DNA of 64,000 bases, taken from the NCBI RefSeq assembly GCF_021654455.1, contig NZ_AP024276.1, positions 1,426,001 through 1,490,000 of the forward strand. The letters are read 5' to 3'. The translations under genes were made by a program, and so were the position numbers. The DNA comes from Streptococcus parasuis (lineage in GTDB: Bacteria > Bacillota > Bacilli > Lactobacillales > Streptococcaceae). This document shows, piece after piece, positions 1-64,000 of this stretch; the first letter of the stretch is position 1, and every line of letters begins with the position of its first letter. The notes beneath the pieces were generated by a model. That model was not told where the DNA came from. It ran no database searches and saw nothing but the letters and a program-made list of their open reading frames with translations.

Positions 1-361
1 CTTTTTTTACTTCCAGCAATGAATTTTCAATTAACCGTGCTAAATAGGGAGCGATATAAACTACTAACGGAACAATTGCTGCTCTCGTTCCAATTCTTGT
101 CCCAACAATCAATTTTGTGACTGGTGAGATAAAAATTAGCAAGATTACAAATGGTAGAGAGCGAAAAATATTTACTAAATTACTAACTATAGTGAATACT
201 ATTCGATTTTCTTTTAGACCTCCTGGTCTAGTAGTAACTAAAAGCAATGCAATGGGGATTCCTATTATTAAACCAAATAAAAGTGATAGGCTTAGCATAT
301 ATATCGTTTGAACACCTGATTCTGCTAATCTTTCTAACTTAATTCCCAATAGTTTCTCCAC
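1..361 (-). CDS. MetI-like ABC transporter permease, N-terminal part
   Basis: About 120 codons are visible before the window edge. The start is a GTG at 361-359, directly after the metN stop codon, so the two are translationally coupled. The protein begins with a short polar stretch and a membrane segment (around residues 20-45), then has the conserved MetI-family segment FRSLPFVILLIF and a second hydrophobic stretch leading into IAPYLARLIENSLLEV, the usual coupling-loop region. By family it is the channel subunit of a methionine or related amino-acid importer. The rest of the gene, and any MetQ lipoprotein, lies outside the window. Confidence 0.85.
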   Translation of the reverse strand, partial: MEKLLGIKLERLAESGVQTIYMLSLSLLFGLIIGIPIALLLVTTRPGGLKENRIVFTIVSNLVNIFRSLPFVILLIFISPVTKLIVGTRIGTRAAIVPLVVYIAPYLARLIENSLLEVKK

Positions 362-1378
362 CTATAATTCACCCAACCTTTCTATTGATACATTTTGTTC
401 TATTAGGTATTCTTCAATTGCTGAGAAGTTGAAGTAATCTCCCTCTATTTTAACGATTAATATCCCTAATAAATCGTTTCTTAATTCACTAATGGATGCC
501 GCTAGAATGCTAATTTTGATATTAAAGACTAGTGCTAATGAATGTAGAATTCCATCTCCAGCATGTCTTCCTACGAATATGAGTTTAGCAACGGTATCAG
601 TAGGTAATAATTGCTCACTAATTATTCTCGGAACTCTGTTGCTCACAACAGTTTCTACAAATCGTTTCGTTATTTCTTGTTGCGGGTTTTTAAAAATTTC
701 CAGAGTATCTCCTTGTTCAACAATTTTTCCAGCTTCCATTATTGTAATTTGATCACAAATTTTTCTAATCACATCCATTTCATGAGTAATTAATAATATT
801 GTAACCCCGAATTGTTCATTTACTTTCACTAATAAGTCTAATATTGCATCTGTTGTATGTGGATCTAAAGCGCTAGTTGCCTCATCACACAAAAGGATTT
901 CTGGATTTGTAGCTAGTGCTCGCGCAATACCAATTCGCTGTTTTTGACCTCCTGAGAGCTGAGAGACTTTCACATTCGCCTTTTCTCTCAAACCAACGAA
1001 ATCAAGTAGGGTGTTGACCCGATCTTCTTGATCTTTTTTAGAAACTTTAGTAAGAATAAGTGGTAAAGCAATATTTTGAAACACAGTTTGACTTTCCAAT
1101 AAATTAAACTGCTGAAATACCATACCAATATTTTTTCGAAGAGCATTTAATTCATTCTCAGGTAACTGTGTTAGGATTTTTCCTTGAACTTCAACTTCTC
1201 CCTTATCAGGTTTTTCCAAACCATTTACTAATCGTAATAAGGTTGATTTCCCGGCACCAGAATAGCCAATTACACCATAAATGCTCCCTTTTTTCACATG
1301 TAATGAGACATCTTGTAAAGCTGAAATCACTCTTCCGTTAACAAAATATGATTTTGAGACCTGTTCAATCTTAATCAT
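362..1378 (-). CDS. metN: MetN-type ABC transporter ATP-binding protein
   Basis: This 338-residue ATPase energises the adjacent MetI-like permease. Walker A (GYSGAGKS) is at about residues 38-45, the signature LSGGQKQR near 142, and the Walker B/D-loop LLCDEATSALDP follows. The last 80 or so residues form the regulatory NIL (ACT-like) domain typical of MetN, which binds the transported amino acid for trans-inhibition. Full length for the family. Its start overlaps the end of the upstream amidohydrolase by 8 bases, and AGGAGAAAAGG precedes the ATG. The operon order amidohydrolase-metN-metI suggests the imported substrate may be an N-acylated or otherwise conjugated sulfur amino acid; that is inference. 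Confidence 0.92.
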   Translation of the reverse strand: MIKIEQVSKSYFVNGRVISALQDVSLHVKKGSIYGVIGYSGAGKSTLLRLVNGLEKPDKGEVEVQGKILTQLPENELNALRKNIGMVFQQFNLLESQTVFQNIALPLILTKVSKKDQEDRVNTLLDFVGLREKANVKVSQLSGGQKQRIGIARALATNPEILLCDEATSALDPHTTDAILDLLVKVNEQFGVTILLITHEMDVIRKICDQITIMEAGKIVEQGDTLEIFKNPQQEITKRFVETVVSNRVPRIISEQLLPTDTVAKLIFVGRHAGDGILHSLALVFNIKISILAASISELRNDLLGILIVKIEGDYFNFSAIEEYLIEQNVSIERLGEL

Positions 1379-2519
1379 CCTTTTCTCCTCTCAAAATCTT
1401 TAATGTTTGTAAAGCAAGTTGAGTGTAAATCTCTGAGGCTTTTGAGAGCGGTTCAGGTGAAACTTGAAACTTTGGATGATGATTTGGGTAGGTTATCCCT
1501 GTTCCAATCTGCCAATAAACACCTGGAATTTTCTCTTGATAAAAAGCAAAGTCCTCACCTCCAAGATTCTGCTTTGGCACTTCTACATTCAATCCTGCTT
1601 GTTTAGCAATTTCACTGATTACTTCAACCCATTTAGGATGATTTCGTGTGGCAGGTGGACCTTTTATCCAATCAATCGAATAGTCAACATTGTATGCCAT
1701 AGCAATATGGCTAACAATATCATAAAACCGTTGTTTAAAAAGTTTTCGTTCGCTTGCTTTAAGAGTACGAATTGTTCCCTCAACTGTGGCGCGTTCAGGT
1801 ATAACATTCCAAGTACTTCCAGCTTGAACATGAGTAAGACTCAATAAACTAGATTGAAAAGGATCACTATTTCGACTAACAATTGTTTGTAGTGACTGAA
1901 TTAATGCACCTACAGCTACAATTGGGTCCTTACTAAGTTCTGGTTTTGCAGCATGTGATCCTATCCCTTTCAGATGTATTTTAAAACGATCTACTGCACC
2001 TGTCATTTCACCTTCTCGGACCGACACTGTACCAATTGGAAATTCTCCTGTTACATGGATACCATGAATCACTTCCACATCGTCTAGTACACCGGTCTCA
2101 ATGATTTTAAGTGCCCCAATAGATGACTCTTCTGCAGGTTGAAAAACCAACTTAACAGTTCCTGAAAAAGTTGAACGATTTTGATGTAATAAAATCGCTA
2201 CTCCAATTAAGGTAGTTGTGTGAAAATCATGTCCACAAGCATGCATCACACCTTCTCTTTCTGATTTCCATTCTAATTCAGTTTCTTCATGGACAGGTAA
2301 TGCATCAATATCCGCTCGTAAAGCTATAGTAGGTCCTGCTCCTTTAGACCCCTGAATTGATGCAACCAATCCTGTTTCTAATGGAAGGTTTATAATGTCT
2401 ATTCCGTATTTTTCTAATAATTCACGAATCCTTTCAGTGGTTTCAAATTCCTGATATGATAATTCTGGATGTTGATGAAACCATTTAAACAATTGTTCAA
2501 GTTCCTTTTGAATTTCCAT
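1371..2519 (-). CDS. M20-family amidohydrolase (N-acyl-amino-acid / hippurate hydrolase type)
   Basis: This 382-residue cytoplasmic metallohydrolase belongs to the M20D group (YxeP/HipO-like). Metal and catalytic motifs are visible: RADIDALPVHE, MHACGHDFHT and QPAEE, with a C-terminal GGEDFAF. The start chosen is the ATG at 2519 because AGGAGG lies 7 bases upstream; an upstream in-frame start would bury that ribosome site. These enzymes remove acyl groups from N-acetyl or N-benzoyl amino acids. It leads an operon with metN and metI, so it probably processes what the importer brings in. The upstream region carries a hairpin and a palindrome over the -10 box. Confidence 0.88.
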   Translation of the reverse strand: MEIQKELEQLFKWFHQHPELSYQEFETTERIRELLEKYGIDIINLPLETGLVASIQGSKGAGPTIALRADIDALPVHEETELEWKSEREGVMHACGHDFHTTTLIGVAILLHQNRSTFSGTVKLVFQPAEESSIGALKIIETGVLDDVEVIHGIHVTGEFPIGTVSVREGEMTGAVDRFKIHLKGIGSHAAKPELSKDPIVAVGALIQSLQTIVSRNSDPFQSSLLSLTHVQAGSTWNVIPERATVEGTIRTLKASERKLFKQRFYDIVSHIAMAYNVDYSIDWIKGPPATRNHPKWVEVISEIAKQAGLNVEVPKQNLGGEDFAFYQEKIPGVYWQIGTGITYPNHHPKFQVSPEPLSKASEIYTQLALQTLKILRGEKDD

Positions 2520-2536
2520 GCATAATCCTCCTAGTT

Positions 2537-2572
2537 CCAACTATTTACACTAAAATAGTGCCTGTTAGTTGG
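2537..2572 (-). promoter_or_regulatory. Nested hairpin in the leader of the amidohydrolase-metNI operon
   Basis: Arms CCAACTA (2537-2543) and TAGTTGG (2566-2572) enclose an inner CACTA/TAGTG pair (2548-2552 and 2556-2560). It sits between the predicted promoter and the ribosome site. It has no U-tract, so it is an operator or an mRNA structure rather than a terminator. The regulator is not identified. Confidence 0.5.
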
Positions 2573-2573
2573 T

Positions 2574-2607
2574 ACAAATATTATCACATATTTGTATCTA
2601 GAACCAA
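2574..2607 (-). promoter_or_regulatory. Promoter with palindromic operator for amidohydrolase-metNI
   Basis: On the minus strand, -35 TTGGTT (2607-2602) and -10 GATAAT (2585-2580) are 16 bases apart. The -10 lies inside a perfect palindrome, ACAAATAT-6-ATATTTGT (2574-2595), a good position for a repressor. It does not resemble the MtaR/CmbR-type sites I know for streptococcal methionine genes. Confidence 0.5.
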
Positions 2608-2715
2608 TACATATTATTTATTACGGCGATAGAATATTTTTATAGCAAATACTTTAATGTGCTCTAAAATAGATATAAATATACTCAAATAGATGAAACG
2701 TCTAATCTTTCTATG

Positions 2716-2752
2716 AAAAAACACCTCGTATTTTTCAACACGAGATGTTTTA
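2716..2752 (-). terminator. Terminator after the arc-linked dipeptidase
   Basis: Arms AAAACA(T/C)CTCGT and ACGAG(G/A)TGTTTT pair around an A+T-rich loop. On the minus strand the hairpin runs into a T-tract. It closes the arginine deiminase operon just after the dipeptidase stop codon. Confidence 0.75.
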
Positions 2753-2756
2753 CAGT

Positions 2757-4106
2757 TTATTGCATTTCTCCAGCTAAGCGATAGACTGCTTCTGCGTAGA
2801 TATCCATCGTTTTTTCTAAATCCTTCAACGGCATCCTTTCATTTTCCTGATGCTCGGTTTGCTCCGTATCTGGGAAACAGGCTCCGAAGGCCACACAGTT
2901 TTTCATGGTTCGAGCAAAGGTTGCACCACCTGATGAGATAGGCTGACTAAGAGTATCACCCGTTTTTTCTTGGTAGACTGCCATTAAGGTCTGAACCAAT
3001 TCACTGTCCAAAGGGACATATAAAGCTGGTAAGTAGTCAAATTCTTGATAGTCTAAACCAAAAGTTGCTGCCTTTTCACTCAAGATATGCACCAAATGTT
3101 CCTTATTCGCAAGTACAGGAATCCGCATATCAATCCGAATTTCAGATTTTTTAGGCTGAATCGTGAGACCCGCAATATTGAAACTAAGGGTTCCAGAAGG
3201 TTCATCCGTGACATCGTCAAATAATCTGAAACCTGTTGCATCTTCCCCTACTGCATTGGCAATGAAATCAATAGCAGGATGGCCAACAAATTTTTGGAGC
3301 GCAATGGCCAATCGAACGATCGCATTGATTCCCTCTGCAGCATCCTTGGCATGTTTTGAAATGCCTAAAACAATCACTCGATCATCATCTATTTCATAAT
3401 CGAATCCTAATTGATCCAATTCAGCAACCAAACTGGCCAACAAATGCCCTGAATAACTAGCCTTTGCAGGCACAACATTATAAGCTGTTCCAGCCTCCAT
3501 CGTTAAAATACGGTCTCCAGGACCAACAAGTTTTGCTTGTAACAGACCTTTTTCTGCATAGGTCAAGGGGAAAGAAGAATCTGGTGCAAATCCCATCGTC
3601 GCAACTTCTTCTAGTTGATTGTACCGATTCATACACCGCCATAAGGTTTCTTCGTCTGTTCCAAAGATAAACCGAATACGTTTGGTAAACGTAACACCAG
3701 CATCCATTAAGGCCTTGACCGCAAATAAAGCTGCCATGGAAGGACCCTTATCATCTTGAACCCCTCGGCCAACCAAATGGTCATTTTTTATGGTTGCTTC
3801 AAAAGGGGGAGTTTCCCAATTCGAGAGGTCCCCAGCTGGAACGACATCTAAATGACATAGAATTGCCAACAATTCATCCCCTTGACCGATTTGGGCATAA
3901 CCATAATACCCTTCCGGATCGAGATAAGTTGAAAAACCCAGTTTTTCAGCCATGGACAGCGTGTATTCTAAGACATCTTGAATAGCTTGTCCAAAAGGAG
4001 TACTGGTCTGATGTTCTTGCAACACAGAGGGAAAGGCGACTAATGCTTGAATAGCCGACACACAAGCCTGCTTGTGCTCCTCAGTAATAAATGAATGTTC
4101 CTTCAT
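2757..4106 (-). CDS. M20-family dipeptidase (Sapep/PepV type)
   Basis: This 449-residue zinc dipeptidase has the M20 motifs CHLDVVPAGD, GVQDDKGPSMAAL and GTDEETLW in its first 170 residues. A lid domain follows, then a C-terminal SSGGATFARTM segment with the last metal ligand region. The ATG at 4106 is preceded by AAAGGAGAG; the longer frame upstream of it lacks a ribosome site. It follows arcD by about 50 bases and ends the operon. In S. suis a gene in this position has been called arcT and annotated as an Xaa-His dipeptidase. It probably supplies arginine or other amino acids from peptides to the deiminase pathway (inference). Confidence 0.85.
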   Translation of the reverse strand: MKEHSFITEEHKQACVSAIQALVAFPSVLQEHQTSTPFGQAIQDVLEYTLSMAEKLGFSTYLDPEGYYGYAQIGQGDELLAILCHLDVVPAGDLSNWETPPFEATIKNDHLVGRGVQDDKGPSMAALFAVKALMDAGVTFTKRIRFIFGTDEETLWRCMNRYNQLEEVATMGFAPDSSFPLTYAEKGLLQAKLVGPGDRILTMEAGTAYNVVPAKASYSGHLLASLVAELDQLGFDYEIDDDRVIVLGISKHAKDAAEGINAIVRLAIALQKFVGHPAIDFIANAVGEDATGFRLFDDVTDEPSGTLSFNIAGLTIQPKKSEIRIDMRIPVLANKEHLVHILSEKAATFGLDYQEFDYLPALYVPLDSELVQTLMAVYQEKTGDTLSQPISSGGATFARTMKNCVAFGACFPDTEQTEHQENERMPLKDLEKTMDIYAEAVYRLAGEMQ

Positions 4107-4157
4107 TGTCTCTCCTTTCATACACAATTTATGGATCGGAGTAAGACCTACCATTTT

Positions 4158-5660
4158 TTAAAAGAATGTTGCAATCACAAGAATGATGATGGATGCAACA
4201 ATAATGGCTGCAATCAATTTTCCAACGAATTTATACCAAGTAGCAATATCCACGCGACCAAGTGCCAATGCTCCCATAACAATACCAGAGGTTGGAGCAA
4301 CTAAATTCAATACACCAGAAGCTGCTTGGAAAGCAGTGATAATCAAATGTGCAGGTACATTTACAAACTCACCCAATGGAGCCATGATACCCATAGAAGC
4401 ACCTGCCAAGCCAGATGTGGATGGAATTAAGAAGGACATTGGAAGGTAGAATAGATAGGTCAAGACGATAAAGACTTGAGAAGAGAGTCCTTGGAGTCCC
4501 ACTTCGCCCCAGTGTAGAATAGTTGCAGTAATCATACCATCATTCATAATCACTTGGATTCCACGCGCAACAGCACAAATCAAGGCAACACTGAGAAGAT
4601 CCGCAGCCCCATTCATAAAGGCCTTCACCAATCGTTCTTCACCCATACCATAAACGACACCTATCAATACACCTGAAGTAGCAAAGAGCATAGCACCTTC
4701 AGGGAAATACCACAAACCAAATGGATAGGTTGTAATACCAACAATTTGCCCTAGAACTGGGATTGAAATCAACCATTCTTTAATATCTGTAAAGAGTGTT
4801 ACCCCTAAATCTTCCCATGGAATGAAACTCAAAATCATAAAGACAAAAGTAAGGAAGAAGAGAATCAAAACACGTTTTTGTGCAGGAGTTAAGGTATCAT
4901 TAACAGCCCGATCAGCAGTCACGTTGAAATGTTCCATATCTTCTGCCCTTTGTTTATAAACCAAGGATTTAGTTGGATCTTTCTTCACTTTTTCAGCATA
5001 ATTGGCAACAAAGGCCATTCCCAAACCAAGGATAACAATAAAGAAAACAATCCGCCAAATCATACCATCGGCAATGGATACCCCAGCTGTTGCGGAAGCC
5101 ACACCAGTCGCAAATGGATTGACAGTTGAGGCTAAACAACCAATTTGAGAACCTAGCAGGATAATGGCAACCCCAGTAATACTATCGTACCCAACTGCCA
5201 TCATGACAGGAATAATCAGCGGGAAGAAAGCCATTGTTTCTTCACCCATGCCATAGGTGGAACCACCTAAGCCAAAGAGAAACATAAGGACATAAATCAA
5301 CCATTTTTCACGGCCCTTGAAGCGTTTCACGATGGATGCAATCCCAACGTCTAATGCACCTGTCTCATTCACAACTCCAAGAAAGGCACCAACCATCAAG
5401 ATAAAGAAGGAAACATCAATGGCTGCAGATGTTGCACCGTGCCCTAGCATTGCCCGCACAGGAGCCATCAATACGTCCCAAATCCCTTGGGGATTTTGAT
5501 CCACTGCTTCATAGGTTCCTGTAATAAAATTACCGCCATCATCCACTTGATATTGGCCGGCAGGAATAATCCAAGTCATCACAGCCATAATGGCAATGAT
5601 GATCATGAGGACAGTATATGAAGAAGGCATCTTAAAGCCTTTTTTTACTTTTTCACTCAT
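4158..5660 (-). CDS. arcD: Arginine-ornithine antiporter, YfcC family
   Basis: This 500-residue polytopic membrane protein has about 12 hydrophobic segments. The conserved YfcC-family stretch LIPSTSGLAGASMGIMAPLG is near residue 425, and a charged cytoplasmic loop (KKDPTKSLVYKQRAEDME) is in the middle. The family belongs to the ion transporter superfamily, and the S. suis member in this operon has been shown to exchange arginine for ornithine. Start: GGGAGG lies 8 bases before the ATG. It is separated from arcC by an unusually long 570-base gap that holds its own promoter, so it may be transcribed separately from arcABC. Confidence 0.9.
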   Translation of the reverse strand: MSEKVKKGFKMPSSYTVLMIIIAIMAVMTWIIPAGQYQVDDGGNFITGTYEAVDQNPQGIWDVLMAPVRAMLGHGATSAAIDVSFFILMVGAFLGVVNETGALDVGIASIVKRFKGREKWLIYVLMFLFGLGGSTYGMGEETMAFFPLIIPVMMAVGYDSITGVAIILLGSQIGCLASTVNPFATGVASATAGVSIADGMIWRIVFFIVILGLGMAFVANYAEKVKKDPTKSLVYKQRAEDMEHFNVTADRAVNDTLTPAQKRVLILFFLTFVFMILSFIPWEDLGVTLFTDIKEWLISIPVLGQIVGITTYPFGLWYFPEGAMLFATSGVLIGVVYGMGEERLVKAFMNGAADLLSVALICAVARGIQVIMNDGMITATILHWGEVGLQGLSSQVFIVLTYLFYLPMSFLIPSTSGLAGASMGIMAPLGEFVNVPAHLIITAFQAASGVLNLVAPTSGIVMGALALGRVDIATWYKFVGKLIAAIIVASIIILVIATFF

Positions 5661-5686
5661 TGTAAAAACCTCCCATAATATTTTTC

Positions 5687-5715
5687 AATGTATGGATACA
5701 TAAAATGAATGTCAA
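5687..5715 (-). promoter_or_regulatory. Promoter of arcD with overlapping palindrome
   Basis: On the minus strand, a consensus -35 TTGACA (5715-5710) is followed after 17 bases by TACATT (5692-5687). A perfect palindrome ATGTAT-GG-ATACAT (5688-5701) covers the -10 region, which suggests repressor control of arcD independent of the arcA promoter. Confidence 0.6.
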
Positions 5716-6230
5716 ACGGATACAAAACTCTACTAGATACCATACGAACAGCTCTGGAAAAAATTATGAAACTATTCATACATGTTTCAAAAACACACTC
5801 CAGAATAACCAGTCTTCAATCTTGTCTTCTAGTTTGCATTTCGTACTCACTCAAAAAAATTAGGAAATCTTTTAATACCCAAAATCGTAGGGATAAGATT
5901 GGTTTTAGTAGTTACAGTTCCCTTCACCAGTCTGTTTCTAGTGACGGTCAAAAGTTGGGAAACTACTGACCAATGCAAGTAAATTCATGAAGTACAGTTA
6001 AAGCAAGTTTAAGATAGATAACATGTCGGTATTTCCAGTAGAATCATCAACTCAAGTATCCACCTACACACAATTGAAAGGTCCTTATGATTGGAAGGCA
6101 GGCTGGATGAGTGTTCGTCATCCTCAGTTACTCATAGGTAGATACTGATGAGGAATAAGCTAAAATGGAAGGAGAGTAAGAACTGAAAGAAATACTCTCC
6201 TGTCCTTGAATAGCAATCTGTTTGCTATTA
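5716..6230. other. arcC-arcD intergenic region
   Basis: About 515 bases without a convincing gene; an 86-codon plus-strand frame (5709-5969) has no ribosome site and no recognisable protein character. At the arcC end there are two hairpins. One has 9-bp arms at 6170-6178 and 6193-6201 (AGGAGAGTA/TACTCTCCT). The other has arms AATAGCAA/TTGCTATT at 6209-6216 and 6222-6229, directly after the arcC stop. Neither has a good U-tract, so they may be partial terminators or RNA-stability elements. Confidence 0.5.
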
Positions 6231-7178
6231 TCAATGTTTTGTAATGGTTGTGCCACTATGCGACTCAATCAATGCTCCTAAATTTTCTAACGAGGTAATC
6301 ACAGCCTTGGAGTTTGGCTTATGATTGACAAAAGCAATAGCTGCTTCTACTTTTGGTAACATGGAGCCAGGCGCAAATTCATTTTGACGAATATACTCTT
6401 CAAGCTCCGCAACAGTTACCTTTTCCAATTTCCTTTGATCTGGCTTGTTAAAACGAACATAGACATAATCCACACCCGTTAAGATAATAAAGACATCTGC
6501 ATCGACTAATTCAGCAAGACATTGAGATGCAAAATCCTTATCAATGACAGCCTCGACGCCCACAAGGGTTCCATCTTCTTCTTGGATAACAGGTACACCA
6601 CCTCCACCTGCTGCGACAACAATCTCCCCTGCATTTAGTAGAGTACGGATTGTGCCAATCTCTTTAATACCAATTGGCTTTGGAGAAGCCACTACTTTGC
6701 GCCAGCCCCGTCCAGCATCTTCTTTGAAAGTTGCACCAGTCTTTTGACTTTCCAACTCTGCTTCTTCTTTGGTATAGAATGGACCAATGGGTTTTGATAA
6801 GTTTTCAAATGCAGGATCATTTTTATCTACAATTACTTGTGTGACAACAGAGACAACACCTTTATCAATACCTTCTTTGGCTAATTCATTTTCAAGAGCA
6901 TTTTGTAACCAGAAACCGATTGATCCTTCGGTCATAGCGACCAAACTGTCTAATGGGAAGGCTGGATTTTTTTCAGAGTTAGCTGCTAAGTTTTGCAATA
7001 ATAAATTCCCAACTTGCGGACCATTACCATGAGTGATAATCAAATCATCCCCATTTTTGATCAGTTTGACAAGGTGCTTAGCAGTCTGTACCAGAGCAGC
7101 TTTTTGGGCTTTGGCTGATGGATCTGACGTTAAGATGGCATTTCCTCCCAAAGCAACAACAATTTTACGATGAGTCAT
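6231..7178 (-). CDS. arcC: Carbamate kinase
   Basis: This 315-residue enzyme makes the last step of the arginine deiminase pathway: carbamoyl phosphate plus ADP gives ATP, CO2 and ammonia. Family motifs are the N-terminal [10 protein letters not shown], the [11 protein letters not shown] loop, AAGGGGVPV near residue 190, and the C-terminal [14 protein letters not shown]. Length is normal. A ribosome site (GGAGGGAAGAG) precedes the ATG at 7178. It lies 118 bases downstream of arcB with a hairpin in the gap. Confidence 0.97.
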
Positions 7179-7235
7179 ATTGATTCTCTTCCCTCCTTTC
7201 TATAAAGAAATCGCTTACATTTCTGATTTTCAAAC

Positions 7236-7268
7236 TGGGGACAGGGTCAAAATTGAATCCGGTCCCCA
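7236..7268 (-). promoter_or_regulatory. Hairpin between arcB and arcC
   Basis: Perfect arms TGGGGAC and GTCCCCA (7236-7242 and 7262-7268), with further pairing inside. No U-tract follows on the minus strand. It most likely marks an mRNA processing or stabilising structure that sets the ratio of arcB to arcC. Confidence 0.45.
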
Positions 7269-7296
7269 AACATGATGACTTCACTGACCATTTAAG

Positions 7297-8310
7297 CTAC
7301 ACACGTGGTACAAATGGATCCCCTAAAGTAGCTGCCATCACTGCTTTAATGGTATGCATGCGATTTTCAGCTTGGTCAAAATGGCGAGCATATTTGCTAC
7401 GGAATACTTCATCCGTTACTTCCATTTCTTCTACACCAAATTTTTCAGCAACATCTTTACCATATACAGTATTAGTATCATGGAAGGCTGGCAAGCAGTG
7501 CAAGAAAATCAGATTCTCATTTTCTGCTTTTTTCACCAAATCCATGTTTACTTGATATGGTTTTAATAATTTCACACGTTCTTCAAATTTAGATTCTTCA
7601 CCCATTGATACCCAAACGTCTGTATAGAGGACATCTGCGCCTTTAACAGCCTCGTCAGCATTGTCCGTAATCAACACACGCGCACCAGATTCTTTAGCAA
7701 ATCCTTCTGCAAGGGCTACCACTGTTTCGTCTGGGAAGAGTTCTTTTGGTGAGAAGATGTGCACATTGACACCAAGAATAGCCCCTGTTACCAAGAGGGA
7801 ATTCGCCACATTGTTGCGTCCGTCACCACAATAAACCAAGGTCAATCCTTCTAACTTGCCAAAGTTTTCTTTCACAGTCAGATAATCAGCCAACATTTGA
7901 GTCGGGTGCCATGCATCTGTCAGACCATTCCATACAGGAACACCTGAAAATTCGGCCAATTCTTCCACCATCTTTTGACTGAAACCACGAAATTCAATCC
8001 CATCGAACATGCGTCCCAAAACTTTAGCAGTATCTTCTGTGGATTCTTTTTTACCAAGCTGGATATCATTTGCACCTAGATATTCAGGGTGTGCACCCAA
8101 GTCAATCGCCGCAACAGTAAATGCAGCACGCGTACGAGTGGATGTTTTTTCAAATAAAAGGGCAATATTTTTACCTTCTAAATAGCGATGAGGGATATTG
8201 CGCTTTTTCAAATCCTTTAAGTGAGCTGCAAAATCAATCAACCATTCTAATTCAGCGCGAGTGAAATCTTTTTCCGCTAAAAAATGTCTGCCTTTAAAAA
8301 TGTTTGTCAT
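7297..8310 (-). CDS. arcB: Ornithine carbamoyltransferase, catabolic
   Basis: This 337-residue enzyme splits citrulline with phosphate into ornithine and carbamoyl phosphate in the deiminase pathway. Visible motifs are the carbamoyl-phosphate loop [10 protein letters not shown] near residue 57, the [11 protein letters not shown] segment, DVWVSMGEE, and the ornithine-binding HCLPAFHD. The ATG at 8310 follows AGAGGAGAAGG; an earlier in-frame start would overlap the GNAT gene and lacks support. It sits 17 bases after the GNAT gene in the arc operon. Confidence 0.97.
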
Positions 8311-8327
8311 TATCCTTCTCCTCTTTT

Positions 8328-8774
8328 TTAAATTAAATTTTTGGTCAGAGTCTGACACCATTCACCATCTTCTAAATAGATTTCGGAAGTTGGCTGATAC
8401 CCCAGCATCTCATAAAATGTTTTAGCTGTCAACTCAGAATGTATATTTATACATAAAACATTCGTGTTTTTAGCATATTCTTCCAATTTTTGGATAATTT
8501 CCCGAGCATATCCCTTCCCACGGTGTGGGGCCAGGGTAGCAATCCGAGTCAATCTTGCAGTTCCAAATTCTGTTGGTAAGAAACGGCCGGTAGAAACTGG
8601 CTCGCCATGAACGAGTAGATTGGCATAGACGCGTCCAACTTCGTCATATTGATCAAACTCATCTTCCCGTGCAATGGATTTTTCCATTACAAAGACACGA
8701 TATCTTACGTACATAGAACATGCACGATGCCAAGGCTCACTTCCGATAACCAGTTCAACATCTGGTTCATTCAT
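8328..8774 (-). CDS. GNAT-family N-acetyltransferase inside the arc operon
   Basis: This 148-residue protein has the acetyl-CoA binding motif of the GNAT fold: [19 protein letters not shown] near residue 90, followed by the C-terminal strand/helix region with FYEMLGYQP. Its ATG follows the arcA stop codon with no spacer, so it is translationally coupled to arcA. A GNAT gene between arcA and arcB is known in S. suis and a few relatives. Its substrate is unknown; an amino acid or polyamine of the arginine pathway is a guess from position only. Confidence 0.85.
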
Positions 8775-10004
8775 TTAGATATCCTCTCTGACAAAAGGCA
8801 TAGACATACAACGCGGTCCACCACGACCCCGAACTAACTCACTACCGCTAATCTTGATTAAGCGAAGACCTTTTGATTCTAGGATGGCATTGGTAATGGT
8901 ATTCCGTTTATACACCACAACAACCCCAGGTGCGATGGTCAAGGTATTGGAACCATCGTTCCATTGTTCCCGACCAGCAGCTACAATATTTTCACCACCA
9001 CAACGAATCAAGTCAACTTTTTCAACGCCCAAGTTTGCAGCTAATAATTCAGCCAAATCACCATGTTCTTCTTCAATATGAAGCTCTTCATTTTCATAAG
9101 TAACAGAGAAGACACGCAAGCTACCTTCAATTTCTGGGTGAATAGTAAATTTATCATAATCTACCATAGTGAAAACAGTATCCAAATGCATGAATTTCCG
9201 ACTATTGGCAAATTCAAATGCAAGGACCTTCTTAAAGCCAACGCCTCTTTCAAATATGTTAATGAGGAGTTTTTCAATGGAAGCTGCGTCTGTCCGTTGA
9301 GAGATCCCAACCGCAAGCACATCCTTGGATAAAATCAGCTCATCACCACCCTCAATACGTGTGGTTTCATTTCTGTTATATACCAGCGGAACCTTGCCAC
9401 CATAGACTGGGTGGTAAGTAAAAATATACTTACCATAAATGGTTTCACGGTTGCGGGTTTCTGAATACATGTGGTTAAGCGATACCGCATTCCCTATTGT
9501 TGCAAAAGGATCCCGTGTAAAGTACAGGTTTGGCATCGGATCGATTGCAAATGGGTAAGATGATTCAACAAGGTCTGTTAACCCTTTTTCTTCAATGTCA
9601 TCTGACGGCAATTCAGCTTTTTGAATACCAGCCATGGTCTTTTCAATTAGCTCTTTATTGTCCTCAATTGCAAGTAAGAGTTTCCGAATGGCTTTTCTAC
9701 ACATCCGACCACGAATGTTGGCCTCTTCTAGGTATTCATCAATAAATTGTTCACGAATTTCTGGACTAGTCAGTGATTCCGCCGCCAACTGTTCCAAATA
9801 TAACACTTCTACGCCTTCATCTCGCAGAGCTTGCGCAAAGGCATCATGTTCTTTTTGTGCATCTTCTAAGAAAGGAATATCATCAAATAACAACCGTTCA
9901 AGGTGATCAGGCATCAAATTTTCAATTTCTTTACCTGGTCGATGGAGCATAACCGTTTTTAGTTTCCCGATTTCTGAAAATACATGAATTGGACTTTGTG
10001 ACAT
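8775..10004 (-). CDS. arcA: Arginine deiminase
   Basis: This 409-residue enzyme hydrolyses arginine to citrulline and ammonia, which gives acid tolerance and ATP. Catalytic landmarks are visible: [10 protein letters not shown], the ARG-binding RIEGGDEL, the catalytic histidine in FMHLDTVF, and the nucleophilic cysteine in [13 protein letters not shown] near the C-terminus. The ATG at 10004 has AAAGGAGG upstream; an in-frame start 66 bases earlier is less likely. First gene of the operon; the flpS regulator gene lies upstream, now separated from it by an insertion sequence. Confidence 0.97.
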
Positions 10005-10437
10005 CAGAGCCCCCTCCTTTGATATTTTTTCTTGACTGGGAAAGGTGGAGGACCGTACGCTTTCCTTCATTCCCTTTCCACTTTATATCTGTAGTGTACC
10101 AAAGGTTCTTAGTTCGGAAGCGAAATTTTTGGCATCAAAAATGCGAAATCCACCACATTCTATTCATATTTTTGGGTATTTTCCAATTTTTGGCTGACTT
10201 TATCCGCATATTTATCTTATATATATGGATATATGCATTTTTATTTTTTTGATATCCGTTAGTTGAATTAGCTTTGATACATCGTCACTTTCGGCTTGCC
10301 CTGCTCTATGAAAGTGACTTACTGCGCATGTCTTATTTCCAACTTAGAATAGACTCACCTGTACCTCAGTTCCTTATCTGAAAGCTAATTCATTCAACAA
10401 TAGAATGTGATTTCCAAGCTATTCTCTACACAAAAAA
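10005..10437. promoter_or_regulatory. arcA upstream region with candidate promoter
   Basis: No gene is seen in this 433-base stretch. A candidate minus-strand promoter has -35 TTGGAA (10186-10181) and -10 TAGAAT (10162-10157), 18 bases apart, giving a leader of about 145 bases. Farther up, an A+T-rich segment (about 10206-10236) has GCATAT/ATATGC arms and runs of TATATA that could hold ArgR or FNR-type sites. I could not assign these with confidence. Confidence 0.45.
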
Positions 10438-10461
10438 ACAGAAACATCAATGTGTTTCTGT
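10438..10461. repeat. Left copy of 24-bp palindromic target duplication
   Basis: A perfect palindrome with 9-bp arms ACAGAAACA/TGTTTCTGT and a 6-base loop. The same 24 bases recur at 12012-12035 on the other side of the IS. On the minus strand this copy is followed by a run of seven T, so it carries the terminator tail that once belonged to flpS. Confidence 0.85.
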
Positions 10462-12011
10462 CAGATTGAAGACAAAGTCGTTAGAATTGTATTTCTAACG
10501 GCTTTTTCATATGTAAAGTAGTATAATAGAGATAGGAATACTAGCTAATAAACAGCGGGAGAATCGCTATGTTACACAAAGAAAACCCAGACTACAATCG
10601 CGGTCAATTTGGTTTCTACAGTTTAAATGACCTTGTTCCTCAAGATCATCTCCTTCGTCAAATAGAGGAAGCTATTGACTTCTCCTTTATCTATGACATA
10701 GTCGCAGACAGCTATAGCGATGATACAGGGCGCCCTAGTCTTGACCCTGTTCTGCTCATTAAAATTCCTATCCTTCAATGCCTCTTCGGTATTCGCTCCA
10801 TGCGTCAAACCATTAAGGAAATTGAAGTCAACACTGCCTATCGTTGGTTTCTTGGTCTTCGACTGGATGATAAGGTGCCTCATTTCACTACCTACGGAAA
10901 GAATTATGTCCGTCGTTTCCAAGATAGACAGGTCATTGAAGGCATTTTCACCCATATCTTAGGTCTCTGTGTCAATGCAGGATTCATAGATCCGACAGAA
11001 ATTTTCATTGACGGTACCCATATCAAAGCTGCGGCGAATAATCGCAAATTCATCAATCGTGAAGTTGAAAAGCAAGCCAAGTTTATGAGTGAGCAGTTAG
11101 AGATTGAAATCAATAGAGATAGAGAAAAGCATGCAAAAAAGCCGCTAGGGCCCGCAAAAGAGGAGGGGCCCGTCGCTAAGAAAATTTCTACAACCGACCC
11201 AGAAAGTGGTTGGTTTCATAAAGGGGACCATAAGGAAGTATTTGCCTACACAGCTCAGGTGGCTTGTGACAAGTATGGTTGGGCTCTGGCTTATAGCGTT
11301 GAGGCTGGCAATGTCCATGACAGTCAGGCCTTTCCTGCACTCTTCGCCAAGCTCCAGCCCTTTCAACCTAGCTTTCTCATTGCCGATTCTGGCTATAAGA
11401 CCCCTAGTATCGCTCACTTCCTTCTGGAACAAGAGATTACTCCTGTTTTTCCTTACACTCGTCCGAAAGGGAAGAAGGGAAAACTGCGCTCGAAGGATTT
11501 TGTTTACGATGAATACTATGACTGTTATATCTGTCCTGAGAATCAAGTCTTAACCTATCGCACTACAATCAGGGAAGGTTATCGGGAATATAAGAGTGAT
11601 CCAGCTATCTGTGCTAGTTGTCCACTTCTATCAATTTGTACAGAAAGCAAGAACAAGCAGAAAGTGGTAACTCGACACATTTGGAAAGAGGCTTTAGAAA
11701 CCTGTGAAGAGATTCGGCACAGGAAAGGTATGAAGGAGCTCTACCAGAAGCGCAAAGAAACCATTGAACGCCTCTTTGGGACAGCCAAAGAGTACCACAA
11801 TCTTCGTTATACAAGAGAGAAAGGCAAGTCCAAAATGGAAGATAAGGTTGGACTGACTTTGGCGTGTTTAAATCTCAAGAAATTGGTAAAAATGAGGGCA
11901 GGGAAGCCTTTTTATATTGTACAAATAGTCACGATTCTGGCAAAAAGACTGACTATCAGACCAATAAACAGAAAAAGACAAACATCAGTCGAGATGTTTG
12001 TCTTCATTCTG
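10462..12011 (+). mobile_element. IS1182-family insertion sequence (1550 bp)
   Basis: The ends are imperfect inverted repeats: the left starts CAGATTGAAGACAAA and the right, read inward, starts CAGAATGAAGACAAA (14 of 15 match). The element is bounded by identical 24-bp palindromes, as expected for the subgroup of IS1182 elements that insert at stem-loops and duplicate them. It carries one transposase gene and an internal terminator near its left end. It lies between flpS and arcA and disrupts no coding sequence. The exact boundary could be shifted by up to 6 bases because CAGATT occurs both at the left end and in the flanking DNA. Confidence 0.85.
10479..10507 (+). terminator. Terminator inside the left end of the IS
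   Basis: Arms CGTTAGAA (10479-10486) and TTCTAACG (10493-10500), followed by GCTTTTT. It would stop read-in transcription before the transposase gene, a known IS self-control device. A TATAAT at 10522-10527 downstream is the likely transposase -10. Confidence 0.65.
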
Positions 12012-12047
12012 ACAGAAACATCAATGTGTTTCTGTCAGATTTTCTAA
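10569..12047 (+). CDS. IS1182-family transposase
   Basis: This 492-residue DDE transposase has an N-terminal DUF772 domain (IPILQCLFGIRSMRQTIKEI), the DxT segment IFIDGTHIKAAANNRK near residue 145, an ADSGYKTP segment around residue 275, and a C-terminal KETIERLFGTAKEYHNLRY segment with the catalytic glutamate. GGGAG precedes the ATG. No internal stop. The last 11 residues (482-492) are encoded by the target duplication and host DNA, not by the element, so the native C-terminus is altered here. Confidence 0.92.
   Translation: MLHKENPDYNRGQFGFYSLNDLVPQDHLLRQIEEAIDFSFIYDIVADSYSDDTGRPSLDPVLLIKIPILQCLFGIRSMRQTIKEIEVNTAYRWFLGLRLDDKVPHFTTYGKNYVRRFQDRQVIEGIFTHILGLCVNAGFIDPTEIFIDGTHIKAAANNRKFINREVEKQAKFMSEQLEIEINRDREKHAKKPLGPAKEEGPVAKKISTTDPESGWFHKGDHKEVFAYTAQVACDKYGWALAYSVEAGNVHDSQAFPALFAKLQPFQPSFLIADSGYKTPSIAHFLLEQEITPVFPYTRPKGKKGKLRSKDFVYDEYYDCYICPENQVLTYRTTIREGYREYKSDPAICASCPLLSICTESKNKQKVVTRHIWKEALETCEEIRHRKGMKELYQKRKETIERLFGTAKEYHNLRYTREKGKSKMEDKVGLTLACLNLKKLVKMRAGKPFYIVQIVTILAKRLTIRPINRKRQTSVEMFVFILTETSMCFCQIF
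12012..12035. repeat. Right copy of 24-bp palindromic target duplication
   Basis: Identical to 10438-10461. It contains the flpS stop codon (12021-12023) in its loop and the last codons of flpS, so the insertion left flpS complete. The T-tract that made it a flpS terminator is now on the far side of the IS. Confidence 0.85.
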
Positions 12048-12716
12048 GAAAAAGGTGGTATCTAAATAGGTTAATTTTTTATGGCAATAAGTAATTTTTT
12101 CTTCGCTAATCAGCTGTTTTAGCACATGACTAACTGTTTCTCGTGTCGTTGCTGCCAATTGAGATAGCTCCAAGATATGGATTTCAAATGGCAAGGATGA
12201 TAGGTGATTCCGTTGACACATATCCCAATAAAGCAAGGCAAGCACTTGAATCACCCGCTCAGTTGCCTTGGATTGGAGGGCATTTCGCAAGCGTAACTCC
12301 TGAAAGTGTAAAACACGGGATAGTTTTTTACAAATATAGACAAGCTGCCTTGGATTGACCATCGAGAGAGATTCAAATAAGTCCATGGGAATGATAAAAC
12401 ATTCTACATCTGTAATCGCAATTGCTGTGTAAAAATAGTCCTTGTCTTGAAACATCCCGCCAAATGGAAATGCACTGTCTTCCCGAATGTAGTCAAGATA
12501 GGTAAAGGTGTCCGTCTCATCGTACTGTTCAATACGGGCATAACCACGAGACAAGACAAAAAAGTAATCTCTTGGGTCCTGTGCATAAAAAATGACCTGT
12601 CCCTTAGCAATCTTTCTAAAACGGATATGCCTCGCTAACTGATCAAAAGCCTCTCTGGTAAGTTGTGCAAATGTCTGATGTGTTTTGAGATAATCATACT
12701 GTTCATTACTAATCAT
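12021..12716 (-). CDS. flpS: FNR/CRP-family regulator of the arginine deiminase operon
   Basis: This 231-residue regulator has an N-terminal cyclic-nucleotide-binding-like beta domain (residues about 20-120), a dimer helix, and a C-terminal winged helix with recognition segment LSQLAATTRETVSHVLKQL. In S. suis the FNR-like protein next to arcA (FlpS, ArcR in other genera) senses oxygen and activates arcABC. Four cysteines are present (in VECFII, YICKKL, DMCQRN and TYCHKK), but no classical FNR N-terminal cluster. GGAGG lies 7 bases before the ATG. A TAAAAT -10 (12757-12752) lies upstream with a poor -35. It is now separated from arcA by the IS. Confidence 0.88.
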   Translation of the reverse strand: MISNEQYDYLKTHQTFAQLTREAFDQLARHIRFRKIAKGQVIFYAQDPRDYFFVLSRGYARIEQYDETDTFTYLDYIREDSAFPFGGMFQDKDYFYTAIAITDVECFIIPMDLFESLSMVNPRQLVYICKKLSRVLHFQELRLRNALQSKATERVIQVLALLYWDMCQRNHLSSLPFEIHILELSQLAATTRETVSHVLKQLISEEKITYCHKKLTYLDTTFFLENLTETH

Positions 12717-12821
12717 TCAGAAACCTCCAATCACGACAATCTTCTATGTATATTTTACCATACTGAATCGATAAAATCTAACATTTTATGGAAGCGGATA
12801 CAAAATCGCTACACACAAAAA

Positions 12822-12886
12822 AATAATCACCTACTGCCACAGCTCCTTCCTCGATGAGAACTGAAACAGGGCAGGAAGTGATTATT
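12822..12886 (-). terminator. Terminator of the ridA-rapZ-yvcK-whiA operon
   Basis: A long stem: outer arms AATAATCAC/GTGATTATT and inner CTGCC/GGCAG around a 30-base loop. On the minus strand it ends in TTATTTTTTTGTG. It closes the operon after whiA and precedes the flpS promoter. Confidence 0.8.
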
Positions 12887-12897
12887 CACAATAACAC

Positions 12898-13809
12898 CTA
12901 TAATTCTTCTGCAATTTTATTTAACTTACGTAAACGATGGTTAACACCACTCTTGGTAATGGGCTGTGACAGGCTTTCAGCTAACTGCTGGATCGAATAA
13001 TCAGGATGTTGAATGCGCAATTGAGCAATTTCTTGTAAATCACCCGACAACTGGTCTATACCGATTGTATCCATTATTTTAATAATATTATTAATGGTTT
13101 TCATGCTAGCAGTGACTGTCTTGGCAATATTGGCCGCTTCAGCATTAGTAGCACGATTCAAATCATTCCGAGCTTCCCGTAACAATTTCACATTTTCAAA
13201 CTCAGTCTTTGCTTCTTCTGCCCCAATCACCAAAAGGAAGTCCATAATATCTTCTGCCCGTTGTAGGTAGGTAATGGTTCCCTTCGACCGTTCGATAACC
13301 TTAGCATCCAATAAAAATTTCTGCATCAAATTAGCCAAGTCATAGGCATGATCACTATAGACAGAGGCAATTTCCAATTGGTATTTGCCTTTTTCAGGAT
13401 CCTTTACAGAACCACTTGCTAAAAAAGCACCACGTAAATAAGCCTGACTCCACGAATCATTTTCCAAAACTCTTGGTGAAATCCCTGTATCCAAACCAAA
13501 AAAACTGTCAGCCAGATGGAGATCATTGAGAATCTCGTTGACCCCATCTTGCACAAAAACCGAATAAACACGATTTTTCTTTAAATTTGACTTTTGATGA
13601 TGCCGAATTTCTGCTTTTATCTGATAAAGGTGAAAGAACAGTTCATAGATATGACGCGCAATCTTAGCGTTTTCAGTGCTAATCGAAAGAGTCAGCCCTG
13701 AAGAAGCAAGACCAAGACTACCAGCCAACTTGATAATGGCTGACAATTCACTTTTATTTTGATTGGATTGAAGCAGTAATTCTTCTTTGACCTGCACAGT
13801 GAAACTCAT
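12898..13809 (-). CDS. whiA: WhiA, DNA-binding cell-division/chromosome protein
   Basis: This 303-residue protein has the degenerate LAGLIDADG-homing-endonuclease-like domain in the N-terminal two thirds ([14 protein letters not shown] near residue 130) and a C-terminal helix-turn-helix ([26 protein letters not shown]). In Firmicutes WhiA affects cell division and chromosome segregation rather than sporulation. Its start overlaps the end of yvcK by 4 bases, the usual rapZ-yvcK-whiA arrangement. Last gene of the operon. Confidence 0.96.
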
Positions 13810-14780
13810 GTTCGCACCTGCAAAATGTTAAATAGCTCTTCCACGACTAAATCCCCATCGTGGAAGGCACCACCATTTTCTAGTTTCAAAAAGTTGGAAG
13901 AAATGATGCGACAGCCCTGGTCCTGTAAGCCTCGAAAATCATGCTTGACCTGCACCAAATACTCATCAAAGGCATGGGTATTCATGTATTCTTGAGGAAC
14001 GGGCTCAATATTCACAAGAACAGTATCGACAAATTGACTGGCCAGATGTGCATTCAACACACTGACGTGATTGGCATCTGTAAATGATTCTGTTTCGCCC
14101 CGTTGGGTCATGATGTTACAAATATAGACGACTTGTGCTTCTGTCTCACAAAGTGCCTTACCAATATCTGGAATCATGATATTAGGTAAGATAGAGGTAT
14201 ACAGAGAGCCTGGTCCTAAAACAACCAAGTCGCTGTCCATAATCGATTGTACTACTTGACGGCTGGCTTTCGGTTCCTCATCATTATACGTATTTGTCAC
14301 ATAAACATGACCAATCATCCCCTTGTAGTTGGCAATGTTACTTTCACCAACCACTTCTGTCCCATCTGTAAAAACAGCATGTAGGGTTAAAGGCGTTTCA
14401 CTAGACGGATAGATCCGACCAGTCGTATGAAAGAAGCGTGTCAATAAGCGCATGGCATCATAAGTGGATCCCTGCATCTCAGAAATACCCGCAATAATCA
14501 AGTTTCCCAGAGGATGACCCGCCAAGGGGCCGTCCGATTCAGCAAATCGATATTGAAAAATCTTTTCATAAAGCTTTGGCATATCTGACATAGCCAAAAG
14601 GACATTGCGCAAGTCACCCGGAGGCGTCACCTGTAAGGCCTGACGAATCTCGCCTGACGAACCTCCATCATCAGCAACAGTCACAATCGCTGTGATATCG
14701 GCATCCTTGGCACGAAGGCTCTTCAAAATCACAGGAATCCCCGTACCGCCTCCAATCACTGTAATCTTTGGTTTTCTCAT
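13806..14780 (-). CDS. yvcK: YvcK/CofD-like gluconeogenesis factor
   Basis: This 324-residue protein starts with the nucleotide-binding loop [15 protein letters not shown] and has the family segments [14 protein letters not shown] and [13 protein letters not shown]. YvcK proteins bind UDP-sugars and are needed for growth on gluconeogenic carbon and for cell-wall homeostasis. Overlaps of 4 bases with rapZ upstream and whiA downstream show translational coupling. Confidence 0.95.
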
Positions 14781-15664
14781 GAGCGGTTGACCGTTTCCTT
14801 CCGTCTATCCTTGTCGCGATGACTACGGTTGACAATCCAGTTTTTTTCTAAATCGTCGGCAAGGCGTTTGGCAAAAGCTACGCTTCTATGTTGACCACCA
14901 GTACATCCAATGGCGATAGTCAAAATAGATTTTCCTTCCTTCTGATAGCCTGGCAGAATTGGTTCGATCAAACCAAGCAAATGCTTGTAAAATTCTTCTG
15001 ATTCCTCATGATCCATCACGTAGTCATAAACAGGTTGATCTAATCCGGTCATTTGCCTTAATTCCAATTTATAATAAGGATTTGGCAAGAAACGGACATC
15101 AAAAACCAAGTCCGCATCTAGTGGCAAGCCATATTTAAAGCCAAAGGACATCACTTCAATACGAAAAGATGGCTGATTATCTTGACTAGCAAATTGATCG
15201 GAAATCTCCTTCCGTAAATTACGTGGAGTCAGTTCCGATGTATCAATCACATTTTGGCTCATATTTTTCAATGGAGCCAAGAGTTCACGCTCAAGCTGAA
15301 TACCATCCAATACACGGCCTGTTGCTGCCAAGGGGTGTGACCGGCGTGTTTCTTTGTATCGTGCAACCAACTCACTATCGGTCGCATCCAAGAAAAGGAT
15401 TTTAAAGTCAAGATCTTCTGCGTTTTCAATTTCGTCCAGCACTTCCCGAATCTCAGAGAAGAATGATCGGCTCCGCATATCCACCACTAGAGCAATCTTG
15501 TTGTTATCTTGACTATGACGAATCAACTCTAAAAATTTTGGCAAAAGTGTCGGAGGCATATTATCAATGGTAAAATAACCCAAATCCTCAAAGGATTGGA
15601 TGGCTACAGTTTTACCCGCACCCGACATCCCTGTCACAATGACCAAATGGAGTTTATCTGACAT
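14777..15664 (-). CDS. rapZ: RapZ-family nucleotide-binding protein
   Basis: This 295-residue P-loop protein has Walker A (GMSGAGKT, residues 11-18) and the conserved C-terminal segment [19 protein letters not shown]. In enterics RapZ controls glucosamine-6-phosphate synthase through small RNAs; in Gram-positives (YvcJ) it hydrolyses GTP and has a less clear role. It begins 20 bases after ridA and overlaps yvcK by 4 bases. The C-terminal tail is very basic ([11 protein letters not shown]). Confidence 0.95.
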
Positions 15665-15684
15665 GGCAGTCCCTCCTATTCTCT

Positions 15685-16065
15685 CTATTCTCCAATGACT
15701 GCAATCACTTCTATCTCAACCTTTACATCACGTGGCAAACGAGCCACCTCAACTGCAGAACGAGCTGGAAATTCCGCTGAAAAAGCAGTCTTGTACACTT
15801 CATTAAAGGCAAGAAAATCATTCATATCTTTTAAGAAGCAGGTTGTTTTCACCACATGGTCAAAATCTGTCCCAGCTTCTGCCAAAATCGCCCCAATATT
15901 TTTTAAAACTTGTTCCGTCTGTTCTTGAATGGTTTCCCCAACAACTTCACCAGTTTCTGGTGAAAGAGGCACTTGACCTGAAGCAAATAGGAAGTTTCCT
16001 ACCACTTTTCCTTGTACATATGGTCCAATCGCCGCTGGCGCTTTATCTGTATGAATCGTTTTCAT
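15685..16065 (-). CDS. ridA: RidA-family 2-iminobutanoate/2-iminopropanoate deaminase
   Basis: This 126-residue protein shows the Rid family pattern: [24 protein letters not shown], the arginine near the C-terminal third in [13 protein letters not shown], and a final [10 protein letters not shown]. These proteins hydrolyse reactive imines made by PLP enzymes. AAGGAG lies 7 bases before the ATG. A TATAAT (16102-16097) upstream is the likely promoter of the whole ridA-rapZ-yvcK-whiA unit, although the -35 is weak. Confidence 0.95.
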
Positions 16066-16108
16066 CTGTCAATCTCCTTTTTATTTACTCATTTCTATTA
16101 TACCAAAA

Positions 16109-16129
16109 AACCAGCCTATTCAGCTAGTT
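16109..16129 (-). terminator. Terminator of the MATE exporter gene
   Basis: Minus-strand arms AACTAGC and GCTGGTT with one wobble pair and a TTTTTT tail. It overlaps the stop codon of the exporter gene and lies just upstream of the ridA -10 box. Confidence 0.6.
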
Positions 16130-17435
16130 TTCGTGTCTTTACCATAAATCTCCATGTGAGGAAGATAGCTCTCAAGAAAAGGTCAATCAAAATCGACAGC
16201 CATACCCCTGCGATTCCTAATCCCAAGATCTGGCCGAGGACAATTACCCCAACCACGCGCAGCCCCCACATCCCAATAGCTGTGGAATAAAGAGGTGACT
16301 TTGTATCTCCTAACCCTTGCAGTGCGCCAGCCATTATCAATGAAACCGCAAGCCCTGGTTGGTTAAACGCATCGATTTTCAGGGCGATAACGACTTGATG
16401 GATAGCTTCAAGGTCTTTGGTAAATAGCTGAGCAAATATTGGAGCGCCAACAAATAAGACAATGCCGAGTAGGGACATAATGACTAAACCATAGGCTGAG
16501 CTTAGAAAGGCAAGACGTCTGATCATCGGAATATCACCCCTACCCAAGGCTTGCCCAATCAAAACCGCTGCTGCAGTCGCAAGGCCATAAGCAGGCATAT
16601 AGGTGAAACTTTCGATATTACCAGCAATCATATGAGAGGCATAGACAGTTGTCCCAAGAGCCACAATCAAACTAAAATAGACAACCTGCCCCAAACGCAT
16701 CACCAAGCGTTCCAAGGCAGCAGGAATGGTCAAGGAAATCAACTCCCGATAGTCACTCAAAACTCCATTACTAGTGAGTTCAAGCGCTAAGTCCGTTTTT
16801 TGAACCTCGCGACTGAGCAGATAACATCCAAGAAGACGAGCAAAGATGGTACCGAGTGCGGTCCCAAAAATACCCAAACCATTCCAAGACCCGATGCCGA
16901 AAATCAAGAAATAATCCAACACTAGATTGGTCACATTTGTGGTAATTCCCACCTTCATGGGTGTGACCGTATCGCCTGTAGCCCTCAAAATCGTACCCAA
17001 ACCAGTCATACTGGCATGGAGAAGGGAAAAACCACCAACCCAGAAAAAGAATACCTGAGCATCTTCCAAGGCCTTACCACTTGCCCCCATGGCTTGTAAC
17101 ATCCACCGACCAAAGACGATTGAAACTAAGCCAAACAAAATCCCAAACGCAATAGAGGTTGCCTGTGTCTGGCGGGAATATTGACGAGCCTTTTTTTGGT
17201 GACCAGCTCCCAAACTACGAGCAATGAGGGCTGTTCCACCAACACCAATAGCCATAAAGACTGCTAAATAGACATTCAAAATCGTATTGGCCAAACCAAC
17301 TGCCGTCACCGCGACCAATCCCAACTGTGCAATCAATAAAGTATCCACAAACCCTACCAAGGTCTGAAAAATATTTTCAACTGTTGCTGGAAAGGCCAGA
17401 CGAATAATTTCAATTCCTAAGTGCTTTTCTTTCAT
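16116..17435 (-). CDS. MATE-family multidrug exporter
   Basis: This 439-residue protein has 12 predicted membrane segments in two MATE halves, with the usual FPATVENIFQTLVGFVDTLLIA start, the VGVGGTALIAR-type segment, and the second-half IPAALERLVMRLGQ. Such exporters move cationic drugs or metabolites out with Na+ or H+. GGAG precedes the ATG. It has its own promoter upstream, so it is transcribed alone. Confidence 0.9.
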   Translation of the reverse strand: MKEKHLGIEIIRLAFPATVENIFQTLVGFVDTLLIAQLGLVAVTAVGLANTILNVYLAVFMAIGVGGTALIARSLGAGHQKKARQYSRQTQATSIAFGILFGLVSIVFGRWMLQAMGASGKALEDAQVFFFWVGGFSLLHASMTGLGTILRATGDTVTPMKVGITTNVTNLVLDYFLIFGIGSWNGLGIFGTALGTIFARLLGCYLLSREVQKTDLALELTSNGVLSDYRELISLTIPAALERLVMRLGQVVYFSLIVALGTTVYASHMIAGNIESFTYMPAYGLATAAAVLIGQALGRGDIPMIRRLAFLSSAYGLVIMSLLGIVLFVGAPIFAQLFTKDLEAIHQVVIALKIDAFNQPGLAVSLIMAGALQGLGDTKSPLYSTAIGMWGLRVVGVIVLGQILGLGIAGVWLSILIDLFLRAIFLTWRFMVKTRKLAE

Positions 17436-17462
17436 ACAGACTCCAATTGTTTATTTAGAATA

Positions 17463-17491
17463 ATTATAATTAAAAGCCTCAAAATTTGCAA
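17463..17491 (-). promoter_or_regulatory. Promoter of the MATE exporter gene
   Basis: On the minus strand, TTGCAA (17491-17486) and TATAAT (17468-17463) are 17 bases apart, placing transcription start about 20 bases before the ATG. Confidence 0.65.
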
Positions 17492-17497
17492 GAAAAA

Positions 17498-17519
17498 ACA
17501 GACCACATTTGTAGTCTGT
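17498..17519 (-). terminator. Terminator, copy 1 of a duplicated hairpin
   Basis: Arms ACAGAC and GTCTGT with a further ACA/TGT pair inside, followed on the minus strand by TTTTTTC. The same 22 bases recur at 19085-19106 after asnS. It closes the toxin-antitoxin islet. Confidence 0.75.
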
Positions 17520-17582
17520 CCATCCCCATTATATTAAAGGATTCTATAAAGGAAATGTAAGCAAATTACAAAATTTCCATAA

Positions 17583-17774
17583 TCAATCGACTCTTTCTTT
17601 ACCTCGCTGACGAGTAGCATAAGCAAAGCTTGTCGCTAATACCGTTAATCCAATGAGACTCATGAAATTCGTTTCTTTCTCACCAGGTGTAGGATAGCTA
17701 CATTGCACAGATTCTTTTGAAGCAACCACATTGTCAATGGATTTATATGTATTCCTATCGAAAAAGTTTAGCAT
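17583..17774 (-). pseudogene. Fossil C-terminus of an LPXTG-type surface protein
   Basis: The minus-strand frame ends with a classical sortase-anchor tail: a degenerate motif YPTPGEKE (bases about 17682-17696 encode YPTPG, where LPxTG would be expected), a 16-residue hydrophobic stretch SLIGLTVLATSFAYAT, and the basic end RQRGKERVD before a stop. Nothing upstream in frame resembles the rest of a surface protein; the frame runs into the end of the toxin gene. The leucine and threonine of LPxTG are lost. I read this as the remains of a deleted cell-wall-anchored protein; whether it is translated is unknown. Confidence 0.7.
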
Positions 17775-18093
17775 AATCAGTCTTGGATAAGAATAGGAAA
17801 GCAACTTCAACGGAATGCGCTTCCTGGTTTACAGTATAGATGACAATATATTTTACATTTTGAATGGTTATTCCTCGGCTACTACGTCCATTCTTATCAA
17901 TCTTAACTCCAATTTTTTCATCAGCATCGAATCCACGCTCCGGAAAGAGTTCTAGACTCTCTATCTCATCAAAAATGGCCGTTACTAAACGCTCTGCAGT
18001 TTCTGGACTCAGTTTCACATTAGCAACATAATCCCTAATGCTTTTGATTTGCTCAATAAGCCTTGGCGAAATAATGACTCTATATTTCTCCAT
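17755..18093 (-). CDS. RelE/ParE-family toxin
   Basis: This 112-residue protein has the RelE/ParE fold pattern: an N-terminal YRVIISPRLIEQIKSIRDYV helix region, the central PERGF segment, and the C-terminal YIVIYTVN..SVEVAFLFLSKTDYAKLF strand/helix. Whether it cuts mRNA or poisons gyrase cannot be told from sequence. Its ATG overlaps the antitoxin stop codon by one base, so the pair is coupled. Confidence 0.85.
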   Translation of the reverse strand: MEKYRVIISPRLIEQIKSIRDYVANVKLSPETAERLVTAIFDEIESLELFPERGFDADEKIGVKIDKNGRSSRGITIQNVKYIVIYTVNQEAHSVEVAFLFLSKTDYAKLFR

Positions 18094-18380
18094 TATCCTA
18101 GTACTGCCTTTCTTGCTTCCTCAACCGACAACCCCTTACCTGCTTTTAGCTCTTCATAGCTAGTGGAAACTTCTTCTTGAAGTCGAGCAATTAACTTCTC
18201 TCTCTCTTTTTCCTCTACTGTCTTAAAAGGTAATGTTTTGGAAATTGCGACCTCTTGGACAAATTCATTGAATGCTGATGTAATATCCAGTCCGTTTTCC
18301 TGAAAGACCTCTTTCGCTAATTCAAAGTATTCTGAGTTTACTTTGAAGTTGATTTGTTTATCCCTTATTACTGTTGGCAT
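18093..18380 (-). CDS. RelB/DinJ-family antitoxin
   Basis: This 95-residue protein begins with the ribbon-helix-helix segment INFKVNSEYFELAKEVFQEN and LDITSAFNEFVQEVA, typical of RelB/DinJ, followed by a charged C-terminal helix that would wrap the toxin. GAGAGGG precedes the ATG. First gene of the pair; nested palindromes upstream fit autoregulation. Confidence 0.88.
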   Translation of the reverse strand: MPTVIRDKQINFKVNSEYFELAKEVFQENGLDITSAFNEFVQEVAISKTLPFKTVEEKEREKLIARLQEEVSTSYEELKAGKGLSVEEARKAVLG

Positions 18381-18395
18381 AACTAAGCCCTCTCA

Positions 18396-18445
18396 TTTGT
18401 ATAGATGATAACTATATTTTATCATTTCAAATAAATATATACAAA
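18396..18445 (-). promoter_or_regulatory. Operator/promoter region of the first toxin-antitoxin pair
   Basis: Outer arms TTTGTATA (18396-18403) and TATACAAA (18438-18445) flank an inner GATAA/TTATC palindrome (18407-18423). A minus-strand promoter TTGTAT-17-TAAAAT lies across them. This is a typical layout for autorepression by an RHH antitoxin. Confidence 0.6.
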
Positions 18446-18526
18446 CTATATTCGTTCTCTATGTTTTCTTTTCAAAATAAATAAAAATGAAAAAGAACCG
18501 TGCCAGTTGACACGGATAATAAGCAA

Positions 18527-18796
18527 TCATTTTCGATAAATATCTTTCCGATGCCCGATTTCAAGAGCTAAGATGACCATTTTGTTATCAATAATATCGC
18601 AAATCACACGGTAATTCCCCACTCTATACCGCCACAGGCCCTTATAGTCTCCTACCAAGGCCTTACCAAACTGTCTTGGATTTTCCAAACCGTCCAATCT
18701 TTTTTTCAAATCCTTAGCAAGCATCATCCCTACATGCCGGTCCATTTTTTTCAACTGCTTCAAAGCATCATCGCTGAGAACAAGTTTATAAGCCAT
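18527..18796 (-). CDS. RelE-family mRNA interferase toxin
   Basis: This 89-residue toxin shows RelE landmarks: YKLVLSDDALKQLKKMDRH, the basic helix AKDLKKRLDGL, and the C-terminal LWRYRVGNYRVICDIID...LALEIGHRKDIYRK with the arginines and the final tyrosine used in ribosome-dependent mRNA cleavage. It overlaps the antitoxin end by 11 bases. Confidence 0.92.
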   Translation of the reverse strand: MAYKLVLSDDALKQLKKMDRHVGMMLAKDLKKRLDGLENPRQFGKALVGDYKGLWRYRVGNYRVICDIIDNKMVILALEIGHRKDIYRK

Positions 18797-19013
18797 CTTC
18801 TAACTCCGCAAGAACATCATCAATCGAGTGTGTAACAGGATTTTCTTGGAATTTCTTCAAAGCCTTGATACCAATTTCATAGTCCAACTGGTCTTCTATC
18901 TGTTCAACAAGTGCAGTTTTGAATAACTCAGACAGGCTTTTTCCTGTATGAATGGCATAGCTTCTGAAGATTTCTTCTTCTGTTTCATTTAATCGCAAGG
19001 ATACAATTCCCAT
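18786..19013 (-). CDS. Ribbon-helix-helix antitoxin (RelB-like, DUF6290 type)
   Basis: This 75-residue antitoxin starts with IVSLRLNETEEEIFRSYAIHTGKS, a MetJ/Arc-type ribbon-helix-helix, then a C-terminal toxin-binding tail ending EDGL. The ATG at 19013 is 4 bases after AGGTGG; an ATG one codon earlier is possible. An upstream in-frame ATG at 19043 is excluded because it lies on the -10 box. Confidence 0.87.
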   Translation of the reverse strand: MGIVSLRLNETEEEIFRSYAIHTGKSLSELFKTALVEQIEDQLDYEIGIKALKKFQENPVTHSIDDVLAELEDGL

Positions 19014-19041
19014 CATTCCACCTACTTTCTTCTTGTAATAC

Positions 19042-19070
19042 ATTGTAAAACAATTCGTTCAAAATGTCAA
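19042..19070 (-). promoter_or_regulatory. Promoter of the second toxin-antitoxin pair
   Basis: Near-consensus TTGACA (19070-19065), 17 bases, TACAAT (19047-19042) on the minus strand. The TTGT/ACAA arms around the -10 could be the antitoxin operator. Confidence 0.75.
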
Positions 19071-19084
19071 TTGACACCAGAAAA

Positions 19085-19106
19085 ACAGACCACATTTGTA
19101 GTCTGT
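19085..19106 (-). terminator. Terminator after asnS, copy 2 of the duplicated hairpin
   Basis: The same 22-base hairpin as at 17498-17519, again with a T-run on the minus strand. It lies about 20 bases after the asnS stop codon. Confidence 0.8.
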
Positions 19107-19126
19107 CTGTATATCTATTAAATTAC

Positions 19127-20473
19127 TTACGGATGCAAGCGATGCAACATTCTCGGGAACGGAATCGCTTCACGGATATGTTTTGTACCTGCTACGAATG
19201 TAACCATGCGTTCGATACCGATACCGAAACCACCGTGTGGCACAGAACCGTATTTACGAAGATCAAGGTAGAAGTCATATTCTGACTTGTCCATACCAAG
19301 TTCATCCATTTTCGCTACCAAGGCATCATAGTTGTCCTCACGCATTGAACCGCCGATGATTTCACCATAGCCTTCTGGAGCAAGCAAGTCTGCACAGAGT
19401 ACACGTTCTGGGTTACCAGGCACTGGTTTCATATAGAAAGCTTTAAAGCTAGCTGGATAGTTCACAACAAAGGTTGGCACGCCAAAGTAGTTTGAAATCC
19501 ATGTTTCATGAGGTGAACCAAAGTCATCCCCATGCTCGATGTGTTCATAGTCTGTATCTTCGTCCGCTTCATGCTCTTGCAGAAGAGTAATGGCATCATC
19601 ATAAGCTACACGTTTGAAAGGCTCAGCGATGTAGCGTTTCAAAGCATCCACATCACGCTCAAGAGTCTCCAAGGCTTGAGGAGCTCGGTCAATAACGCCC
19701 TGAATCAAAGCTTTAACATAAGCTTCTTGCAAATCAAGTGACTCTTCATGGCTGAGGAATGAGTATTCCGCATCCATCATCCAAAATTCTGTCAAGTGAC
19801 GACGGGTTTTTGATTTTTCCGCACGGAAAACAGGACCAAAGTCGAAGACACGACCAAGTGCCATGGCACCAGCTTCAAGGTAAAGCTGACCTGATTGGCT
19901 CAAGTAAGCAGGCTGACCAAAATAGTCTGTTTCAAACAATTCTGTTGAATCTTCTGCCGCATTTCCTGACAAGATTGGGCTATCAAATTTGATAAAGCCA
20001 TTTTTTTCAAAGAATTCATAGGTTGCATAGATGATGGCATTACGAATTTGTTGGATGGCAACTTGTTTACGAGAACGCAACCAAAGGTGACGGTTATCCA
20101 TAAGGAAGTCTGTACCATGTTCTTTAGGCGTAATTGGATAATCTTGTGACTCACCGATCACTTCAAGGTCTGTCACATCCAACTCATAACCAAACTTAGA
20201 ACGTTCGTCTTCCTTCACAATCCCTGTCACATATACAGAAGTTTCTTGGCTCAACCGTTTCGCCACATCAAACTTCTCTGTACCAGCTTCTTCACCGAAT
20301 TTTTCAATGAAGTTTGGCTTGAAAGCAACTGCTTGGAAGAAAGCTGTTCCATCACGTAATTGTAAGAAGGCCAATTTCCCTTTACCTGACTTGTTGGCAA
20401 CCCAGGCACCGATGGTCACTTCCTGACCCACGTAATCTTTCACTTGGTTAATCGTAATCAATTTTCTAGACAT
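19127..20473 (-). CDS. asnS: Asparaginyl-tRNA synthetase
   Basis: This 448-residue class IIb synthetase has an N-terminal OB-fold anticodon-binding domain ([24 protein letters not shown] form) and the catalytic core with motif 2 [19 protein letters not shown] near residue 215 and motif 3 [14 protein letters not shown] near 415. It charges tRNA-Asn. It follows the aminotransferase by 15 bases, so DUF5590-aminotransferase-asnS form one operon. Confidence 0.98.
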
Positions 20474-20488
20474 TCTATTTCCTCTTTA

Positions 20489-21670
20489 TTATTTTTTCAT
20501 AAATGTATGTAAACGAGCGACCGCTTCCTTCAGCGTGTCCATATCTGTCGCATAGCTGAGACGAATATTCTCAGGAGCACCAAATCCTGCACCAGTTACC
20601 AAAGCCACACCGACTTCTTCCAAAATGGCTGTCGTAAACTCCGTTACGTCTGTAAAGCCTTTCATTTCCATGGCTTTTTTCACATTTGGGAAGAGATAAA
20701 AGGCTCCTTCAGGTTTGACTACTTCAAATCCAGGTACCTCTGCAAGCAAAGGATAGATGGTATTGAGTCGTTCTTCAAAAGCTTGACGCATGGTTTCTAC
20801 CGTATCTTGGGGGCCTGTAAAGGCTTCAATGGCCGCATATTGGGCAACTGTGGTCAGGTTTGAAGTCGTTTGACCGATAATTTTACCCATGGCTGCGATA
20901 ATTTCTGGATTACCTACTGCATAACCAACCCGCCAACCAGTCATGGCATAGGCTTTTGCAACACCATTGATAACAATGGTCTGTTGACGAATGCTCTCTG
21001 AAATACTAGAAATCGGTGTAAAGGTATTACCGTTGTATACCAAACGACCGTAAATATCATCCGCCAAGATCAACAAATCATGTTTTACAGCCCAATTACC
21101 AATAGCTTCCAATTCTTCACGACTATAAATCATACCCGTAGGATTGGATGGACTATTGAGCAAGAGGACCTTGGTCTTGTCAGTCCGAGCTGCTTCTAAC
21201 TGATCAACTGTAACCTTGAAATGATGCTCTTCCGTCGCAGTCACAAAGACTGGCACCCCTTCATTCATCTTGATTTGGTCTGCATATGAAACCCAGTAAG
21301 GTGTTGGAATGAGAACCTCGTCACCTGGATTGATGACCGCCGCAAAGAAAGCATAGAGAATAAACTTGGCACCCGTACCCACTACTACTTGATTGCGTTG
21401 AATAGAGTAACCATAGAACTTCTCAAAGTAAGTATTTACCGCATCTTTCAACTCTGGAAGACCAGAAGCTACTGTATAAAAACTAGCCTTGCCATTTTCG
21501 ATGGCTTGAATAGCTGCTTCTTGAATATTTTTAGGAGTAACAAAATCTGGTTCCCCCAGCGTTAGTTCTAAAATATCGCGGCCCTCAGCCTTGAGTGCTT
21601 TCGCACGCGCACCAGCAGCCAAGGTCACACTTTCTTCCATCTCTAAGACACGTCGTGATAACTTGCTCAT
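20489..21670 (-). CDS. aspC: Aspartate aminotransferase family, PLP-dependent
   Basis: This 393-residue class I aminotransferase has the PLP-lysine segment INGVAKAYAMTGWRVGY (lysine near residue 235), the NSPSNPTGMIYS substrate/cofactor segment and ADDIYGRLVY. It probably interconverts aspartate and oxaloacetate, and being next to asnS fits an Asp/Asn theme. Its ATG overlaps the upstream DUF5590 gene by 4 bases. Confidence 0.93.
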   Translation of the reverse strand: MSKLSRRVLEMEESVTLAAGARAKALKAEGRDILELTLGEPDFVTPKNIQEAAIQAIENGKASFYTVASGLPELKDAVNTYFEKFYGYSIQRNQVVVGTGAKFILYAFFAAVINPGDEVLIPTPYWVSYADQIKMNEGVPVFVTATEEHHFKVTVDQLEAARTDKTKVLLLNSPSNPTGMIYSREELEAIGNWAVKHDLLILADDIYGRLVYNGNTFTPISSISESIRQQTIVINGVAKAYAMTGWRVGYAVGNPEIIAAMGKIIGQTTSNLTTVAQYAAIEAFTGPQDTVETMRQAFEERLNTIYPLLAEVPGFEVVKPEGAFYLFPNVKKAMEMKGFTDVTEFTTAILEEVGVALVTGAGFGAPENIRLSYATDMDTLKEAVARLHTFMKK

Positions 21671-22164
21671 AATCCCTCCATCTTGACAAAGTCACCTGTT
21701 TCAAAATCCACCAAATAATAGGCTGTCCCCGATTTGACTTCCCAAATCAGTTTACCATCCCTATAGCCTAGAATGGTTCGATCAGCCGTCTTTGCACCAT
21801 TCTCCTGAGCAATTGCTTGCGCTTCTTCCTTTGTAATCCCTGCCCCAACTGGATAGACGTAAATAGTGGACGAAGAACTTGGTATCAACACGTATACCTC
21901 ATCTCCGTTCTTATCCTTACCTTTCAAGCTATAATACGTTTCCGTACCATTATAGATTGCAAAGTCATCCACCTGATTCACATCTGCATATTGCTGCGCA
22001 ATCTGTTGCGCCCCAACTCTAGCCTCCTCAAAAGGACGAGAAGACTGCTCCCAAACGTAGAGGATTAAAAAGATAACACTGAATGCAAGAACAAAAAAAC
22101 CAATAAGACATTGACCCAAACGGCCACTAGCAAATGCCAAGAGACGGCTGAATTTTTTTTCCAT
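21667..22164 (-). CDS. DUF5590 single-pass membrane protein
   Basis: This 165-residue protein has one N-terminal membrane segment (about residues 18-36, LIGFFVLAFSVIFLILYVW) and an extracellular domain with two PepSY-like repeats (ITKEEAQAIAQENG, VKSGTAYYLVDFETGDFVKM). The family is conserved in Firmicutes upstream of aspB-asnS but has no settled function. A TATAAT lies nine bases before the ATG, which would give an extremely short leader. Confidence 0.85.
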   Translation of the reverse strand: MEKKFSRLLAFASGRLGQCLIGFFVLAFSVIFLILYVWEQSSRPFEEARVGAQQIAQQYADVNQVDDFAIYNGTETYYSLKGKDKNGDEVYVLIPSSSSTIYVYPVGAGITKEEAQAIAQENGAKTADRTILGYRDGKLIWEVKSGTAYYLVDFETGDFVKMEGL

Positions 22165-22275
22165 AGTATCCCTATTATACTACAAATCCCCCTGCAATGC
22201 TATTTTTTCTAGAAATTCAAATGGAAATTTTACAAAAAATATTCAAGTATACCTTTCTATTTTTTAGGAAATCAC

Positions 22276-22304
22276 TTGCCAATCAATGTAAATATTGCTA
22301 AAAT
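22276..22304 (+). promoter_or_regulatory. Promoter of the MarR gene
   Basis: TTGCCA (22276-22281), 17 bases, TAAAAT (22299-22304). The ATG follows after only six bases and there is no ribosome site, so the mRNA should be leaderless. Confidence 0.65.
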
Positions 22305-22310
22305 ATTCGT

Positions 22311-22751
22311 ATGAATAGCGTAGAAAAATCATTAAACGAAAACAAACATGCCTTACACAGCCTTGTCGTTTTTCGAAGAGCAGCAAATACTATTTCAAAA
22401 AAAGAAATGGAAACCATCAGAAAATATGGACTGACCGTTGCCCAATTTGGAGTATTGGAGGCACTCTACAACAAGGGCGACTTGAGAATTCAGGACCTAA
22501 TCGATAAATTGCTGAGCACATCAGGAAACATGACAGTGGTCATCAAAAATATGATTCGAGAAGGCTACATTTCCAAAACCATCGACTGCAAGGATAGAAG
22601 AGCATTTCGAATCGGTCTAACACCATATGGCCGAGAAATCATTGAAAAAATCTTACCTGATCATTATGCACATGTCGGCGAACTCTTTTCCGTCCTCAGT
22701 CAAGAAGAGCAAGATCAACTAGCTGAGATTTTGAAAAAATTTAAAAACTAA
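22311..22751 (+). CDS. MarR-family transcriptional regulator
   Basis: This 146-residue protein has the MarR winged helix: LTVAQFGVLEALYNKGDLRIQDLIDKLL, then TSGNMTVVIKNMIREGYISK and the wing CKDRRAFRIGLTPYGREII. It lies 77 bases upstream of a flavin reductase gene on the same strand and is likely to control that gene; homologues of this pair respond to quinones or oxidants (inference). Start and promoter suggest leaderless translation. Confidence 0.9.
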   Translation: MNSVEKSLNENKHALHSLVVFRRAANTISKKEMETIRKYGLTVAQFGVLEALYNKGDLRIQDLIDKLLSTSGNMTVVIKNMIREGYISKTIDCKDRRAFRIGLTPYGREIIEKILPDHYAHVGELFSVLSQEEQDQLAEILKKFKN

Positions 22752-22763
22752 CTAAACTTACTA

Positions 22764-22792
22764 TTGCTAACTAGTGATAAAAAAGTTATACT
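22764..22792 (+). promoter_or_regulatory. Promoter of the flavin reductase gene
   Basis: TTGCTA (22764-22769), 17 bases, TATACT (22787-22792), independent of the MarR promoter. The surrounding ACTA/TAGT symmetry might be a MarR site. Confidence 0.55.
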
Positions 22793-22828
22793 AAATCTAT
22801 CAAATTATTTTAAGGAGCTATTTACTTT

Positions 22829-23374
22829 ATGGCAAATGTTCTATTTTTAGTTGGTTCTCTTCGTAAAGGTTCATTCAACCATCAAATGGCTAAAAAGGCC
22901 GAAGCATTCTTAGCAGAGAAAGCCCAAGTCTCTTATGTTGATCTTGCAAAAATTCCTTTGTTCAACGAAGATATTGAAACTCCTATCCTTCCTGAAATTG
23001 CAGAGTTACGAGCACAAGTAGCTGAGGCGGATGCTATCTGGATTTTCTCACCAGTCTATAATTATGCAATCCCTGGTGTCGTAAAAAATACTCTTGACTG
23101 GCTCAGCCGTTCACTTGACTTATCCAATCCAAAAGGAGCTTCTATCCTCCAAGATAAAATCACAACTGTCTCAGCAGTCGCAAATGGTGGACACGAACAT
23201 TTGTTTAAGGATTTCCAACACCTACTTCCATTTATCCGTACTCACATTGCTGGCGAATTCACAGGCTCTACTGTTAATCCAGAAGCGTGGGGAACAGGTG
23301 TATTGGAATTGTCTGAAGAAACTCTTACAAAACTCGAACAACAAGCAGATGCGCTTCTTGCAGCAATCAACTAA
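22829..23374 (+). CDS. NADPH-dependent FMN reductase
   Basis: This 181-residue flavodoxin-fold protein has the FMN-binding [15 protein letters not shown] near the N-terminus and the [23 protein letters not shown] segment that defines the NADPH_dep_FMN_red family (YieF/ChrR-like quinone or azo reductases). It probably reduces quinones or flavins in the cytoplasm. AAGGAG lies 11 bases before the ATG. A strong terminator follows. Confidence 0.92.
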
Positions 23375-23400
23375 AACCATCTGACGATCGTTAACCACTA

Positions 23401-23426
23401 ACCGAGCCAACCGTGCTCGGTTTTTT
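23401..23426 (+). terminator. Terminator of the flavin reductase gene
   Basis: Arms ACCGAGC and GCTCGGT followed by TTTTTT. Confidence 0.88.
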
Positions 23427-23441
23427 GCAATGAAAAAGTGA

Positions 23442-23501
23442 AAAAGCTATAGAACCGGCCTCTTCCCCTTAAAAGGAATCCACCAAGATTCTATAGCTTT
23501 T
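23442..23501. terminator. Bidirectional terminator between convergent genes
   Basis: Perfect 13-bp arms AAAAGCTATAGAA and TTCTATAGCTTTT around a 34-base loop, with T-rich runs on both sides. It ends the polA-lipoprotein-CoA-binding operon on the minus strand. Confidence 0.7.
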
Positions 23502-23537
23502 ATTTTTTATCACCGAAACTGGTACTCAATGATAAAT

Positions 23538-23972
23538 TTATTCTCCAATCATCTTTTGGTATTCTATCTTAATGCATCGGTTCATGACAATTTGGTCTCG
23601 ACCTGCCTGACGAAGGATTTCCTCAGCTTCCTCACTTTCCAAACCGAGTTGAGCCCAGAAAATTCGAGCATCTGTTTCAATGAATTCACGAGCAACGTCT
23701 GGGAGAAATTCACTCCGTCTAAAGACATTCACAATATCGATGGAAAGAGGAATATCTTTGAGACTTGCATAAACAGTCTCACCAAGAATTGTTTCTCCAG
23801 CAGACCGTGGATTTACTGGAATAATCCGATAACCAGCGTCCTGCATGATCCTAGAAACCCGATAGGCTGCTGTTTCTTCCCGATTGGATAAACCAACAAC
23901 CGCGATAGTTTTAGCTTCTTTAAGATAGTCGAAAATAGTATCCTGACTAGGATTTTGAAATGCGTACGTCAT
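23538..23972 (-). CDS. CoA-binding domain protein (YccU type)
   Basis: This 144-residue protein is a single CoA-binding Rossmann domain: TIAVVGLSNREETAAYRVSRIMQDAGYRIIPVNPR, then ETVYASLKDIPLSIDIVNVFRRSEF and a conserved C-terminal NRCIKIEYQ. Its biochemical role is not known. AAAGGAG precedes the ATG. It lies 47 bases after the lipoprotein gene at the end of the polA operon. Confidence 0.9.
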   Translation of the reverse strand: MTYAFQNPSQDTIFDYLKEAKTIAVVGLSNREETAAYRVSRIMQDAGYRIIPVNPRSAGETILGETVYASLKDIPLSIDIVNVFRRSEFLPDVAREFIETDARIFWAQLGLESEEAEEILRQAGRDQIVMNRCIKIEYQKMIGE

Positions 23973-24019
23973 GTAATTCTCCTTTAATGGAATGTCCTTG
24001 GGTATTGGAACAATGAATG

Positions 24020-24778
24020 CTACTTTTTAGATATTTGGTAAACAACATCCTTCAATTGGCCTATGGTTGTTTTTAAAAGGGTGCGATCCTTGTCCAGTCC
24101 TGCATCTAAAGAATAGTAGACTGCCCCTACGACGACAGAATCATCATAAGAACCAGTAGATTCCATACGGTAGAAGGTTAAACGAGCCAATTTTTGGTCA
24201 CTGAGAATCTGGCGTCCAACCTGCCACTCTTGACCAGCAATTGTCACAACCGTTTCTTCTGAAAAATCGTGATTGGTCTCTTTCATGCGTTCGGCCAGCT
24301 CGTCCATGGTCATATTGCGACCATCCTCTAGTGGAGATTGATTGAAGGCATTGATCGTATAGAGCTGAACCATAAAGGTACTGGCACCTTCTTTCACATC
24401 ATAGACAGCCATCAGAGTCTCATCTTCGGTGTTTTCCACATTCATCGTCCATGTTGATGGAACATCGTAATAACGAAAATACTCTTTAATATTTCCATTT
24501 TCATCTTGTTCCGCTACACCATTGTTGGCCGCATGAACCTTGTGGCCTTTTTGCGTCTCATCCACTGGAGGATTTGGGTTGACGACAATGGTTTCTGCAT
24601 TGGCCAAGACATCTAACTTTTCGTTACTTGTATCTTCTTTCTCCTGTAAAATAGGCAAGGTGGCTGAGAATTCTTCTCCTGATGAACTCGACTGTTGACT
24701 CGAACTCGTTTGTTCCTTACCACCACATGCAGTGAGAAACAAACTCAGTAATCCCATCAGTACAAGTGATTTCTTCAT
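24020..24778 (-). CDS. Putative lipoprotein of unknown function
   Basis: This 252-residue protein has a signal peptide with lipobox LTAC at residues 15-18 (lipidated Cys18), a serine/glutamine-rich linker (SSSQQSSSSGEE), and a C-terminal domain of about 180 residues with no motif I recognise. It should sit on the outer face of the membrane. It is 18 bases downstream of polA, with AAAGGAAG as ribosome site, so the two are cotranscribed. Confidence 0.85.
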   Translation of the reverse strand: MKKSLVLMGLLSLFLTACGGKEQTSSSQQSSSSGEEFSATLPILQEKEDTSNEKLDVLANAETIVVNPNPPVDETQKGHKVHAANNGVAEQDENGNIKEYFRYYDVPSTWTMNVENTEDETLMAVYDVKEGASTFMVQLYTINAFNQSPLEDGRNMTMDELAERMKETNHDFSEETVVTIAGQEWQVGRQILSDQKLARLTFYRMESTGSYDDSVVVGAVYYSLDAGLDKDRTLLKTTIGQLKDVVYQISKK

Positions 24779-24796
24779 CGATTTACTTCCTTTTGC

Positions 24797-27433
24797 TTAT
24801 TTGGCTTCGTACCAAGTCTCACCTTCATTTTCATCCGCAATCAATGGGACTGACAACTGAATGGCCGACTCCATGGTCTCCTTAACCATAGCTTTTACTG
24901 TTTCCAGCTCTGCCATTGGCACCTCTAAGACAATCTCATCGTGTACCTGCAAGAGCATACGGGTCGAAAGACCAGCTTCTGTCAGTGCCTTATCAAGATT
25001 GATCATGGCTACTTTGAGAATGTCTGCGGCCGAACCCTGAATCGGTGAGTTGATAGCTGTCCGCTCCGCAAAATTACGGACATTGAAATTCCGAGAGTTG
25101 ATTTCTGGTAATTCCCGACGACGCTTGTAGAGCGTTTCTACGTAGCCCTTATCACGTGCCTCTCGCACAATGGTTTCCATGTAGTTTTTGATACCAGGGA
25201 AACGTTCAAAATAGGTATCGATATAGTTTTTGGCTTCTTTACGGGAAATGCCAAGGTTGTTGGAAAGACCGAAATCAGAAATTCCATAGACCACACCAAA
25301 GTTAACGGCCTTGGCATTCCGACGGTCATTTGGTGTCACATCCTCTGCCTTTTCAATCCCAAAAACACGCATGGCTGTTGACGTGTGAATGTCAGCACCC
25401 TGTTGGAAGGCTTCAATCAAGTGTTGGTCTTGGGAAATATGGGCCAATACACGCAATTCAATCTGTGAATAGTCCGACGCCAAGAGGACACTATTTTCAA
25501 GCGAAGGAACAAAAGCCTTACGAATCAAACGACCTTGTTCCAGACGAACAGGAATATTTTGCAGGTTGGGATCCGTCGAAGAAAGACGACCTGTCTGCGT
25601 CAAATCCTGCACATAGCGAGTATGGATCTTACCATCTTCTAAAATGGCATCCTGTAAGCCGATAACATAAGTAGACTGAAGCTTGGTAATCTGACGGTAG
25701 TCCAAAATTTTTGAAACAACTGGGGCAATTGGGGCCAACCGTTCCAAGACATCCACCGCTGTAGAATAGCCTGTCTTGGTTTTCTTGGTGTATTCCAAGG
25801 GCAAGCCCATATCCTCAAAGAGAATAGTCCCTAATTGCTTAGGTGAATTGATATTAAATTCTTGACCAGCCAACTCATAGATTTCCTTGGTCAACTGCTC
25901 AATCAAGACTTCATTTTCAGCCTGCATGGCTTTTAGGGTCTCAACTTTTACCTTGATTCCAGCAATTTCCATCTTGGCTAAGACATTGGCAAGTGGCAAC
26001 TCCATCTCAAAGAGAAGATCGGACTGCTGGTTTTCCTCTAACTTGGCCAACATCGGTGCTTCTGTCTCCATCAAGACCTGCACCTTGCGGGCCAAATGTG
26101 GGAAGAACACATCACGCTCAGGCAGAGCCAACTTCGCACCTTTGCCATAAATAGCCTCGTCAGGAATCAAGCTGGTCTGTCCATAAAGATGGGCGATGGT
26201 TGTCAGCGCATTGTCGTCAACTGTCGAAAGCAAATACTTAGCGAGTCGGCTATCAAAGGTTGCAGGTGGCAAATCAATCCCTTTACGAGCAAGCAAAACC
26301 TTACCACGCTTGAAATCATAGGTTTTGATAGGCTGGTGTTCCAGAAAATCCTTCAAGGCTGGACTATCCAAGAGCTCAGGACCACCAACATAGATACCAT
26401 CCTTGTCCCCCCAAGCCAGACCAACTACCTCTTCTCGGTGGTAATTCTCCCCCAAGATTTCAAAGTAAAAGAATTGGTCTTTTTTGAACATAGCAGAGCT
26501 GACTTCGGATACGATTTGAAAATCCAGTACTTCTTCCTCTTGCGTGTTCGTCGTGCCTAACTGAGCCCTTAATTGCTTGAAGCCCATGTCATCATAAAAT
26601 TGTCCCAGTTCATCCACCTTAGGGCCTTGATAAACAATGTCATCCAGACCAATTTCAATCGGTGCCTGCGTATCGATGGTCGCAAGGGTTCGAGAAAGAA
26701 AGGCCTGTTCCTTATCCGCAATCAGATTTTCTTTCATTTTTGAAGCCTTCATGCTATCGATATGTTCATAAATTCCTTCCAAGGAACCAAACTCGGTTAG
26801 AAGCTTCAAACCTGTCTTTTCACCGATTTTCGTCACACCAGGAATGTTATCGGACTTATCTCCCATGAGGGCTTTGAGGTCAATAAACTGTGTTGGCGTG
26901 ATTCCCATTTTTTCCATGAGGTAGGCAGGGGTAAATTCTTCGAACTCGGCAACCCCTTTCTTGGAAATTTCCACAACAGTGTTTTCATCCGTCAGCTGAA
27001 TCAAGTCTTTATCACCGCTGACAATGGTCACATCGAAAGGAATGTCTGTCCGCTCTGCCATTTTATCCAAAGTACCGATAATATCGTCGGCTTCGTACTG
27101 GTTCAGCTCATAGTGCTTAATCCCCATGGCATCTAGCATCTGACGGATAAAGGGAAATTGCTCACGGAACTCATCTGGTGTTTTGGCACGACCTGCCTTA
27201 TAGTCCGCAAACATCTCTGTTCGGAAAGTTGTCTTCCCTGCATCAAATGCCACCAAAATGTGAGTCGGCTCAATCCGCTTCATCATGTGATCCAACATCA
27301 GGTTGAAACCATAAATGGCGTTGGTATGAAGACCAGTCGGACTCTTAAACCGATCGATTTGATGATAGAGTGCAAAGAAAGCACGAAAGGCTACAGAAGA
27401 GCCATCAATTAATAATAATTTGTTTTTATCCAT
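24797..27433 (-). CDS. polA: DNA polymerase I
   Basis: This 878-residue enzyme has an N-terminal 5'-3' exonuclease domain (LLIDGSSVAFRAFFAL, VSGDKDLIQL), a central 3'-5' exonuclease-like domain, and the polymerase domain with motif A ASDYSQIELRVLAHI, motif B RRNAKAVNFGVVYG and motif C QVHDEIVLEVP. The first proofreading motif reads FYFEIL rather than DxE, so the 3'-5' exonuclease is probably inactive, as in other streptococcal PolA. The start is set at ATG 27433, which matches streptococcal homologues (MDKNKLLLIDGSS). There is no ribosome site, and a -10 box ends 6 bases upstream. Confidence 0.97.
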   Translation of the reverse strand: MDKNKLLLIDGSSVAFRAFFALYHQIDRFKSPTGLHTNAIYGFNLMLDHMMKRIEPTHILVAFDAGKTTFRTEMFADYKAGRAKTPDEFREQFPFIRQMLDAMGIKHYELNQYEADDIIGTLDKMAERTDIPFDVTIVSGDKDLIQLTDENTVVEISKKGVAEFEEFTPAYLMEKMGITPTQFIDLKALMGDKSDNIPGVTKIGEKTGLKLLTEFGSLEGIYEHIDSMKASKMKENLIADKEQAFLSRTLATIDTQAPIEIGLDDIVYQGPKVDELGQFYDDMGFKQLRAQLGTTNTQEEEVLDFQIVSEVSSAMFKKDQFFYFEILGENYHREEVVGLAWGDKDGIYVGGPELLDSPALKDFLEHQPIKTYDFKRGKVLLARKGIDLPPATFDSRLAKYLLSTVDDNALTTIAHLYGQTSLIPDEAIYGKGAKLALPERDVFFPHLARKVQVLMETEAPMLAKLEENQQSDLLFEMELPLANVLAKMEIAGIKVKVETLKAMQAENEVLIEQLTKEIYELAGQEFNINSPKQLGTILFEDMGLPLEYTKKTKTGYSTAVDVLERLAPIAPVVSKILDYRQITKLQSTYVIGLQDAILEDGKIHTRYVQDLTQTGRLSSTDPNLQNIPVRLEQGRLIRKAFVPSLENSVLLASDYSQIELRVLAHISQDQHLIEAFQQGADIHTSTAMRVFGIEKAEDVTPNDRRNAKAVNFGVVYGISDFGLSNNLGISRKEAKNYIDTYFERFPGIKNYMETIVREARDKGYVETLYKRRRELPEINSRNFNVRNFAERTAINSPIQGSAADILKVAMINLDKALTEAGLSTRMLLQVHDEIVLEVPMAELETVKAMVKETMESAIQLSVPLIADENEGETWYEAK

Positions 27434-27439
27434 AGAACT

Positions 27440-27448
27440 ATTATAGCA
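27440..27448 (-). promoter_or_regulatory. Extended -10 promoter of polA, probably leaderless
   Basis: On the minus strand TGCTATAAT is followed by AGTTCT and then the ATG. No recognisable -35 is present. The expected transcription start coincides with the start codon. Confidence 0.6.
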
Positions 27449-27499
27449 TGAAATCAGGGATTTTGCGGTATGAGGATGCCTGATCAAATAGAAAAACCT

Positions 27500-27509
27500 A
27501 GCAAATACT
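27500..27509. repeat. Left 10-bp target duplication of the IS4-type element
   Basis: AGCAAATACT, repeated exactly at 29015-29024. Confidence 0.92.
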
Positions 27510-27544
27510 CAATGTCATTAAGTTAAGCATTTAAGCAGCTAAAG

Positions 27545-27589
27545 AAACTATTCCCGTCTGAGCAGTTGATGACAAGACGGGAATAGTTT
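27545..27589. terminator. Terminator in the left end of the IS4-type element
   Basis: 15-bp arms AAACTATTCCCGTCT (27545-27559) and AGACGGGAATAGTTT (27575-27589), followed on the plus strand by TTTG. It ends the transposase transcript and may also block read-in. Confidence 0.75.
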
Positions 27590-27640
27590 TTGTATTTAGG
27601 GCGCACAAAAAGGAAGGTTTTTAACCCAATTTTTTAACTA

Positions 27641-28931
27641 TTATGTTACTCTATAAGTGAAGCTTACGGGAGCCTGGCTTTTTATCTTTCTTTGGAAGGT
27701 TCGATTGGGTCGAATAATGGATAAATGCTTAGCAATGTAGGTTTCTAATTGGAAGGAAGTTGGTTCTTCTCTAAGAAATTTTCGACAGGCATAAACAGAG
27801 TCTGAAAAACAAATTTTATAAGTCTGTTTTAACTTTGATGTTTTAATGGTAACGTGTGAGGTTAGCCATTTACAAACATTAAAATTGATAAAGCGAGCGT
27901 AGATTTCTTGGAGAATTCCTTCCTTCTTTTTCGCATGAAAATGAGTCAACCCAATACTGTATTTTAGGTCACGAAAACTGGTATCTATGCCCCATCTGTA
28001 GGCATAGAGATTTTTTAATTTTTCTGGTGAATAATCCGTATTTGTCACCAAAGTTTCAAAGAAACCTGGCTTGATTTCGAGGCGCACCATCCGAAAATGA
28101 AGGTCATAAAAACTGATTGGATCACTTTTTCGACTAGAGTTTGGTAAAAAGTCAAAGGAAGCATTATGAGGTAAAAAATGATACTGATTAGGGAAGTCTC
28201 GATACAGTTCTTTCATGTCATTGGTTTGTTTGCGACAGATGTTTAGGTCAAATGCCTCATCAAAACAAGGAGTATCAGGGAGACGAAAACTCTTTTTCAT
28301 CGAATTATTTCCCTCGCGAATACGAATAATATACGACCAATTTTTCTCCTGGCAATGCGCCATGACATCGTAGGATTCATACCCCCTATCCATTATCACC
28401 AGAGCTTGTTCAAAAGGGACAACTCTCCATCATGTCGATGAAAGCCGCACGCTCATCAACCTCCCGATTATCCTGAATTCGTAGGTCATGATAAATCTCT
28501 TGTTCAAGATTGTAGAGAGCATTGATATGAATGAGATTGTAAGGAGTGTGGTGTGGTCCAGTTTGGAACGAGGTTGTTTTATCAGAACGATTTCTTGGTA
28601 GAACCACATCACTACCATCAACAGCTAGGATAGGGAGATCTTTAGAAGTTGGAATTTTAGAAGTAATATTGGCAAACAGGGTTTTAAAAGCTTGATGTTT
28701 GATCCGATATCGTCGTTGGACAAAGGCAGATTGAGTGACTGGCAAATCTAAATCAAGTAGCTCTTTGGCTAAGGCATTACCACCCATGGTCAGTATAGCT
28801 TGAATCATGGTTTTCATCGTTAGCTGACTTTTCCGACTAAAATCTTTTTCAGGATGAAGTACAAACTGGTCGGCAGAGGAAACGATGTCATTGATACTTT
28901 CAAATAAATGAGATTTAATCTGGTCTAGCAT
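27641..28931 (-). pseudogene. IS4-family transposase, frameshifted
   Basis: The N-terminal 173 codons (28931-28410) contain LAVDGSDVVLPRN, a DDE-type first aspartate segment. They end at a TGA within CCC TTT TGA. Removing one T restores the downstream frame (EQALVIMDRGYESYDVMAH), which carries the second aspartate, and then the YREK-like segment YAYRWGIDTSFRDLKYSIG. The most likely cause is a one-base insertion in the T4 run at 28412-28415. The site UUU UGA is also a plausible +1 recoding site, as in prfB, but this is not usual for IS4. Confidence 0.88.
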
Positions 28932-29014
28932 GATTTTTCCCCCTTTATTTTTAGTGTAACATAAAAAACTAATCTACCACAAAATGTGATAGATTAGTTA
29001 ACTTAATGACATTG

Positions 29015-29024
29015 AGCAAATACT
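29015..29024. repeat. Right 10-bp target duplication of the IS4-type element
   Basis: AGCAAATACT, identical to 27500-27509. It overlaps the stop codon of the DUF308 gene without changing it. Confidence 0.92.
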
Positions 29025-30330
29025 AGGATTTTTCTTTGCGATAATAAATGTTCTTTGCAACAACCATACTATGTGGTTTTTCATATTCTTGATCCAGATA
29101 GGTTTGATAGGTGCCAGGGGCGATAAATCCACGAATACCAAGGATATCCGTTCCCGCTTGTCCAATGACGGAATCTGCCAAAAGGACACAATTGGTGGAA
29201 AGGAAGAAATAGGTTTTAAATTTCGATTTTTTAAATTTGAACAATTGAGCGCCAATGATTTTTTTGATACGGTAGGCGTACATTTCAGTTGGTTGACCAT
29301 CTGCAGTTGTTGCTACCTTCTCTGCACTAGGATTCCAAGGAATCAATAATTTATCAATCTCAGCCAACCTTTCTTCAACCGCTTTTTCTTGTTCAGTATT
29401 CAAGGTCAATTGGTAACCAAGCATGGTCATTCCTTCTTGAGTACAAAAACGGATATAAGCATTGCGCTCTGCTTTAAACAAAACACCATCGCCAATTGCA
29501 CCTCCCAAGCGCTCTGAAAGGACATCATAGGAACCGTAGCCATAAACACGACCCTTATAGCTCAAATCAATATGTCCTACTGCTCCAAATCCTTCCTCAC
29601 CGACATGTACAAATACTTCTAGGGAGGGATTACCCACCCACTCTTTATGGGTGTTGTAGATAGACTGAGGAGTCTCTCCTTTGTTATCTGCCAAAAAGTC
29701 ATTAACTCTTTGCAGGGTCAACCTTGGGACTAGGGCAGCGATAAATAAGGGAAGGGTCACACGAAGATGACGCTTGGGACGTTGCTGCTCTACTGCTTCT
29801 TCAAACAATAAACCATCCCGCAAATTAGTCATACCATAGAGGATCAAATAAACACCAATGACCAAGGTCTGTACAACCAATTGTGTACCAGATACAAAAA
29901 GGGAAGCTATCCCCAAGACAGATAACCAAATCCCATCCATCAAAAAACGAAGCCGTGGTTCAACCCGATCTTTTCGATACAAATAATAGGTAATAAAATT
30001 AATCACTGCTGTAAACAACTGGTATATACCAATAAATATCGCCGCAAAATACAGGGGAATCTGAACGGCCAAGTCAATGCTAGCCAGAATACCAAACAAA
30101 ACAGCCTTGCCCACCAAAGCTAAAATACTTTCATTTGACTTCTTCTTTCTGAAGAAAATCATGCTCAATTCATAAAGGGCTAAGAAGAATAACCCAGCGT
30201 GAATAAAACGCAAAATCAACCCAGGAAATTGCCAACCAGCAATCAGAAAACCAATACCTATGATGACTAGAATCAGCGCCTCACCAACCAGCTTTCGACC
30301 CGTTAAACCTAAATCACTTATCTTTTTCAT
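29023..30330 (-). CDS. DUF308 membrane protein with a C-terminal papain-like (permuted NlpC/LRAT-like?) domain
   Basis: This 435-residue protein starts with six to eight membrane segments of the HdeD/DUF308 type (residues about 15-185), then has a soluble domain of about 240 residues. That domain contains EVFVHVGEEGFGAVGHIDLSY (a GH motif near residue 250) and, about 130 residues later, FFLSTNCVLLADSVIG with an Asn-Cys pair. A His-first, Cys-later order is the pattern of circularly permuted NlpC/P60 (YiiX/YaeF-like) enzymes. The membrane assignment is sure; the enzyme idea is inference. A -10 box ends 6 bases before the ATG and there is no ribosome site. Confidence 0.8.
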   Translation of the reverse strand: MKKISDLGLTGRKLVGEALILVIIGIGFLIAGWQFPGLILRFIHAGLFFLALYELSMIFFRKKKSNESILALVGKAVLFGILASIDLAVQIPLYFAAIFIGIYQLFTAVINFITYYLYRKDRVEPRLRFLMDGIWLSVLGIASLFVSGTQLVVQTLVIGVYLILYGMTNLRDGLLFEEAVEQQRPKRHLRVTLPLFIAALVPRLTLQRVNDFLADNKGETPQSIYNTHKEWVGNPSLEVFVHVGEEGFGAVGHIDLSYKGRVYGYGSYDVLSERLGGAIGDGVLFKAERNAYIRFCTQEGMTMLGYQLTLNTEQEKAVEERLAEIDKLLIPWNPSAEKVATTADGQPTEMYAYRIKKIIGAQLFKFKKSKFKTYFFLSTNCVLLADSVIGQAGTDILGIRGFIAPGTYQTYLDQEYEKPHSMVVAKNIYYRKEKS

Positions 30331-30336
30331 ATGAAG

Positions 30337-30364
30337 ATTATACCATAGTGAGGACTGTAGACAA
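30337..30364 (-). promoter_or_regulatory. Promoter of the DUF308 gene, probably leaderless
   Basis: TTGTCT (30364-30359), 16 bases, TATAAT (30342-30337), then CTTCAT and the ATG. The rest of the 200-base gap up to 30531 holds no gene; an ACTAGAATTCTAGT palindrome is at 30504-30517. Confidence 0.65.
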
Positions 30365-30531
30365 AAAATACAACATTTAACTTCTCTAACCTACAAATGC
30401 AGAACTATTCGTCAACAAGCTACCTCACACATAAAAAACTTGTATAAAATAAAATTGTCCTTCGAATAGGTATAAGCCATAAAAATGAATCCTAATCATA
30501 ATGACTAGAATTCTAGTTTTTACACAAAGAA

Positions 30532-30561
30532 AAGCCATGATTTCAATAGAAATCACGACTT
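30532..30561. terminator. Hairpin terminator at the end of the capsule locus / IS66 remnant
   Basis: 13-bp arms with two wobble pairs (AAGTCGTGATTTC and GAAATCATGGCTT on the minus strand), a 4-base loop, and a TTTTC tail. It overlaps the tnpB stop codon. Confidence 0.65.
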
Positions 30562-30893
30562 TTTGAAACATTTATTTTTGGACTGATAGAAAATCCTTTC
30601 ATGAGCCAGTCCACCTGCTCGGAAGTTAGCGCCTTAACCTCCTCTTCATTGTTTGGCCAGGTCAATTTCCCATTTTCAAAACGTTTATACAATAACCAAA
30701 ATCCCTGTCCATCCCAATAAAGAGCTTTGAATCGATCTTTTCGACCTCCGCAAAAGAGATAGACCTGACCGGAGAAGGGATCCAGATTGAACTGACTTTT
30801 GACAAGGTAGGCGAGAGAATCAATCCCTTGACGCATATCTGTTTTCCCGCAAACCAAGTAGACTTGACCTAAATCACTGAGCCGGATTGTCAT
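30543..30893 (-). CDS. tnpB: IS66 family accessory protein TnpB
   Basis: This 116-residue protein is a full-length IS66 Orf2: VYLVCGKTDMRQGIDSLAYLV, VYLFCGGRKDRFKALYWDGQGFWLLYKR, and the usual C-terminal GFSISPKI...SRDFY. It overlaps tnpA by 20 bases. The DDE transposase gene (tnpC) that should follow is absent, so the element cannot move by itself. Confidence 0.93.
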   Translation of the reverse strand: MTIRLSDLGQVYLVCGKTDMRQGIDSLAYLVKSQFNLDPFSGQVYLFCGGRKDRFKALYWDGQGFWLLYKRFENGKLTWPNNEEEVKALTSEQVDWLMKGFSISPKINVSKSRDFY

Positions 30894-31059
30894 AGAACAG
30901 TACCTTATCCAGGATTGTTTCCAACACCTCTTGGTTGATAGAGTGAAAGAAAGTGAGTTCTACTTTTTCGTGACAAATCTTCATCAGGATCTCATTTCTG
31001 CTTTTCTTTTCAGAGCGTCGTGATTTGGGAACAGTCAATGGGACGATGGGTTGTGACAT
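30874..31059 (-). CDS. tnpA: IS66 family TnpA-like small protein
   Basis: This 61-residue product starts MSQPIVPLTVPKSRRSEKKS. The ATG at 31059 has TGGAGG 8 bases upstream. It matches the short first gene of lactobacillal/streptococcal IS66 elements. By chance the same frame is open upstream through the IS end into the acyltransferase, which makes an apparent fusion. Confidence 0.75.
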   Translation of the reverse strand: MSQPIVPLTVPKSRRSEKKSRNEILMKICHEKVELTFFHSINQEVLETILDKVLFYDNPAQ

Positions 31060-31142
31060 AAAAAAATCCTCCAGTTTGTTTTTTATTACAGTATACTGGA
31101 GGAGTGACTGATTGGATAGGTGCCTTGTTATGGGGCGCTTAC

Positions 31143-31797
31143 GATACAAATGCATACCCCCCCAAGAAAACAGCGTTTTTCTTGACACATGTAACAGTTT
31201 GTCATCATATTTTTTCAGATAAAGCGTAGAATAATAAATCATCACAAAAAAGAAAAGTTCACTTTTTATTCCAGCATTATAATCTATAAAAGAACCAATA
31301 ATCCAACTCACAATTTCAAGCGAAAACAAAAGAAAAATGAGGTTTCCAAGAAAGTGTTCATTCATTTTTTCTTGCAAGATTTTTATAAAAGGCAAAAAGG
31401 CTAAAAACCATAAATATGCTACTGCATATCCATGAGAAGCACCAAGCATAGGAAGGATTGATCCGACAATCATTTTTATGGATAGTAAACCATTCCATCC
31501 ACTTCCTACAAGAGTTGCTAACATCATTACAATATTATAAAATAAAACCTCCATCCAAACTTTCCAGAATCTCTTGCTTTTTACATTTGCATTGGTTAAA
31601 AAATAACTGCTAATAACCATAAAGACTACATAGCACATTTTTCCTAATGGAGCAAAAATCAGAGAAAAACGTTGCACAAATATATTTTCATTTAGGTATA
31701 GATTCCCATGAATCGTAAAGTGATGAGCAACCAAGCACATCATACATAAAATTCTTAATAATTCAATATTGCTTTTTCTCTTTGTTGTGATGTTCAT
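31143..31797 (-). pseudogene. Membrane acyltransferase (acyltransferase 3 family), truncated by IS66
   Basis: Residues 1-218 of an OAT/acyltransferase-3 protein remain: IELLRILCMMCLVAHHFTIHG at the N-terminus with the family histidine pair, then six or so membrane segments. It ends in SWGGMHLY at the IS66 terminus; about a third of the protein is missing. The frame runs on into tnpA. The full protein would have O-acetylated the capsule sugar. Its start overlaps the end of the preceding acyltransferase gene by 35 bases. Confidence 0.85.
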
Positions 31798-32791
31798 TTC
31801 TTCCCCCGGTAAATATGATATTAACTACTGTAGGCAGTCTTCTAATAATCAAATTCAAGCAAAACCCTATTGTAACAATCAGCACTGTTTCGAGAAGTAT
31901 CATGAAAATCAAGCTACTGTATTTTCCAAAATGAACATTTTCCTTATTAAGCACAGCAAGCATTACTATAATTATTCCCTCATGTATTGAATATACTATA
32001 AACATATCATTTTTAATTATCGAATCAGCCTTCAATGTAAAATTAGGAAGAACATTCCATAATGACAATGTGCATAAATATAATAGTAGTGTTGTAATAA
32101 CATTATCGCCTAAAATCGTGGAACTTAATAAACATATCATCGATATAATTCCTGGTATAACTGTACTATGCCTACCAAGCTCAATTGATTTATGCTTTGA
32201 ACAATATACACCATATAAGAATGGCGGTGCCATTCTTAATGTTCTTTCAACCCACCAGTCATACGGAAAGCTGATCAATGAATAAATCACAGCATGGTGA
32301 TACACTGCTGCAACAAATGTCAATATAATAATTAGCCATTCAAGTTTTGTTGATAGCCGAGGCCACAGACTCATACAAATTGAGGAAATTGCCAAAAACA
32401 TATATAAAACAAAAATATACCATAACGGTCCATCAAAAGGTGTCAATGTATATCCTAAAATAATCGTTCTAATATTGGGCAATCCATTTTGGAAAATATA
32501 AAGGCCGATATAAATCGTATTCCAAGCAATATAAGGAACAATAAGTGTCATTAATCGTTTTTTTAATTTATCTCTACAAGATTTTTCAGACACATAAAAC
32601 TTATATGCAGAAACAGCAAAAAAATAATTTAACGCAATTGACCCAAATGTTTCAAAAAACGGTCTTATGTACCCCCCCCTATTAAAATCTGACAATTCAA
32701 TTAAATGAGGAGCCAAGTGGTAGACAACTATTAGAATAGTCATCCAAAAAGAATAAAAAATCATTTTGTCTTTATTTTTATTTTTTAACAA
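31763..32791 (-). CDS. Membrane acyltransferase (acyltransferase 3 family)
   Basis: This 342-residue membrane protein has about ten hydrophobic segments. The N-terminal ILIVVYHLAPHL carries the family histidine, and AYKFYVSEK...LKKRLMTLIVPYIAWN is the arginine-containing segment of the OAT family. It probably adds acetyl groups to the capsular repeat unit. The start is a TTG at 32791 with GGGGGAG 9 bases upstream; an ATG at 32764 lacks a ribosome site. It follows the flippase gene by 15 bases. Confidence 0.85.
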   Translation of the reverse strand: MLKNKNKDKMIFYSFWMTILIVVYHLAPHLIELSDFNRGGYIRPFFETFGSIALNYFFAVSAYKFYVSEKSCRDKLKKRLMTLIVPYIAWNTIYIGLYIFQNGLPNIRTIILGYTLTPFDGPLWYIFVLYMFLAISSICMSLWPRLSTKLEWLIIILTFVAAVYHHAVIYSLISFPYDWWVERTLRMAPPFLYGVYCSKHKSIELGRHSTVIPGIISMICLLSSTILGDNVITTLLLYLCTLSLWNVLPNFTLKADSIIKNDMFIVYSIHEGIIIVMLAVLNKENVHFGKYSSLIFMILLETVLIVTIGFCLNLIIRRLPTVVNIIFTGGRNEHHNKEKKQY

Positions 32792-32806
32792 AAGTTTTTT
32801 CTCCCC

Positions 32807-34348
32807 CTACTTTCTTATCAATTTGAGTTTTATAATGCTGATTATCTCTTGTTTCTCCTGCTTGCTAAAAACGAGAATAAATTCCAATATATACCCAATC
32901 AAACCTGCTATCATTATATTGATGAAAAAGCTGATCCAATTTTGGAAATCCATAAAATTTTTCATTACAGAGAAAACAACACATACAACGACTAAAGATA
33001 CCCAGGATTTAAATTCTGTTTTCCAAAACGTCCATATAGGTCGATGCAGTAATTTTGCTGCACACGCCGGAACAACAACTCCATGCGTAAACCCTAAAAT
33101 TACCGTGCTCGTTCCTGCTATAGCATAAACACCTAATCCAGTATATTTCAGAAGTATTAAGGTAGTTGCAATACTGATTATACTTGAAACGAGCAGTACA
33201 ACTGAATATATCCTAACTTTATCAATAGCAATAAATATAGAATGAATGCTGTACATATATGTGCTGATAATAATATCCAAAAGTACTAAGATCATAAGGA
33301 TATATATTTCTACGAACTGTGTTTCTGTATAACTCGTGTCACTCAACCATAGCTTCAAAAAAACATATCCAAACACAATAATACCAGCATATGGAACGGT
33401 GAAAAACATCGTCAATATTTTCAGCTGACTATTGGCTTCATCAATAAGTTTGTTGTTGCCTTCTGACGCAAAAACTTTCGTTAGGGCTGAAGAGAAAATA
33501 TTTGAAAACACTCCTAAGGCATTACTTAACGCCAAAGGGATTTGCTTAGCCAAAGAAAGACGCCCCATTATAGCACTACTAATGAACCAGTTGCTAAACA
33601 AAAGATCCAATCCGTTTAGTAACAAATTGCTTGTATTAGATATCAATACCCAAAAACCCGACTTCAACAATACTTTTAGTTTACTGAAATCAAAATAACT
33701 TTTATCTATATCAAAATCTACGAACAATTTTTTTGTAACTTTATAATTTCCCCAAAGAGTCACAAGACCTGCAATAAGCGTTGCCAAACTCAAGTAATAA
33801 ACCTTTGCCGGAAAAAAAGAGAAAAGGCTAAATATTAGTATGCATTTAATTACATTCGATATTATTTGCACAATCGAATTATAGTGCATTTCTCCCGTTG
33901 TAAATGCTGCAGCCGTATACACCGTGCCTATTAGAGATGTTCCCATATTTACAAAACTTAATAAAAATGTCAGTTTAACTTGAAACACCAATGCTGCTGT
34001 GATATTCACAATATATTTCAATTTCCAAACAAATAAAATCGAAACAATCAATATTAGCCCATACAAAAAGCAATTTGCAATAAAGACAGAGCAAAAATAT
34101 GATTTTGCCTTTTCTTTGTTGCCGGAATTATATTCTACCGATATATATCTACTAGCCATTGAATTAATTGCGACGGAAACAAGACTGGCATACGAAACGA
34201 AATTATTAGCTAGATTTATAAATCCGTATGCCTCTTCTCCTAATTTTCCTACGACAAAAGGGGACAGCCAAAAGCTAATAAACATCTGAACCCCTAATGT
34301 AATAAGTGCAGCAAATATATTTATTAACGTCGTTCTTTTATTATTCAT
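32807..34348 (-). CDS. wzx: Capsular polysaccharide flippase (Wzx, MATE/MOP superfamily)
   Basis: This 513-residue protein has 12-14 membrane segments and the oligosaccharide-flippase N-terminus (NIFAALITLGVQMFISFWLSPFVVGKLGEEAYGF). It moves undecaprenyl-linked repeat units across the membrane. The ATG at 34348 follows GAGGAAATAAGTG; a GTG just before is an alternative. It overlaps the GT6 gene end by 8 bases. Confidence 0.92.
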   Translation of the reverse strand: MNNKRTTLINIFAALITLGVQMFISFWLSPFVVGKLGEEAYGFINLANNFVSYASLVSVAINSMASRYISVEYNSGNKEKAKSYFCSVFIANCFLYGLILIVSILFVWKLKYIVNITAALVFQVKLTFLLSFVNMGTSLIGTVYTAAAFTTGEMHYNSIVQIISNVIKCILIFSLFSFFPAKVYYLSLATLIAGLVTLWGNYKVTKKLFVDFDIDKSYFDFSKLKVLLKSGFWVLISNTSNLLLNGLDLLFSNWFISSAIMGRLSLAKQIPLALSNALGVFSNIFSSALTKVFASEGNNKLIDEANSQLKILTMFFTVPYAGIIVFGYVFLKLWLSDTSYTETQFVEIYILMILVLLDIIISTYMYSIHSIFIAIDKVRIYSVVLLVSSIISIATTLILLKYTGLGVYAIAGTSTVILGFTHGVVVPACAAKLLHRPIWTFWKTEFKSWVSLVVVCVVFSVMKNFMDFQNWISFFINIMIAGLIGYILEFILVFSKQEKQEIISIIKLKLIRK

Positions 34349-35195
34349 CACTTATTTCCTCAATATGAGTTCCTGAGATAGTATCTATCAAATACATAAA
34401 TCTTTCTTTCAATAACAGTTTTCTTTTTAAAATACCTAAAGATTTTCTTACAACATTTTGTCTCTTGGAATACTGGCCTTTAAAGGATTTAACATCAAAT
34501 TTTGCCTGTTTACTTACAGCATATATTTTCTTCGGATATGAAACTTCCATGCCACAGGGATAGCAATACATTGGCTCTAATATACGAACACCCGATTTAT
34601 TAACAATATATCTATTTAACTGTGATTCATCATGCCATTTTGCAATAATGTTCTTTTTTAAATCTTCCTCAATATTATGTTTGAGCGTTTTTGACATCTT
34701 AATAAAAGCATCACTCGTACCACAGAACAACGCACCAATTACATAATTTTTTCCACAATTCCACGGTATATATGCCGTAGAACTTTTTCTTCTTTCAAAA
34801 GGAAATTCTATTACACTTTTTCCATAATATCCCGGATGTGAAGTCACCGATAACACTTCATTTTTTCTTGGTAAAAATTCTTCCGGTGTGATAATCTCAT
34901 TACAAATCATGTTTGCATTCGAAAACATGAGATAATCACATTTTTTCAGTTCATCTTCTATCTTCAAAAATGTTGAAAATCTAAAAAGCGTAATAAGCGG
35001 CCAAGGCATTGGCTCAATCTCAATTTTTTTTACATTTAGATTGTTCTCGACAAAGATTTCCTCGGCATCCGTAAAGACATAATATCTTTTCTCATAGCCG
35101 GGTAAAAAATTCTTTTCAAATGACTCATAGAAGTCCTTCCAAAATAAGACATATGGTCCTGTACATATATATAATATTCCAATGCTTTTTGTCAT
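34341..35195 (-). CDS. GT6-family glycosyltransferase (ABO blood-group transferase-like)
   Basis: This 284-residue protein aligns by eye with the human ABO/alpha-1,3-galactosyltransferase core: YYVFTDAE near residue 40, the donor-site motif NAN (residues near 94) in place of DVD, the segment HPGYYG...FERRKSSTAYIP, the specificity segment VIGALFCG, and KWHDESQLNRYI near residue 190. NxN instead of DxD is the known hallmark of metal-independent bacterial GT6 enzymes. The Ala in IGA occupies the position that is Ala in the B transferase and Gly in the A transferase, hinting at galactose as donor sugar. The ATG at 35195 is 6 bases after GAGGA. Confidence 0.93.
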   Translation of the reverse strand: MTKSIGILYICTGPYVLFWKDFYESFEKNFLPGYEKRYYVFTDAEEIFVENNLNVKKIEIEPMPWPLITLFRFSTFLKIEDELKKCDYLMFSNANMICNEIITPEEFLPRKNEVLSVTSHPGYYGKSVIEFPFERRKSSTAYIPWNCGKNYVIGALFCGTSDAFIKMSKTLKHNIEEDLKKNIIAKWHDESQLNRYIVNKSGVRILEPMYCYPCGMEVSYPKKIYAVSKQAKFDVKSFKGQYSKRQNVVRKSLGILKRKLLLKERFMYLIDTISGTHIEEISDE

Positions 35196-35213
35196 AAACA
35201 TTCCTCACATTCT

Positions 35214-36146
35214 CTATACTTCAATTAAATGCCAGCTATCCTCATATAAGTCAAGTGGCATATCAACCGACATCCATTTGGAAGGAGCAACAACAATTTT
35301 TTTATCTGCTTTAGATAAATACTGTGCCCACCAACCAAATGTAGTATTCCCTATAATAAAATTCTTACACTCACTCATTGCTGCAAGCGACACATAGACC
35401 GGTTTGCTTTTATCCTGAACTACATAGTCATATTTTGAAGCGTCAATTAAATGCTCCAATACATAATCTACATTATCCGAGCAAATAAAGAACAGCGGAT
35501 TATCAACATTTTTTATTACATATTGAATGGCTTCTTCCCAATATTTCATTGAACACACGTCGTACATAGAACTTCCAACATTATGCTCAACCTTTACGCT
35601 TATACAAACACTGTTTCGTTCACGCAATTTGTAAAGACCCGGATATTTATCATAATCAGGAAATTGTGTCCCATCAAACAAAGTCAGTAAATCTGCTTTA
35701 ATTTCATTAAAATATTTTTGTGACTGGAAATATCCCTCAATATAAATTGGCTTTTTTATATTTAAATGCTGTTCCATATACCCATTTTCACAAAAGAAAA
35801 GTCCTGATTTATTAAAGAATGGATTTAATTTGCTTTCCATCTTGAACTTATCCATATAATTTTTTTTTCGTGTTAAAACTCGGTATATTTTTCTAAGAAA
35901 GTATTGTTTTGACATCACAAAACGATTTTCAAGAATGCTTTCATGTATATATTCCACATTCGGCAAATCATAATACATTAAGGAATTTTCCCAATTGCAT
36001 CGGATAATATCAGAATCATCCATTATAATTGTGGGATTATTAGGCATTTCTAATTGTAGCTTTCTTGCAAATGCGTATTGAAAAAGCTGATTTCCAATTC
36101 TTCCTTGCAATGGCAAATAAATTTTATTTTTCTCCATTTTTTTCAT
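35214..36146 (-). CDS. GT11-family glycosyltransferase (alpha-1,2-fucosyltransferase family), atypical motif I
   Basis: This 310-residue protein has the GT11 N-terminus GRIGNQLFQYAFARKLQLE and the C-terminal signature FIIGNTTFGWWAQYLS, with FFICSDN between. The usual HxRRGDY motif, whose arginine contacts GDP-fucose, is replaced by VKVEHNV at about residues 188-194. So either the donor differs or activity is reduced. In family terms it adds fucose alpha-1,2 to galactose, making the H-type acceptor that GT6 enzymes act on; its position just before the GT6 gene fits that. It overlaps the acetyltransferase gene by 23 bases. Confidence 0.87.
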   Translation of the reverse strand: MKKMEKNKIYLPLQGRIGNQLFQYAFARKLQLEMPNNPTIIMDDSDIIRCNWENSLMYYDLPNVEYIHESILENRFVMSKQYFLRKIYRVLTRKKNYMDKFKMESKLNPFFNKSGLFFCENGYMEQHLNIKKPIYIEGYFQSQKYFNEIKADLLTLFDGTQFPDYDKYPGLYKLRERNSVCISVKVEHNVGSSMYDVCSMKYWEEAIQYVIKNVDNPLFFICSDNVDYVLEHLIDASKYDYVVQDKSKPVYVSLAAMSECKNFIIGNTTFGWWAQYLSKADKKIVVAPSKWMSVDMPLDLYEDSWHLIEV

Positions 36147-36756
36147 TATATTTTTCCCATCTTTTCGATTCGAAATTATATACTTTTAATACTTTTGCAG
36201 GATTACCTGCTGCTATAGAATAACTTGGTATAGATTTTGTAACCACTGATCCTGCTCCGATTATGCATTTCTTTCCAATAGAAACACCGGACACGATACA
36301 AACCTTTTCCCCTATCCAGGAACCCTCACCAATAGACACATCCTTTGCTGTTAATTCTTGATCCATGTATGGCACTGAGCTCTCAGGATTCATTCCGTGA
36401 TTTTCGTTTGTTACAATAACATTTGAGGCAAATAATACATTATCTTCTATAGTTATATTAGCTTTGGATGAAGCTAATGCTGAAAATCCAAAGCCAATAT
36501 AACAATTGTTTCCAATTGTTATATTGGCTTTAATGCTATCATTGCCATAAACCGAAAGACGACTATTATTTAGTATGGTAGTACCATTCCCAATTTCAAT
36601 ATTTCGGCATCCTGACAACTGTAAATAAGGCCTAGCAATTATAGAATTTTCCCCAAATTTTCTAAACCTCTTTTTGGAACCATAACCGATCTCTTGCTTA
36701 CAAATAATGACACATTTTATATAATGCCAAATTTTCTGCAATTTTTTATATAACAT
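36124..36756 (-). CDS. Left-handed beta-helix O-acetyltransferase
   Basis: This 210-residue protein shows hexapeptide repeats (IEIGNGTTI, ITIGNNCYIGFG, VSIGEGSWIGEKVCIVSGVSIGKKCIIGAGSVV) ending in the SIAAGNPAKVLK motif of maltose/galactoside O-acetyltransferase-like enzymes. An NHG motif supplies the catalytic histidine. It likely acetylates a sugar of the repeat unit or its precursor. Start at ATG 36756 after AAGGGA; the longer frame lacks a ribosome site. Confidence 0.88.
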   Translation of the reverse strand: MLYKKLQKIWHYIKCVIICKQEIGYGSKKRFRKFGENSIIARPYLQLSGCRNIEIGNGTTILNNSRLSVYGNDSIKANITIGNNCYIGFGFSALASSKANITIEDNVLFASNVIVTNENHGMNPESSVPYMDQELTAKDVSIGEGSWIGEKVCIVSGVSIGKKCIIGAGSVVTKSIPSYSIAAGNPAKVLKVYNFESKRWEKYNEKNGEK

Positions 36757-36767
36757 ATCCAATCCCT

Positions 36768-37607
36768 TTATTTTGATTTTCTGTTTTCCATGATAATTTT
36801 TATTTTTGCATCGTCCCCCCAAACAGCCTTACTATCATAAGGACGATCCGGGAATTTACCATAATCAAGTTTAATATTATAATTATTTTCTCTGATAAAT
36901 CTTTCTACTCGGTCAGCCAACTTCTCAGGTCTTCCATGACATATATTTATAATGCCAACAACTTCATTTTGTACAATTGCCGCCGATACTTGTTGCGAAA
37001 ATTCATTATAGTCAATAAAATCCCATTGATTTTGTCCTGATGTAAATGGAAACAGTTTTTTCCCTTCTTTTTCAGCTGCCGTTATCTTTGAAAAAATTGA
37101 GCATCCATGCTCTGTATTACCGACAATATAATATCCCCTGAGCCACTGAAAAATAACCTTATGATTTTTACAGATTAACTTTGTCATGTTGCGTAACGCA
37201 TCTTTTGATATACCATATAAGCTTTCGGGATTAGTAGGTGTATCTTCCTTTATACTTCCCTCAAAAAAACCTACTTCATGCATAGATCCTAACACTGCAA
37301 TTTTTTTCACACCGTTTGCTGCCATTTTTTCTAAAAAATTATAATGCTTTGGCAAATCCATAACATGTGAAGTATCATTATGTACAAAACCATTTCTCCA
37401 TGCCAGGTGCAACAAAATGTCCGGACTTTCAAATTCACAAAATGGATCATCTACTGAAAAAATATCACACTTAACAACCTTGGCACGTTTATCAATTTCT
37501 TCTGAATCATGATGACAAACAGCAATCACTTCATTCCCGTCATCACACAACTGTTTTACAATTCCAGTCCCCAAATAGCCATTGGCTCCTGTAACTACTA
37601 TTTTCAT
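36768..37607 (-). CDS. NAD-dependent epimerase/dehydratase family protein
   Basis: This 279-residue short-chain dehydrogenase has the GxxGxxG motif TGANGYLGTGIV (residues 5-16) and YGISKDALR with the catalytic Tyr and Lys near 135. The shorter C-terminal part is like reductases or epimerases acting on 4-keto-6-deoxy sugars. Exact substrate not clear; a role in making a 6-deoxyhexose donor for the capsule is inferred from position. The ATG at 37607 follows GTGGAGG. Confidence 0.85.
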   Translation of the reverse strand: MKIVVTGANGYLGTGIVKQLCDDGNEVIAVCHHDSEEIDKRAKVVKCDIFSVDDPFCEFESPDILLHLAWRNGFVHNDTSHVMDLPKHYNFLEKMAANGVKKIAVLGSMHEVGFFEGSIKEDTPTNPESLYGISKDALRNMTKLICKNHKVIFQWLRGYYIVGNTEHGCSIFSKITAAEKEGKKLFPFTSGQNQWDFIDYNEFSQQVSAAIVQNEVVGIINICHGRPEKLADRVERFIRENNYNIKLDYGKFPDRPYDSKAVWGDDAKIKIIMENRKSK

Positions 37608-37653
37608 ATCTATGTCCTCCACATTCACCAGTCTCATCTATTTTGAAATTAAG

Positions 37654-38547
37654 TTATACAAAATTTCTTATCTTTAAACATACTTTTTCAATTCCCAAAT
37701 AGTATGTATTGATATTCCCACACAATTTAACGAAATCAACAATGTTTGGAGAAGTTTTAATTCTTTTTTTTATTTTCTGAAATTTTTCATACTCTGCAAT
37801 TTCACGATAATATAAATCAGAATTTAAATAATCCCGTATTTCTTGTTCTGTAACCCCTGTTTTTCTATTTTCGGATATAAATCTTCTTAAAATATACTGT
37901 TCAACCTTGTTACTATTTGAAACACTATCTGATCTGATTCTGTATTTCAAAATAAAATCATTAACATTTCCCAATTTAAAATGATTTTGCACAGATCGGC
38001 AAACAAAATCATAATCCTCACATCTGGGGACATCACGATATCCATTTAATTTAGTATATACTTCTTTTCTTACCAACCAAGTTGGGTGAGGAATACAGTT
38101 TCCCCATTTCAAAAAATGTTTAATTAAATACTGCTTGTATGGAAAATGCAATTTAGAAATATAATTTCCATTCTCATCAATTAAGCATACGCTTCCACCG
38201 ACTAAATCAAGATTATTTTTATCCAAATATTCTTTTTGTAATTTCAATCTATTTACTTCACAAATATCATCCGCATCCATTCTTGCTAAATATTCTCCTT
38301 TGGATTGGCAGATGGCTTTATTTAAACTATTAACAAGACCAATATTCCTGTCATTTTTTATAACACGAATGCGGGGGTCATCAAATGAATAAATAAACGC
38401 ACTTAATTCTTCATTATTTGGATTATCAATCACAATTACAAATTCAATATTGGAATATGTTTGTTTTAAAACCGATTCTATACTTTCTCTTAGTTCGGAA
38501 ACGGATTCATTGTAAGTACTCATTATTACACTTATGAGATCTTCCAT
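37654..38547 (-). CDS. GT2-family glycosyltransferase
   Basis: This 297-residue GT-A protein begins LISVIMSTYNESVSELRESIESVLKQTY, and the DxD motif ARMDADDIC lies near residue 100. Typical size for a capsule glycosyltransferase adding a hexose. AAGGAG lies 8 bases before the ATG. It overlaps the polymerase gene by 41 bases. Confidence 0.9.
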   Translation of the reverse strand: MEDLISVIMSTYNESVSELRESIESVLKQTYSNIEFVIVIDNPNNEELSAFIYSFDDPRIRVIKNDRNIGLVNSLNKAICQSKGEYLARMDADDICEVNRLKLQKEYLDKNNLDLVGGSVCLIDENGNYISKLHFPYKQYLIKHFLKWGNCIPHPTWLVRKEVYTKLNGYRDVPRCEDYDFVCRSVQNHFKLGNVNDFILKYRIRSDSVSNSNKVEQYILRRFISENRKTGVTEQEIRDYLNSDLYYREIAEYEKFQKIKKRIKTSPNIVDFVKLCGNINTYYLGIEKVCLKIRNFV

Positions 38548-39673
38548 ATGCACTTCTCCTTCTAAGTCCTTCTATTAAACATTTTTCAGAAATTATTAAG
38601 TATGGCAAGACACTATAGTCAATCAAATCATTATCTATCAGATTACTGCATGCAACTACGATTATTAAAAAAAGAACAAATGTGTTATTTTTATATTTTT
38701 TTGCTACACAATAGATAAGAATACTTAGGAATATTATCATCAATACTCCATACCTTATGATCAAGAATGCATATCCATTATCTATTACAATTTCATTCTC
38801 AAAATATGCTTTATTTGTCATTTTAGGGATTAAACTGATCCCCAAATTTTGAATCATACGCGCAATATACGTAAATCTATAAGAAAGCATATAATCGAGC
38901 ATTCTAAAAAAAGCAACTTTATCCAACATTAATGGTATAAAAACGGAAAATGAAGTCAAAAGAGGAACTATAAGCTTAGCCCCAAAACCAAATATTCTAT
39001 TAATTATTTTCTTAAATCTGCCAGTTTCTATTACTGAATCAATAAACCATTTTCCTAATACTAACAAGAATGTCGTAAATAATGAGTTCCTTGAACCGCA
39101 GAAGTAATAAATTACCAAATCTACAGTTAAAAGTATAAAATAGTGTTTCTTTCTGAATATACCGGTTAACAACCCATATCCAACCAAATAGCTATATATT
39201 AATGGTAATACGTTGCTATGATAAAAGCCTAAAGAATGTCGAGCTACACTGCCAACCCACCTTTTAGTGATTTCGTCATTGTAAATTCCAAAGATTGAAA
39301 ATGTAAAAACACATAAAGTGAAAAATAACAATGTAAAATATGCCACTTTTAATATATCTTTGTCTTCTAATTTATTTGCAAGAAAAGCAAATAAACTGAT
39401 TAGAATAAATATTAATACTCCGGATTTCATTAATACCAAGAGGTCTGCACATAATAAAATTATCACTACTCGGATCTGCTTTTTAGAATATGCTCTAAAC
39501 ATTATTCCAACTGTCAATATAACAAGTGCTATATACTTTGCCGGTATCGTCAACGGATACAGAACATCAGTATTTGATACATCACTATTGAATAGCGAAA
39601 AGACAAATAATACATATGAAATTGAAAAAAGGAGATTGTTTTTGTTTATTTTAGAGCTAATTTTGATTTTCAT
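38507..39673 (-). CDS. wzy: Capsular polysaccharide polymerase (Wzy-like)
   Basis: This 388-residue protein has about 11 membrane segments and a large extracytoplasmic loop (KWFIDSVI...RFTYIARMIQNL region), the general plan of Wzy. Wzy proteins share little sequence; the call rests on topology and on being the only such protein in a cluster that has a Wzx flippase. It would join repeat units on the outer face of the membrane. Confidence 0.8.
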   Translation of the reverse strand: MKIKISSKINKNNLLFSISYVLFVFSLFNSDVSNTDVLYPLTIPAKYIALVILTVGIMFRAYSKKQIRVVIILLCADLLVLMKSGVLIFILISLFAFLANKLEDKDILKVAYFTLLFFTLCVFTFSIFGIYNDEITKRWVGSVARHSLGFYHSNVLPLIYSYLVGYGLLTGIFRKKHYFILLTVDLVIYYFCGSRNSLFTTFLLVLGKWFIDSVIETGRFKKIINRIFGFGAKLIVPLLTSFSVFIPLMLDKVAFFRMLDYMLSYRFTYIARMIQNLGISLIPKMTNKAYFENEIVIDNGYAFLIIRYGVLMIIFLSILIYCVAKKYKNNTFVLFLIIVVACSNLIDNDLIDYSVLPYLIISEKCLIEGLRRRSAYGRSHKCNNEYLQ

Positions 39674-40713
39674 TTACACTTTCCTCTTCCAATTTTGCCC
39701 AAAATATTTTTTATGTGCAAAAGCATACATATGGAAAAATATAATCTGAATTTTAATAGTGTTAATAAATAATAGTGATCCGTTTGCAAATATCCTTTTA
39801 TAGATTTTAAGTAGCTTAATGCGTTATCAACCATCTCATCCTTGCGAATATTGGTAAAATACTCTCTTTGTTGAGTATAGGACTTCCAAACCCCATATCG
39901 TGATTGCGTGATGGCACGTCCCACTGTCTGCATAACTTTTACTGCAAACAATTTTTCAAAATCACATATCTTCCATCTGTTCTTTTGGTTTCTTATTTGC
40001 TCAAGAACTGCCTTAAAGCCAATATAATAATTTTTATCAAATCTGCGGGTCATTCCGCTTCCTATGCGATAATCATAAAGTGCATCGTTCATATAAATAA
40101 ACGATTCTGCTTTATTATATAGTTCAATGCTCTGTAATGAATCCTCACCATTTGAAACTTTATAAAACGATGAATAATCCTTATCAACATCAATGCAACT
40201 TCTTTTATATATTTTTGTACACAAACTTACAACACTATGGTCTTTCAAGAACGTCTCTAAAACACTTTCCTTATCTACTCTTATTTCTGGTTCTACAGAA
40301 AAAATATTTTTATAAGCAATTTTCTTAGAGTCACCCACCATATAATTGTAATTAAATAAAATAACGTCCGGCTCAGTATATTTATTTATTACATTCTTTA
40401 ATTTCAGTAACATACCTGGTTCTAATAAATCATCAGAATCACAATTCACAATATATTCTCCACTGGCCTTCTTAAAACCATATCGCCTAGTCGCTAATAA
40501 TCCTTGATTTTCTTTATGAAAAACTCGAATTAAATCTGGATATTTGTTTTCATAACTATCACAAATACTGCCACTGTTATCTATAGAGCCATCATCGATC
40601 AGAAGAACTTCAAGATCATTATCAATTGCTTTTGACTGTTCTATTATAGAGTTTATACACTCATCTAAATATTTTTCTACGTTGTATACAGGGACAACAA
40701 TACTGAATAGCAT
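39670..40713 (-). CDS. GT2-family glycosyltransferase
   Basis: This 347-residue GT-A protein starts FSIVVPVYNVEKYLDECINSII and has YIVNCDSDDLLEPGML near residue 90 with the DxD motif, then a basic alpha-helical C-terminal part. The ATG at 40713 is used because GGTGA lies just upstream; a GTG four codons earlier is possible. It overlaps wzy by 4 bases. Confidence 0.9.
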   Translation of the reverse strand: MLFSIVVPVYNVEKYLDECINSIIEQSKAIDNDLEVLLIDDGSIDNSGSICDSYENKYPDLIRVFHKENQGLLATRRYGFKKASGEYIVNCDSDDLLEPGMLLKLKNVINKYTEPDVILFNYNYMVGDSKKIAYKNIFSVEPEIRVDKESVLETFLKDHSVVSLCTKIYKRSCIDVDKDYSSFYKVSNGEDSLQSIELYNKAESFIYMNDALYDYRIGSGMTRRFDKNYYIGFKAVLEQIRNQKNRWKICDFEKLFAVKVMQTVGRAITQSRYGVWKSYTQQREYFTNIRKDEMVDNALSYLKSIKGYLQTDHYYLLTLLKFRLYFSICMLLHIKNILGKIGRGKCK

Positions 40714-40733
40714 AAAATTCACCACAATCTTTC

Positions 40734-41705
40734 TTAATCATATAGACCTAAATCAAAAACATATTCATCAACGTATTTTCCACCATTGAGGGCATAGCTG
40801 AATTTAGATCCTTGTGTTATGGAACTAATTAGATATTTACATCTGGAAAGCAGAATCATTTTTACTAAGTATTTCTGTCCACGAAGTTTTTTGTTGTCTT
40901 CCAAGACATTCGATCTGCTTAGAACATCTTTACCATCATAATCATAGATAAATGAATCATATGAAACGATTTTGATGTACTCTCCAAACTTATTTCTTAA
41001 ATCATCATAAACATTTCCATCTTCTGTAACTAAAAAAACAGAAGCATGATATTGTTCAATAAACTTTTCAATTTGCTGTTCCACTTGCTTCACATTTGGC
41101 TGCACATATTCACCGGAAGGACGCAATTTTATATAATCCGTTCCCCTTACATAAACGCCAATACAATTATCTATATCGAGAGCCTTTGCTTCTTTTTCTA
41201 CAAGAGTTAAAACCTCATCACTAAAACATAAATTCTTGTTTAAAAGCTCATAGCTCATTTTTTCAAGTTTTTTATTAAAAAAAATCTCCGATTCAAACAG
41301 TCCCAGTGGATTAACATCTTTTAACGTCCAACCGGACAGATAGACATTTTTACTATTGTAAACTTCCTCTTCTTTAATATCAGAAGGCTGTTCGAAAAAA
41401 TAATTCCAAACATTATTTTTTCCATCATAATACTGCGTCTTATAATTTTTCCAATCTACAAATGGAATGTATCCATTTTTCTTTGCGTATTCTATGTATA
41501 CGACCTGTTTATGAATTAATGATAGTAGCCCTTCCACTCCATCCTGATAATCCGGCTTTATAATATAAATTACTTTATCAGCATTACATTTCCCATAGCT
41601 TTTCTTTTTTTGAAGAATATTCCTTCTTGCTATGAAATAATAAATATATTTTAATTTATATCCTAAAAATCTATGCTTTCTTTGAAATTTCAACCCTACA
41701 GGCAT
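40734..41705 (-). CDS. Putative glycosyltransferase with fucosyltransferase-superfamily motif
   Basis: This 323-residue protein has a basic N-terminus, a central CIGVYVRGTDYIKLRPSGEY (near residue 188) resembling the HxRRTDK/VRGxD donor-binding motif of GT-B fucosyltransferases (GT23 and related), followed by VFLVTEDGNVYDDLRNKFG and the acceptor-side SSITQGSKFSYALNGG. No DxD. I read it as a possible fucosyltransferase or a relative; family not certain. Confidence 0.65.
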   Translation of the reverse strand: MPVGLKFQRKHRFLGYKLKYIYYFIARRNILQKKKSYGKCNADKVIYIIKPDYQDGVEGLLSLIHKQVVYIEYAKKNGYIPFVDWKNYKTQYYDGKNNVWNYFFEQPSDIKEEEVYNSKNVYLSGWTLKDVNPLGLFESEIFFNKKLEKMSYELLNKNLCFSDEVLTLVEKEAKALDIDNCIGVYVRGTDYIKLRPSGEYVQPNVKQVEQQIEKFIEQYHASVFLVTEDGNVYDDLRNKFGEYIKIVSYDSFIYDYDGKDVLSRSNVLEDNKKLRGQKYLVKMILLSRCKYLISSITQGSKFSYALNGGKYVDEYVFDLGLYD

Positions 41706-41708
41706 ATA

Positions 41709-42645
41709 TTAATTCCTTCCGTTTTTTAACCTCACCAAAATTTCATTGATTAACCTCTTATCAATAGTTTCCGAAAATTTCCCAGCAAATAAATTGAGGT
41801 TTTCTCTGCCCCTCCCCCACCAATTTTCGTAATCAACATATCTATGTCCTTCAATCTGTATGTATATGGATTTCCGTTTTTCCCTCTGCTCCAATCAATG
41901 CAGCGAAGATTTGCCGACTGTTTTTCAGCCGGTTGAAAAATATAATCCTTAAAACCACAATTATATGCTATTGTTTGGATAAATAACTCATCCGCACAAT
42001 TTGTATATGAAAATACACTCGTAATTTTATCTTTATTTTCAAGAATAACCTTCACAAGCTCATCTGTAATACTTACCCATTGCGAACCATATTTAATCTG
42101 CCAATCCAAATTTCTGACTCTATTTACGCCAAAAACAATTTGTAAAACCAAAGAAATTCTCTCGCAAAACGTGAAAAAAATGTTCTTCCATTTTTCTGCA
42201 TACCTTCGTCTATAGTTCTGAAGAAAATGATAGTATTTAGATCTTCTGGATATTTCAGGATTTCCTTTTAATGCATCCTCATCATAAAGAATAAATTCCT
42301 TACCCTTGTTTTTCTCAAAAAAAGAATCAATTTCTTCATTGCTTTTAGTGGTAAATCAGCTCCGGAAATAATATGATAATAATCATAACCGTTAGTATAT
42401 GCTTGTTTGAGAAGAAACATTTCTACTTGTACCTGTGAAAATCCTCCCCCATACACTTCAAATTCACGATAAAATTTTAATGATGATTTCGTTACTGAAT
42501 TTCTAAAGTAGGATTCATCGAAATCCTTACTTTTCTTATCGATGTGTACATAAATATCGTGTGCATCGCTATCCAAACAATCTATTAACTTTTTCAGCTA
42601 CCACCAATTATTATGTGCAATAATTAAAAAAGCATGTTTCATCAT
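41709..42645 (-). pseudogene. GT14 (core-2/I-branching type) glycosyltransferase, broken three times
   Basis: The start MMKHAFLIIAHNNWW runs into TAG at 42600-42598, where Gln (CAG) is expected before LKKLIDCLDSDAHDIYVHIDKKS. A second lesion, a missing A in the run at 42343-42346, shifts frame after GADLPLK; the correct continuation is SNEEIDSFFEKNKGKEFILYDED. A third shift lies in the G-rich tract near 41803-41820, before NLNLFAGKFSETIDK. Family homologues add beta-1,6-GlcNAc branches or are related xylosyl- or glucosaminyltransferases. Fragments with their own ATGs are probably not functional. Confidence 0.88.
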
Positions 42646-42666
42646 AATCCACCGTTTTCTTTTACC

Positions 42667-43164
42667 TTATTTCACCAAATCGTCTACTATCTCGTCTAAT
42701 TCACTACAAAACTTTTCATTATTGCTTCTCATACCATGACCCATCTTAGCAACAATCTCATCGTATTTTTTGATCACATCACCAAGTGTACTTATATCCT
42801 CAACCGGGATAATGGTTCCCATTCTCTCTGCAACATTTCTTGCAAATTCCACCTGGTGGTCATTCACATGCTCATCAAACCGGTGTTGACGAGGTACAAC
42901 GATAGGTGTTTTACCGATTTGCAGAGACATGATAAAACTTGCCGGTCCACCGTGTGTAATCACGATTCGTGCATCTTCAACATTTTTTATCATCTGCTGA
43001 TAAGGAATCAGTTTACTCCACTGACAATATTTCGGTTCGTATGTACTGAACCCGGTTTGCATAATGACGTCTTCGGTAATGATTCCGTCTCTTTTTAATT
43101 CATCTACTGTTTTCACAAGCCTGTTAAACGGCTGCTCGTGTGTTCCAACTGTTACAAATATCAT
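42667..43164 (-). CDS. Alg13-like glycosyltransferase subunit (GT28 C-terminal)
   Basis: This 165-residue protein starts MIFVTVGTHEQPFNRLVKTVDEL and has ITHGGPASFIMSLQIGKTPIVVPRQ, the UDP-sugar binding part of GT28. It works together with the preceding Alg14-like protein, as in the Cps14F-Cps14G/EpsE-EpsF pairs that add a second sugar (galactose in known cases) to the lipid-linked first sugar. 10 bases separate the genes. Confidence 0.92.
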   Translation of the reverse strand: MIFVTVGTHEQPFNRLVKTVDELKRDGIITEDVIMQTGFSTYEPKYCQWSKLIPYQQMIKNVEDARIVITHGGPASFIMSLQIGKTPIVVPRQHRFDEHVNDHQVEFARNVAERMGTIIPVEDISTLGDVIKKYDEIVAKMGHGMRSNNEKFCSELDEIVDDLVK

Positions 43165-43174
43165 CTTTTCCCCT

Positions 43175-43651
43175 TTAAAAGATACTACCTAAATTGATAG
43201 CCTTCGGATAAACTTTCTTTTGTTCTTCCCACTGCACAATAAACTTATCTACAATCGGATATACCAACCTGCCGGTTACAGTAGGCTTGTCAATGCGGTC
43301 AAATACTTCTATGTAAATAAGTTTTGCTCCCATCAATTTACCAAGGTAAAAGAATGGAACCGCAACCGCCGCACCGGAAGAAATGATTAAATCCGGTTTT
43401 TCTTTACGCAGCACTTTCCAAGCAATAGCAGTATTCTTTATCAATGCTTTCAGGCTGCGATTGGTAGGATAATAGCAAGGATACATTTTTTCACCCTCTA
43501 GAAGGCTTCTTGCGTCCTCTTTGTCGAATGTAACCCAAAAGCGATTCTTATCCTTCCAGAAAGGCTTCAACATATATAAATGAGTCAAGTGGCCGCCTGA
43601 TGAGCCAACTAAACAGATTTTTAAATTTTCTTTATTTGCTACCTGCTGCAT
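43175..43651 (-). CDS. Alg14-like membrane-anchoring subunit
   Basis: This 158-residue protein has LKICLVGSSGGHLTHLYMLKPFW and PDLIISSGAAVAVPFFYLGKLMGAKLIYIEVFDRI, the Alg14/EpsE pattern. It holds the Alg13-like partner at the membrane. It is the first intact gene of the serotype-specific cassette. No CDS joins it to the upstream broken cpsF. Confidence 0.92.
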   Translation of the reverse strand: MQQVANKENLKICLVGSSGGHLTHLYMLKPFWKDKNRFWVTFDKEDARSLLEGEKMYPCYYPTNRSLKALIKNTAIAWKVLRKEKPDLIISSGAAVAVPFFYLGKLMGAKLIYIEVFDRIDKPTVTGRLVYPIVDKFIVQWEEQKKVYPKAINLGSIF

Positions 43652-43909
43652 AAATTTTTTTCCTCACACTAAATAAACTTTCTTTTCACCCGCGAGAAAT
43701 AGCCCGAATGAAACTCTCGTTTCACTCAGGCTTGACTACCTCCTATTCTCATTTCTATTTCCACATATGGATTGTAATTAAGGAATCAACATCATTGGAT
43801 GTGTATGTTTAATTCACTAAATATAGAAACCATCAAGCCGTCAAACGCGGTAGATTTCAACGGGAGTACTCTCTCGACCATGTGCGAAATAGACTTTTCA
43901 AGAAGATGG
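43652..43909. other. Junction region between regulatory and serotype-specific capsule genes
   Basis: 258 bases without a gene. It contains a hairpin with 14-bp imperfect arms (43701-43714 and 43719-43732, AGCCCGAATGAAAC/GTTTCACTCAGGCT) and two near-copies of a 17-base sequence (TCAAGCCGTCAAA(A)CGC at about 43833-43848 and 43910-43926) about 77 bases apart; the second copy reaches into the end of cpsF. This looks like recombination debris where the cassette was exchanged. Confidence 0.5.
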
Positions 43910-44368
43910 TCAAGCCGTCAAAACGCTGTATTTATGCGGTGTTTTCTGGTTTAACCATATAATATCTTTCCAGCCATCTGGATTAACAAATAATTGACCT
44001 CCTAATTGATGAATTTCTTTACGATATTTTGAAATAAATGGTCCGATTCGACAAGCTAGAATATAAAAAATAGGTTCTTTATCACTATTTTCTTTTGCAA
44101 TCTCAATTGCTTTTTTTAATGCAGCAATATCATATGCAATTGCTTTAGCTGGACCAATGTTTGGAACATCTATGCTAAAACATGTTGCACCATTATATTC
44201 AAAAAAATCTTCACTAATATTAGATTTCTTTGAATTTTCCCTTGTACATGCCACGAAATACTTAATATTTTCATTTTTTTGATTTTCCGTTAATTTTTCT
44301 ACAAAGGTTTCAAATCCGCCATATTTGGCAGGAATCCCTTTTGATACAATAATATAAACTGTTTTCAT
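43910..44368 (-). pseudogene. CpsF-like glycosyltransferase (DUF1972 N-terminal), truncated
   Basis: Only about 152 residues remain: TVYIIVSKGIPAKYGGFETFVEKL, ATCFSIDVPNIGPAKAIAYDIAALKKAI, LACRIGPFISKYR and VNPDG, the N-terminal domain of a rhamnosyltransferase-like GT. Then comes an unrelated tail KTPHKYSVLTA. Normal proteins are about 380-400 residues, so the whole GT domain is lost. The ATG at 44368 is preceded by AGGAAAA. Confidence 0.8.
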
Positions 44369-44406
44369 ATAACCAAATTTTCCTAACATGTACAAATAAT
44401 AAAAAA

Positions 44407-45783
44407 CTACTTACTTCCCTCTTTTTTAAAAACCACGACGATAGTCTTCAACAATATCTTGATATCCGACCAAATCGACCAGTTATCGATATATTCAACA
44501 TCGAGTTTTACCACCTCGTCAAAGTTGGTAATATTGCTACGACCACTTACCTGCCATAGACCTGTAATTCCTGGCTTGAAGCTGAGGCGACGTTTTTGAC
44601 TTGGTGTATATTTTTCAAATTCATCCACTGTCGGTGGACGTGTACCAACCAAACTCATATCACCAACTAGCACATTATAAAACTGTGGCAATTCATCTAG
44701 ACTTGTTTTTCGGATAAACTGACCAATTGGAGTAATCCGTGGGTCATTATCCATTTTAAACATACCACCCTGCATCTGGTTTTGAGACATAAGTTCTTTT
44801 TTCCGTTCCTCTGCATCAATATACATAGAACGGAATTTATAAAATTTAAAGATCCGTCCGTTTTTTCCTACTCGTTTCTGAACGAAAATGGCCGGTCCTC
44901 CATCTTTCCGAATAATAGGGGCTAAGACAATCCCGACCAGACCACAAATAAGAAGACCAATCACAGCCCCAAAGATATCCAACATGCGCTTTAGAAAGAT
45001 ATGGCTATGTTTGTAGTAATTGGAGTTAAAAGTCACGATGCTATGGTCTCCAACTTGTTTGATTTTTTTATTTTTTAAAGCCCTGAAATCAAATGAGTTA
45101 ATATCTACACTCACATCAATACCCATGACTTCAAAATCAGAAACAAGATGTTTGAGATTGTAATGTTCACTCGGTAAGTTGATAAACACATGATCGACAA
45201 CTTCGTGAGTCGCAAAGTCAATCGCATCATCAAAAGGAATTATTGGGACTCCCTCTGGAAACGCCACTTCACCATCTCCGATGACTACTATACCTGCCAA
45301 ATATTTGGTAGGAAGTTGATCTGACTCAAAGAGCCCCTCCATTAATCGCAATCTCTCAGTTGTAGTAATGACTAATGTATTCTTTTGTTGCTCGGCAGTC
45401 ATAAGGAAGAGGTATTTGTATCTACGCACAGTGCAGTTGATAATGTAAACGATGATAAAGGTAAGAATGGTAAATAAAGCCAACCCACGTCTCGTAATGA
45501 TAAAACTATCTCCCAACAAAAAAGAAAAAGAAATAAGGAGTATGTCGAAAATCAAAACGTACCTAGCGACCCGTTCAAACTCTATTAAGTAGCCTCTACT
45601 CTCAAATTCTGTTGACATTCGAGAGAAATAAAAAGCCACAAAATGCAGGGCCAAAATCAATAGAATCCCTATCTGGTTCATCTTTGAGGTGGGCAATTGG
45701 GTGGTAATGGCAACAGCCACTACTACCCCAATTATTTCTAAAAGCGCCAGTCTAAACTGTCGGTATTCATTAATATTTACCAT
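44407..45783 (-). CDS. cpsE: Undecaprenyl-phosphate sugar-1-phosphate transferase (CpsE/WcaJ type)
   Basis: This 458-residue enzyme starts the capsule repeat by moving a sugar-1-phosphate onto undecaprenyl phosphate. It has five membrane segments, a central CoA-binding-like domain, and the C-terminal bacterial sugar transferase domain: KRMLDIFGAVIGL, FVQKRVGKNGRIFKFYKFRSM, RKTSLDELPQFYNVLVGDMSLVGTRPP, and KPGITGLWQVSGRS. Start at ATG 45783 after AGGAG. Sugar specificity (glucose or galactose) is not evident. Confidence 0.95.
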   Translation of the reverse strand: MVNINEYRQFRLALLEIIGVVVAVAITTQLPTSKMNQIGILLILALHFVAFYFSRMSTEFESRGYLIEFERVARYVLIFDILLISFSFLLGDSFIITRRGLALFTILTFIIVYIINCTVRRYKYLFLMTAEQQKNTLVITTTERLRLMEGLFESDQLPTKYLAGIVVIGDGEVAFPEGVPIIPFDDAIDFATHEVVDHVFINLPSEHYNLKHLVSDFEVMGIDVSVDINSFDFRALKNKKIKQVGDHSIVTFNSNYYKHSHIFLKRMLDIFGAVIGLLICGLVGIVLAPIIRKDGGPAIFVQKRVGKNGRIFKFYKFRSMYIDAEERKKELMSQNQMQGGMFKMDNDPRITPIGQFIRKTSLDELPQFYNVLVGDMSLVGTRPPTVDEFEKYTPSQKRRLSFKPGITGLWQVSGRSNITNFDEVVKLDVEYIDNWSIWSDIKILLKTIVVVFKKEGSK

Positions 45784-45888
45784 TTCATCTCCTACAGTCA
45801 ATGGATATCTTTCTATACCATTGACTACTTTTTCATCTCCACTAAATTATTGAAAGGCAACATTTCGCGTTTATTTCAAATTTGTATC

Positions 45889-46611
45889 CTAATTTTTGAG
45901 TAGCATCAAGGGATTTTTCGTAAACAATGCCTGTGCACGGTCTCTTCCATATTCTTTTTCAATGTGTGTGAAGGCCTCCTGCATATAAGGCTTTCGTTTG
46001 GAGAGATTGTGCATATCGCTTGCCACACAAGTGACCAGATCATTTTCTAAAAAATATTGCACCCGTTTTTTAAAGGATTTGGCAACATCTCCAATCAAGC
46101 TTGGTTTTAAGACATGATTGCTATTCACCTGAGTAAGGCACCCCTTATCGATGAGTTCGGCTACCCGTTCTCCCTTAAATGCCAAAGCGTCGTAACGCTC
46201 GATATGGGCAATCACAGGAGTTAATCCTAACAATATGATTTCATTGACTGCCTCTTGGATCTCTTTCCAAGGGGTATTCATACTAAATTCTACCAATACT
46301 TGTTTCGTACCATTAAGGGTTGGTAGTTTCTTGGCATCCAATTTGCCTATAATATCCTTCGTGTAGTAGAGTTCACCACCATAACAAAGGGTCAATTCTG
46401 GAAACCGTTCGGCTACTACTTTTTTTAGCTCTAGATAATTGGCCATGATGATTTTCTCAGGCGTTTCAAACATCCCTTTTCGTCGATGAGACGTTGCTAC
46501 AATCATCCGAACGCCCTGCCGCCATGCCTCATCAATTAATGCAAGGCTCTCCTCAAGTGTTTTCGGCCCATCATCCACACCAAATATGATATGAGAATGA
46601 ATGTCTATCAT
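45889..46611 (-). CDS. cpsD: PHP-family protein-tyrosine phosphatase (Wzh)
   Basis: This 240-residue Mn-dependent phosphatase begins with the PHP motif MIDIHSHIIFGVDDGP and has the metal-binding ELYYT, HIERYDAL and ASDMHNLSKRKP segments. It dephosphorylates the CpsC kinase. Named cpsD by the S. suis convention; the pneumococcal name would be cpsB. Confidence 0.95.
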   Translation of the reverse strand: MIDIHSHIIFGVDDGPKTLEESLALIDEAWRQGVRMIVATSHRRKGMFETPEKIIMANYLELKKVVAERFPELTLCYGGELYYTKDIIGKLDAKKLPTLNGTKQVLVEFSMNTPWKEIQEAVNEIILLGLTPVIAHIERYDALAFKGERVAELIDKGCLTQVNSNHVLKPSLIGDVAKSFKKRVQYFLENDLVTCVASDMHNLSKRKPYMQEAFTHIEKEYGRDRAQALFTKNPLMLLKN

Positions 46612-46650
46612 TTCGTTACTCCTACATTTGAGAATTGATCATGATGACTA

Positions 46651-47346
46651 CTAGGCTTTTTTACCGTAGTTCCCATAGTTGCCGTAATTGCCGTAAGCTC
46701 CATATTTTTCCGTAGCCACATCATATTTATTCAAGATAACACCTAAGAATGGCGTACCAGTTTGCTCTAGTTGTTCTGCTACTTTTTTAACCCCTGACCG
46801 TTTGACACGACCAGCCTCTGCGACAACGGCCATACCATCACACTTCTGTGCAATGATGGCTGCATCAATGACCAATCCCAAAGGTGGGCAGTCGACAATG
46901 ACATAATCATAGTAGCGACGGAGCGTTGTGATGAGATTATCGAAATTTTTGCTTTGCAACAAGGCTGTTGGGTTCGGTGAAGCCTTACCAGATTCGATGA
47001 CTGTTAAGTTTGGAACATCTGTATCACATAAGCCTTGTGACAGGTCGGTTGTTCCTGCCAGATAGTCTGTCAGACCCGTAATTTTTGTTGCGGGCTTGAA
47101 GAAACCAGACATGACTGAATTTCGAATATCAGCGTCCAACAAAATGGTTTTATAGCCTGAACGAGCATAGGCTATCGCTAGGCTGGCTGCAATCGTACTC
47201 TTTCCTTCATTTGACTCGACTGAAGTTATCCCGATGACCTTTAATTCTGAGCCACTCAACTGGATATTGGTCCGGATGGCGTTAAAGTATTCCTCGGTCT
47301 TTGTGACTAATCCACGTTTATTACTTGCTAATTCTAAAGTAGCCAT
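46651..47346 (-). CDS. cpsC: Capsule-regulating BY-kinase (Wze)
   Basis: This 231-residue ATPase domain has Walker A SNEGKST (residues 45-51), Walker A' LLDADIRN, and Walker B YVIVDCPPLG. The C-terminus is a tyrosine cluster in Y-G-N-Y-G-N repeats (last 17 residues), the autophosphorylation tail. It pairs with CpsB to control chain length. Pneumococcal equivalent: CpsD. Confidence 0.95.
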   Translation of the reverse strand: MATLELASNKRGLVTKTEEYFNAIRTNIQLSGSELKVIGITSVESNEGKSTIAASLAIAYARSGYKTILLDADIRNSVMSGFFKPATKITGLTDYLAGTTDLSQGLCDTDVPNLTVIESGKASPNPTALLQSKNFDNLITTLRRYYDYVIVDCPPLGLVIDAAIIAQKCDGMAVVAEAGRVKRSGVKKVAEQLEQTGTPFLGVILNKYDVATEKYGAYGNYGNYGNYGKKA

Positions 47347-47355
47347 GTTTCTCTC

Positions 47356-48045
47356 CTATTTCAATTTCTCTGCCTGTGGAACCACACCCAGCAGGGTCAT
47401 TCCTAAGCCTTCTTCGATATCTTGTGGTCGTTTCACACGATCATCCAGCACTTCGAGGAAAAACACCAAGGCAGTTGCTAGAAAGGCACCTGAAATAAAG
47501 CCTAAGGCAAGGTTACGTTTCGTTTGCGGTGTCGATGGGTTTTCTGCTGGCAGGGCTGCTTCCAAAGTAGTCACATCACTTACCTTGGTCACCTCAATAA
47601 TCTTTTTAGCAGCTTCATCACGAAGTGTATTAGCGATCGTTGCTGCTTGATTCGGATCACTATCGCGGACGGTGATAGACAAAATACGTGTATCAACAGG
47701 GATCTCCACTGTAATTTTCTCTTCAATATCATCCGTAATTCCTAGGATAGTTGTCACATTTTTCAAAACATCTTGAGATAGGATAATTTCCTTATAGTCT
47801 TTTACCAAGAAACTACCTGCTTGTAAGTCTTGGTTGGTGATTCCAGCTCCATTTTCGCTATTTTGGTTGACTACATAGAGACGTGTGGTTGAATCATACT
47901 GAGGAGTCACTAAAAAAGCACTGTATGCAAATGCTAGGCCAGTTGTCAATATAGCTGTGAAGAGAATCAGGAATTTCTTTCTCCAAATCGTTCTCAATAG
48001 TGATAAGACATCAATTTCAATTGTATTTGCTTCTTGGTTATTCAT
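47356..48045 (-). CDS. cpsB: Chain-length determinant / kinase activator (Wzd)
   Basis: This 229-residue protein has two membrane segments (around residues 30-50 and 185-205) with an extracellular loop between, the Wzz-family N-terminus IEIDVLSLLRTIWRKKFLILF, and the C-terminal RVKRPQDIEEGLGMTLLGVVP. It activates CpsC. The second of two adjacent ATGs is chosen (GGAG five bases upstream). Confidence 0.94.
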   Translation of the reverse strand: MNNQEANTIEIDVLSLLRTIWRKKFLILFTAILTTGLAFAYSAFLVTPQYDSTTRLYVVNQNSENGAGITNQDLQAGSFLVKDYKEIILSQDVLKNVTTILGITDDIEEKITVEIPVDTRILSITVRDSDPNQAATIANTLRDEAAKKIIEVTKVSDVTTLEAALPAENPSTPQTKRNLALGFISGAFLATALVFFLEVLDDRVKRPQDIEEGLGMTLLGVVPQAEKLK

Positions 48046-48077
48046 CATTGCTCCAAAATTATTCCATTTCTATCGTT

Positions 48078-49535
48078 TTATTGACCTGCTAAGGTCGCAT
48101 TGATTGCTGCTTTTGCTTGTTCCAGACTATCTGGACTGAGCTCCATCATGTAGAGGGCATATCCAGGCATGGCATAGGATGGAAGAACTCCTGTACTTCC
48201 TGTTCCACTAACAGCTTGTGAAGTTACAGTAAAGTTTCCACCAGTTTCCAACTGTTGGTTGACCAACTCCATCATGGTTTCTAACTGCATATCAGTCTGG
48301 ATAGAGTCAGAAAGTGACTGCATAATTTCCTGATAATGAATCAGGTTTTCAGGCTGGGTCAGCTTGTTAATCAAGGCTGCAATCACTTTTTCTTGGTTTT
48401 TACCACGGTCATTATCCCCATTGGCAAGTGAGTACCGTTCTCGAACAAAGCCTAAAGCTTGATCAGAGTCTAAATGTACCTGTCCTACTGGGAAATAATA
48501 ATTTCCATGCAAACTTGTAAATTCTTGTGTATTTTCTACATCAACCCCACCCACAACGTCGATAAGCTTCAAGAAAGAAGTAAAGTTGAGACGGGCATAG
48601 TAATGAATATCAATACCATAGAGTTGCTCCAAGGTTTGGACGGAAGTATCGACACCATAGATCCCTGCGTGCGTAAGCTTATCTTTTTGGTTTTGACCAG
48701 CTCCTGGAATGGTAACATAGGCATCCCGAGGTGTTGTTGTTAGCAATATCTTTTTGGTATCCCGATTAATGGTCATAATGATATTGACATCAGACCGAGA
48801 TACGGATGAGATTGATCCGTAAGTATCAATACCGCTGATGTAGATATTGATGGCATTACCCGTTTCTTGATTTGTACTTGAAGATTCGTTTTTAATTTCA
48901 TTGGTCACAGAGTACAAGACCTTGATTTTCGAATCAACCTCTGGATCTTCTGCACGAAGCATTTCTAAGAAGACACTGTTCAAGACCATTGCATCTCCTT
49001 GGCCAGCCATCATGGCTTGGTAGGCATCCATATAAGAGGCTGTAGGAGTCGGTGTCAAGGTAACGTTTTTTTCTGACTGTAAGCTATCTAAAAGCTTGGT
49101 GATATTGTCTCCGTCATTGTCAACGGGAGCAAGCAAGCTCGTTACTTGGCTCACATCACTAATCGTGCTGTCTGCTGGTACAATGATTTCCATATCATAG
49201 CTAGAGTAACTAGCATTTTTATTGACTGTAGAGCCCAATTGTACCAAGCTTTGTACTCCCCAGATACCAAATCCAGAAAGGGCGATACCAATAATGAGGA
49301 GGACGGTTGTCCATTTTTTTGCCTTTTTCCTAAGAAGCAGGATAACCCCAACCACTCCTAGGACAGCCATTGCCCCTACTAAAAAGTGATTGAGGTTACG
49401 AAAGTTAAAAATCTGGTACCGATAAATACTGTAGGCTAAAAAAACAGCGGAAACGCTGTACACTACAAAAAGACCCCAATTTAATAGGGTCAAAACTGGT
49501 TTTTTCTTACTACGTTTAGTTCTTCTTGAATCCAT
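48078..49535 (-). CDS. cpsA: LytR-CpsA-Psr family protein (Wzg)
   Basis: This 485-residue protein has an N-terminal cytoplasmic basic tail, three membrane segments, an accessory DUF domain (residues about 110-220) and the LCP domain: [42 protein letters not shown], and [26 protein letters not shown] enzymes attach capsule to peptidoglycan. The ATG at 49535 is 5 bases after AGGAG. First gene of the capsule operon. Confidence 0.95.
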
Positions 49536-49593
49536 AAATACTCCTAAATTCACCAGCTCAATTGAATACGATTATAAAAAGTCTACTAGAATA

Positions 49594-49622
49594 ATGGTAC
49601 ACTAATTTCGCCTATTATTCAA
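49594..49622 (-). promoter_or_regulatory. Candidate promoter of the capsule operon
   Basis: TTGAAT (49622-49617), 17 bases, TACCAT (49599-49594) on the minus strand, giving a leader of about 55 bases before cpsA. Only 4 of 6 matches in each box. Confidence 0.5.
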
Positions 49623-49667
49623 GTAAAACAAAGTTTTTTTGGTGATGAATACGTCTACATTTTTATT

Positions 49668-49681
49668 TTCCCGAACGGGAA
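49668..49681. promoter_or_regulatory. 14-bp palindrome upstream of the capsule promoter
   Basis: TTCCCGAACGGGAA, perfect and G+C rich in an A+T-rich surround, about 45 bases upstream of the -35. A candidate regulator site; no known regulator recognised. Confidence 0.4.
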
Positions 49682-49749
49682 CAACTAGCCTCTTAAAACG
49701 TTTGCGTATTTCTGTAAAAAACGGCAGGAACTCGACATATTTAAACAAG

Positions 49750-49787
49750 TAAGTACCCACCATTTGAAGCGAATGGAAATGTACTTA
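49750..49787 (-). terminator. Terminator after the ABC exporter
   Basis: Arms TAAGTAC/GTACTTA with an inner CCATT/AATGG pair; modest T-rich tail on the minus strand. It separates the exporter genes from the capsule promoter. Confidence 0.55.
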
Positions 49788-49798
49788 TCTGTATATCA

Positions 49799-52700
49799 TT
49801 AATCAATGGATTTCAGTGCTTCTAGCATATCAACCTTTCTCAGTTGGTGGTTGACATACCAACCAAGGAAGGCTAGAATGCCCACAATCGCTAAGATAGG
49901 TATGAGATAGACTTCTACTCCTACTTCTGGATTGAAGCGGATGCTATCAGAGCCAATCATGTAAAGTAAGAGGCGGTGGAGATAGAAGCCACCAATTAGC
50001 CCAGCCACAATCCCGATAATGGACAAGGCTATGGTTTCCCGATAAATGTAGAGGGTTACTTCTTTATTATGAAATCCAAGTACGCGAATGGTGGATAATT
50101 CTCGGATTCGTTCTGACATATTGATAATGGTCAGATTGTAGAGAATTACTAGTCCTAGTAAGATGGACAGTACCACCAAAATGGTCATGACGCTCTGAAG
50201 AGAGGCTGCCATTGTCGTTAGCATAGCCATGAGAGAGGTATTCTGTACCAGACTTTTGACAGCAGTCATATCCAATAATTGGCTGGATACTTCTTGGACA
50301 TGTTGGGCACTATCCTTTTTGAGTTCGACTAGGTAGGCATTTGCTAATTTTCTGCTACCCGTCACCTCCTGATAGTATTCATCCGTCATAAAAATAAAGT
50401 GTCCAGCATACATGTCAGCAATACCATCTACTCGAACTTCAACTTCTTTGTCATTGAGGGTCAACTTAAGCTTATCACCAACGGCAACATCATATAATTG
50501 TGCGAGTTTCTCAGTCAGAATCACGCCTCGTCCTGTTAGAGTGAGTTCTTTTCCTTTACTGGTTTCAAGCTCTATCAAACGTCCCATATCTGGTCTATCC
50601 GTGATATAGAGGCTGATGGACGCTGTTTTTTCTTGGTCATTTGAGGTGATTTTTTCTGTTATTTGTTCAAATGCCACAGGCAAGGACTGTCGAACTTGGT
50701 TAGACTGTAGAAAATCAGACAATCCATCTAGTTCTTCCTCAGAAGCTTTGCTATTTTCCACCACCAACATATCATAATGGATCAGGTCGCCAAACTGCCG
50801 GTCGACGACACCAGAGATTGAGGAACGGATGCCTAAGCCGCCAAATAGGAGTGCAACTGTCCCCGCCACGCCAAAGATCGTCATCAGCATCCGCAGTTTG
50901 TAGCGGAAGATGTTGCGAGCTGTCACCTTGTGGGTGAAACTGAGGCGAGACCAGACAAAGCGCCAGCGCTCCAGAAGGATTTTTGAGCCTGATACTGGTG
51001 GTTTGGGTAAGAGGAGACTGGCTGGTTTTTCAAAGAGTTCGCGTTGCGCGACCAGATAGGCAGGCAGCACCGCGGATAAGAGCGTTAAGCCGATGGCTAG
51101 ACTGGTCCACAGTGGATAGAAATACAAGGTGTATGCGCCAATAACCGTTGTCTCAGTGATGATAGAAGAGATAAGTGGAGATAGGACTGTATTTCCCAAG
51201 ATGATGCCAGCGATAGTCCCTGCAAGCCCAGCGCATAGTCCGTACAAGACAAACTTAGCCATGATTTGTTTATTGGTGTAACCCAAGGCTTTAAACAATC
51301 CAGACTGGGTGCGTTCTTCATCTACAAATCGTGCCATTGTGGTAAAGGTCACCAAGGCAGCAACCAGATATAAGACGACAGGGAAGACATTCCCAACCGC
51401 TGCGATGGATTTGGTGGCATTTTGATAGGTTACATAGCCATCACTACCGGGCAAGGTCGAGCGTGTATAGACTTGATAACTGGATTTTTCAATCATACTC
51501 AACTCTGTCTTAGCGTCTTCAATTTCGCTCTGAGCTGCAGTGATTTCTTTTTCAGCTTGTGCTTTTTGAGTGGAGAATTCCTGACTTGCCTTGCTTAGTG
51601 CTTCGTCCGCCTGATTGAGTCTGAGTTCCTCTTGGTTGAGGGTCAGGCTGGAGGATTGCAATTGTTGGACACCCCATTCATAATCAGCAACACCTTTTTG
51701 ATAGGCCGCGTAGCCATTTTCGTATTCAGTCAAGCCAGCATTATACTGTGCAAGGCCTGATTGGTATTCCACATTCCACGCTTCATATTGCTTTTGTCCC
51801 GCTTGATATTCGGCTTTTTTCGATTGTAATAAGTCAAAACCAGCTTGATAGCCTGCATGAGCTTGCTCAAATTCGGTTTCCAATTGATCCAAACGTGCCT
51901 TTTCAGCATCTAAGGCTTCTTGACGCGCCAGCAATTCAGGATAGTCAGATAAACTTTCACCTTCCTGCACTTGACTTTCTACTTGGGTATTGAGTTTATT
52001 TTGCTCTTGAAACCATGCACTTCTACCTGAGGAAATGGTGGCACCAAGATCATTTAATTGGGCATTTTGTTTGTCTAATTCTTGTTGGGCTGTTTCCAAT
52101 TGCTGAGCGGATTGTGAGAGTTCTGCTGCGCTTGCATCCAAGAAAGATTTGGTTTGATCTAATTTTTTCTTGGACTCATCCAATTGCTGTTTGCTGGCCT
52201 CCAAGCGTGATTTTGTGTCAAGTAAGGTAGCATATGCTAGTCTCAGCTCGGATTCAGACTGTATGATTTTAGCCCTTCCACGCGCAAATTCTTCCCGACC
52301 TGTTGCTAGCTGGGCATTGCCTTCTTGGATATCCTTCTCGGCATCTGCTAATTCCTGTTGGGCTTTGGCAATTTCTTGCTCTCCCTTTGAAATTTCCTCT
52401 TGTCCATCTGCTTGAATGCTTGCAAGACGCTGTTCATCATTATCAGCAACAAGCGATTCCAGTTGCTTTTTATGGTCCTCCAGCTTTTCAGTATAGGCTT
52501 GACTGGCATAGGAAAGCTTCGCTAAATCATCATAGGAAATCCGTGCAATCATATAGATATCTGATTGGAAGACAGATGGCAATACGACCCCATAGCCTGT
52601 CAGCTGTCCTGTACCACTACTAGCCATTCCCATGGTGACATTGTCCCAAATCTCAGAAGAAGCTACAAAACCTACAACTGTGAACCTTGTTTCTTTTAGC

Positions 52701-53164
52701 ACAGTACCATTTTTATCAGGTTCTATGACGCTAAAGGTATCTCCAATCTGATAGCTTGCTTGAAGAGAGGGTGATAAGGCTATCTGATTTTCAGAGGTTG
52801 GAAAATTTCCCTCCACTAAGGTGTACTGCGATAACTCTTCTGGTTTTGAAAACACCCGAACAGCCTGATGGTCTTCTTCCAGAACTACATCTTTGAAATA
52901 CCCTGCCTCAACTGTTGCATTGTCAACCGTTTGAAGCTCTTTCACATCGTCTTGGGTGATGCCAAGTTCGGACATGACAGCCAAATCCATGGTTCGATTG
53001 GCTTCAATATATGCCTGTGCAGTTCGCTCCATGTTTGGAGCAGTTACCTTCAATCCTGTCAGTGCCAGCGAGCCCAACATCATCAAGCTAAAAATAGATA
53101 AAAATCGCCCTTTGGAGGACAACATGGATTGTCGAATGTCCTTCCAATAGATGGTCTTTTTCAT
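49799..53164 (-). CDS. FtsX-type ABC transporter permease with long coiled-coil extracellular domain
   Basis: This 1121-residue permease has a first membrane helix at about residue 15-40, an extracellular MacB-like domain, a coiled coil of about 300 residues (around 230-560) rich in Gln, Glu and Ala, then FtsX membrane domains near 600-740 and 1000-1110. The coiled coil contains seven tandem heptads starting with Tyr (about residues 453-501), most of the form YxxGxxx. Such proteins usually work as mechanotransmission ATPase systems or lipid/peptide exporters rather than importers. It pairs with the upstream ATPase (8 bases apart). Substrate unknown. Confidence 0.9.
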   Translation of the reverse strand: MKKTIYWKDIRQSMLSSKGRFLSIFSLMMLGSLALTGLKVTAPNMERTAQAYIEANRTMDLAVMSELGITQDDVKELQTVDNATVEAGYFKDVVLEEDHQAVRVFSKPEELSQYTLVEGNFPTSENQIALSPSLQASYQIGDTFSVIEPDKNGTVLKETRFTVVGFVASSEIWDNVTMGMASSGTGQLTGYGVVLPSVFQSDIYMIARISYDDLAKLSYASQAYTEKLEDHKKQLESLVADNDEQRLASIQADGQEEISKGEQEIAKAQQELADAEKDIQEGNAQLATGREEFARGRAKIIQSESELRLAYATLLDTKSRLEASKQQLDESKKKLDQTKSFLDASAAELSQSAQQLETAQQELDKQNAQLNDLGATISSGRSAWFQEQNKLNTQVESQVQEGESLSDYPELLARQEALDAEKARLDQLETEFEQAHAGYQAGFDLLQSKKAEYQAGQKQYEAWNVEYQSGLAQYNAGLTEYENGYAAYQKGVADYEWGVQQLQSSSLTLNQEELRLNQADEALSKASQEFSTQKAQAEKEITAAQSEIEDAKTELSMIEKSSYQVYTRSTLPGSDGYVTYQNATKSIAAVGNVFPVVLYLVAALVTFTTMARFVDEERTQSGLFKALGYTNKQIMAKFVLYGLCAGLAGTIAGIILGNTVLSPLISSIITETTVIGAYTLYFYPLWTSLAIGLTLLSAVLPAYLVAQRELFEKPASLLLPKPPVSGSKILLERWRFVWSRLSFTHKVTARNIFRYKLRMLMTIFGVAGTVALLFGGLGIRSSISGVVDRQFGDLIHYDMLVVENSKASEEELDGLSDFLQSNQVRQSLPVAFEQITEKITSNDQEKTASISLYITDRPDMGRLIELETSKGKELTLTGRGVILTEKLAQLYDVAVGDKLKLTLNDKEVEVRVDGIADMYAGHFIFMTDEYYQEVTGSRKLANAYLVELKKDSAQHVQEVSSQLLDMTAVKSLVQNTSLMAMLTTMAASLQSVMTILVVLSILLGLVILYNLTIINMSERIRELSTIRVLGFHNKEVTLYIYRETIALSIIGIVAGLIGGFYLHRLLLYMIGSDSIRFNPEVGVEVYLIPILAIVGILAFLGWYVNHQLRKVDMLEALKSID

Positions 53165-53172
53165 AGTTTCTC

Positions 53173-53874
53173 CTAATACTCTAGACTGCTAATGTCCTGT
53201 GGTCTCGGGTTTATTTCAATTGAATGGATTCGTGCATCCCGCATACGAATCACTCGATCTGCAATTGGAGCGAGTGCCGCATTGTGCGTCACAATGATGA
53301 CTGTCGCGCCTTCTTTTCGAGACATATCTTGAAGGATTTGCAAGACCTGTTTTCCTGTCTGATAATCCAAGGCTCCTGTTGGCTCATCACAGAGTAGTAA
53401 TTTGGGCTTCTTTGCCACGGCACGCGCAATGGCCACACGTTGCTGCTCCCCTCCTGACAATTGAGCGGGGAAATTGTCCTTCCGATGTCCTAAACCAACC
53501 CGTTCCAAGACTTCTTCAGCATCAAGAGCATCTTTCACAATCTCTGCAGCCAATTCTACATTTTCCTTGGCAGTTAAATTGGCTACTAGGTTATAAAATT
53601 GGAAGACAAAGCCCACATCATCTCTCCGATAATTGGTCAATTCATGGCTTGATAATTTGGCAATATCTACCCCATCTATCAGCACTTCCCCTTCATCTGC
53701 TTGATCCATTCCGCCTAGAATATTCAGCAAGGTTGATTTACCAGCGCCTGATGAGCCTAGAATCATCACCAGCTCACCTTGCTCAATGTCAAAGGTTACA
53801 TCTTTGTTCGCAATAATCAGGGCTTCCCCCATTTGATAGAATTTGCCTTCATTTTTCACTTGGATATAGGTCAT
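53173..53874 (-). CDS. ABC transporter ATP-binding protein (MacB/LolD type)
   Basis: This 233-residue ATPase has Walker [13 protein letters not shown] (residues about 40-51), signature [19 protein letters not shown], and [11 protein letters not shown]. MacB/LolD-type ATPases pair with FtsX permeases. AGAGGTG precedes the ATG. An extended -10 promoter lies upstream. Confidence 0.93.
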
Positions 53875-53896
53875 ATGACACCTCTTTCTACCTATA

Positions 53897-53905
53897 ATTA
53901 TAGCA
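53897..53905 (-). promoter_or_regulatory. Extended -10 promoter of the ABC exporter operon
   Basis: TGCTATAAT on the minus strand (53905-53897), about 23 bases before the ATG of the ATPase; no clear -35. Confidence 0.55.
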
Positions 53906-53913
53906 TAAAAAAG

Positions 53914-53939
53914 ACAACCCTTTGATTTCCAAGGGTTGT
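53914..53939 (-). terminator. Terminator of the small upstream gene
   Basis: Arms ACAACCCTT/AAGGGTTGT, 8-base loop, followed by CTTTTTTATG on the minus strand. Confidence 0.85.
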
Positions 53940-53968
53940 GAGTTTTCTATTAACTGAATAGTTAGCAA

Positions 53969-54295
53969 TTACCCTAATCTCGTATTTCCGTGAAGGAGTA
54001 GTTTGGGTTTTACTTGGTCGTAGTGAAATTGGTCATAGGCACGCCACGCTCGCTTAGTCGCTTCGCTTAATTGAACGTCCCCCAATCCGATCAGAAAACT
54101 TGCATTTTGATAAAATTTTTCCAATCGAATAGTGAGCCGATTGATATCTGTTGACTCATTCAACACCTGCAAAATTTCTTGTAAATGCTTTTCCAATCGA
54201 AACTCATCCATGGTCCCTCTCTTGTCAAGTTGGAAAGCTTTCAAAACGTCTTCAATCAAGCGATTAGCACGAGCTTGAAACAATACTGTATTCAT
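53969..54295 (-). CDS. Small helical protein of unknown function
   Basis: This 108-residue protein is predicted all-helical (RANRLIEDVLKAFQL, FRLEKHLQEILQVLNES, LTIRLEKFYQNASF). No signal peptide or membrane segment. Size and helical make-up recall bacteriocin immunity proteins, but I cannot confirm the family. It has a full-consensus promoter and its own terminator, so it should be well expressed. AAGGA precedes the ATG. Confidence 0.75.
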   Translation of the reverse strand: MNTVLFQARANRLIEDVLKAFQLDKRGTMDEFRLEKHLQEILQVLNESTDINRLTIRLEKFYQNASFLIGLGDVQLSEATKRAWRAYDQFHYDQVKPKLLLHGNTRLG

Positions 54296-54326
54296 CTCAA
54301 TATCCTTATTTCATAAAATCGTCATC

Positions 54327-54355
54327 ATTATAACAAGTAGCTATCTTTTTGTCAA
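54327..54355 (-). promoter_or_regulatory. Consensus promoter of the small helical protein gene
   Basis: TTGACA (54355-54350), exactly 17 bases, TATAAT (54332-54327): a perfect sigma-A promoter on the minus strand. Confidence 0.85.
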
Positions 54356-54361
54356 AAAATG

Positions 54362-54410
54362 AAGCCACTACTTAATCAGTGTCAGTGCAGAACTGCTTAA
54401 GTAGCGGCTT
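54362..54410 (-). terminator. Terminator of tpx
   Basis: 14-bp arms with one mismatch (AAGCCACTACTTAA and TTAAGTAGCGGCTT) around a 21-base loop, with T-rich runs on both strands. The rest of the gap to 54566 shows nothing further. Confidence 0.75.
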
Positions 54411-54566
54411 TTTCATATCTGGCAAAACAAAGGCTACAAGGAATTGAGCCTGAGTGCCTTGAGCAAGCACATTTAGTGTAGCACATTGAGATTATTTTGT
54501 CATGTCTAACAGTTATTCCTTTAATTGGTACGGTCACAAAACAAGAGTTATTCTTGGTTTAACCAT

Positions 54567-55061
54567 TTACCCCAATCCCTTCACCACTTCAATGACAGAT
54601 TCATAATCAGGGTGCGTATTGACATTGTCCACGTACTCAACATACAGAATGGTATTGTCACTATCTAGGACAAATACGGCCCTTGCAAGCAAATGCCATT
54701 CTTCCATCAACACCCCATAGGCTTTTCCAAATGCATGGTCATAATAATCCGATAAGGTCACAGCATTTTCTAGGCCAGCTACCCCACACCAGCGTTTTTG
54801 AGCAAATGGTAGGTCTGCGGAGATAGTCACGACAACCGTATTATCACGATCAGCCAGTTCCTGATTGAAGCGACGAGTCTGGGTATCGCAAATCCCAGTG
54901 TCAATAGAAGGTACCACACTGATGATCTTATTCTTCTTACCAAAGTCCTTCAAACTTTTCAGGCTTAAATCATTGTCCATCAGCACAAAATCAGGCGCTT
55001 TATCCCCTACGGTCAAACGGGGGCCAATCAAGGTTACAGTTTGTCCAATAAATGTTGTCAT
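54567..55061 (-). CDS. tpx: Thiol peroxidase, Prx family
   Basis: This 164-residue peroxiredoxin has the peroxidatic cysteine in [18 protein letters not shown] (about residue 58) and the resolving cysteine in KRWCGVAGL (about 92), the 2-Cys Tpx spacing. It reduces H2O2 and alkyl hydroperoxides using thioredoxin. AAGGAAGGGAG precedes the ATG. Confidence 0.96.
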
Positions 55062-55215
55062 ATGCTTTCTCCCTTCCTTTTGTTATCATTGTAAGCGTTT
55101 AAGGAATTTTTAGCCACTAATTTGATTGGGAATATTATAAGCATAGAAAGAACTGAGGATTCGTAACGGAATTTAAATCCCAACAAATCCCTATAAAACC
55201 CATCCTAAATCAAAC

Positions 55216-55246
55216 ACCCCACAGACGAAAAAATCATCTACGGGGT
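55216..55246 (-). terminator. Terminator of copA
   Basis: Arms ACCCC/GGGGT with an inner AGA/TCT pair, followed on the minus strand by GTTTGATTT. Confidence 0.6.
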
Positions 55247-55281
55247 ATTTTCATATGTATAACATCATTACTGTCAATCCA

Positions 55282-57744
55282 TTAGAGGCTATCAATTCGG
55301 GTGTTTTTCAATCGCAGAGCATTCAAGACGACTGACACTGAGCTGAGAGCCATGGCTGCTCCTGCCAACATGGGGTTGAGCAAGGGACCACCAAATAGGT
55401 GAAGAACACCCATTGCAACAGGAATTCCTATGACGTTATAGGCAAACGCCCAGAATAGGTTTTCCTTAATATTTCGAATCGTTAATTGACTGAGTCGAAC
55501 TGCTCTTGGTACATCTAATAGATCTCCATGCATCAATACGAGGTCAGCAGACTCAATCGCGACATCTGTTCCTGTTCCGATAGCAATACCAACTTCAGCT
55601 TGGGCCAGGGCAGGGGCATCATTGATTCCGTCACCAACCATGGCAACTTGTTTTCCTGATTCTTGGATGCGTTTGACCTGTTCTGCCTTATCCTCTGGCA
55701 GAACTTGACTAATCACTCGGTCAATGCCGACTTGCTCTGCAATGGCTTGAGCTGTTTTGGCATTGTCCCCTGTCAGCATAACAACTTCCAATCCCATTTG
55801 GTGCAAAGCCTGGATAGCGGTCTGACTAGAGGGTTTTACTTGGTCAGCAATGGCAATCACGGCAACTAGTTCCCCATCTGCTGCCAAATAAACAGGCGTT
55901 TTAGCTTCGGAGGCGAATTTTTCCGCGACAGCTACAGCTTGGTCAATCTCAATAGCAGATTCTGTCATCAAGCTGGCATTACCTAACAAGATGTGTTGCT
56001 CTGCTATTGTCACCGATAAGCCTCGACCTGAAAGTGCTTGGAAGTCTTTGCTGGAAAGTAATGGTATGGAGGTTTCCTCTGCGGAACGCAAAAGGGCTTG
56101 TGCCAGTGGGTGCTCTGAGTATTGTTCACTGCTTGCTGCTAGCTGTAGGGCTTGTTCATTTGTGAAATGGCCGAAAACCTGAATGTCGGTTACAACTGGC
56201 TTTCCTTGAGTGATGGTTCCCGTCTTGTCAAAGACAATGGTATCGATTTTTTCAAGTACTTCAATCGCTTGTCCAGACTTGAAGAGAACTCCATTTTCTG
56301 CTCCTTTACCTGTTCCGACCATGATAGCGGTTGGTGTGGCAAGGCCCAAGGCACACGGGCAGGCAATGACAAGGACGGAGATGGTAATGGAAAGGGAGAA
56401 CATCCAGGGCTCTTGTCCCAAGAAGTACCAAGCAAGGCCAGAAAGGACGGCTAATCCCATTACAATTGGAACAAAGACTGCTGAGACGCGGTCAGCCAAC
56501 TGCGCAATCGGAGCTTTTGAACCTTGTGCCTCTTCCACCAAGCGAATAATTTGAGATAGGGTTGTATCTGCACCGACTTTTGTAGCTTGCATCTGAAATG
56601 CCCCATGTTGATTGAGAGTCGCTCCAACAACTATGTCTCCAACTGTTTTTTTAACAGGCAAACTTTCCCCTGTCAGCATGGATTCATCAACAGTCGATTG
56701 GCCTTCTACTATTTTCCCATCAACTGGAATCTGTTCACCTGGGCGGACTTGCAGTACATCTCCTACTTTGACTTGATCCAAAGGAATGGTCACTTCTTGA
56801 CCAGCACGGAGGACATGCGCAGTTTTAGGGGCGAGGTTCATCAGTTTACTGATGGCTTCTGAAGTACGCCCTTTTGATAATGCCTCCATGTATTTTCCAA
56901 GAGTGATAAGAGTTAAAATAACAGCCGCTGACTCAAAATAGAGTTCTGGATGACCATGTTGGGTAGCTACTTGGTTGGTAGCAATCAAAATCGTCATAAT
57001 AATCCCTTGAACCAGGGCTGCACTTGTCCCAACTGCAATCAAACTATCCATATTGGGATGACCTGCAAACAAGGTTTTAAATCCTTTTTGATAAAAAGCC
57101 CGTCCGACATATAAAACTGGCAAGACAAGTAGGAGCTGCACAAAGGCAAAAACAAGTGGTTGATGTAAACTAGCTGGCAAGGGTAATCCACCACCTGGCA
57201 CCATTGGTCCCATTGCAATGTAGAGTAATGGGAGCGTGAAAATGGTTGACCAGATAAATCTGCGCCACAAATCATTTTTGTGTTGTTCTTTTCCGCTCGG
57301 TTGAGCTTCTGACTCTTGTGTTTTTGGCAGTACCGCTTTATAACCTGCTTTTTCAACAGCTGTCTCGATATCTGATAAGCTCAGATGGGCTGGATCATAC
57401 TGAATGGTTGCTTTTTCCGTTGCTAGATTCACACTGGCGTTTTGTATTCCATCTAGCTTATTCAAGGCTTTCTCGACTGTCAGAGCACAGGTTGCACAGG
57501 TCATCCCTTCAATAGCAAGCGTTTGGCTCTGGTAAGGATTTTCCAATTCATATCCAGCTTTTTCTACAGCCATCTGCAAGTCTTTCATTTCAACTTCCTG
57601 CTCATCATATTCAACAGTTACTTTTTCAGTCGCAAGATTGACTGTAGCCTTGGAAACTCCTGCTACTTTTCCAACAGCCTTTTCAACAGTTAACGCACAG
57701 GTGGCGCAAGTCATCCCGTTAACATTATAGATGGATGTTTTCAT
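55282..57744 (-). CDS. copA: Copper-exporting P1B-type ATPase
   Basis: This 820-residue ATPase has two N-terminal heavy-metal-associated domains, each with GMTCATC (residues about 10-16 and 80-86), the TGES actuator loop, the ion-binding CPC in [11 protein letters not shown], the DKTGT phosphorylation site, the HP-motif SEHPLAQ, and [12 protein letters not shown]. It pumps Cu(I) out of the cell. The promoter carries two cop boxes. No copY or copZ gene is next to it, so the repressor must be encoded elsewhere. Confidence 0.97.
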
Positions 57745-57764
57745 AATACTGCTCTCCTTTTGAC

Positions 57765-57808
57765 TACGTTTGTAATCAAATTATATACTTTTTGATTACA
57801 TTTGTAAA
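57765..57808 (-). promoter_or_regulatory. copA promoter with two cop boxes
   Basis: TTTACA (57808-57803), 17 bases, TATAAT (57785-57780) on the minus strand. A perfect cop box TACATTTGTA (57797-57806) overlaps the -35, and a near copy TACGTTTGTA (57765-57774) lies just after the -10. TACAnnTGTA is the known CopY operator, so copper induction by release of CopY is expected. Confidence 0.88.
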
Positions 57809-57838
57809 CGATTTTGATTAAAAAAATAGAGATCATCC

Positions 57839-58696
57839 CTATTTCTTTCGTGCTAACATGGTCGCAAACCGCATCTTAAGGAAATTGCCATTTTCATCCC
57901 GCTTATGGAGTTGACCAAAATCTTCATTGTATTTGACCAGTTCCCAGTCACGGTAGTATTCTTTCAACTCACCTGCTCCAAAAGTAAAGGAGAAATTCAT
58001 AGGACATGGCGCATCTTCTGTATCCATGGCCGCCACAATTAAGTTATAACCTCCAGTGCGTGTTCTCTCCTGCATATTGTGGATAATGTCCGGTACTCGA
58101 TCTCGCTCTAAGAACATAAAGACGACTGTTGAGATAATCCAGTCATAGTCCTGCTCCAGACTGGCTGAATTGATGTCATAGGTCCCAGCCTGCAAGTCCA
58201 AGTCTTCCACTTCCTTGACCTGCAAGAGTGTCCGAATACTTGGCACATCTTTATCTACAGCTGTTACCTCAAACCCCTGCTGAGCCAAGTAGAGACTGTT
58301 CCTGCCATGACCACAGCCCAAGTCCAAGACCTTACAAGGCTCAATTATCTTCAAAGCCTCTAAGACCTCCGAATGGGTTCGCGTATAGTCATACTTTTTA
58401 GCAAAATAGTCTTCTGGTTGACAGAAAAATTCCAAGAAAAACTCCGTTTCCTCAGTCAATAGGGTCACACGATGCCAGGCCTGCGGTTCCACAAAGGGAA
58501 TATCATCGGTTGGACCATAGACATATTCTCCCAAAATCTCATTGTCATCTGAAATCGGCTCAAATTTGAGCTGCCCCTTCAAAACCTTGATCTTCGCCCA
58601 GGTACCCACCTTGGTATTGTGCTTGGTCAAAAAATGCTGGGGAACCGTATCCTGATTCCAAATGGGCATGCGTTTGTAAGGAACTAAAACTGTCAT
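57839..58696 (-). CDS. tehB: TehB-type SAM-dependent methyltransferase
   Basis: This 285-residue protein has an N-terminal DUF1971-like cupin domain (about 1-90) and a C-terminal methyltransferase with motif I VLDLGCGHGRNSLYLAQQG and DWIISTVVFMFLERD. The two-domain form is the usual streptococcal TehB, linked to tellurite resistance and oxidative stress. The ATG at 58696 follows AAAGGAGAG; an in-frame start 108 bases earlier would lie beyond the promoter. Confidence 0.92.
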   Translation of the reverse strand: MTVLVPYKRMPIWNQDTVPQHFLTKHNTKVGTWAKIKVLKGQLKFEPISDDNEILGEYVYGPTDDIPFVEPQAWHRVTLLTEETEFFLEFFCQPEDYFAKKYDYTRTHSEVLEALKIIEPCKVLDLGCGHGRNSLYLAQQGFEVTAVDKDVPSIRTLLQVKEVEDLDLQAGTYDINSASLEQDYDWIISTVVFMFLERDRVPDIIHNMQERTRTGGYNLIVAAMDTEDAPCPMNFSFTFGAGELKEYYRDWELVKYNEDFGQLHKRDENGNFLKMRFATMLARKK

Positions 58697-58724
58697 TATC
58701 TCTCCTTTTCTTTCCGATACACTT

Positions 58725-58753
58725 AGTCTATCACAAAGGAAATATGAATTCAA
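58725..58753 (-). promoter_or_regulatory. Promoter of tehB
   Basis: TTGAAT (58753-58748), 17 bases, TAGACT (58730-58725) on the minus strand, diverging from the alcohol dehydrogenase promoter. Confidence 0.5.
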
Positions 58754-58766
58754 ACCCATTTTTTTC

Positions 58767-58797
58767 TTGACTTGGAGTGAACTCCAAGGTGTATAAT
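58767..58797 (+). promoter_or_regulatory. MerR-family (NmlR-type) promoter of the alcohol dehydrogenase
   Basis: TTGACT (58767-58772) and TATAAT (58792-58797) are 19 bases apart, too long for normal sigma-A use. The spacer holds a perfect dyad CTTGGAGT-GA-ACTCCAAG (58771-58788). This is the classical MerR layout and matches the NmlR/AdhR operator known upstream of adhC genes. Confidence 0.9.
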
Positions 58798-58849
58798 ATT
58801 CCATATCAATCAGAAAGGATATTTACTGACAAGTAAATGTGTGATGAAT

Positions 58850-59893
58850 ATGAAAGCAGCTATTTATGAAAAAGCCGGTAAGATGACCGTTGCAGAAATC
58901 GAAAAACCAAGCCTTCAAGCCAAAGATGATGTCATTATCAAGGTCGTTAGGGCCTGTGTCTGTGGGTCTGACCTTTGGGGATACGGAGAAGACATTCACC
59001 ATGACCACGGTGACACAAACTCTGGTCATGAAGCCATCGGTATCGTTGAAGAGGTAGGCGAAGACATTACAACACTTGTTCCTGGTGACTTCGTTATCGT
59101 TCCATTTACACATGGTTGCGGACACTGTGATGCCTGTCGTGCTGGCTTTGACGGTACTTGTGACAACCATCCAGGCTACACCAACTGGGGCAACAACTAC
59201 CAGTCTCAATACATTCGTTTCCACTACGGGAATTGGGCCTTGATTAAGGTGCCTGGTCAGCCGAGCGACTACTCAGAAGGCATGATCAAATCTCTCTTGA
59301 CTCTGGCAGATGTTATGCCAACAGGCTACCATGCTGCGCGTGTTGCAGATGTCAAACCTGGTGACAAGGTTGTTGTCATCGGTGATGGTGCAGTGGGTCA
59401 ATGTGCCGTCATTGCTGCAAAAATGCGCGGAGCTTCTCAGATTATCATGATGAGCCGTTACGCAGACCGCCAGCAAATGGCTTTGGAATCAGGGGCTACT
59501 GCCATCGTAGCAGAACGAGGTGAGGAAGGTATTGCCAAAGTCCGTGAAATTCTTGGCGGTGGAGCTGATGCGGCCCTTGAATGTGTCGGAACAGAAGCCT
59601 CAATTGACCAAGCCCTCGGCGTGCTTCACAATGGTGGTCGTATCGGTTTTGTCGGTGTGCCACACTACAACAACCACGCCCTTGGCTCAACTTTTGCTCA
59701 AAATATCATTATCGGTGGTGGCTCTGCTTCCGTCACAACCTATGACAAAGAAATCCTGCTCGATGCAGTTCTCAAAGGCGACATTAACCCAGGCCGTGTC
59801 TTTACTCAGACTTACAGCCTAGACAATATCGACCAAGCCTACAAAGATATGGCAAATCGCAAAACTATTAAAGCCATGGTGACGGTGGAGTAA
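58850..59893 (+). CDS. adhC: Zinc-dependent alcohol dehydrogenase
   Basis: This 347-residue medium-chain dehydrogenase has the catalytic zinc ligands CGSD (Cys39 region) and GHEAIGIVEEVG, the structural zinc motif GCGHCDACRAGFDGTC, and the cofactor loop VVVIGDGAVGQCAVIAAKM. NmlR-linked homologues help detoxify formaldehyde or other reactive aldehydes. No good ribosome site is seen; ATG 58850 fits the family N-terminus, with an ATG at 58844 as alternative. A terminator follows. Confidence 0.9.
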   Translation: MKAAIYEKAGKMTVAEIEKPSLQAKDDVIIKVVRACVCGSDLWGYGEDIHHDHGDTNSGHEAIGIVEEVGEDITTLVPGDFVIVPFTHGCGHCDACRAGFDGTCDNHPGYTNWGNNYQSQYIRFHYGNWALIKVPGQPSDYSEGMIKSLLTLADVMPTGYHAARVADVKPGDKVVVIGDGAVGQCAVIAAKMRGASQIIMMSRYADRQQMALESGATAIVAERGEEGIAKVREILGGGADAALECVGTEASIDQALGVLHNGGRIGFVGVPHYNNHALGSTFAQNIIIGGGSASVTTYDKEILLDAVLKGDINPGRVFTQTYSLDNIDQAYKDMANRKTIKAMVTVE

Positions 59894-59904
59894 GATGAAA
59901 GAAC

Positions 59905-59941
59905 AAAACCCCTGAAGTTTACATAAACTTTTGGGGTTTTC
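59905..59941 (+). terminator. Terminator of adhC
   Basis: Arms AAAACCCC and GGGGTTTT with an inner AAGTTT/AAACTT pair. Confidence 0.88.
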
Positions 59942-60051
59942 GTATAATTAGTAGAAAGATAAAAACGGAACCATCCCACTCATTAGAACTACTAATACTC
60001 AATGGGAGTTGAAAGGTCCAGTTTCAACACTTGCAATAACAGAATCAAATG

Positions 60052-60501
60052 TTAAGCATGAATTTTTTTATCTGCAATTGCATCTGTGAGGGTCTGTGAG
60101 AAATTCAATCCTAGTTCACGTCCTAGTGTGTCTGCCCAGCGTGGGATAGTGAGTGTTTTCTTTACTGGCTCTTGACTGCCCAAATACTTTGCAACATCCA
60201 CCATCACCATGGAGATAAAAGACTTGCTAGAATCGTAAACCATCTCAAAATCCTCATCACGGAAAGGGTTATTATCTACTAATGACAAAGTATTTATAGA
60301 AGACGGGGTAGGAATGTCTCGTCCATTCTCGATATAATCAGCTAAGTTCATGCCTAACCAATCGCTAGCCATTGCCATAGCGTCCGCCATATCCTCGCCT
60401 TGAGTTGCTGAATGCTCAAAATCAGGGAATGTTACAAAGTAGGGTGCGTTAGCTCCGTCTGTATCATCAAAATAAAATAAAGCTGGATAAGTGACAAGCA
60501 T
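60052..60501 (-). CDS. hicB: HicB-family antitoxin
   Basis: This 149-residue protein has the partially degraded RNase H-like HicB domain (YPALFYFDDTDGANAPYFVTFPDF, ATQGEDMADAMAMASDWLG) and a C-terminal ribbon-helix-helix-like tail (TLTIPRWADTLGRELGLNFSQTLTDAI). It neutralises HicA and represses the operon. It starts 37 bases after hicA. Confidence 0.92.
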   Translation of the reverse strand: MLVTYPALFYFDDTDGANAPYFVTFPDFEHSATQGEDMADAMAMASDWLGMNLADYIENGRDIPTPSSINTLSLVDNNPFRDEDFEMVYDSSKSFISMVMVDVAKYLGSQEPVKKTLTIPRWADTLGRELGLNFSQTLTDAIADKKIHA

Positions 60502-60538
60502 AGTTTACCTCCAAATGAAAACAAGCGGTAGGCTGTTG

Positions 60539-60721
60539 TTATAACAGCCCTGCTTGCTTTTTGATACCCCTTTCGGTATATTTGTTTATTTCACCGTGGG
60601 GAATGGTTATGGGTCGCTCGCCTGCTTTTTCAAGTTTCACGTGTGACCCCTTACCGCCTTTGGTTTTTGTCCAACCATGGGCGGTAAGTAGCTTAACCAT
60701 TTCTTTTTGTGTCATAGGCAT
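60539..60721 (-). CDS. hicA: HicA-family mRNA interferase toxin
   Basis: This 60-residue double-stranded-RNA-binding-like toxin starts MPMTQKEMVKLLTAHGWTK and has the catalytic histidine in KGSHVKLE, followed by ITIPHGEINKYTERGIKKQAG. AGGAGG lies 10 bases before the ATG at 60721. The frame is open much farther upstream, but that part overlaps the promoter. Confidence 0.93.
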   Translation of the reverse strand: MPMTQKEMVKLLTAHGWTKTKGGKGSHVKLEKAGERPITIPHGEINKYTERGIKKQAGLL

Positions 60722-60746
60722 AGCGCTTTTACCTCCTGACAAGATT

Positions 60747-60775
60747 ATTATACCATACGTATTACACGTATTCAA
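60747..60775 (-). promoter_or_regulatory. hicAB promoter with operator in the spacer
   Basis: TTGAAT (60775-60770), 17 bases, TATAAT (60752-60747) on the minus strand. The spacer holds a perfect inverted repeat ATACGT-5-ACGTAT (60755-60771), well placed for HicB repression. Confidence 0.8.
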
Positions 60776-60848
60776 CCACAAAGATTCAGAAAATGTCTGA
60801 AATTTGTGACTGATAATCAATGTAAATAGCCTCCAAACTCTGGCTCTG

Positions 60849-61053
60849 ATACTCAATGGAAATCAAAATCTGACTTGCTCTAAAGTTCGGGGAACCTTTA
60901 GAGGTTGGAAATAGGCGAACGTAGTTCGTTTCGCTTTGACGCAAATAGAACTCTGTCCCTTTTATATTTCAAGGGAACAGGCTCTCAAGCTCTACTGGAG
61001 CTTGACACTCATCTAATCAAGTCAACAACGTCTGACTTTGATTTTCGAAGAGT
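60849..61053. repeat. MITE-like repeat (RUP-like ends)
   Basis: About 205 bases with related ends: ACTCAATGGAAATCAAAATC on the left, and a right end that reads inward ACTCTTCGAAAATCAAAGTC. Inside are further hairpins (CTCTAAAG/CTTTAGAG and TCAAGCTC/GAGCTTGA). The ends resemble the small repeats common in streptococci (RUP family). A piece ATACTCAATGGGA also occurs near 59995. It lies between hicA and smpB and codes for nothing. Confidence 0.65.
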
Positions 61054-61076
61054 TTGAGGGTTCATTCGCAGAAAAA

Positions 61077-61094
61077 ACCAGGATTTCTCCCAGT
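61077..61094 (-). terminator. Weak terminator after smpB
   Basis: Minus-strand ACTGGG/CCTGGT arms with two wobble pairs, then TTTTTT. Confidence 0.5.
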
Positions 61095-61096
61095 TC

Positions 61097-61564
61097 TTAT
61101 CGATTATTGATCGCCTTCATGGTCCGCTTAATATCACGGTCTTGCTCACGGCGTTTGATGGACTCCCGCTTGTCGTAGTCATGTTTCCCTTTAGCAAGCC
61201 CAATCAAGACCTTGGCAAAGCCGTCCTTGATATAGACCTTGAGAGGAACAAGGGTCATCCCAGTTCCCTTGACTTCATTCCCCAAATCTGCAATCTGCTT
61301 CTTTCGCAAGAGAAGCTTGCGAGTTCGTGTTGGCTCCTGATTCCAGATATTGCCCTCATCGTAGGGAGCGATATGGACATTGACCAACCAAGCCTCCCCC
61401 TGCTTGATCTGGGCAAAGCCGTCCTTAAGGTTGATCCGCCCCGCACGAATAGACTTAATCTCCGTCCCCGTCAGGACCATCCCCGCCTCCACTGTATCGA
61501 CAATGGTATAGTCGTGGCGGGCTTTTTTATTCTGTGCAATCACATTGCCCTCACCCTTGGCCAT
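61097..61564 (-). CDS. smpB: SsrA-binding protein
   Basis: This 155-residue tmRNA-binding protein has [51 protein letters not shown], and the basic C-terminal tail ([19 protein letters not shown]) that enters the ribosome A site. It rescues stalled ribosomes with tmRNA. It starts 2 bases after rnr ends, the common rnr-smpB operon. Confidence 0.98.
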
Positions 61565-61566
61565 GC

Positions 61567-63936
61567 CTATCTCCTTTTCTTCTTGTTCTTTTTAGCCACT
61601 TCTTTATAAAATGGTTTCTTTTTCTTGTCAGTTGCTCCAGACATAGATTTGCGGTCTTTTCCAGACTTGTGACGTCCGCTGTCGCGACCAACAGCTTCTT
61701 TTTTACGGTTTTTGCCCCGTCCTCGCCCTGACCGATCATCACGATCGCGGTTTGAATGACTCACTGTTTTCCGTTTCGCCTTTAGATTCTTCTCGACAAG
61801 ATCCAGCTCGGACGGCACGTGGGCAAAATCGATTTCCCCTGTCATCTTGTCCGCCCGCGTTAGCTTAATTCGGATTGGCTGGCCGACACGGAAGATACGA
61901 CCAGATTTCTCACCCTGCAAGGTCAGCGTTCGCTCGTGGAACTGGTAGTACTCGTTGAGATTGGTAACATGAATCAGGCCTTCAACGGTATTTGGCAACT
62001 CTACAAAGAGACCGAACTTGACCACGCTAGACACGACACCATCAAACTCTTGCCCGACAAATTCTTGCATGAATTCTGCCTTCTTCATAGCTTCGACTTC
62101 CCGCTCTGCCTCAATGGCACGGCGTTCTAAACTGGACGAAGACTTGGCAAGCTCAGGAATGACCTGCTCAAAATGCTCTGCTTTTTCCGCAGGATTGTGA
62201 CCATATTCCCGCACCATACGGTGAACCAGCAAGTCAGGATAGCGGCGGATAGGACTGGTGAAGTGGGTGTAAAACTCCGCACCCAGTCCGTAATGGCCGT
62301 GGTTGTGCTCTGAGTAACGCGCCTGCTGCATGGAACGTAGCAACATCATGTTGAGGACATCCGCATAGGGTTCATCCTTGACCCGCTCCATGAGATCCTG
62401 AAGGGCAGCCTGGCTGATAGAGCTGACCGTACCGTAAACCATCAGACCGAAGCTGGTCGCATAGTCGATGAACTTCTGCAACTTGTCTGACTTAGGCTCC
62501 TCGTGGATCCGATAAATAAAAGGCAGGTCAAGCTTGGCAAAATGCTCGGCAACGCACTCGTTGGCTGCTAACATGAAGGACTCAATCATCCGCTCAGCAA
62601 TACCCCGCTGACGCAATTGGATATCGACTGGCAGACCATCTTTGTTGACGATGATTTTGGCTTCAGCTGTATCAAAGTTGAGAGCCCCACGCTTGTAGCG
62701 CATAGCTTCCAGCGTCTCATGGAGTTTGACCATGAGCTCTACACTTGGCACGATCGCCTTGTATGTAGCCAGCTTTTCCTGATTGCCCGCAATCATGTCA
62801 TTGACATCGGAATAGGTCATGCGGAAGGTCGTTTTGATGACCGTCTGACCAATCCAGTGCTTGACCACCTTGCCCTTACGGTCAATTTCCATAATAGCCG
62901 ACTGGGTCAGGCGATCCACATTTGGATTAAGGGAACAAATGCCATTTGACAAACGTTCTGGCAGCATTGGCACCACACGGTCGGTCACATAGACAGAAGT
63001 CCCACGCTTGATGGCCTCTTGATCCAAGGCTGAGCCTTCCGTCACATAGTAGCTGACATCAGCAATATGGACACCCAGCTCCAGATTGCCGTTCTTGAGT
63101 TGCTTGATATGGACCGCATCGTCCAAGTCTTTGGCATCCGCACCATCGATAGTGAAGATGATTTCATCTCGCAGATCCAAGCGGCCTTCAAAGTCCTTCT
63201 CAGATGGACTTTCTGGTACTCGATTGGCCTCTGCCAAGACTTCATCCGGAAACTCCGACACGATGTCCATGGATTCCAAAACTTCCAAGACATCAATCCC
63301 CACATCGTCCTTGTGGCCCACCACGTCCCGAATGGTCGCAACAAAGTGGTCCCGTTTCTTGTTTGGATAGGCTTCAATGTCAACTTTGAGAATTTCCGTT
63401 CCGGTCAATACCAAAGGTGACTTCTTGATGTAGATTTTCTGAGCGATTTTCTGATTTTTTGACTTGATGTAGCCTGCATATTCTGGCTTATCTTCGTCAA
63501 AAACAATCAAGCCCACCGCAGTTTTCAGGCTATGTTCTAAAATATCAATGACTTCCGCTTCTGCGGCAGTTCCCTTGAGACGATCTGCAACCTTTTTAAT
63601 TGCAATCTCAACTCTGTCACCCTCGATAGCAAAGTTAACATCGTCACGACTGACAAAGAGATCATCTTCCTCCTCATCAATGGTCACAAATCCAAAGCCT
63701 GACTTGTGGGCACGGAAAATGCCCTGCAAGGTTACTCTATTTCTAGTAACCTTGGGCGCTGGAAGAGCAATTCTTCCATCTTGGTCGAAAACCAGTTTCC
63801 GCTGTCCTTCCATGCTAGAAACCAGCTTGACCAAATCGGTAAAGCTTTTAGCAGAACCTGCCCCAAACTGATCTGCTAATTGGTCCATGGTCACAGGACC
63901 AACTTCTTTAATATAGTTTATTATTTCGTTTTTCAT
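61567..63936 (-). CDS. rnr: Ribonuclease R
   Basis: This 789-residue 3'-5' exoribonuclease has an N-terminal helix-turn-helix and cold-shock domains, then the RNB catalytic domain ([28 protein letters not shown] with the active-site aspartates near residue 275), an S1 domain ([18 protein letters not shown]) and a Lys/Arg-rich tail. It degrades structured RNA and works with SmpB in trans-translation. The ATG at 63936 follows AAAGG. Confidence 0.97.
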
Positions 63937-63954
63937 TTTACCTTTACTAAAAAA

Positions 63955-63985
63955 ATAGACCAAGAACAAGTCCCAGTCTGTCTAT
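63955..63985 (-). terminator. Terminator-like hairpin just upstream of rnr
   Basis: Minus-strand ATAGAC/GTCTAT arms followed directly by TTTTTTT, ending about 12 bases before the rnr ribosome site. It is either the terminator of the gene upstream (outside the window) or an attenuator of rnr. Confidence 0.6.
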
Positions 63986-64000
63986 CTACTTACTAGAAAT

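Follow-up and report, generated by a model that had tools for sequence, protein, structure and literature searches.

An ABO-like GT6 glycosyltransferase beside a GT11-clade enzyme with an altered nucleotide site in a capsule locus of Streptococcus parasuis

Closest described systems and the capsule locus

Among the enzymes described so far, BoGT6a from Bacteroides ovatus (PDB 4AYJ/4CJB) comes closest to the first of the two glycosyltransferases considered here. The sections of PMC3961637 (2014) that were available name its donor and catalytic contact positions together with the roles of the NXN motif, Lys231 and Glu192, give its donor as UDP-GalNAc, describe Thr134 as binding O6 of the acceptor-site sugar, and assign all bacterial GT6 enzymes, with a single exception, to Gram-negative bacteria. 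A reductase branching off the dTDP-rhamnose pathway, accompanied by an acetyltransferase, is described for Bifidobacterium longum 35624 in the accessible part of PMC5033381, which links such reductases to dTDP-D-fucose or dTDP-6-deoxy-L-talose and the acetyltransferases to 6-deoxytalose. The same combination is described for Pseudolactococcus laudensis, with an acetyltransferase of the membrane OafA type, in the accessible part of PMC12599335, where the Pseudolactococcus 6-deoxy-L-talan is explained by a dTDP-6-deoxy-L-talose dehydrogenase. By description, both resemble the short-chain reductase (SDR) and acetyltransferase of the locus presented here.

The stretch of DNA analysed comprises 64,000 nucleotides of the S. 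parasuis contig NZ_AP024276.1 (the window). In agreement with the capsule cassette proposed in the initial annotation, the surroundings of the GT6 and GT11-clade genes form a Wzy-type capsule locus, in which all genes named below lie on the reverse strand: an initial sugar transferase, CpsB/CapC, a P-loop ATPase of the capsule kinase type and Wzz are encoded at 44.4-48.0 kb (44407..48048), and a Wzx-like flippase at 32.8-34.4 kb (32807..34351). The locus further encodes two GT2 glycosyltransferases (37654..38553 and 39670..40725), a probable Wzy polymerase (38507..39673; hydrophobic by eye, with no Pfam or NCBIfam match), a GT28 C-terminal-type and Alg14-type pair (42667..43651), which presumably resembles the two-part streptococcal beta-galactosyltransferases, and a membrane acyltransferase (Acyl_transf_3; 31763..32791). 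The GC content of the region at 31-43 kb is 0.29-0.34, and that of the flanks 0.36-0.46 (19-27 kb) and 0.40-0.46 (46-56 kb). No Rfam match and no tRNA were found in the 64-kb window, and a megablast search against plasmid records returned nothing near the cassette. A second fucosyltransferase-superfamily-like protein of the locus (40734..41705), weakly similar to FUT8 (18.7 bits, under the cut-off of 27.6), contains VRGTDY.

Different parts of the Core-2/I-branching profile were matched by two frames (41750-42151 and 42268-42576), and judging from the sequence this gene looks interrupted. A DUF1972 frame (43910-44395) is short, with 161 aa, and is perhaps the remnant of what we take to be a longer form of this capsule transferase, while pieces of an IS4/DDE transposase together with IS66 Orf2 (27641-30893) occupy the downstream end of the locus at 27.6-30.9 kb. 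These features would fit a locus in decay, from which no capsule is made and whose GT6-GT11 pair would no longer serve a function in this strain. We consider such decay improbable, given the open frames for GT6, GT11, SDR, acetyltransferase and Wzx-like flippase and the 381 member sequences of P0121, the 90%-identity cluster that contains the GT11 protein of the window.

The GT6 enzyme and its predicted donor

The GT6 gene was delimited at 34341..35201, with in-frame ATGs at 35201 and 35195 as candidate start codons. The sequence GTGAGG at 35208-35203 precedes the former by 1 base and the latter by 7, and because of this spacing ATG 35195 is the likelier start. The protein matched PF03414 (E 3e-32, 112 bits, cut-off 25) and the NCBIfam model NF041524 (264 bits, cut-off 250). 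In phmmer searches of the PDB the top match was BoGT6a (E 3e-49, 171 bits), followed by the human ABO transferases (from E 3e-24, about 86-89 bits) and by alpha3GalT (E about 1e-19, about 75 bits). The earlier reading of the 34341-35195 protein as an ABO-like GT6 enzyme is thus borne out, as are the motifs on which it was based: HPGYYG, FERRKSSTAYIP and KWHDESQLNRY were found in this order, with NAN in place of DVD. The profile check that had been proposed for both families placed the GT6 and GT11 proteins over the cut-offs of PF03414 and PF01531, and by their E-values neither match is due to chance.

Functional positions were compared in an alignment of 121 rows, made up of the query and the 120 listed of 772 matches. 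The ten donor and catalytic residues named for BoGT6a in the available sections of PMC3961637 were conserved in this set: T14 and Y17 (118/121 each), W67 (121/121), R74 (120/121), N95 and N97 (121/121 each), H122 (120/121), D191 and E192 (121/121 each) and K231 (119/121). By its residues at N95, N97, E192 and K231 the enzyme is of the NXN type, as had been supposed, and is predicted to be metal-independent. The BoGT6a residues Asn69 (mostly Ile or Val in the set), Thr134 (Pro in 121/121 rows) and Arg243 were not retained. At the equivalents of ABO positions 266-268 the donor triad is I-G-A (118, 121 and 119 of 121), in contrast to A-G-G of BoGT6a in the PDB alignment, and six more distant GT6 relatives had other triads, none of them with Ala at the third place. 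Ala at the 268-equivalent is, as we assume, the residue of human GTB and indicative of a UDP-Gal-type donor. Owing to the retained donor and catalytic residues, the NXN motif and this Ala, the enzyme is predicted to be an alpha-galactosyltransferase using UDP-Gal, and alpha-galactosyl transfer without a metal would be its likeliest chemistry. GTB differs in having DVD where the window's protein has NAN, and the acceptor of the latter is probably not L-fucosyl-galactose.

The Pro at the Thr134-equivalent was considered as a sign of a 6-deoxy acceptor and rejected, since it also occurs in three of four NXN relatives outside the 121-row list (L051, L054 and L055; L056 has Thr), and in L054 and L055 the GT6 gene stands beside a canonical GT11 gene.

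The GT11-clade enzyme and the supply of GDP-fucose

The neighbouring gene (35214..36146) encodes a protein that matched PF01531 (E 1.4e-21, 77.5 bits, cut-off 23.9), so that its initial assignment to the GT11 family holds. A GT-B fold of the fucosyltransferase superfamily is predicted for it; no PDB match was obtained by sequence. Like canonical bacterial GT11 enzymes, which are found beside or near GT6 in several loci, it has the N-terminal G-N-Q and the C-terminal N-S/T-S/T-F-x-W-W. It differs from them in carrying S-x-K-x-E/Q-H-N (S183, K185, H188) instead of H-x-R-R-x-D, the motif taken as criterion for GDP-fucose alpha-1,2-fucosyltransferases, and Ser instead of Asp/Glu at position 253 (S253). 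H-x-R-R-x-D was present in 0/121 aligned rows of this clade (the query and the 120 listed of 478 matches, of which one, P0121, is the query's own cluster). Relative to FUT8, the guanosine-binding His363 and Asp453 are both replaced by Ser (S183 and S253) and Arg365 by Lys (K185); Arg185 was found in 37/37 other GT11s compared. For this comparison of positions the clade was represented by 60 of its 121 rows and by three whole-genome sequences, and 8 of 48 match rows were removed as duplicates or the window's own copy. In the sister clade (L006, L021, L039 and L047) RRG[DN] is kept in three of the four members and the guanosine-contact positions are mostly lost. To our knowledge, the CAZy record of GT11 holds fucosyltransferases and nothing else, and the three function-named relatives among the listed GT11 matches are all called alpha-1,2-fucosyltransferase.

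A profile search of the window's genome for gmd gave a best match of 62 bits (cut-off 415), and this best gmd-like gene is RmlB (451 bits, cut-off 365). Fucose pyrophosphorylase (PF07959) had no match in the genome. PF16363 matched RmlB, GalE and RmlD in a search that failed to pick up the SDR of the cassette itself and can thus miss divergent SDRs; from these three genes it follows that dTDP-4-keto-6-deoxysugars and UDP-Gal should be available. Over all genomes tested, gmd was found in 25/31 with other GT11s, in 15/50 without a GT11 match and in 0/1 for the window's genome, the tests covering 34 of 50 GT11-matching genomes (the 31 were assigned from their scores, with no locus read for four) and 50 of 298 genomes without a match. 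Among the sister-clade genomes it was missing in G594 and G777 and present in G820 and G913. The three further whole genomes of the sample in which the GT11 clade itself was detected (G680, G819 and G987) all had gmd over the cut-off, on other contigs or 50 kb off, which on its face leans against a fucose-free product of this clade.

The initial annotation had the GT11 enzyme add fucose and the GT6 enzyme form a histo-blood-group epitope on fucosylated galactose. Neither claim could be upheld, with H-x-R-R-x-D and both guanosine-contact positions missing from the GT11 protein and the two GDP-fucose routes looked for (gmd and fucose pyrophosphorylase) not found in the genome, and a fucosylated blood-group epitope in the window's capsule is unlikely. 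An alpha-1,2-fucosyltransferase preparing the ground for a true A or B antigen would agree with the gmd genes of the three other clade genomes, with the recurrence of GT11-GT6 pairs, the canonical motif being present in the GT11s of L052, L053, L054 and L055, and with the A-type product that BoGT6a makes from 2'-fucosyllactose according to the available sections of PMC3961637; set against the lost motif and contact positions and the results for the genome, we regard it as very unlikely.

Recurrent pairing and a possible capsule module

GT6 was found in 1/284 genomes of the genus, the window's own. The protein database returned 772 matches to the GT6 protein and 478 to the GT11 protein (120 listed each); the few names given are, among the listed GT6 matches, Oribacterium and [Clostridium] spiroforme, and among the listed GT11 matches, Acetatifactor, Oribacterium and Lachnospiraceae. 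For 28 of 79 GT6 clusters the longest contig was equal in size to that of a GT11-clade cluster, where simulation gave an expectation of 0.08, and seven longest-contig sizes were common to GT6, GT11 and SDR clusters; these figures are based on the longest contig per listed cluster, with 120 clusters each of 772, 478 and 7572 matches. In a Lachnospiraceae MAG (locus L004, genome G680) an acetyltransferase, GT11, flippase, GT6 and membrane acyltransferase follow in a row, so that GT6 adjoins a gene for a membrane acyltransferase, an enzyme that the window's locus encodes too; this was the one locus obtained from the genome collection, by a scan that reaches close relatives only. Canonical GT11 genes adjoin GT6 in Prevotella (L054), Phocaeicola (L055) and cyanophage S-8S56 (L052) and lie near it in cyanophage ACG-2014f (L053). 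The window's pair is a variant of this recurring GT11-GT6 partnership in which both members are changed, GT11 in its nucleotide site and GT6 in its donor triad. In the two cyanophage loci the GT6 partner has DXD and epimerase genes occur in the same stretches; the search of viral contigs gave 19 loci from two peptide patterns, with a best identity of 31%.

GT6 was not visible in two GT11-clade loci, as might be expected if the two enzymes acted on separate residues of the repeat unit and formed no joint epitope. The co-occurrence of GT6 and the GT11 clade on contigs argues otherwise, and separate action seems unlikely to us. Searches of the open-licence literature, partly judged by the titles listed, showed no streptococcal capsule with GT6 or with GT6 and a fucosyltransferase, consistent with the initial annotation, whose author knew of no such described capsule, and no open-licence paper was found that combined S. 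suis, 6-deoxytalose and capsular polysaccharide.

Upstream of the pair are a WbbJ-like hexapeptide acetyltransferase (36124..36771; 121 bits with the WbbJ model, under the cut-off of 243) and a short SDR of 279 aa (36768..37607), a predicted 4-ketoreductase or epimerase for a nucleotide 6-deoxysugar, for which no NCBIfam equivalog exceeded its cut-off. SDR relatives occurred in 30/299 genomes of the family of G680 (E 1e-60) and in 8/284 genomes of the window's genus (E 1e-30, own genome included). We read 20 SDR regions (L099-L118; 12 of the 33 SDR places from the family of G680 and all 8 genus places outside the own genome): an acetyltransferase match was present in 15 (adjacent in 11, one gene apart in 3, farther in 1) and the GT11 clade in none, L113 holding a different GT11. 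By these counts the SDR and acetyltransferase form a separate pair that has met the GT11 clade. In L113 this other GT11 (8884-9798), with canonical H-x-R-R-x-D, adjoins the same kind of SDR in a genome (G794) without gmd over the cut-off. CapD-type dehydratase genes lie near the SDR in 3/8 genus SDR loci from seven other genomes (L099, L101 and L102), and the SDR product may therefore be a UDP-amino-sugar. Such genes (PF02719) were seen near the SDR/acetyltransferase pair in L109 as well, and a fourth genus SDR locus (L100) has a 601-aa frame.

All three GT11-clade loci that are complete upstream, those of the window, L049 and L050, carry the SDR, the WbbJ-like acetyltransferase and the GT11-clade gene in one cassette, which in L049 has a flippase gene between them. 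This speaks against the alternative that the GT11-clade enzyme takes dTDP-L-rhamnose or another donor directly, with the SDR and acetyltransferase being needed for a different residue. RmlB and RmlD in the window's genome, and the separability of the parts, with the SDR found without the GT11 clade in 20/20 further regions and the GT11 clade of G680 without a found SDR, are in its favour. In G680 no SDR relative was detected at E 1e-60; its GT11 contig stops some 0.3 kb beyond the acetyltransferase on the upstream side, and the SDR may be lost in a gap or absent. The gmd genes of G680, G819 and G987 and the missing SDR in G680 raise the weight of direct rhamnose transfer and lower that of a fucose-free, SDR-derived product; we rate direct transfer as somewhat unlikely.

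Our preferred reading, held tentatively, is a capsule module of SDR, acetyltransferase, GT11-clade enzyme and GT6 that adds alpha-Gal together with a 6-deoxysugar that comes from a dTDP donor and is O-acetylated, the donor itself being deduced. It is based on the families and motifs, the repeated occurrence of GT6 together with the GT11 clade and the two GDP-fucose routes looked for and not found in the window's genome. RmlB and a putative RmlC would supply the dTDP-4-keto-6-deoxysugar, from which the SDR would form either dTDP-D-fucose or dTDP-6-deoxy-L-talose by reduction. The GT11-clade enzyme, presumably no longer recognising guanine, would move the 6-deoxysugar onto the growing repeat unit, where the WbbJ-like enzyme would O-acetylate it and the GT6 enzyme would attach alpha-galactose from UDP-Gal without a metal. 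The resulting glycan would be arranged like blood group B, with an alpha-Gal and a 6-deoxyhexose branch, minus L-fucose. The four genes probably reached the capsule locus by transfer.

The point of interest in the window's pair is the GT11 clade. It is conceivable, though doubtful enough to be put with reserve, that the donor of this clade changed from GDP-fucose to a 6-deoxysugar activated by dTDP while an ABO-type GT6 remained its partner. The result would be a glycan without fucose but shaped like blood group B, present in bacteria of the Lachnospiraceae type and, after transfer, in the capsule of a streptococcus. If the clade does use another donor, current predictions wrongly make the glycans of these loci fucosylated, and the pair would offer a natural experiment on a change of nucleotide-sugar donor within a glycosyltransferase family. 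In shape the capsule may be similar to a blood group antigen and yet not be one, and an alpha-Gal-capped capsule, if its structure bears this out, would be relevant to natural anti-Gal antibodies.
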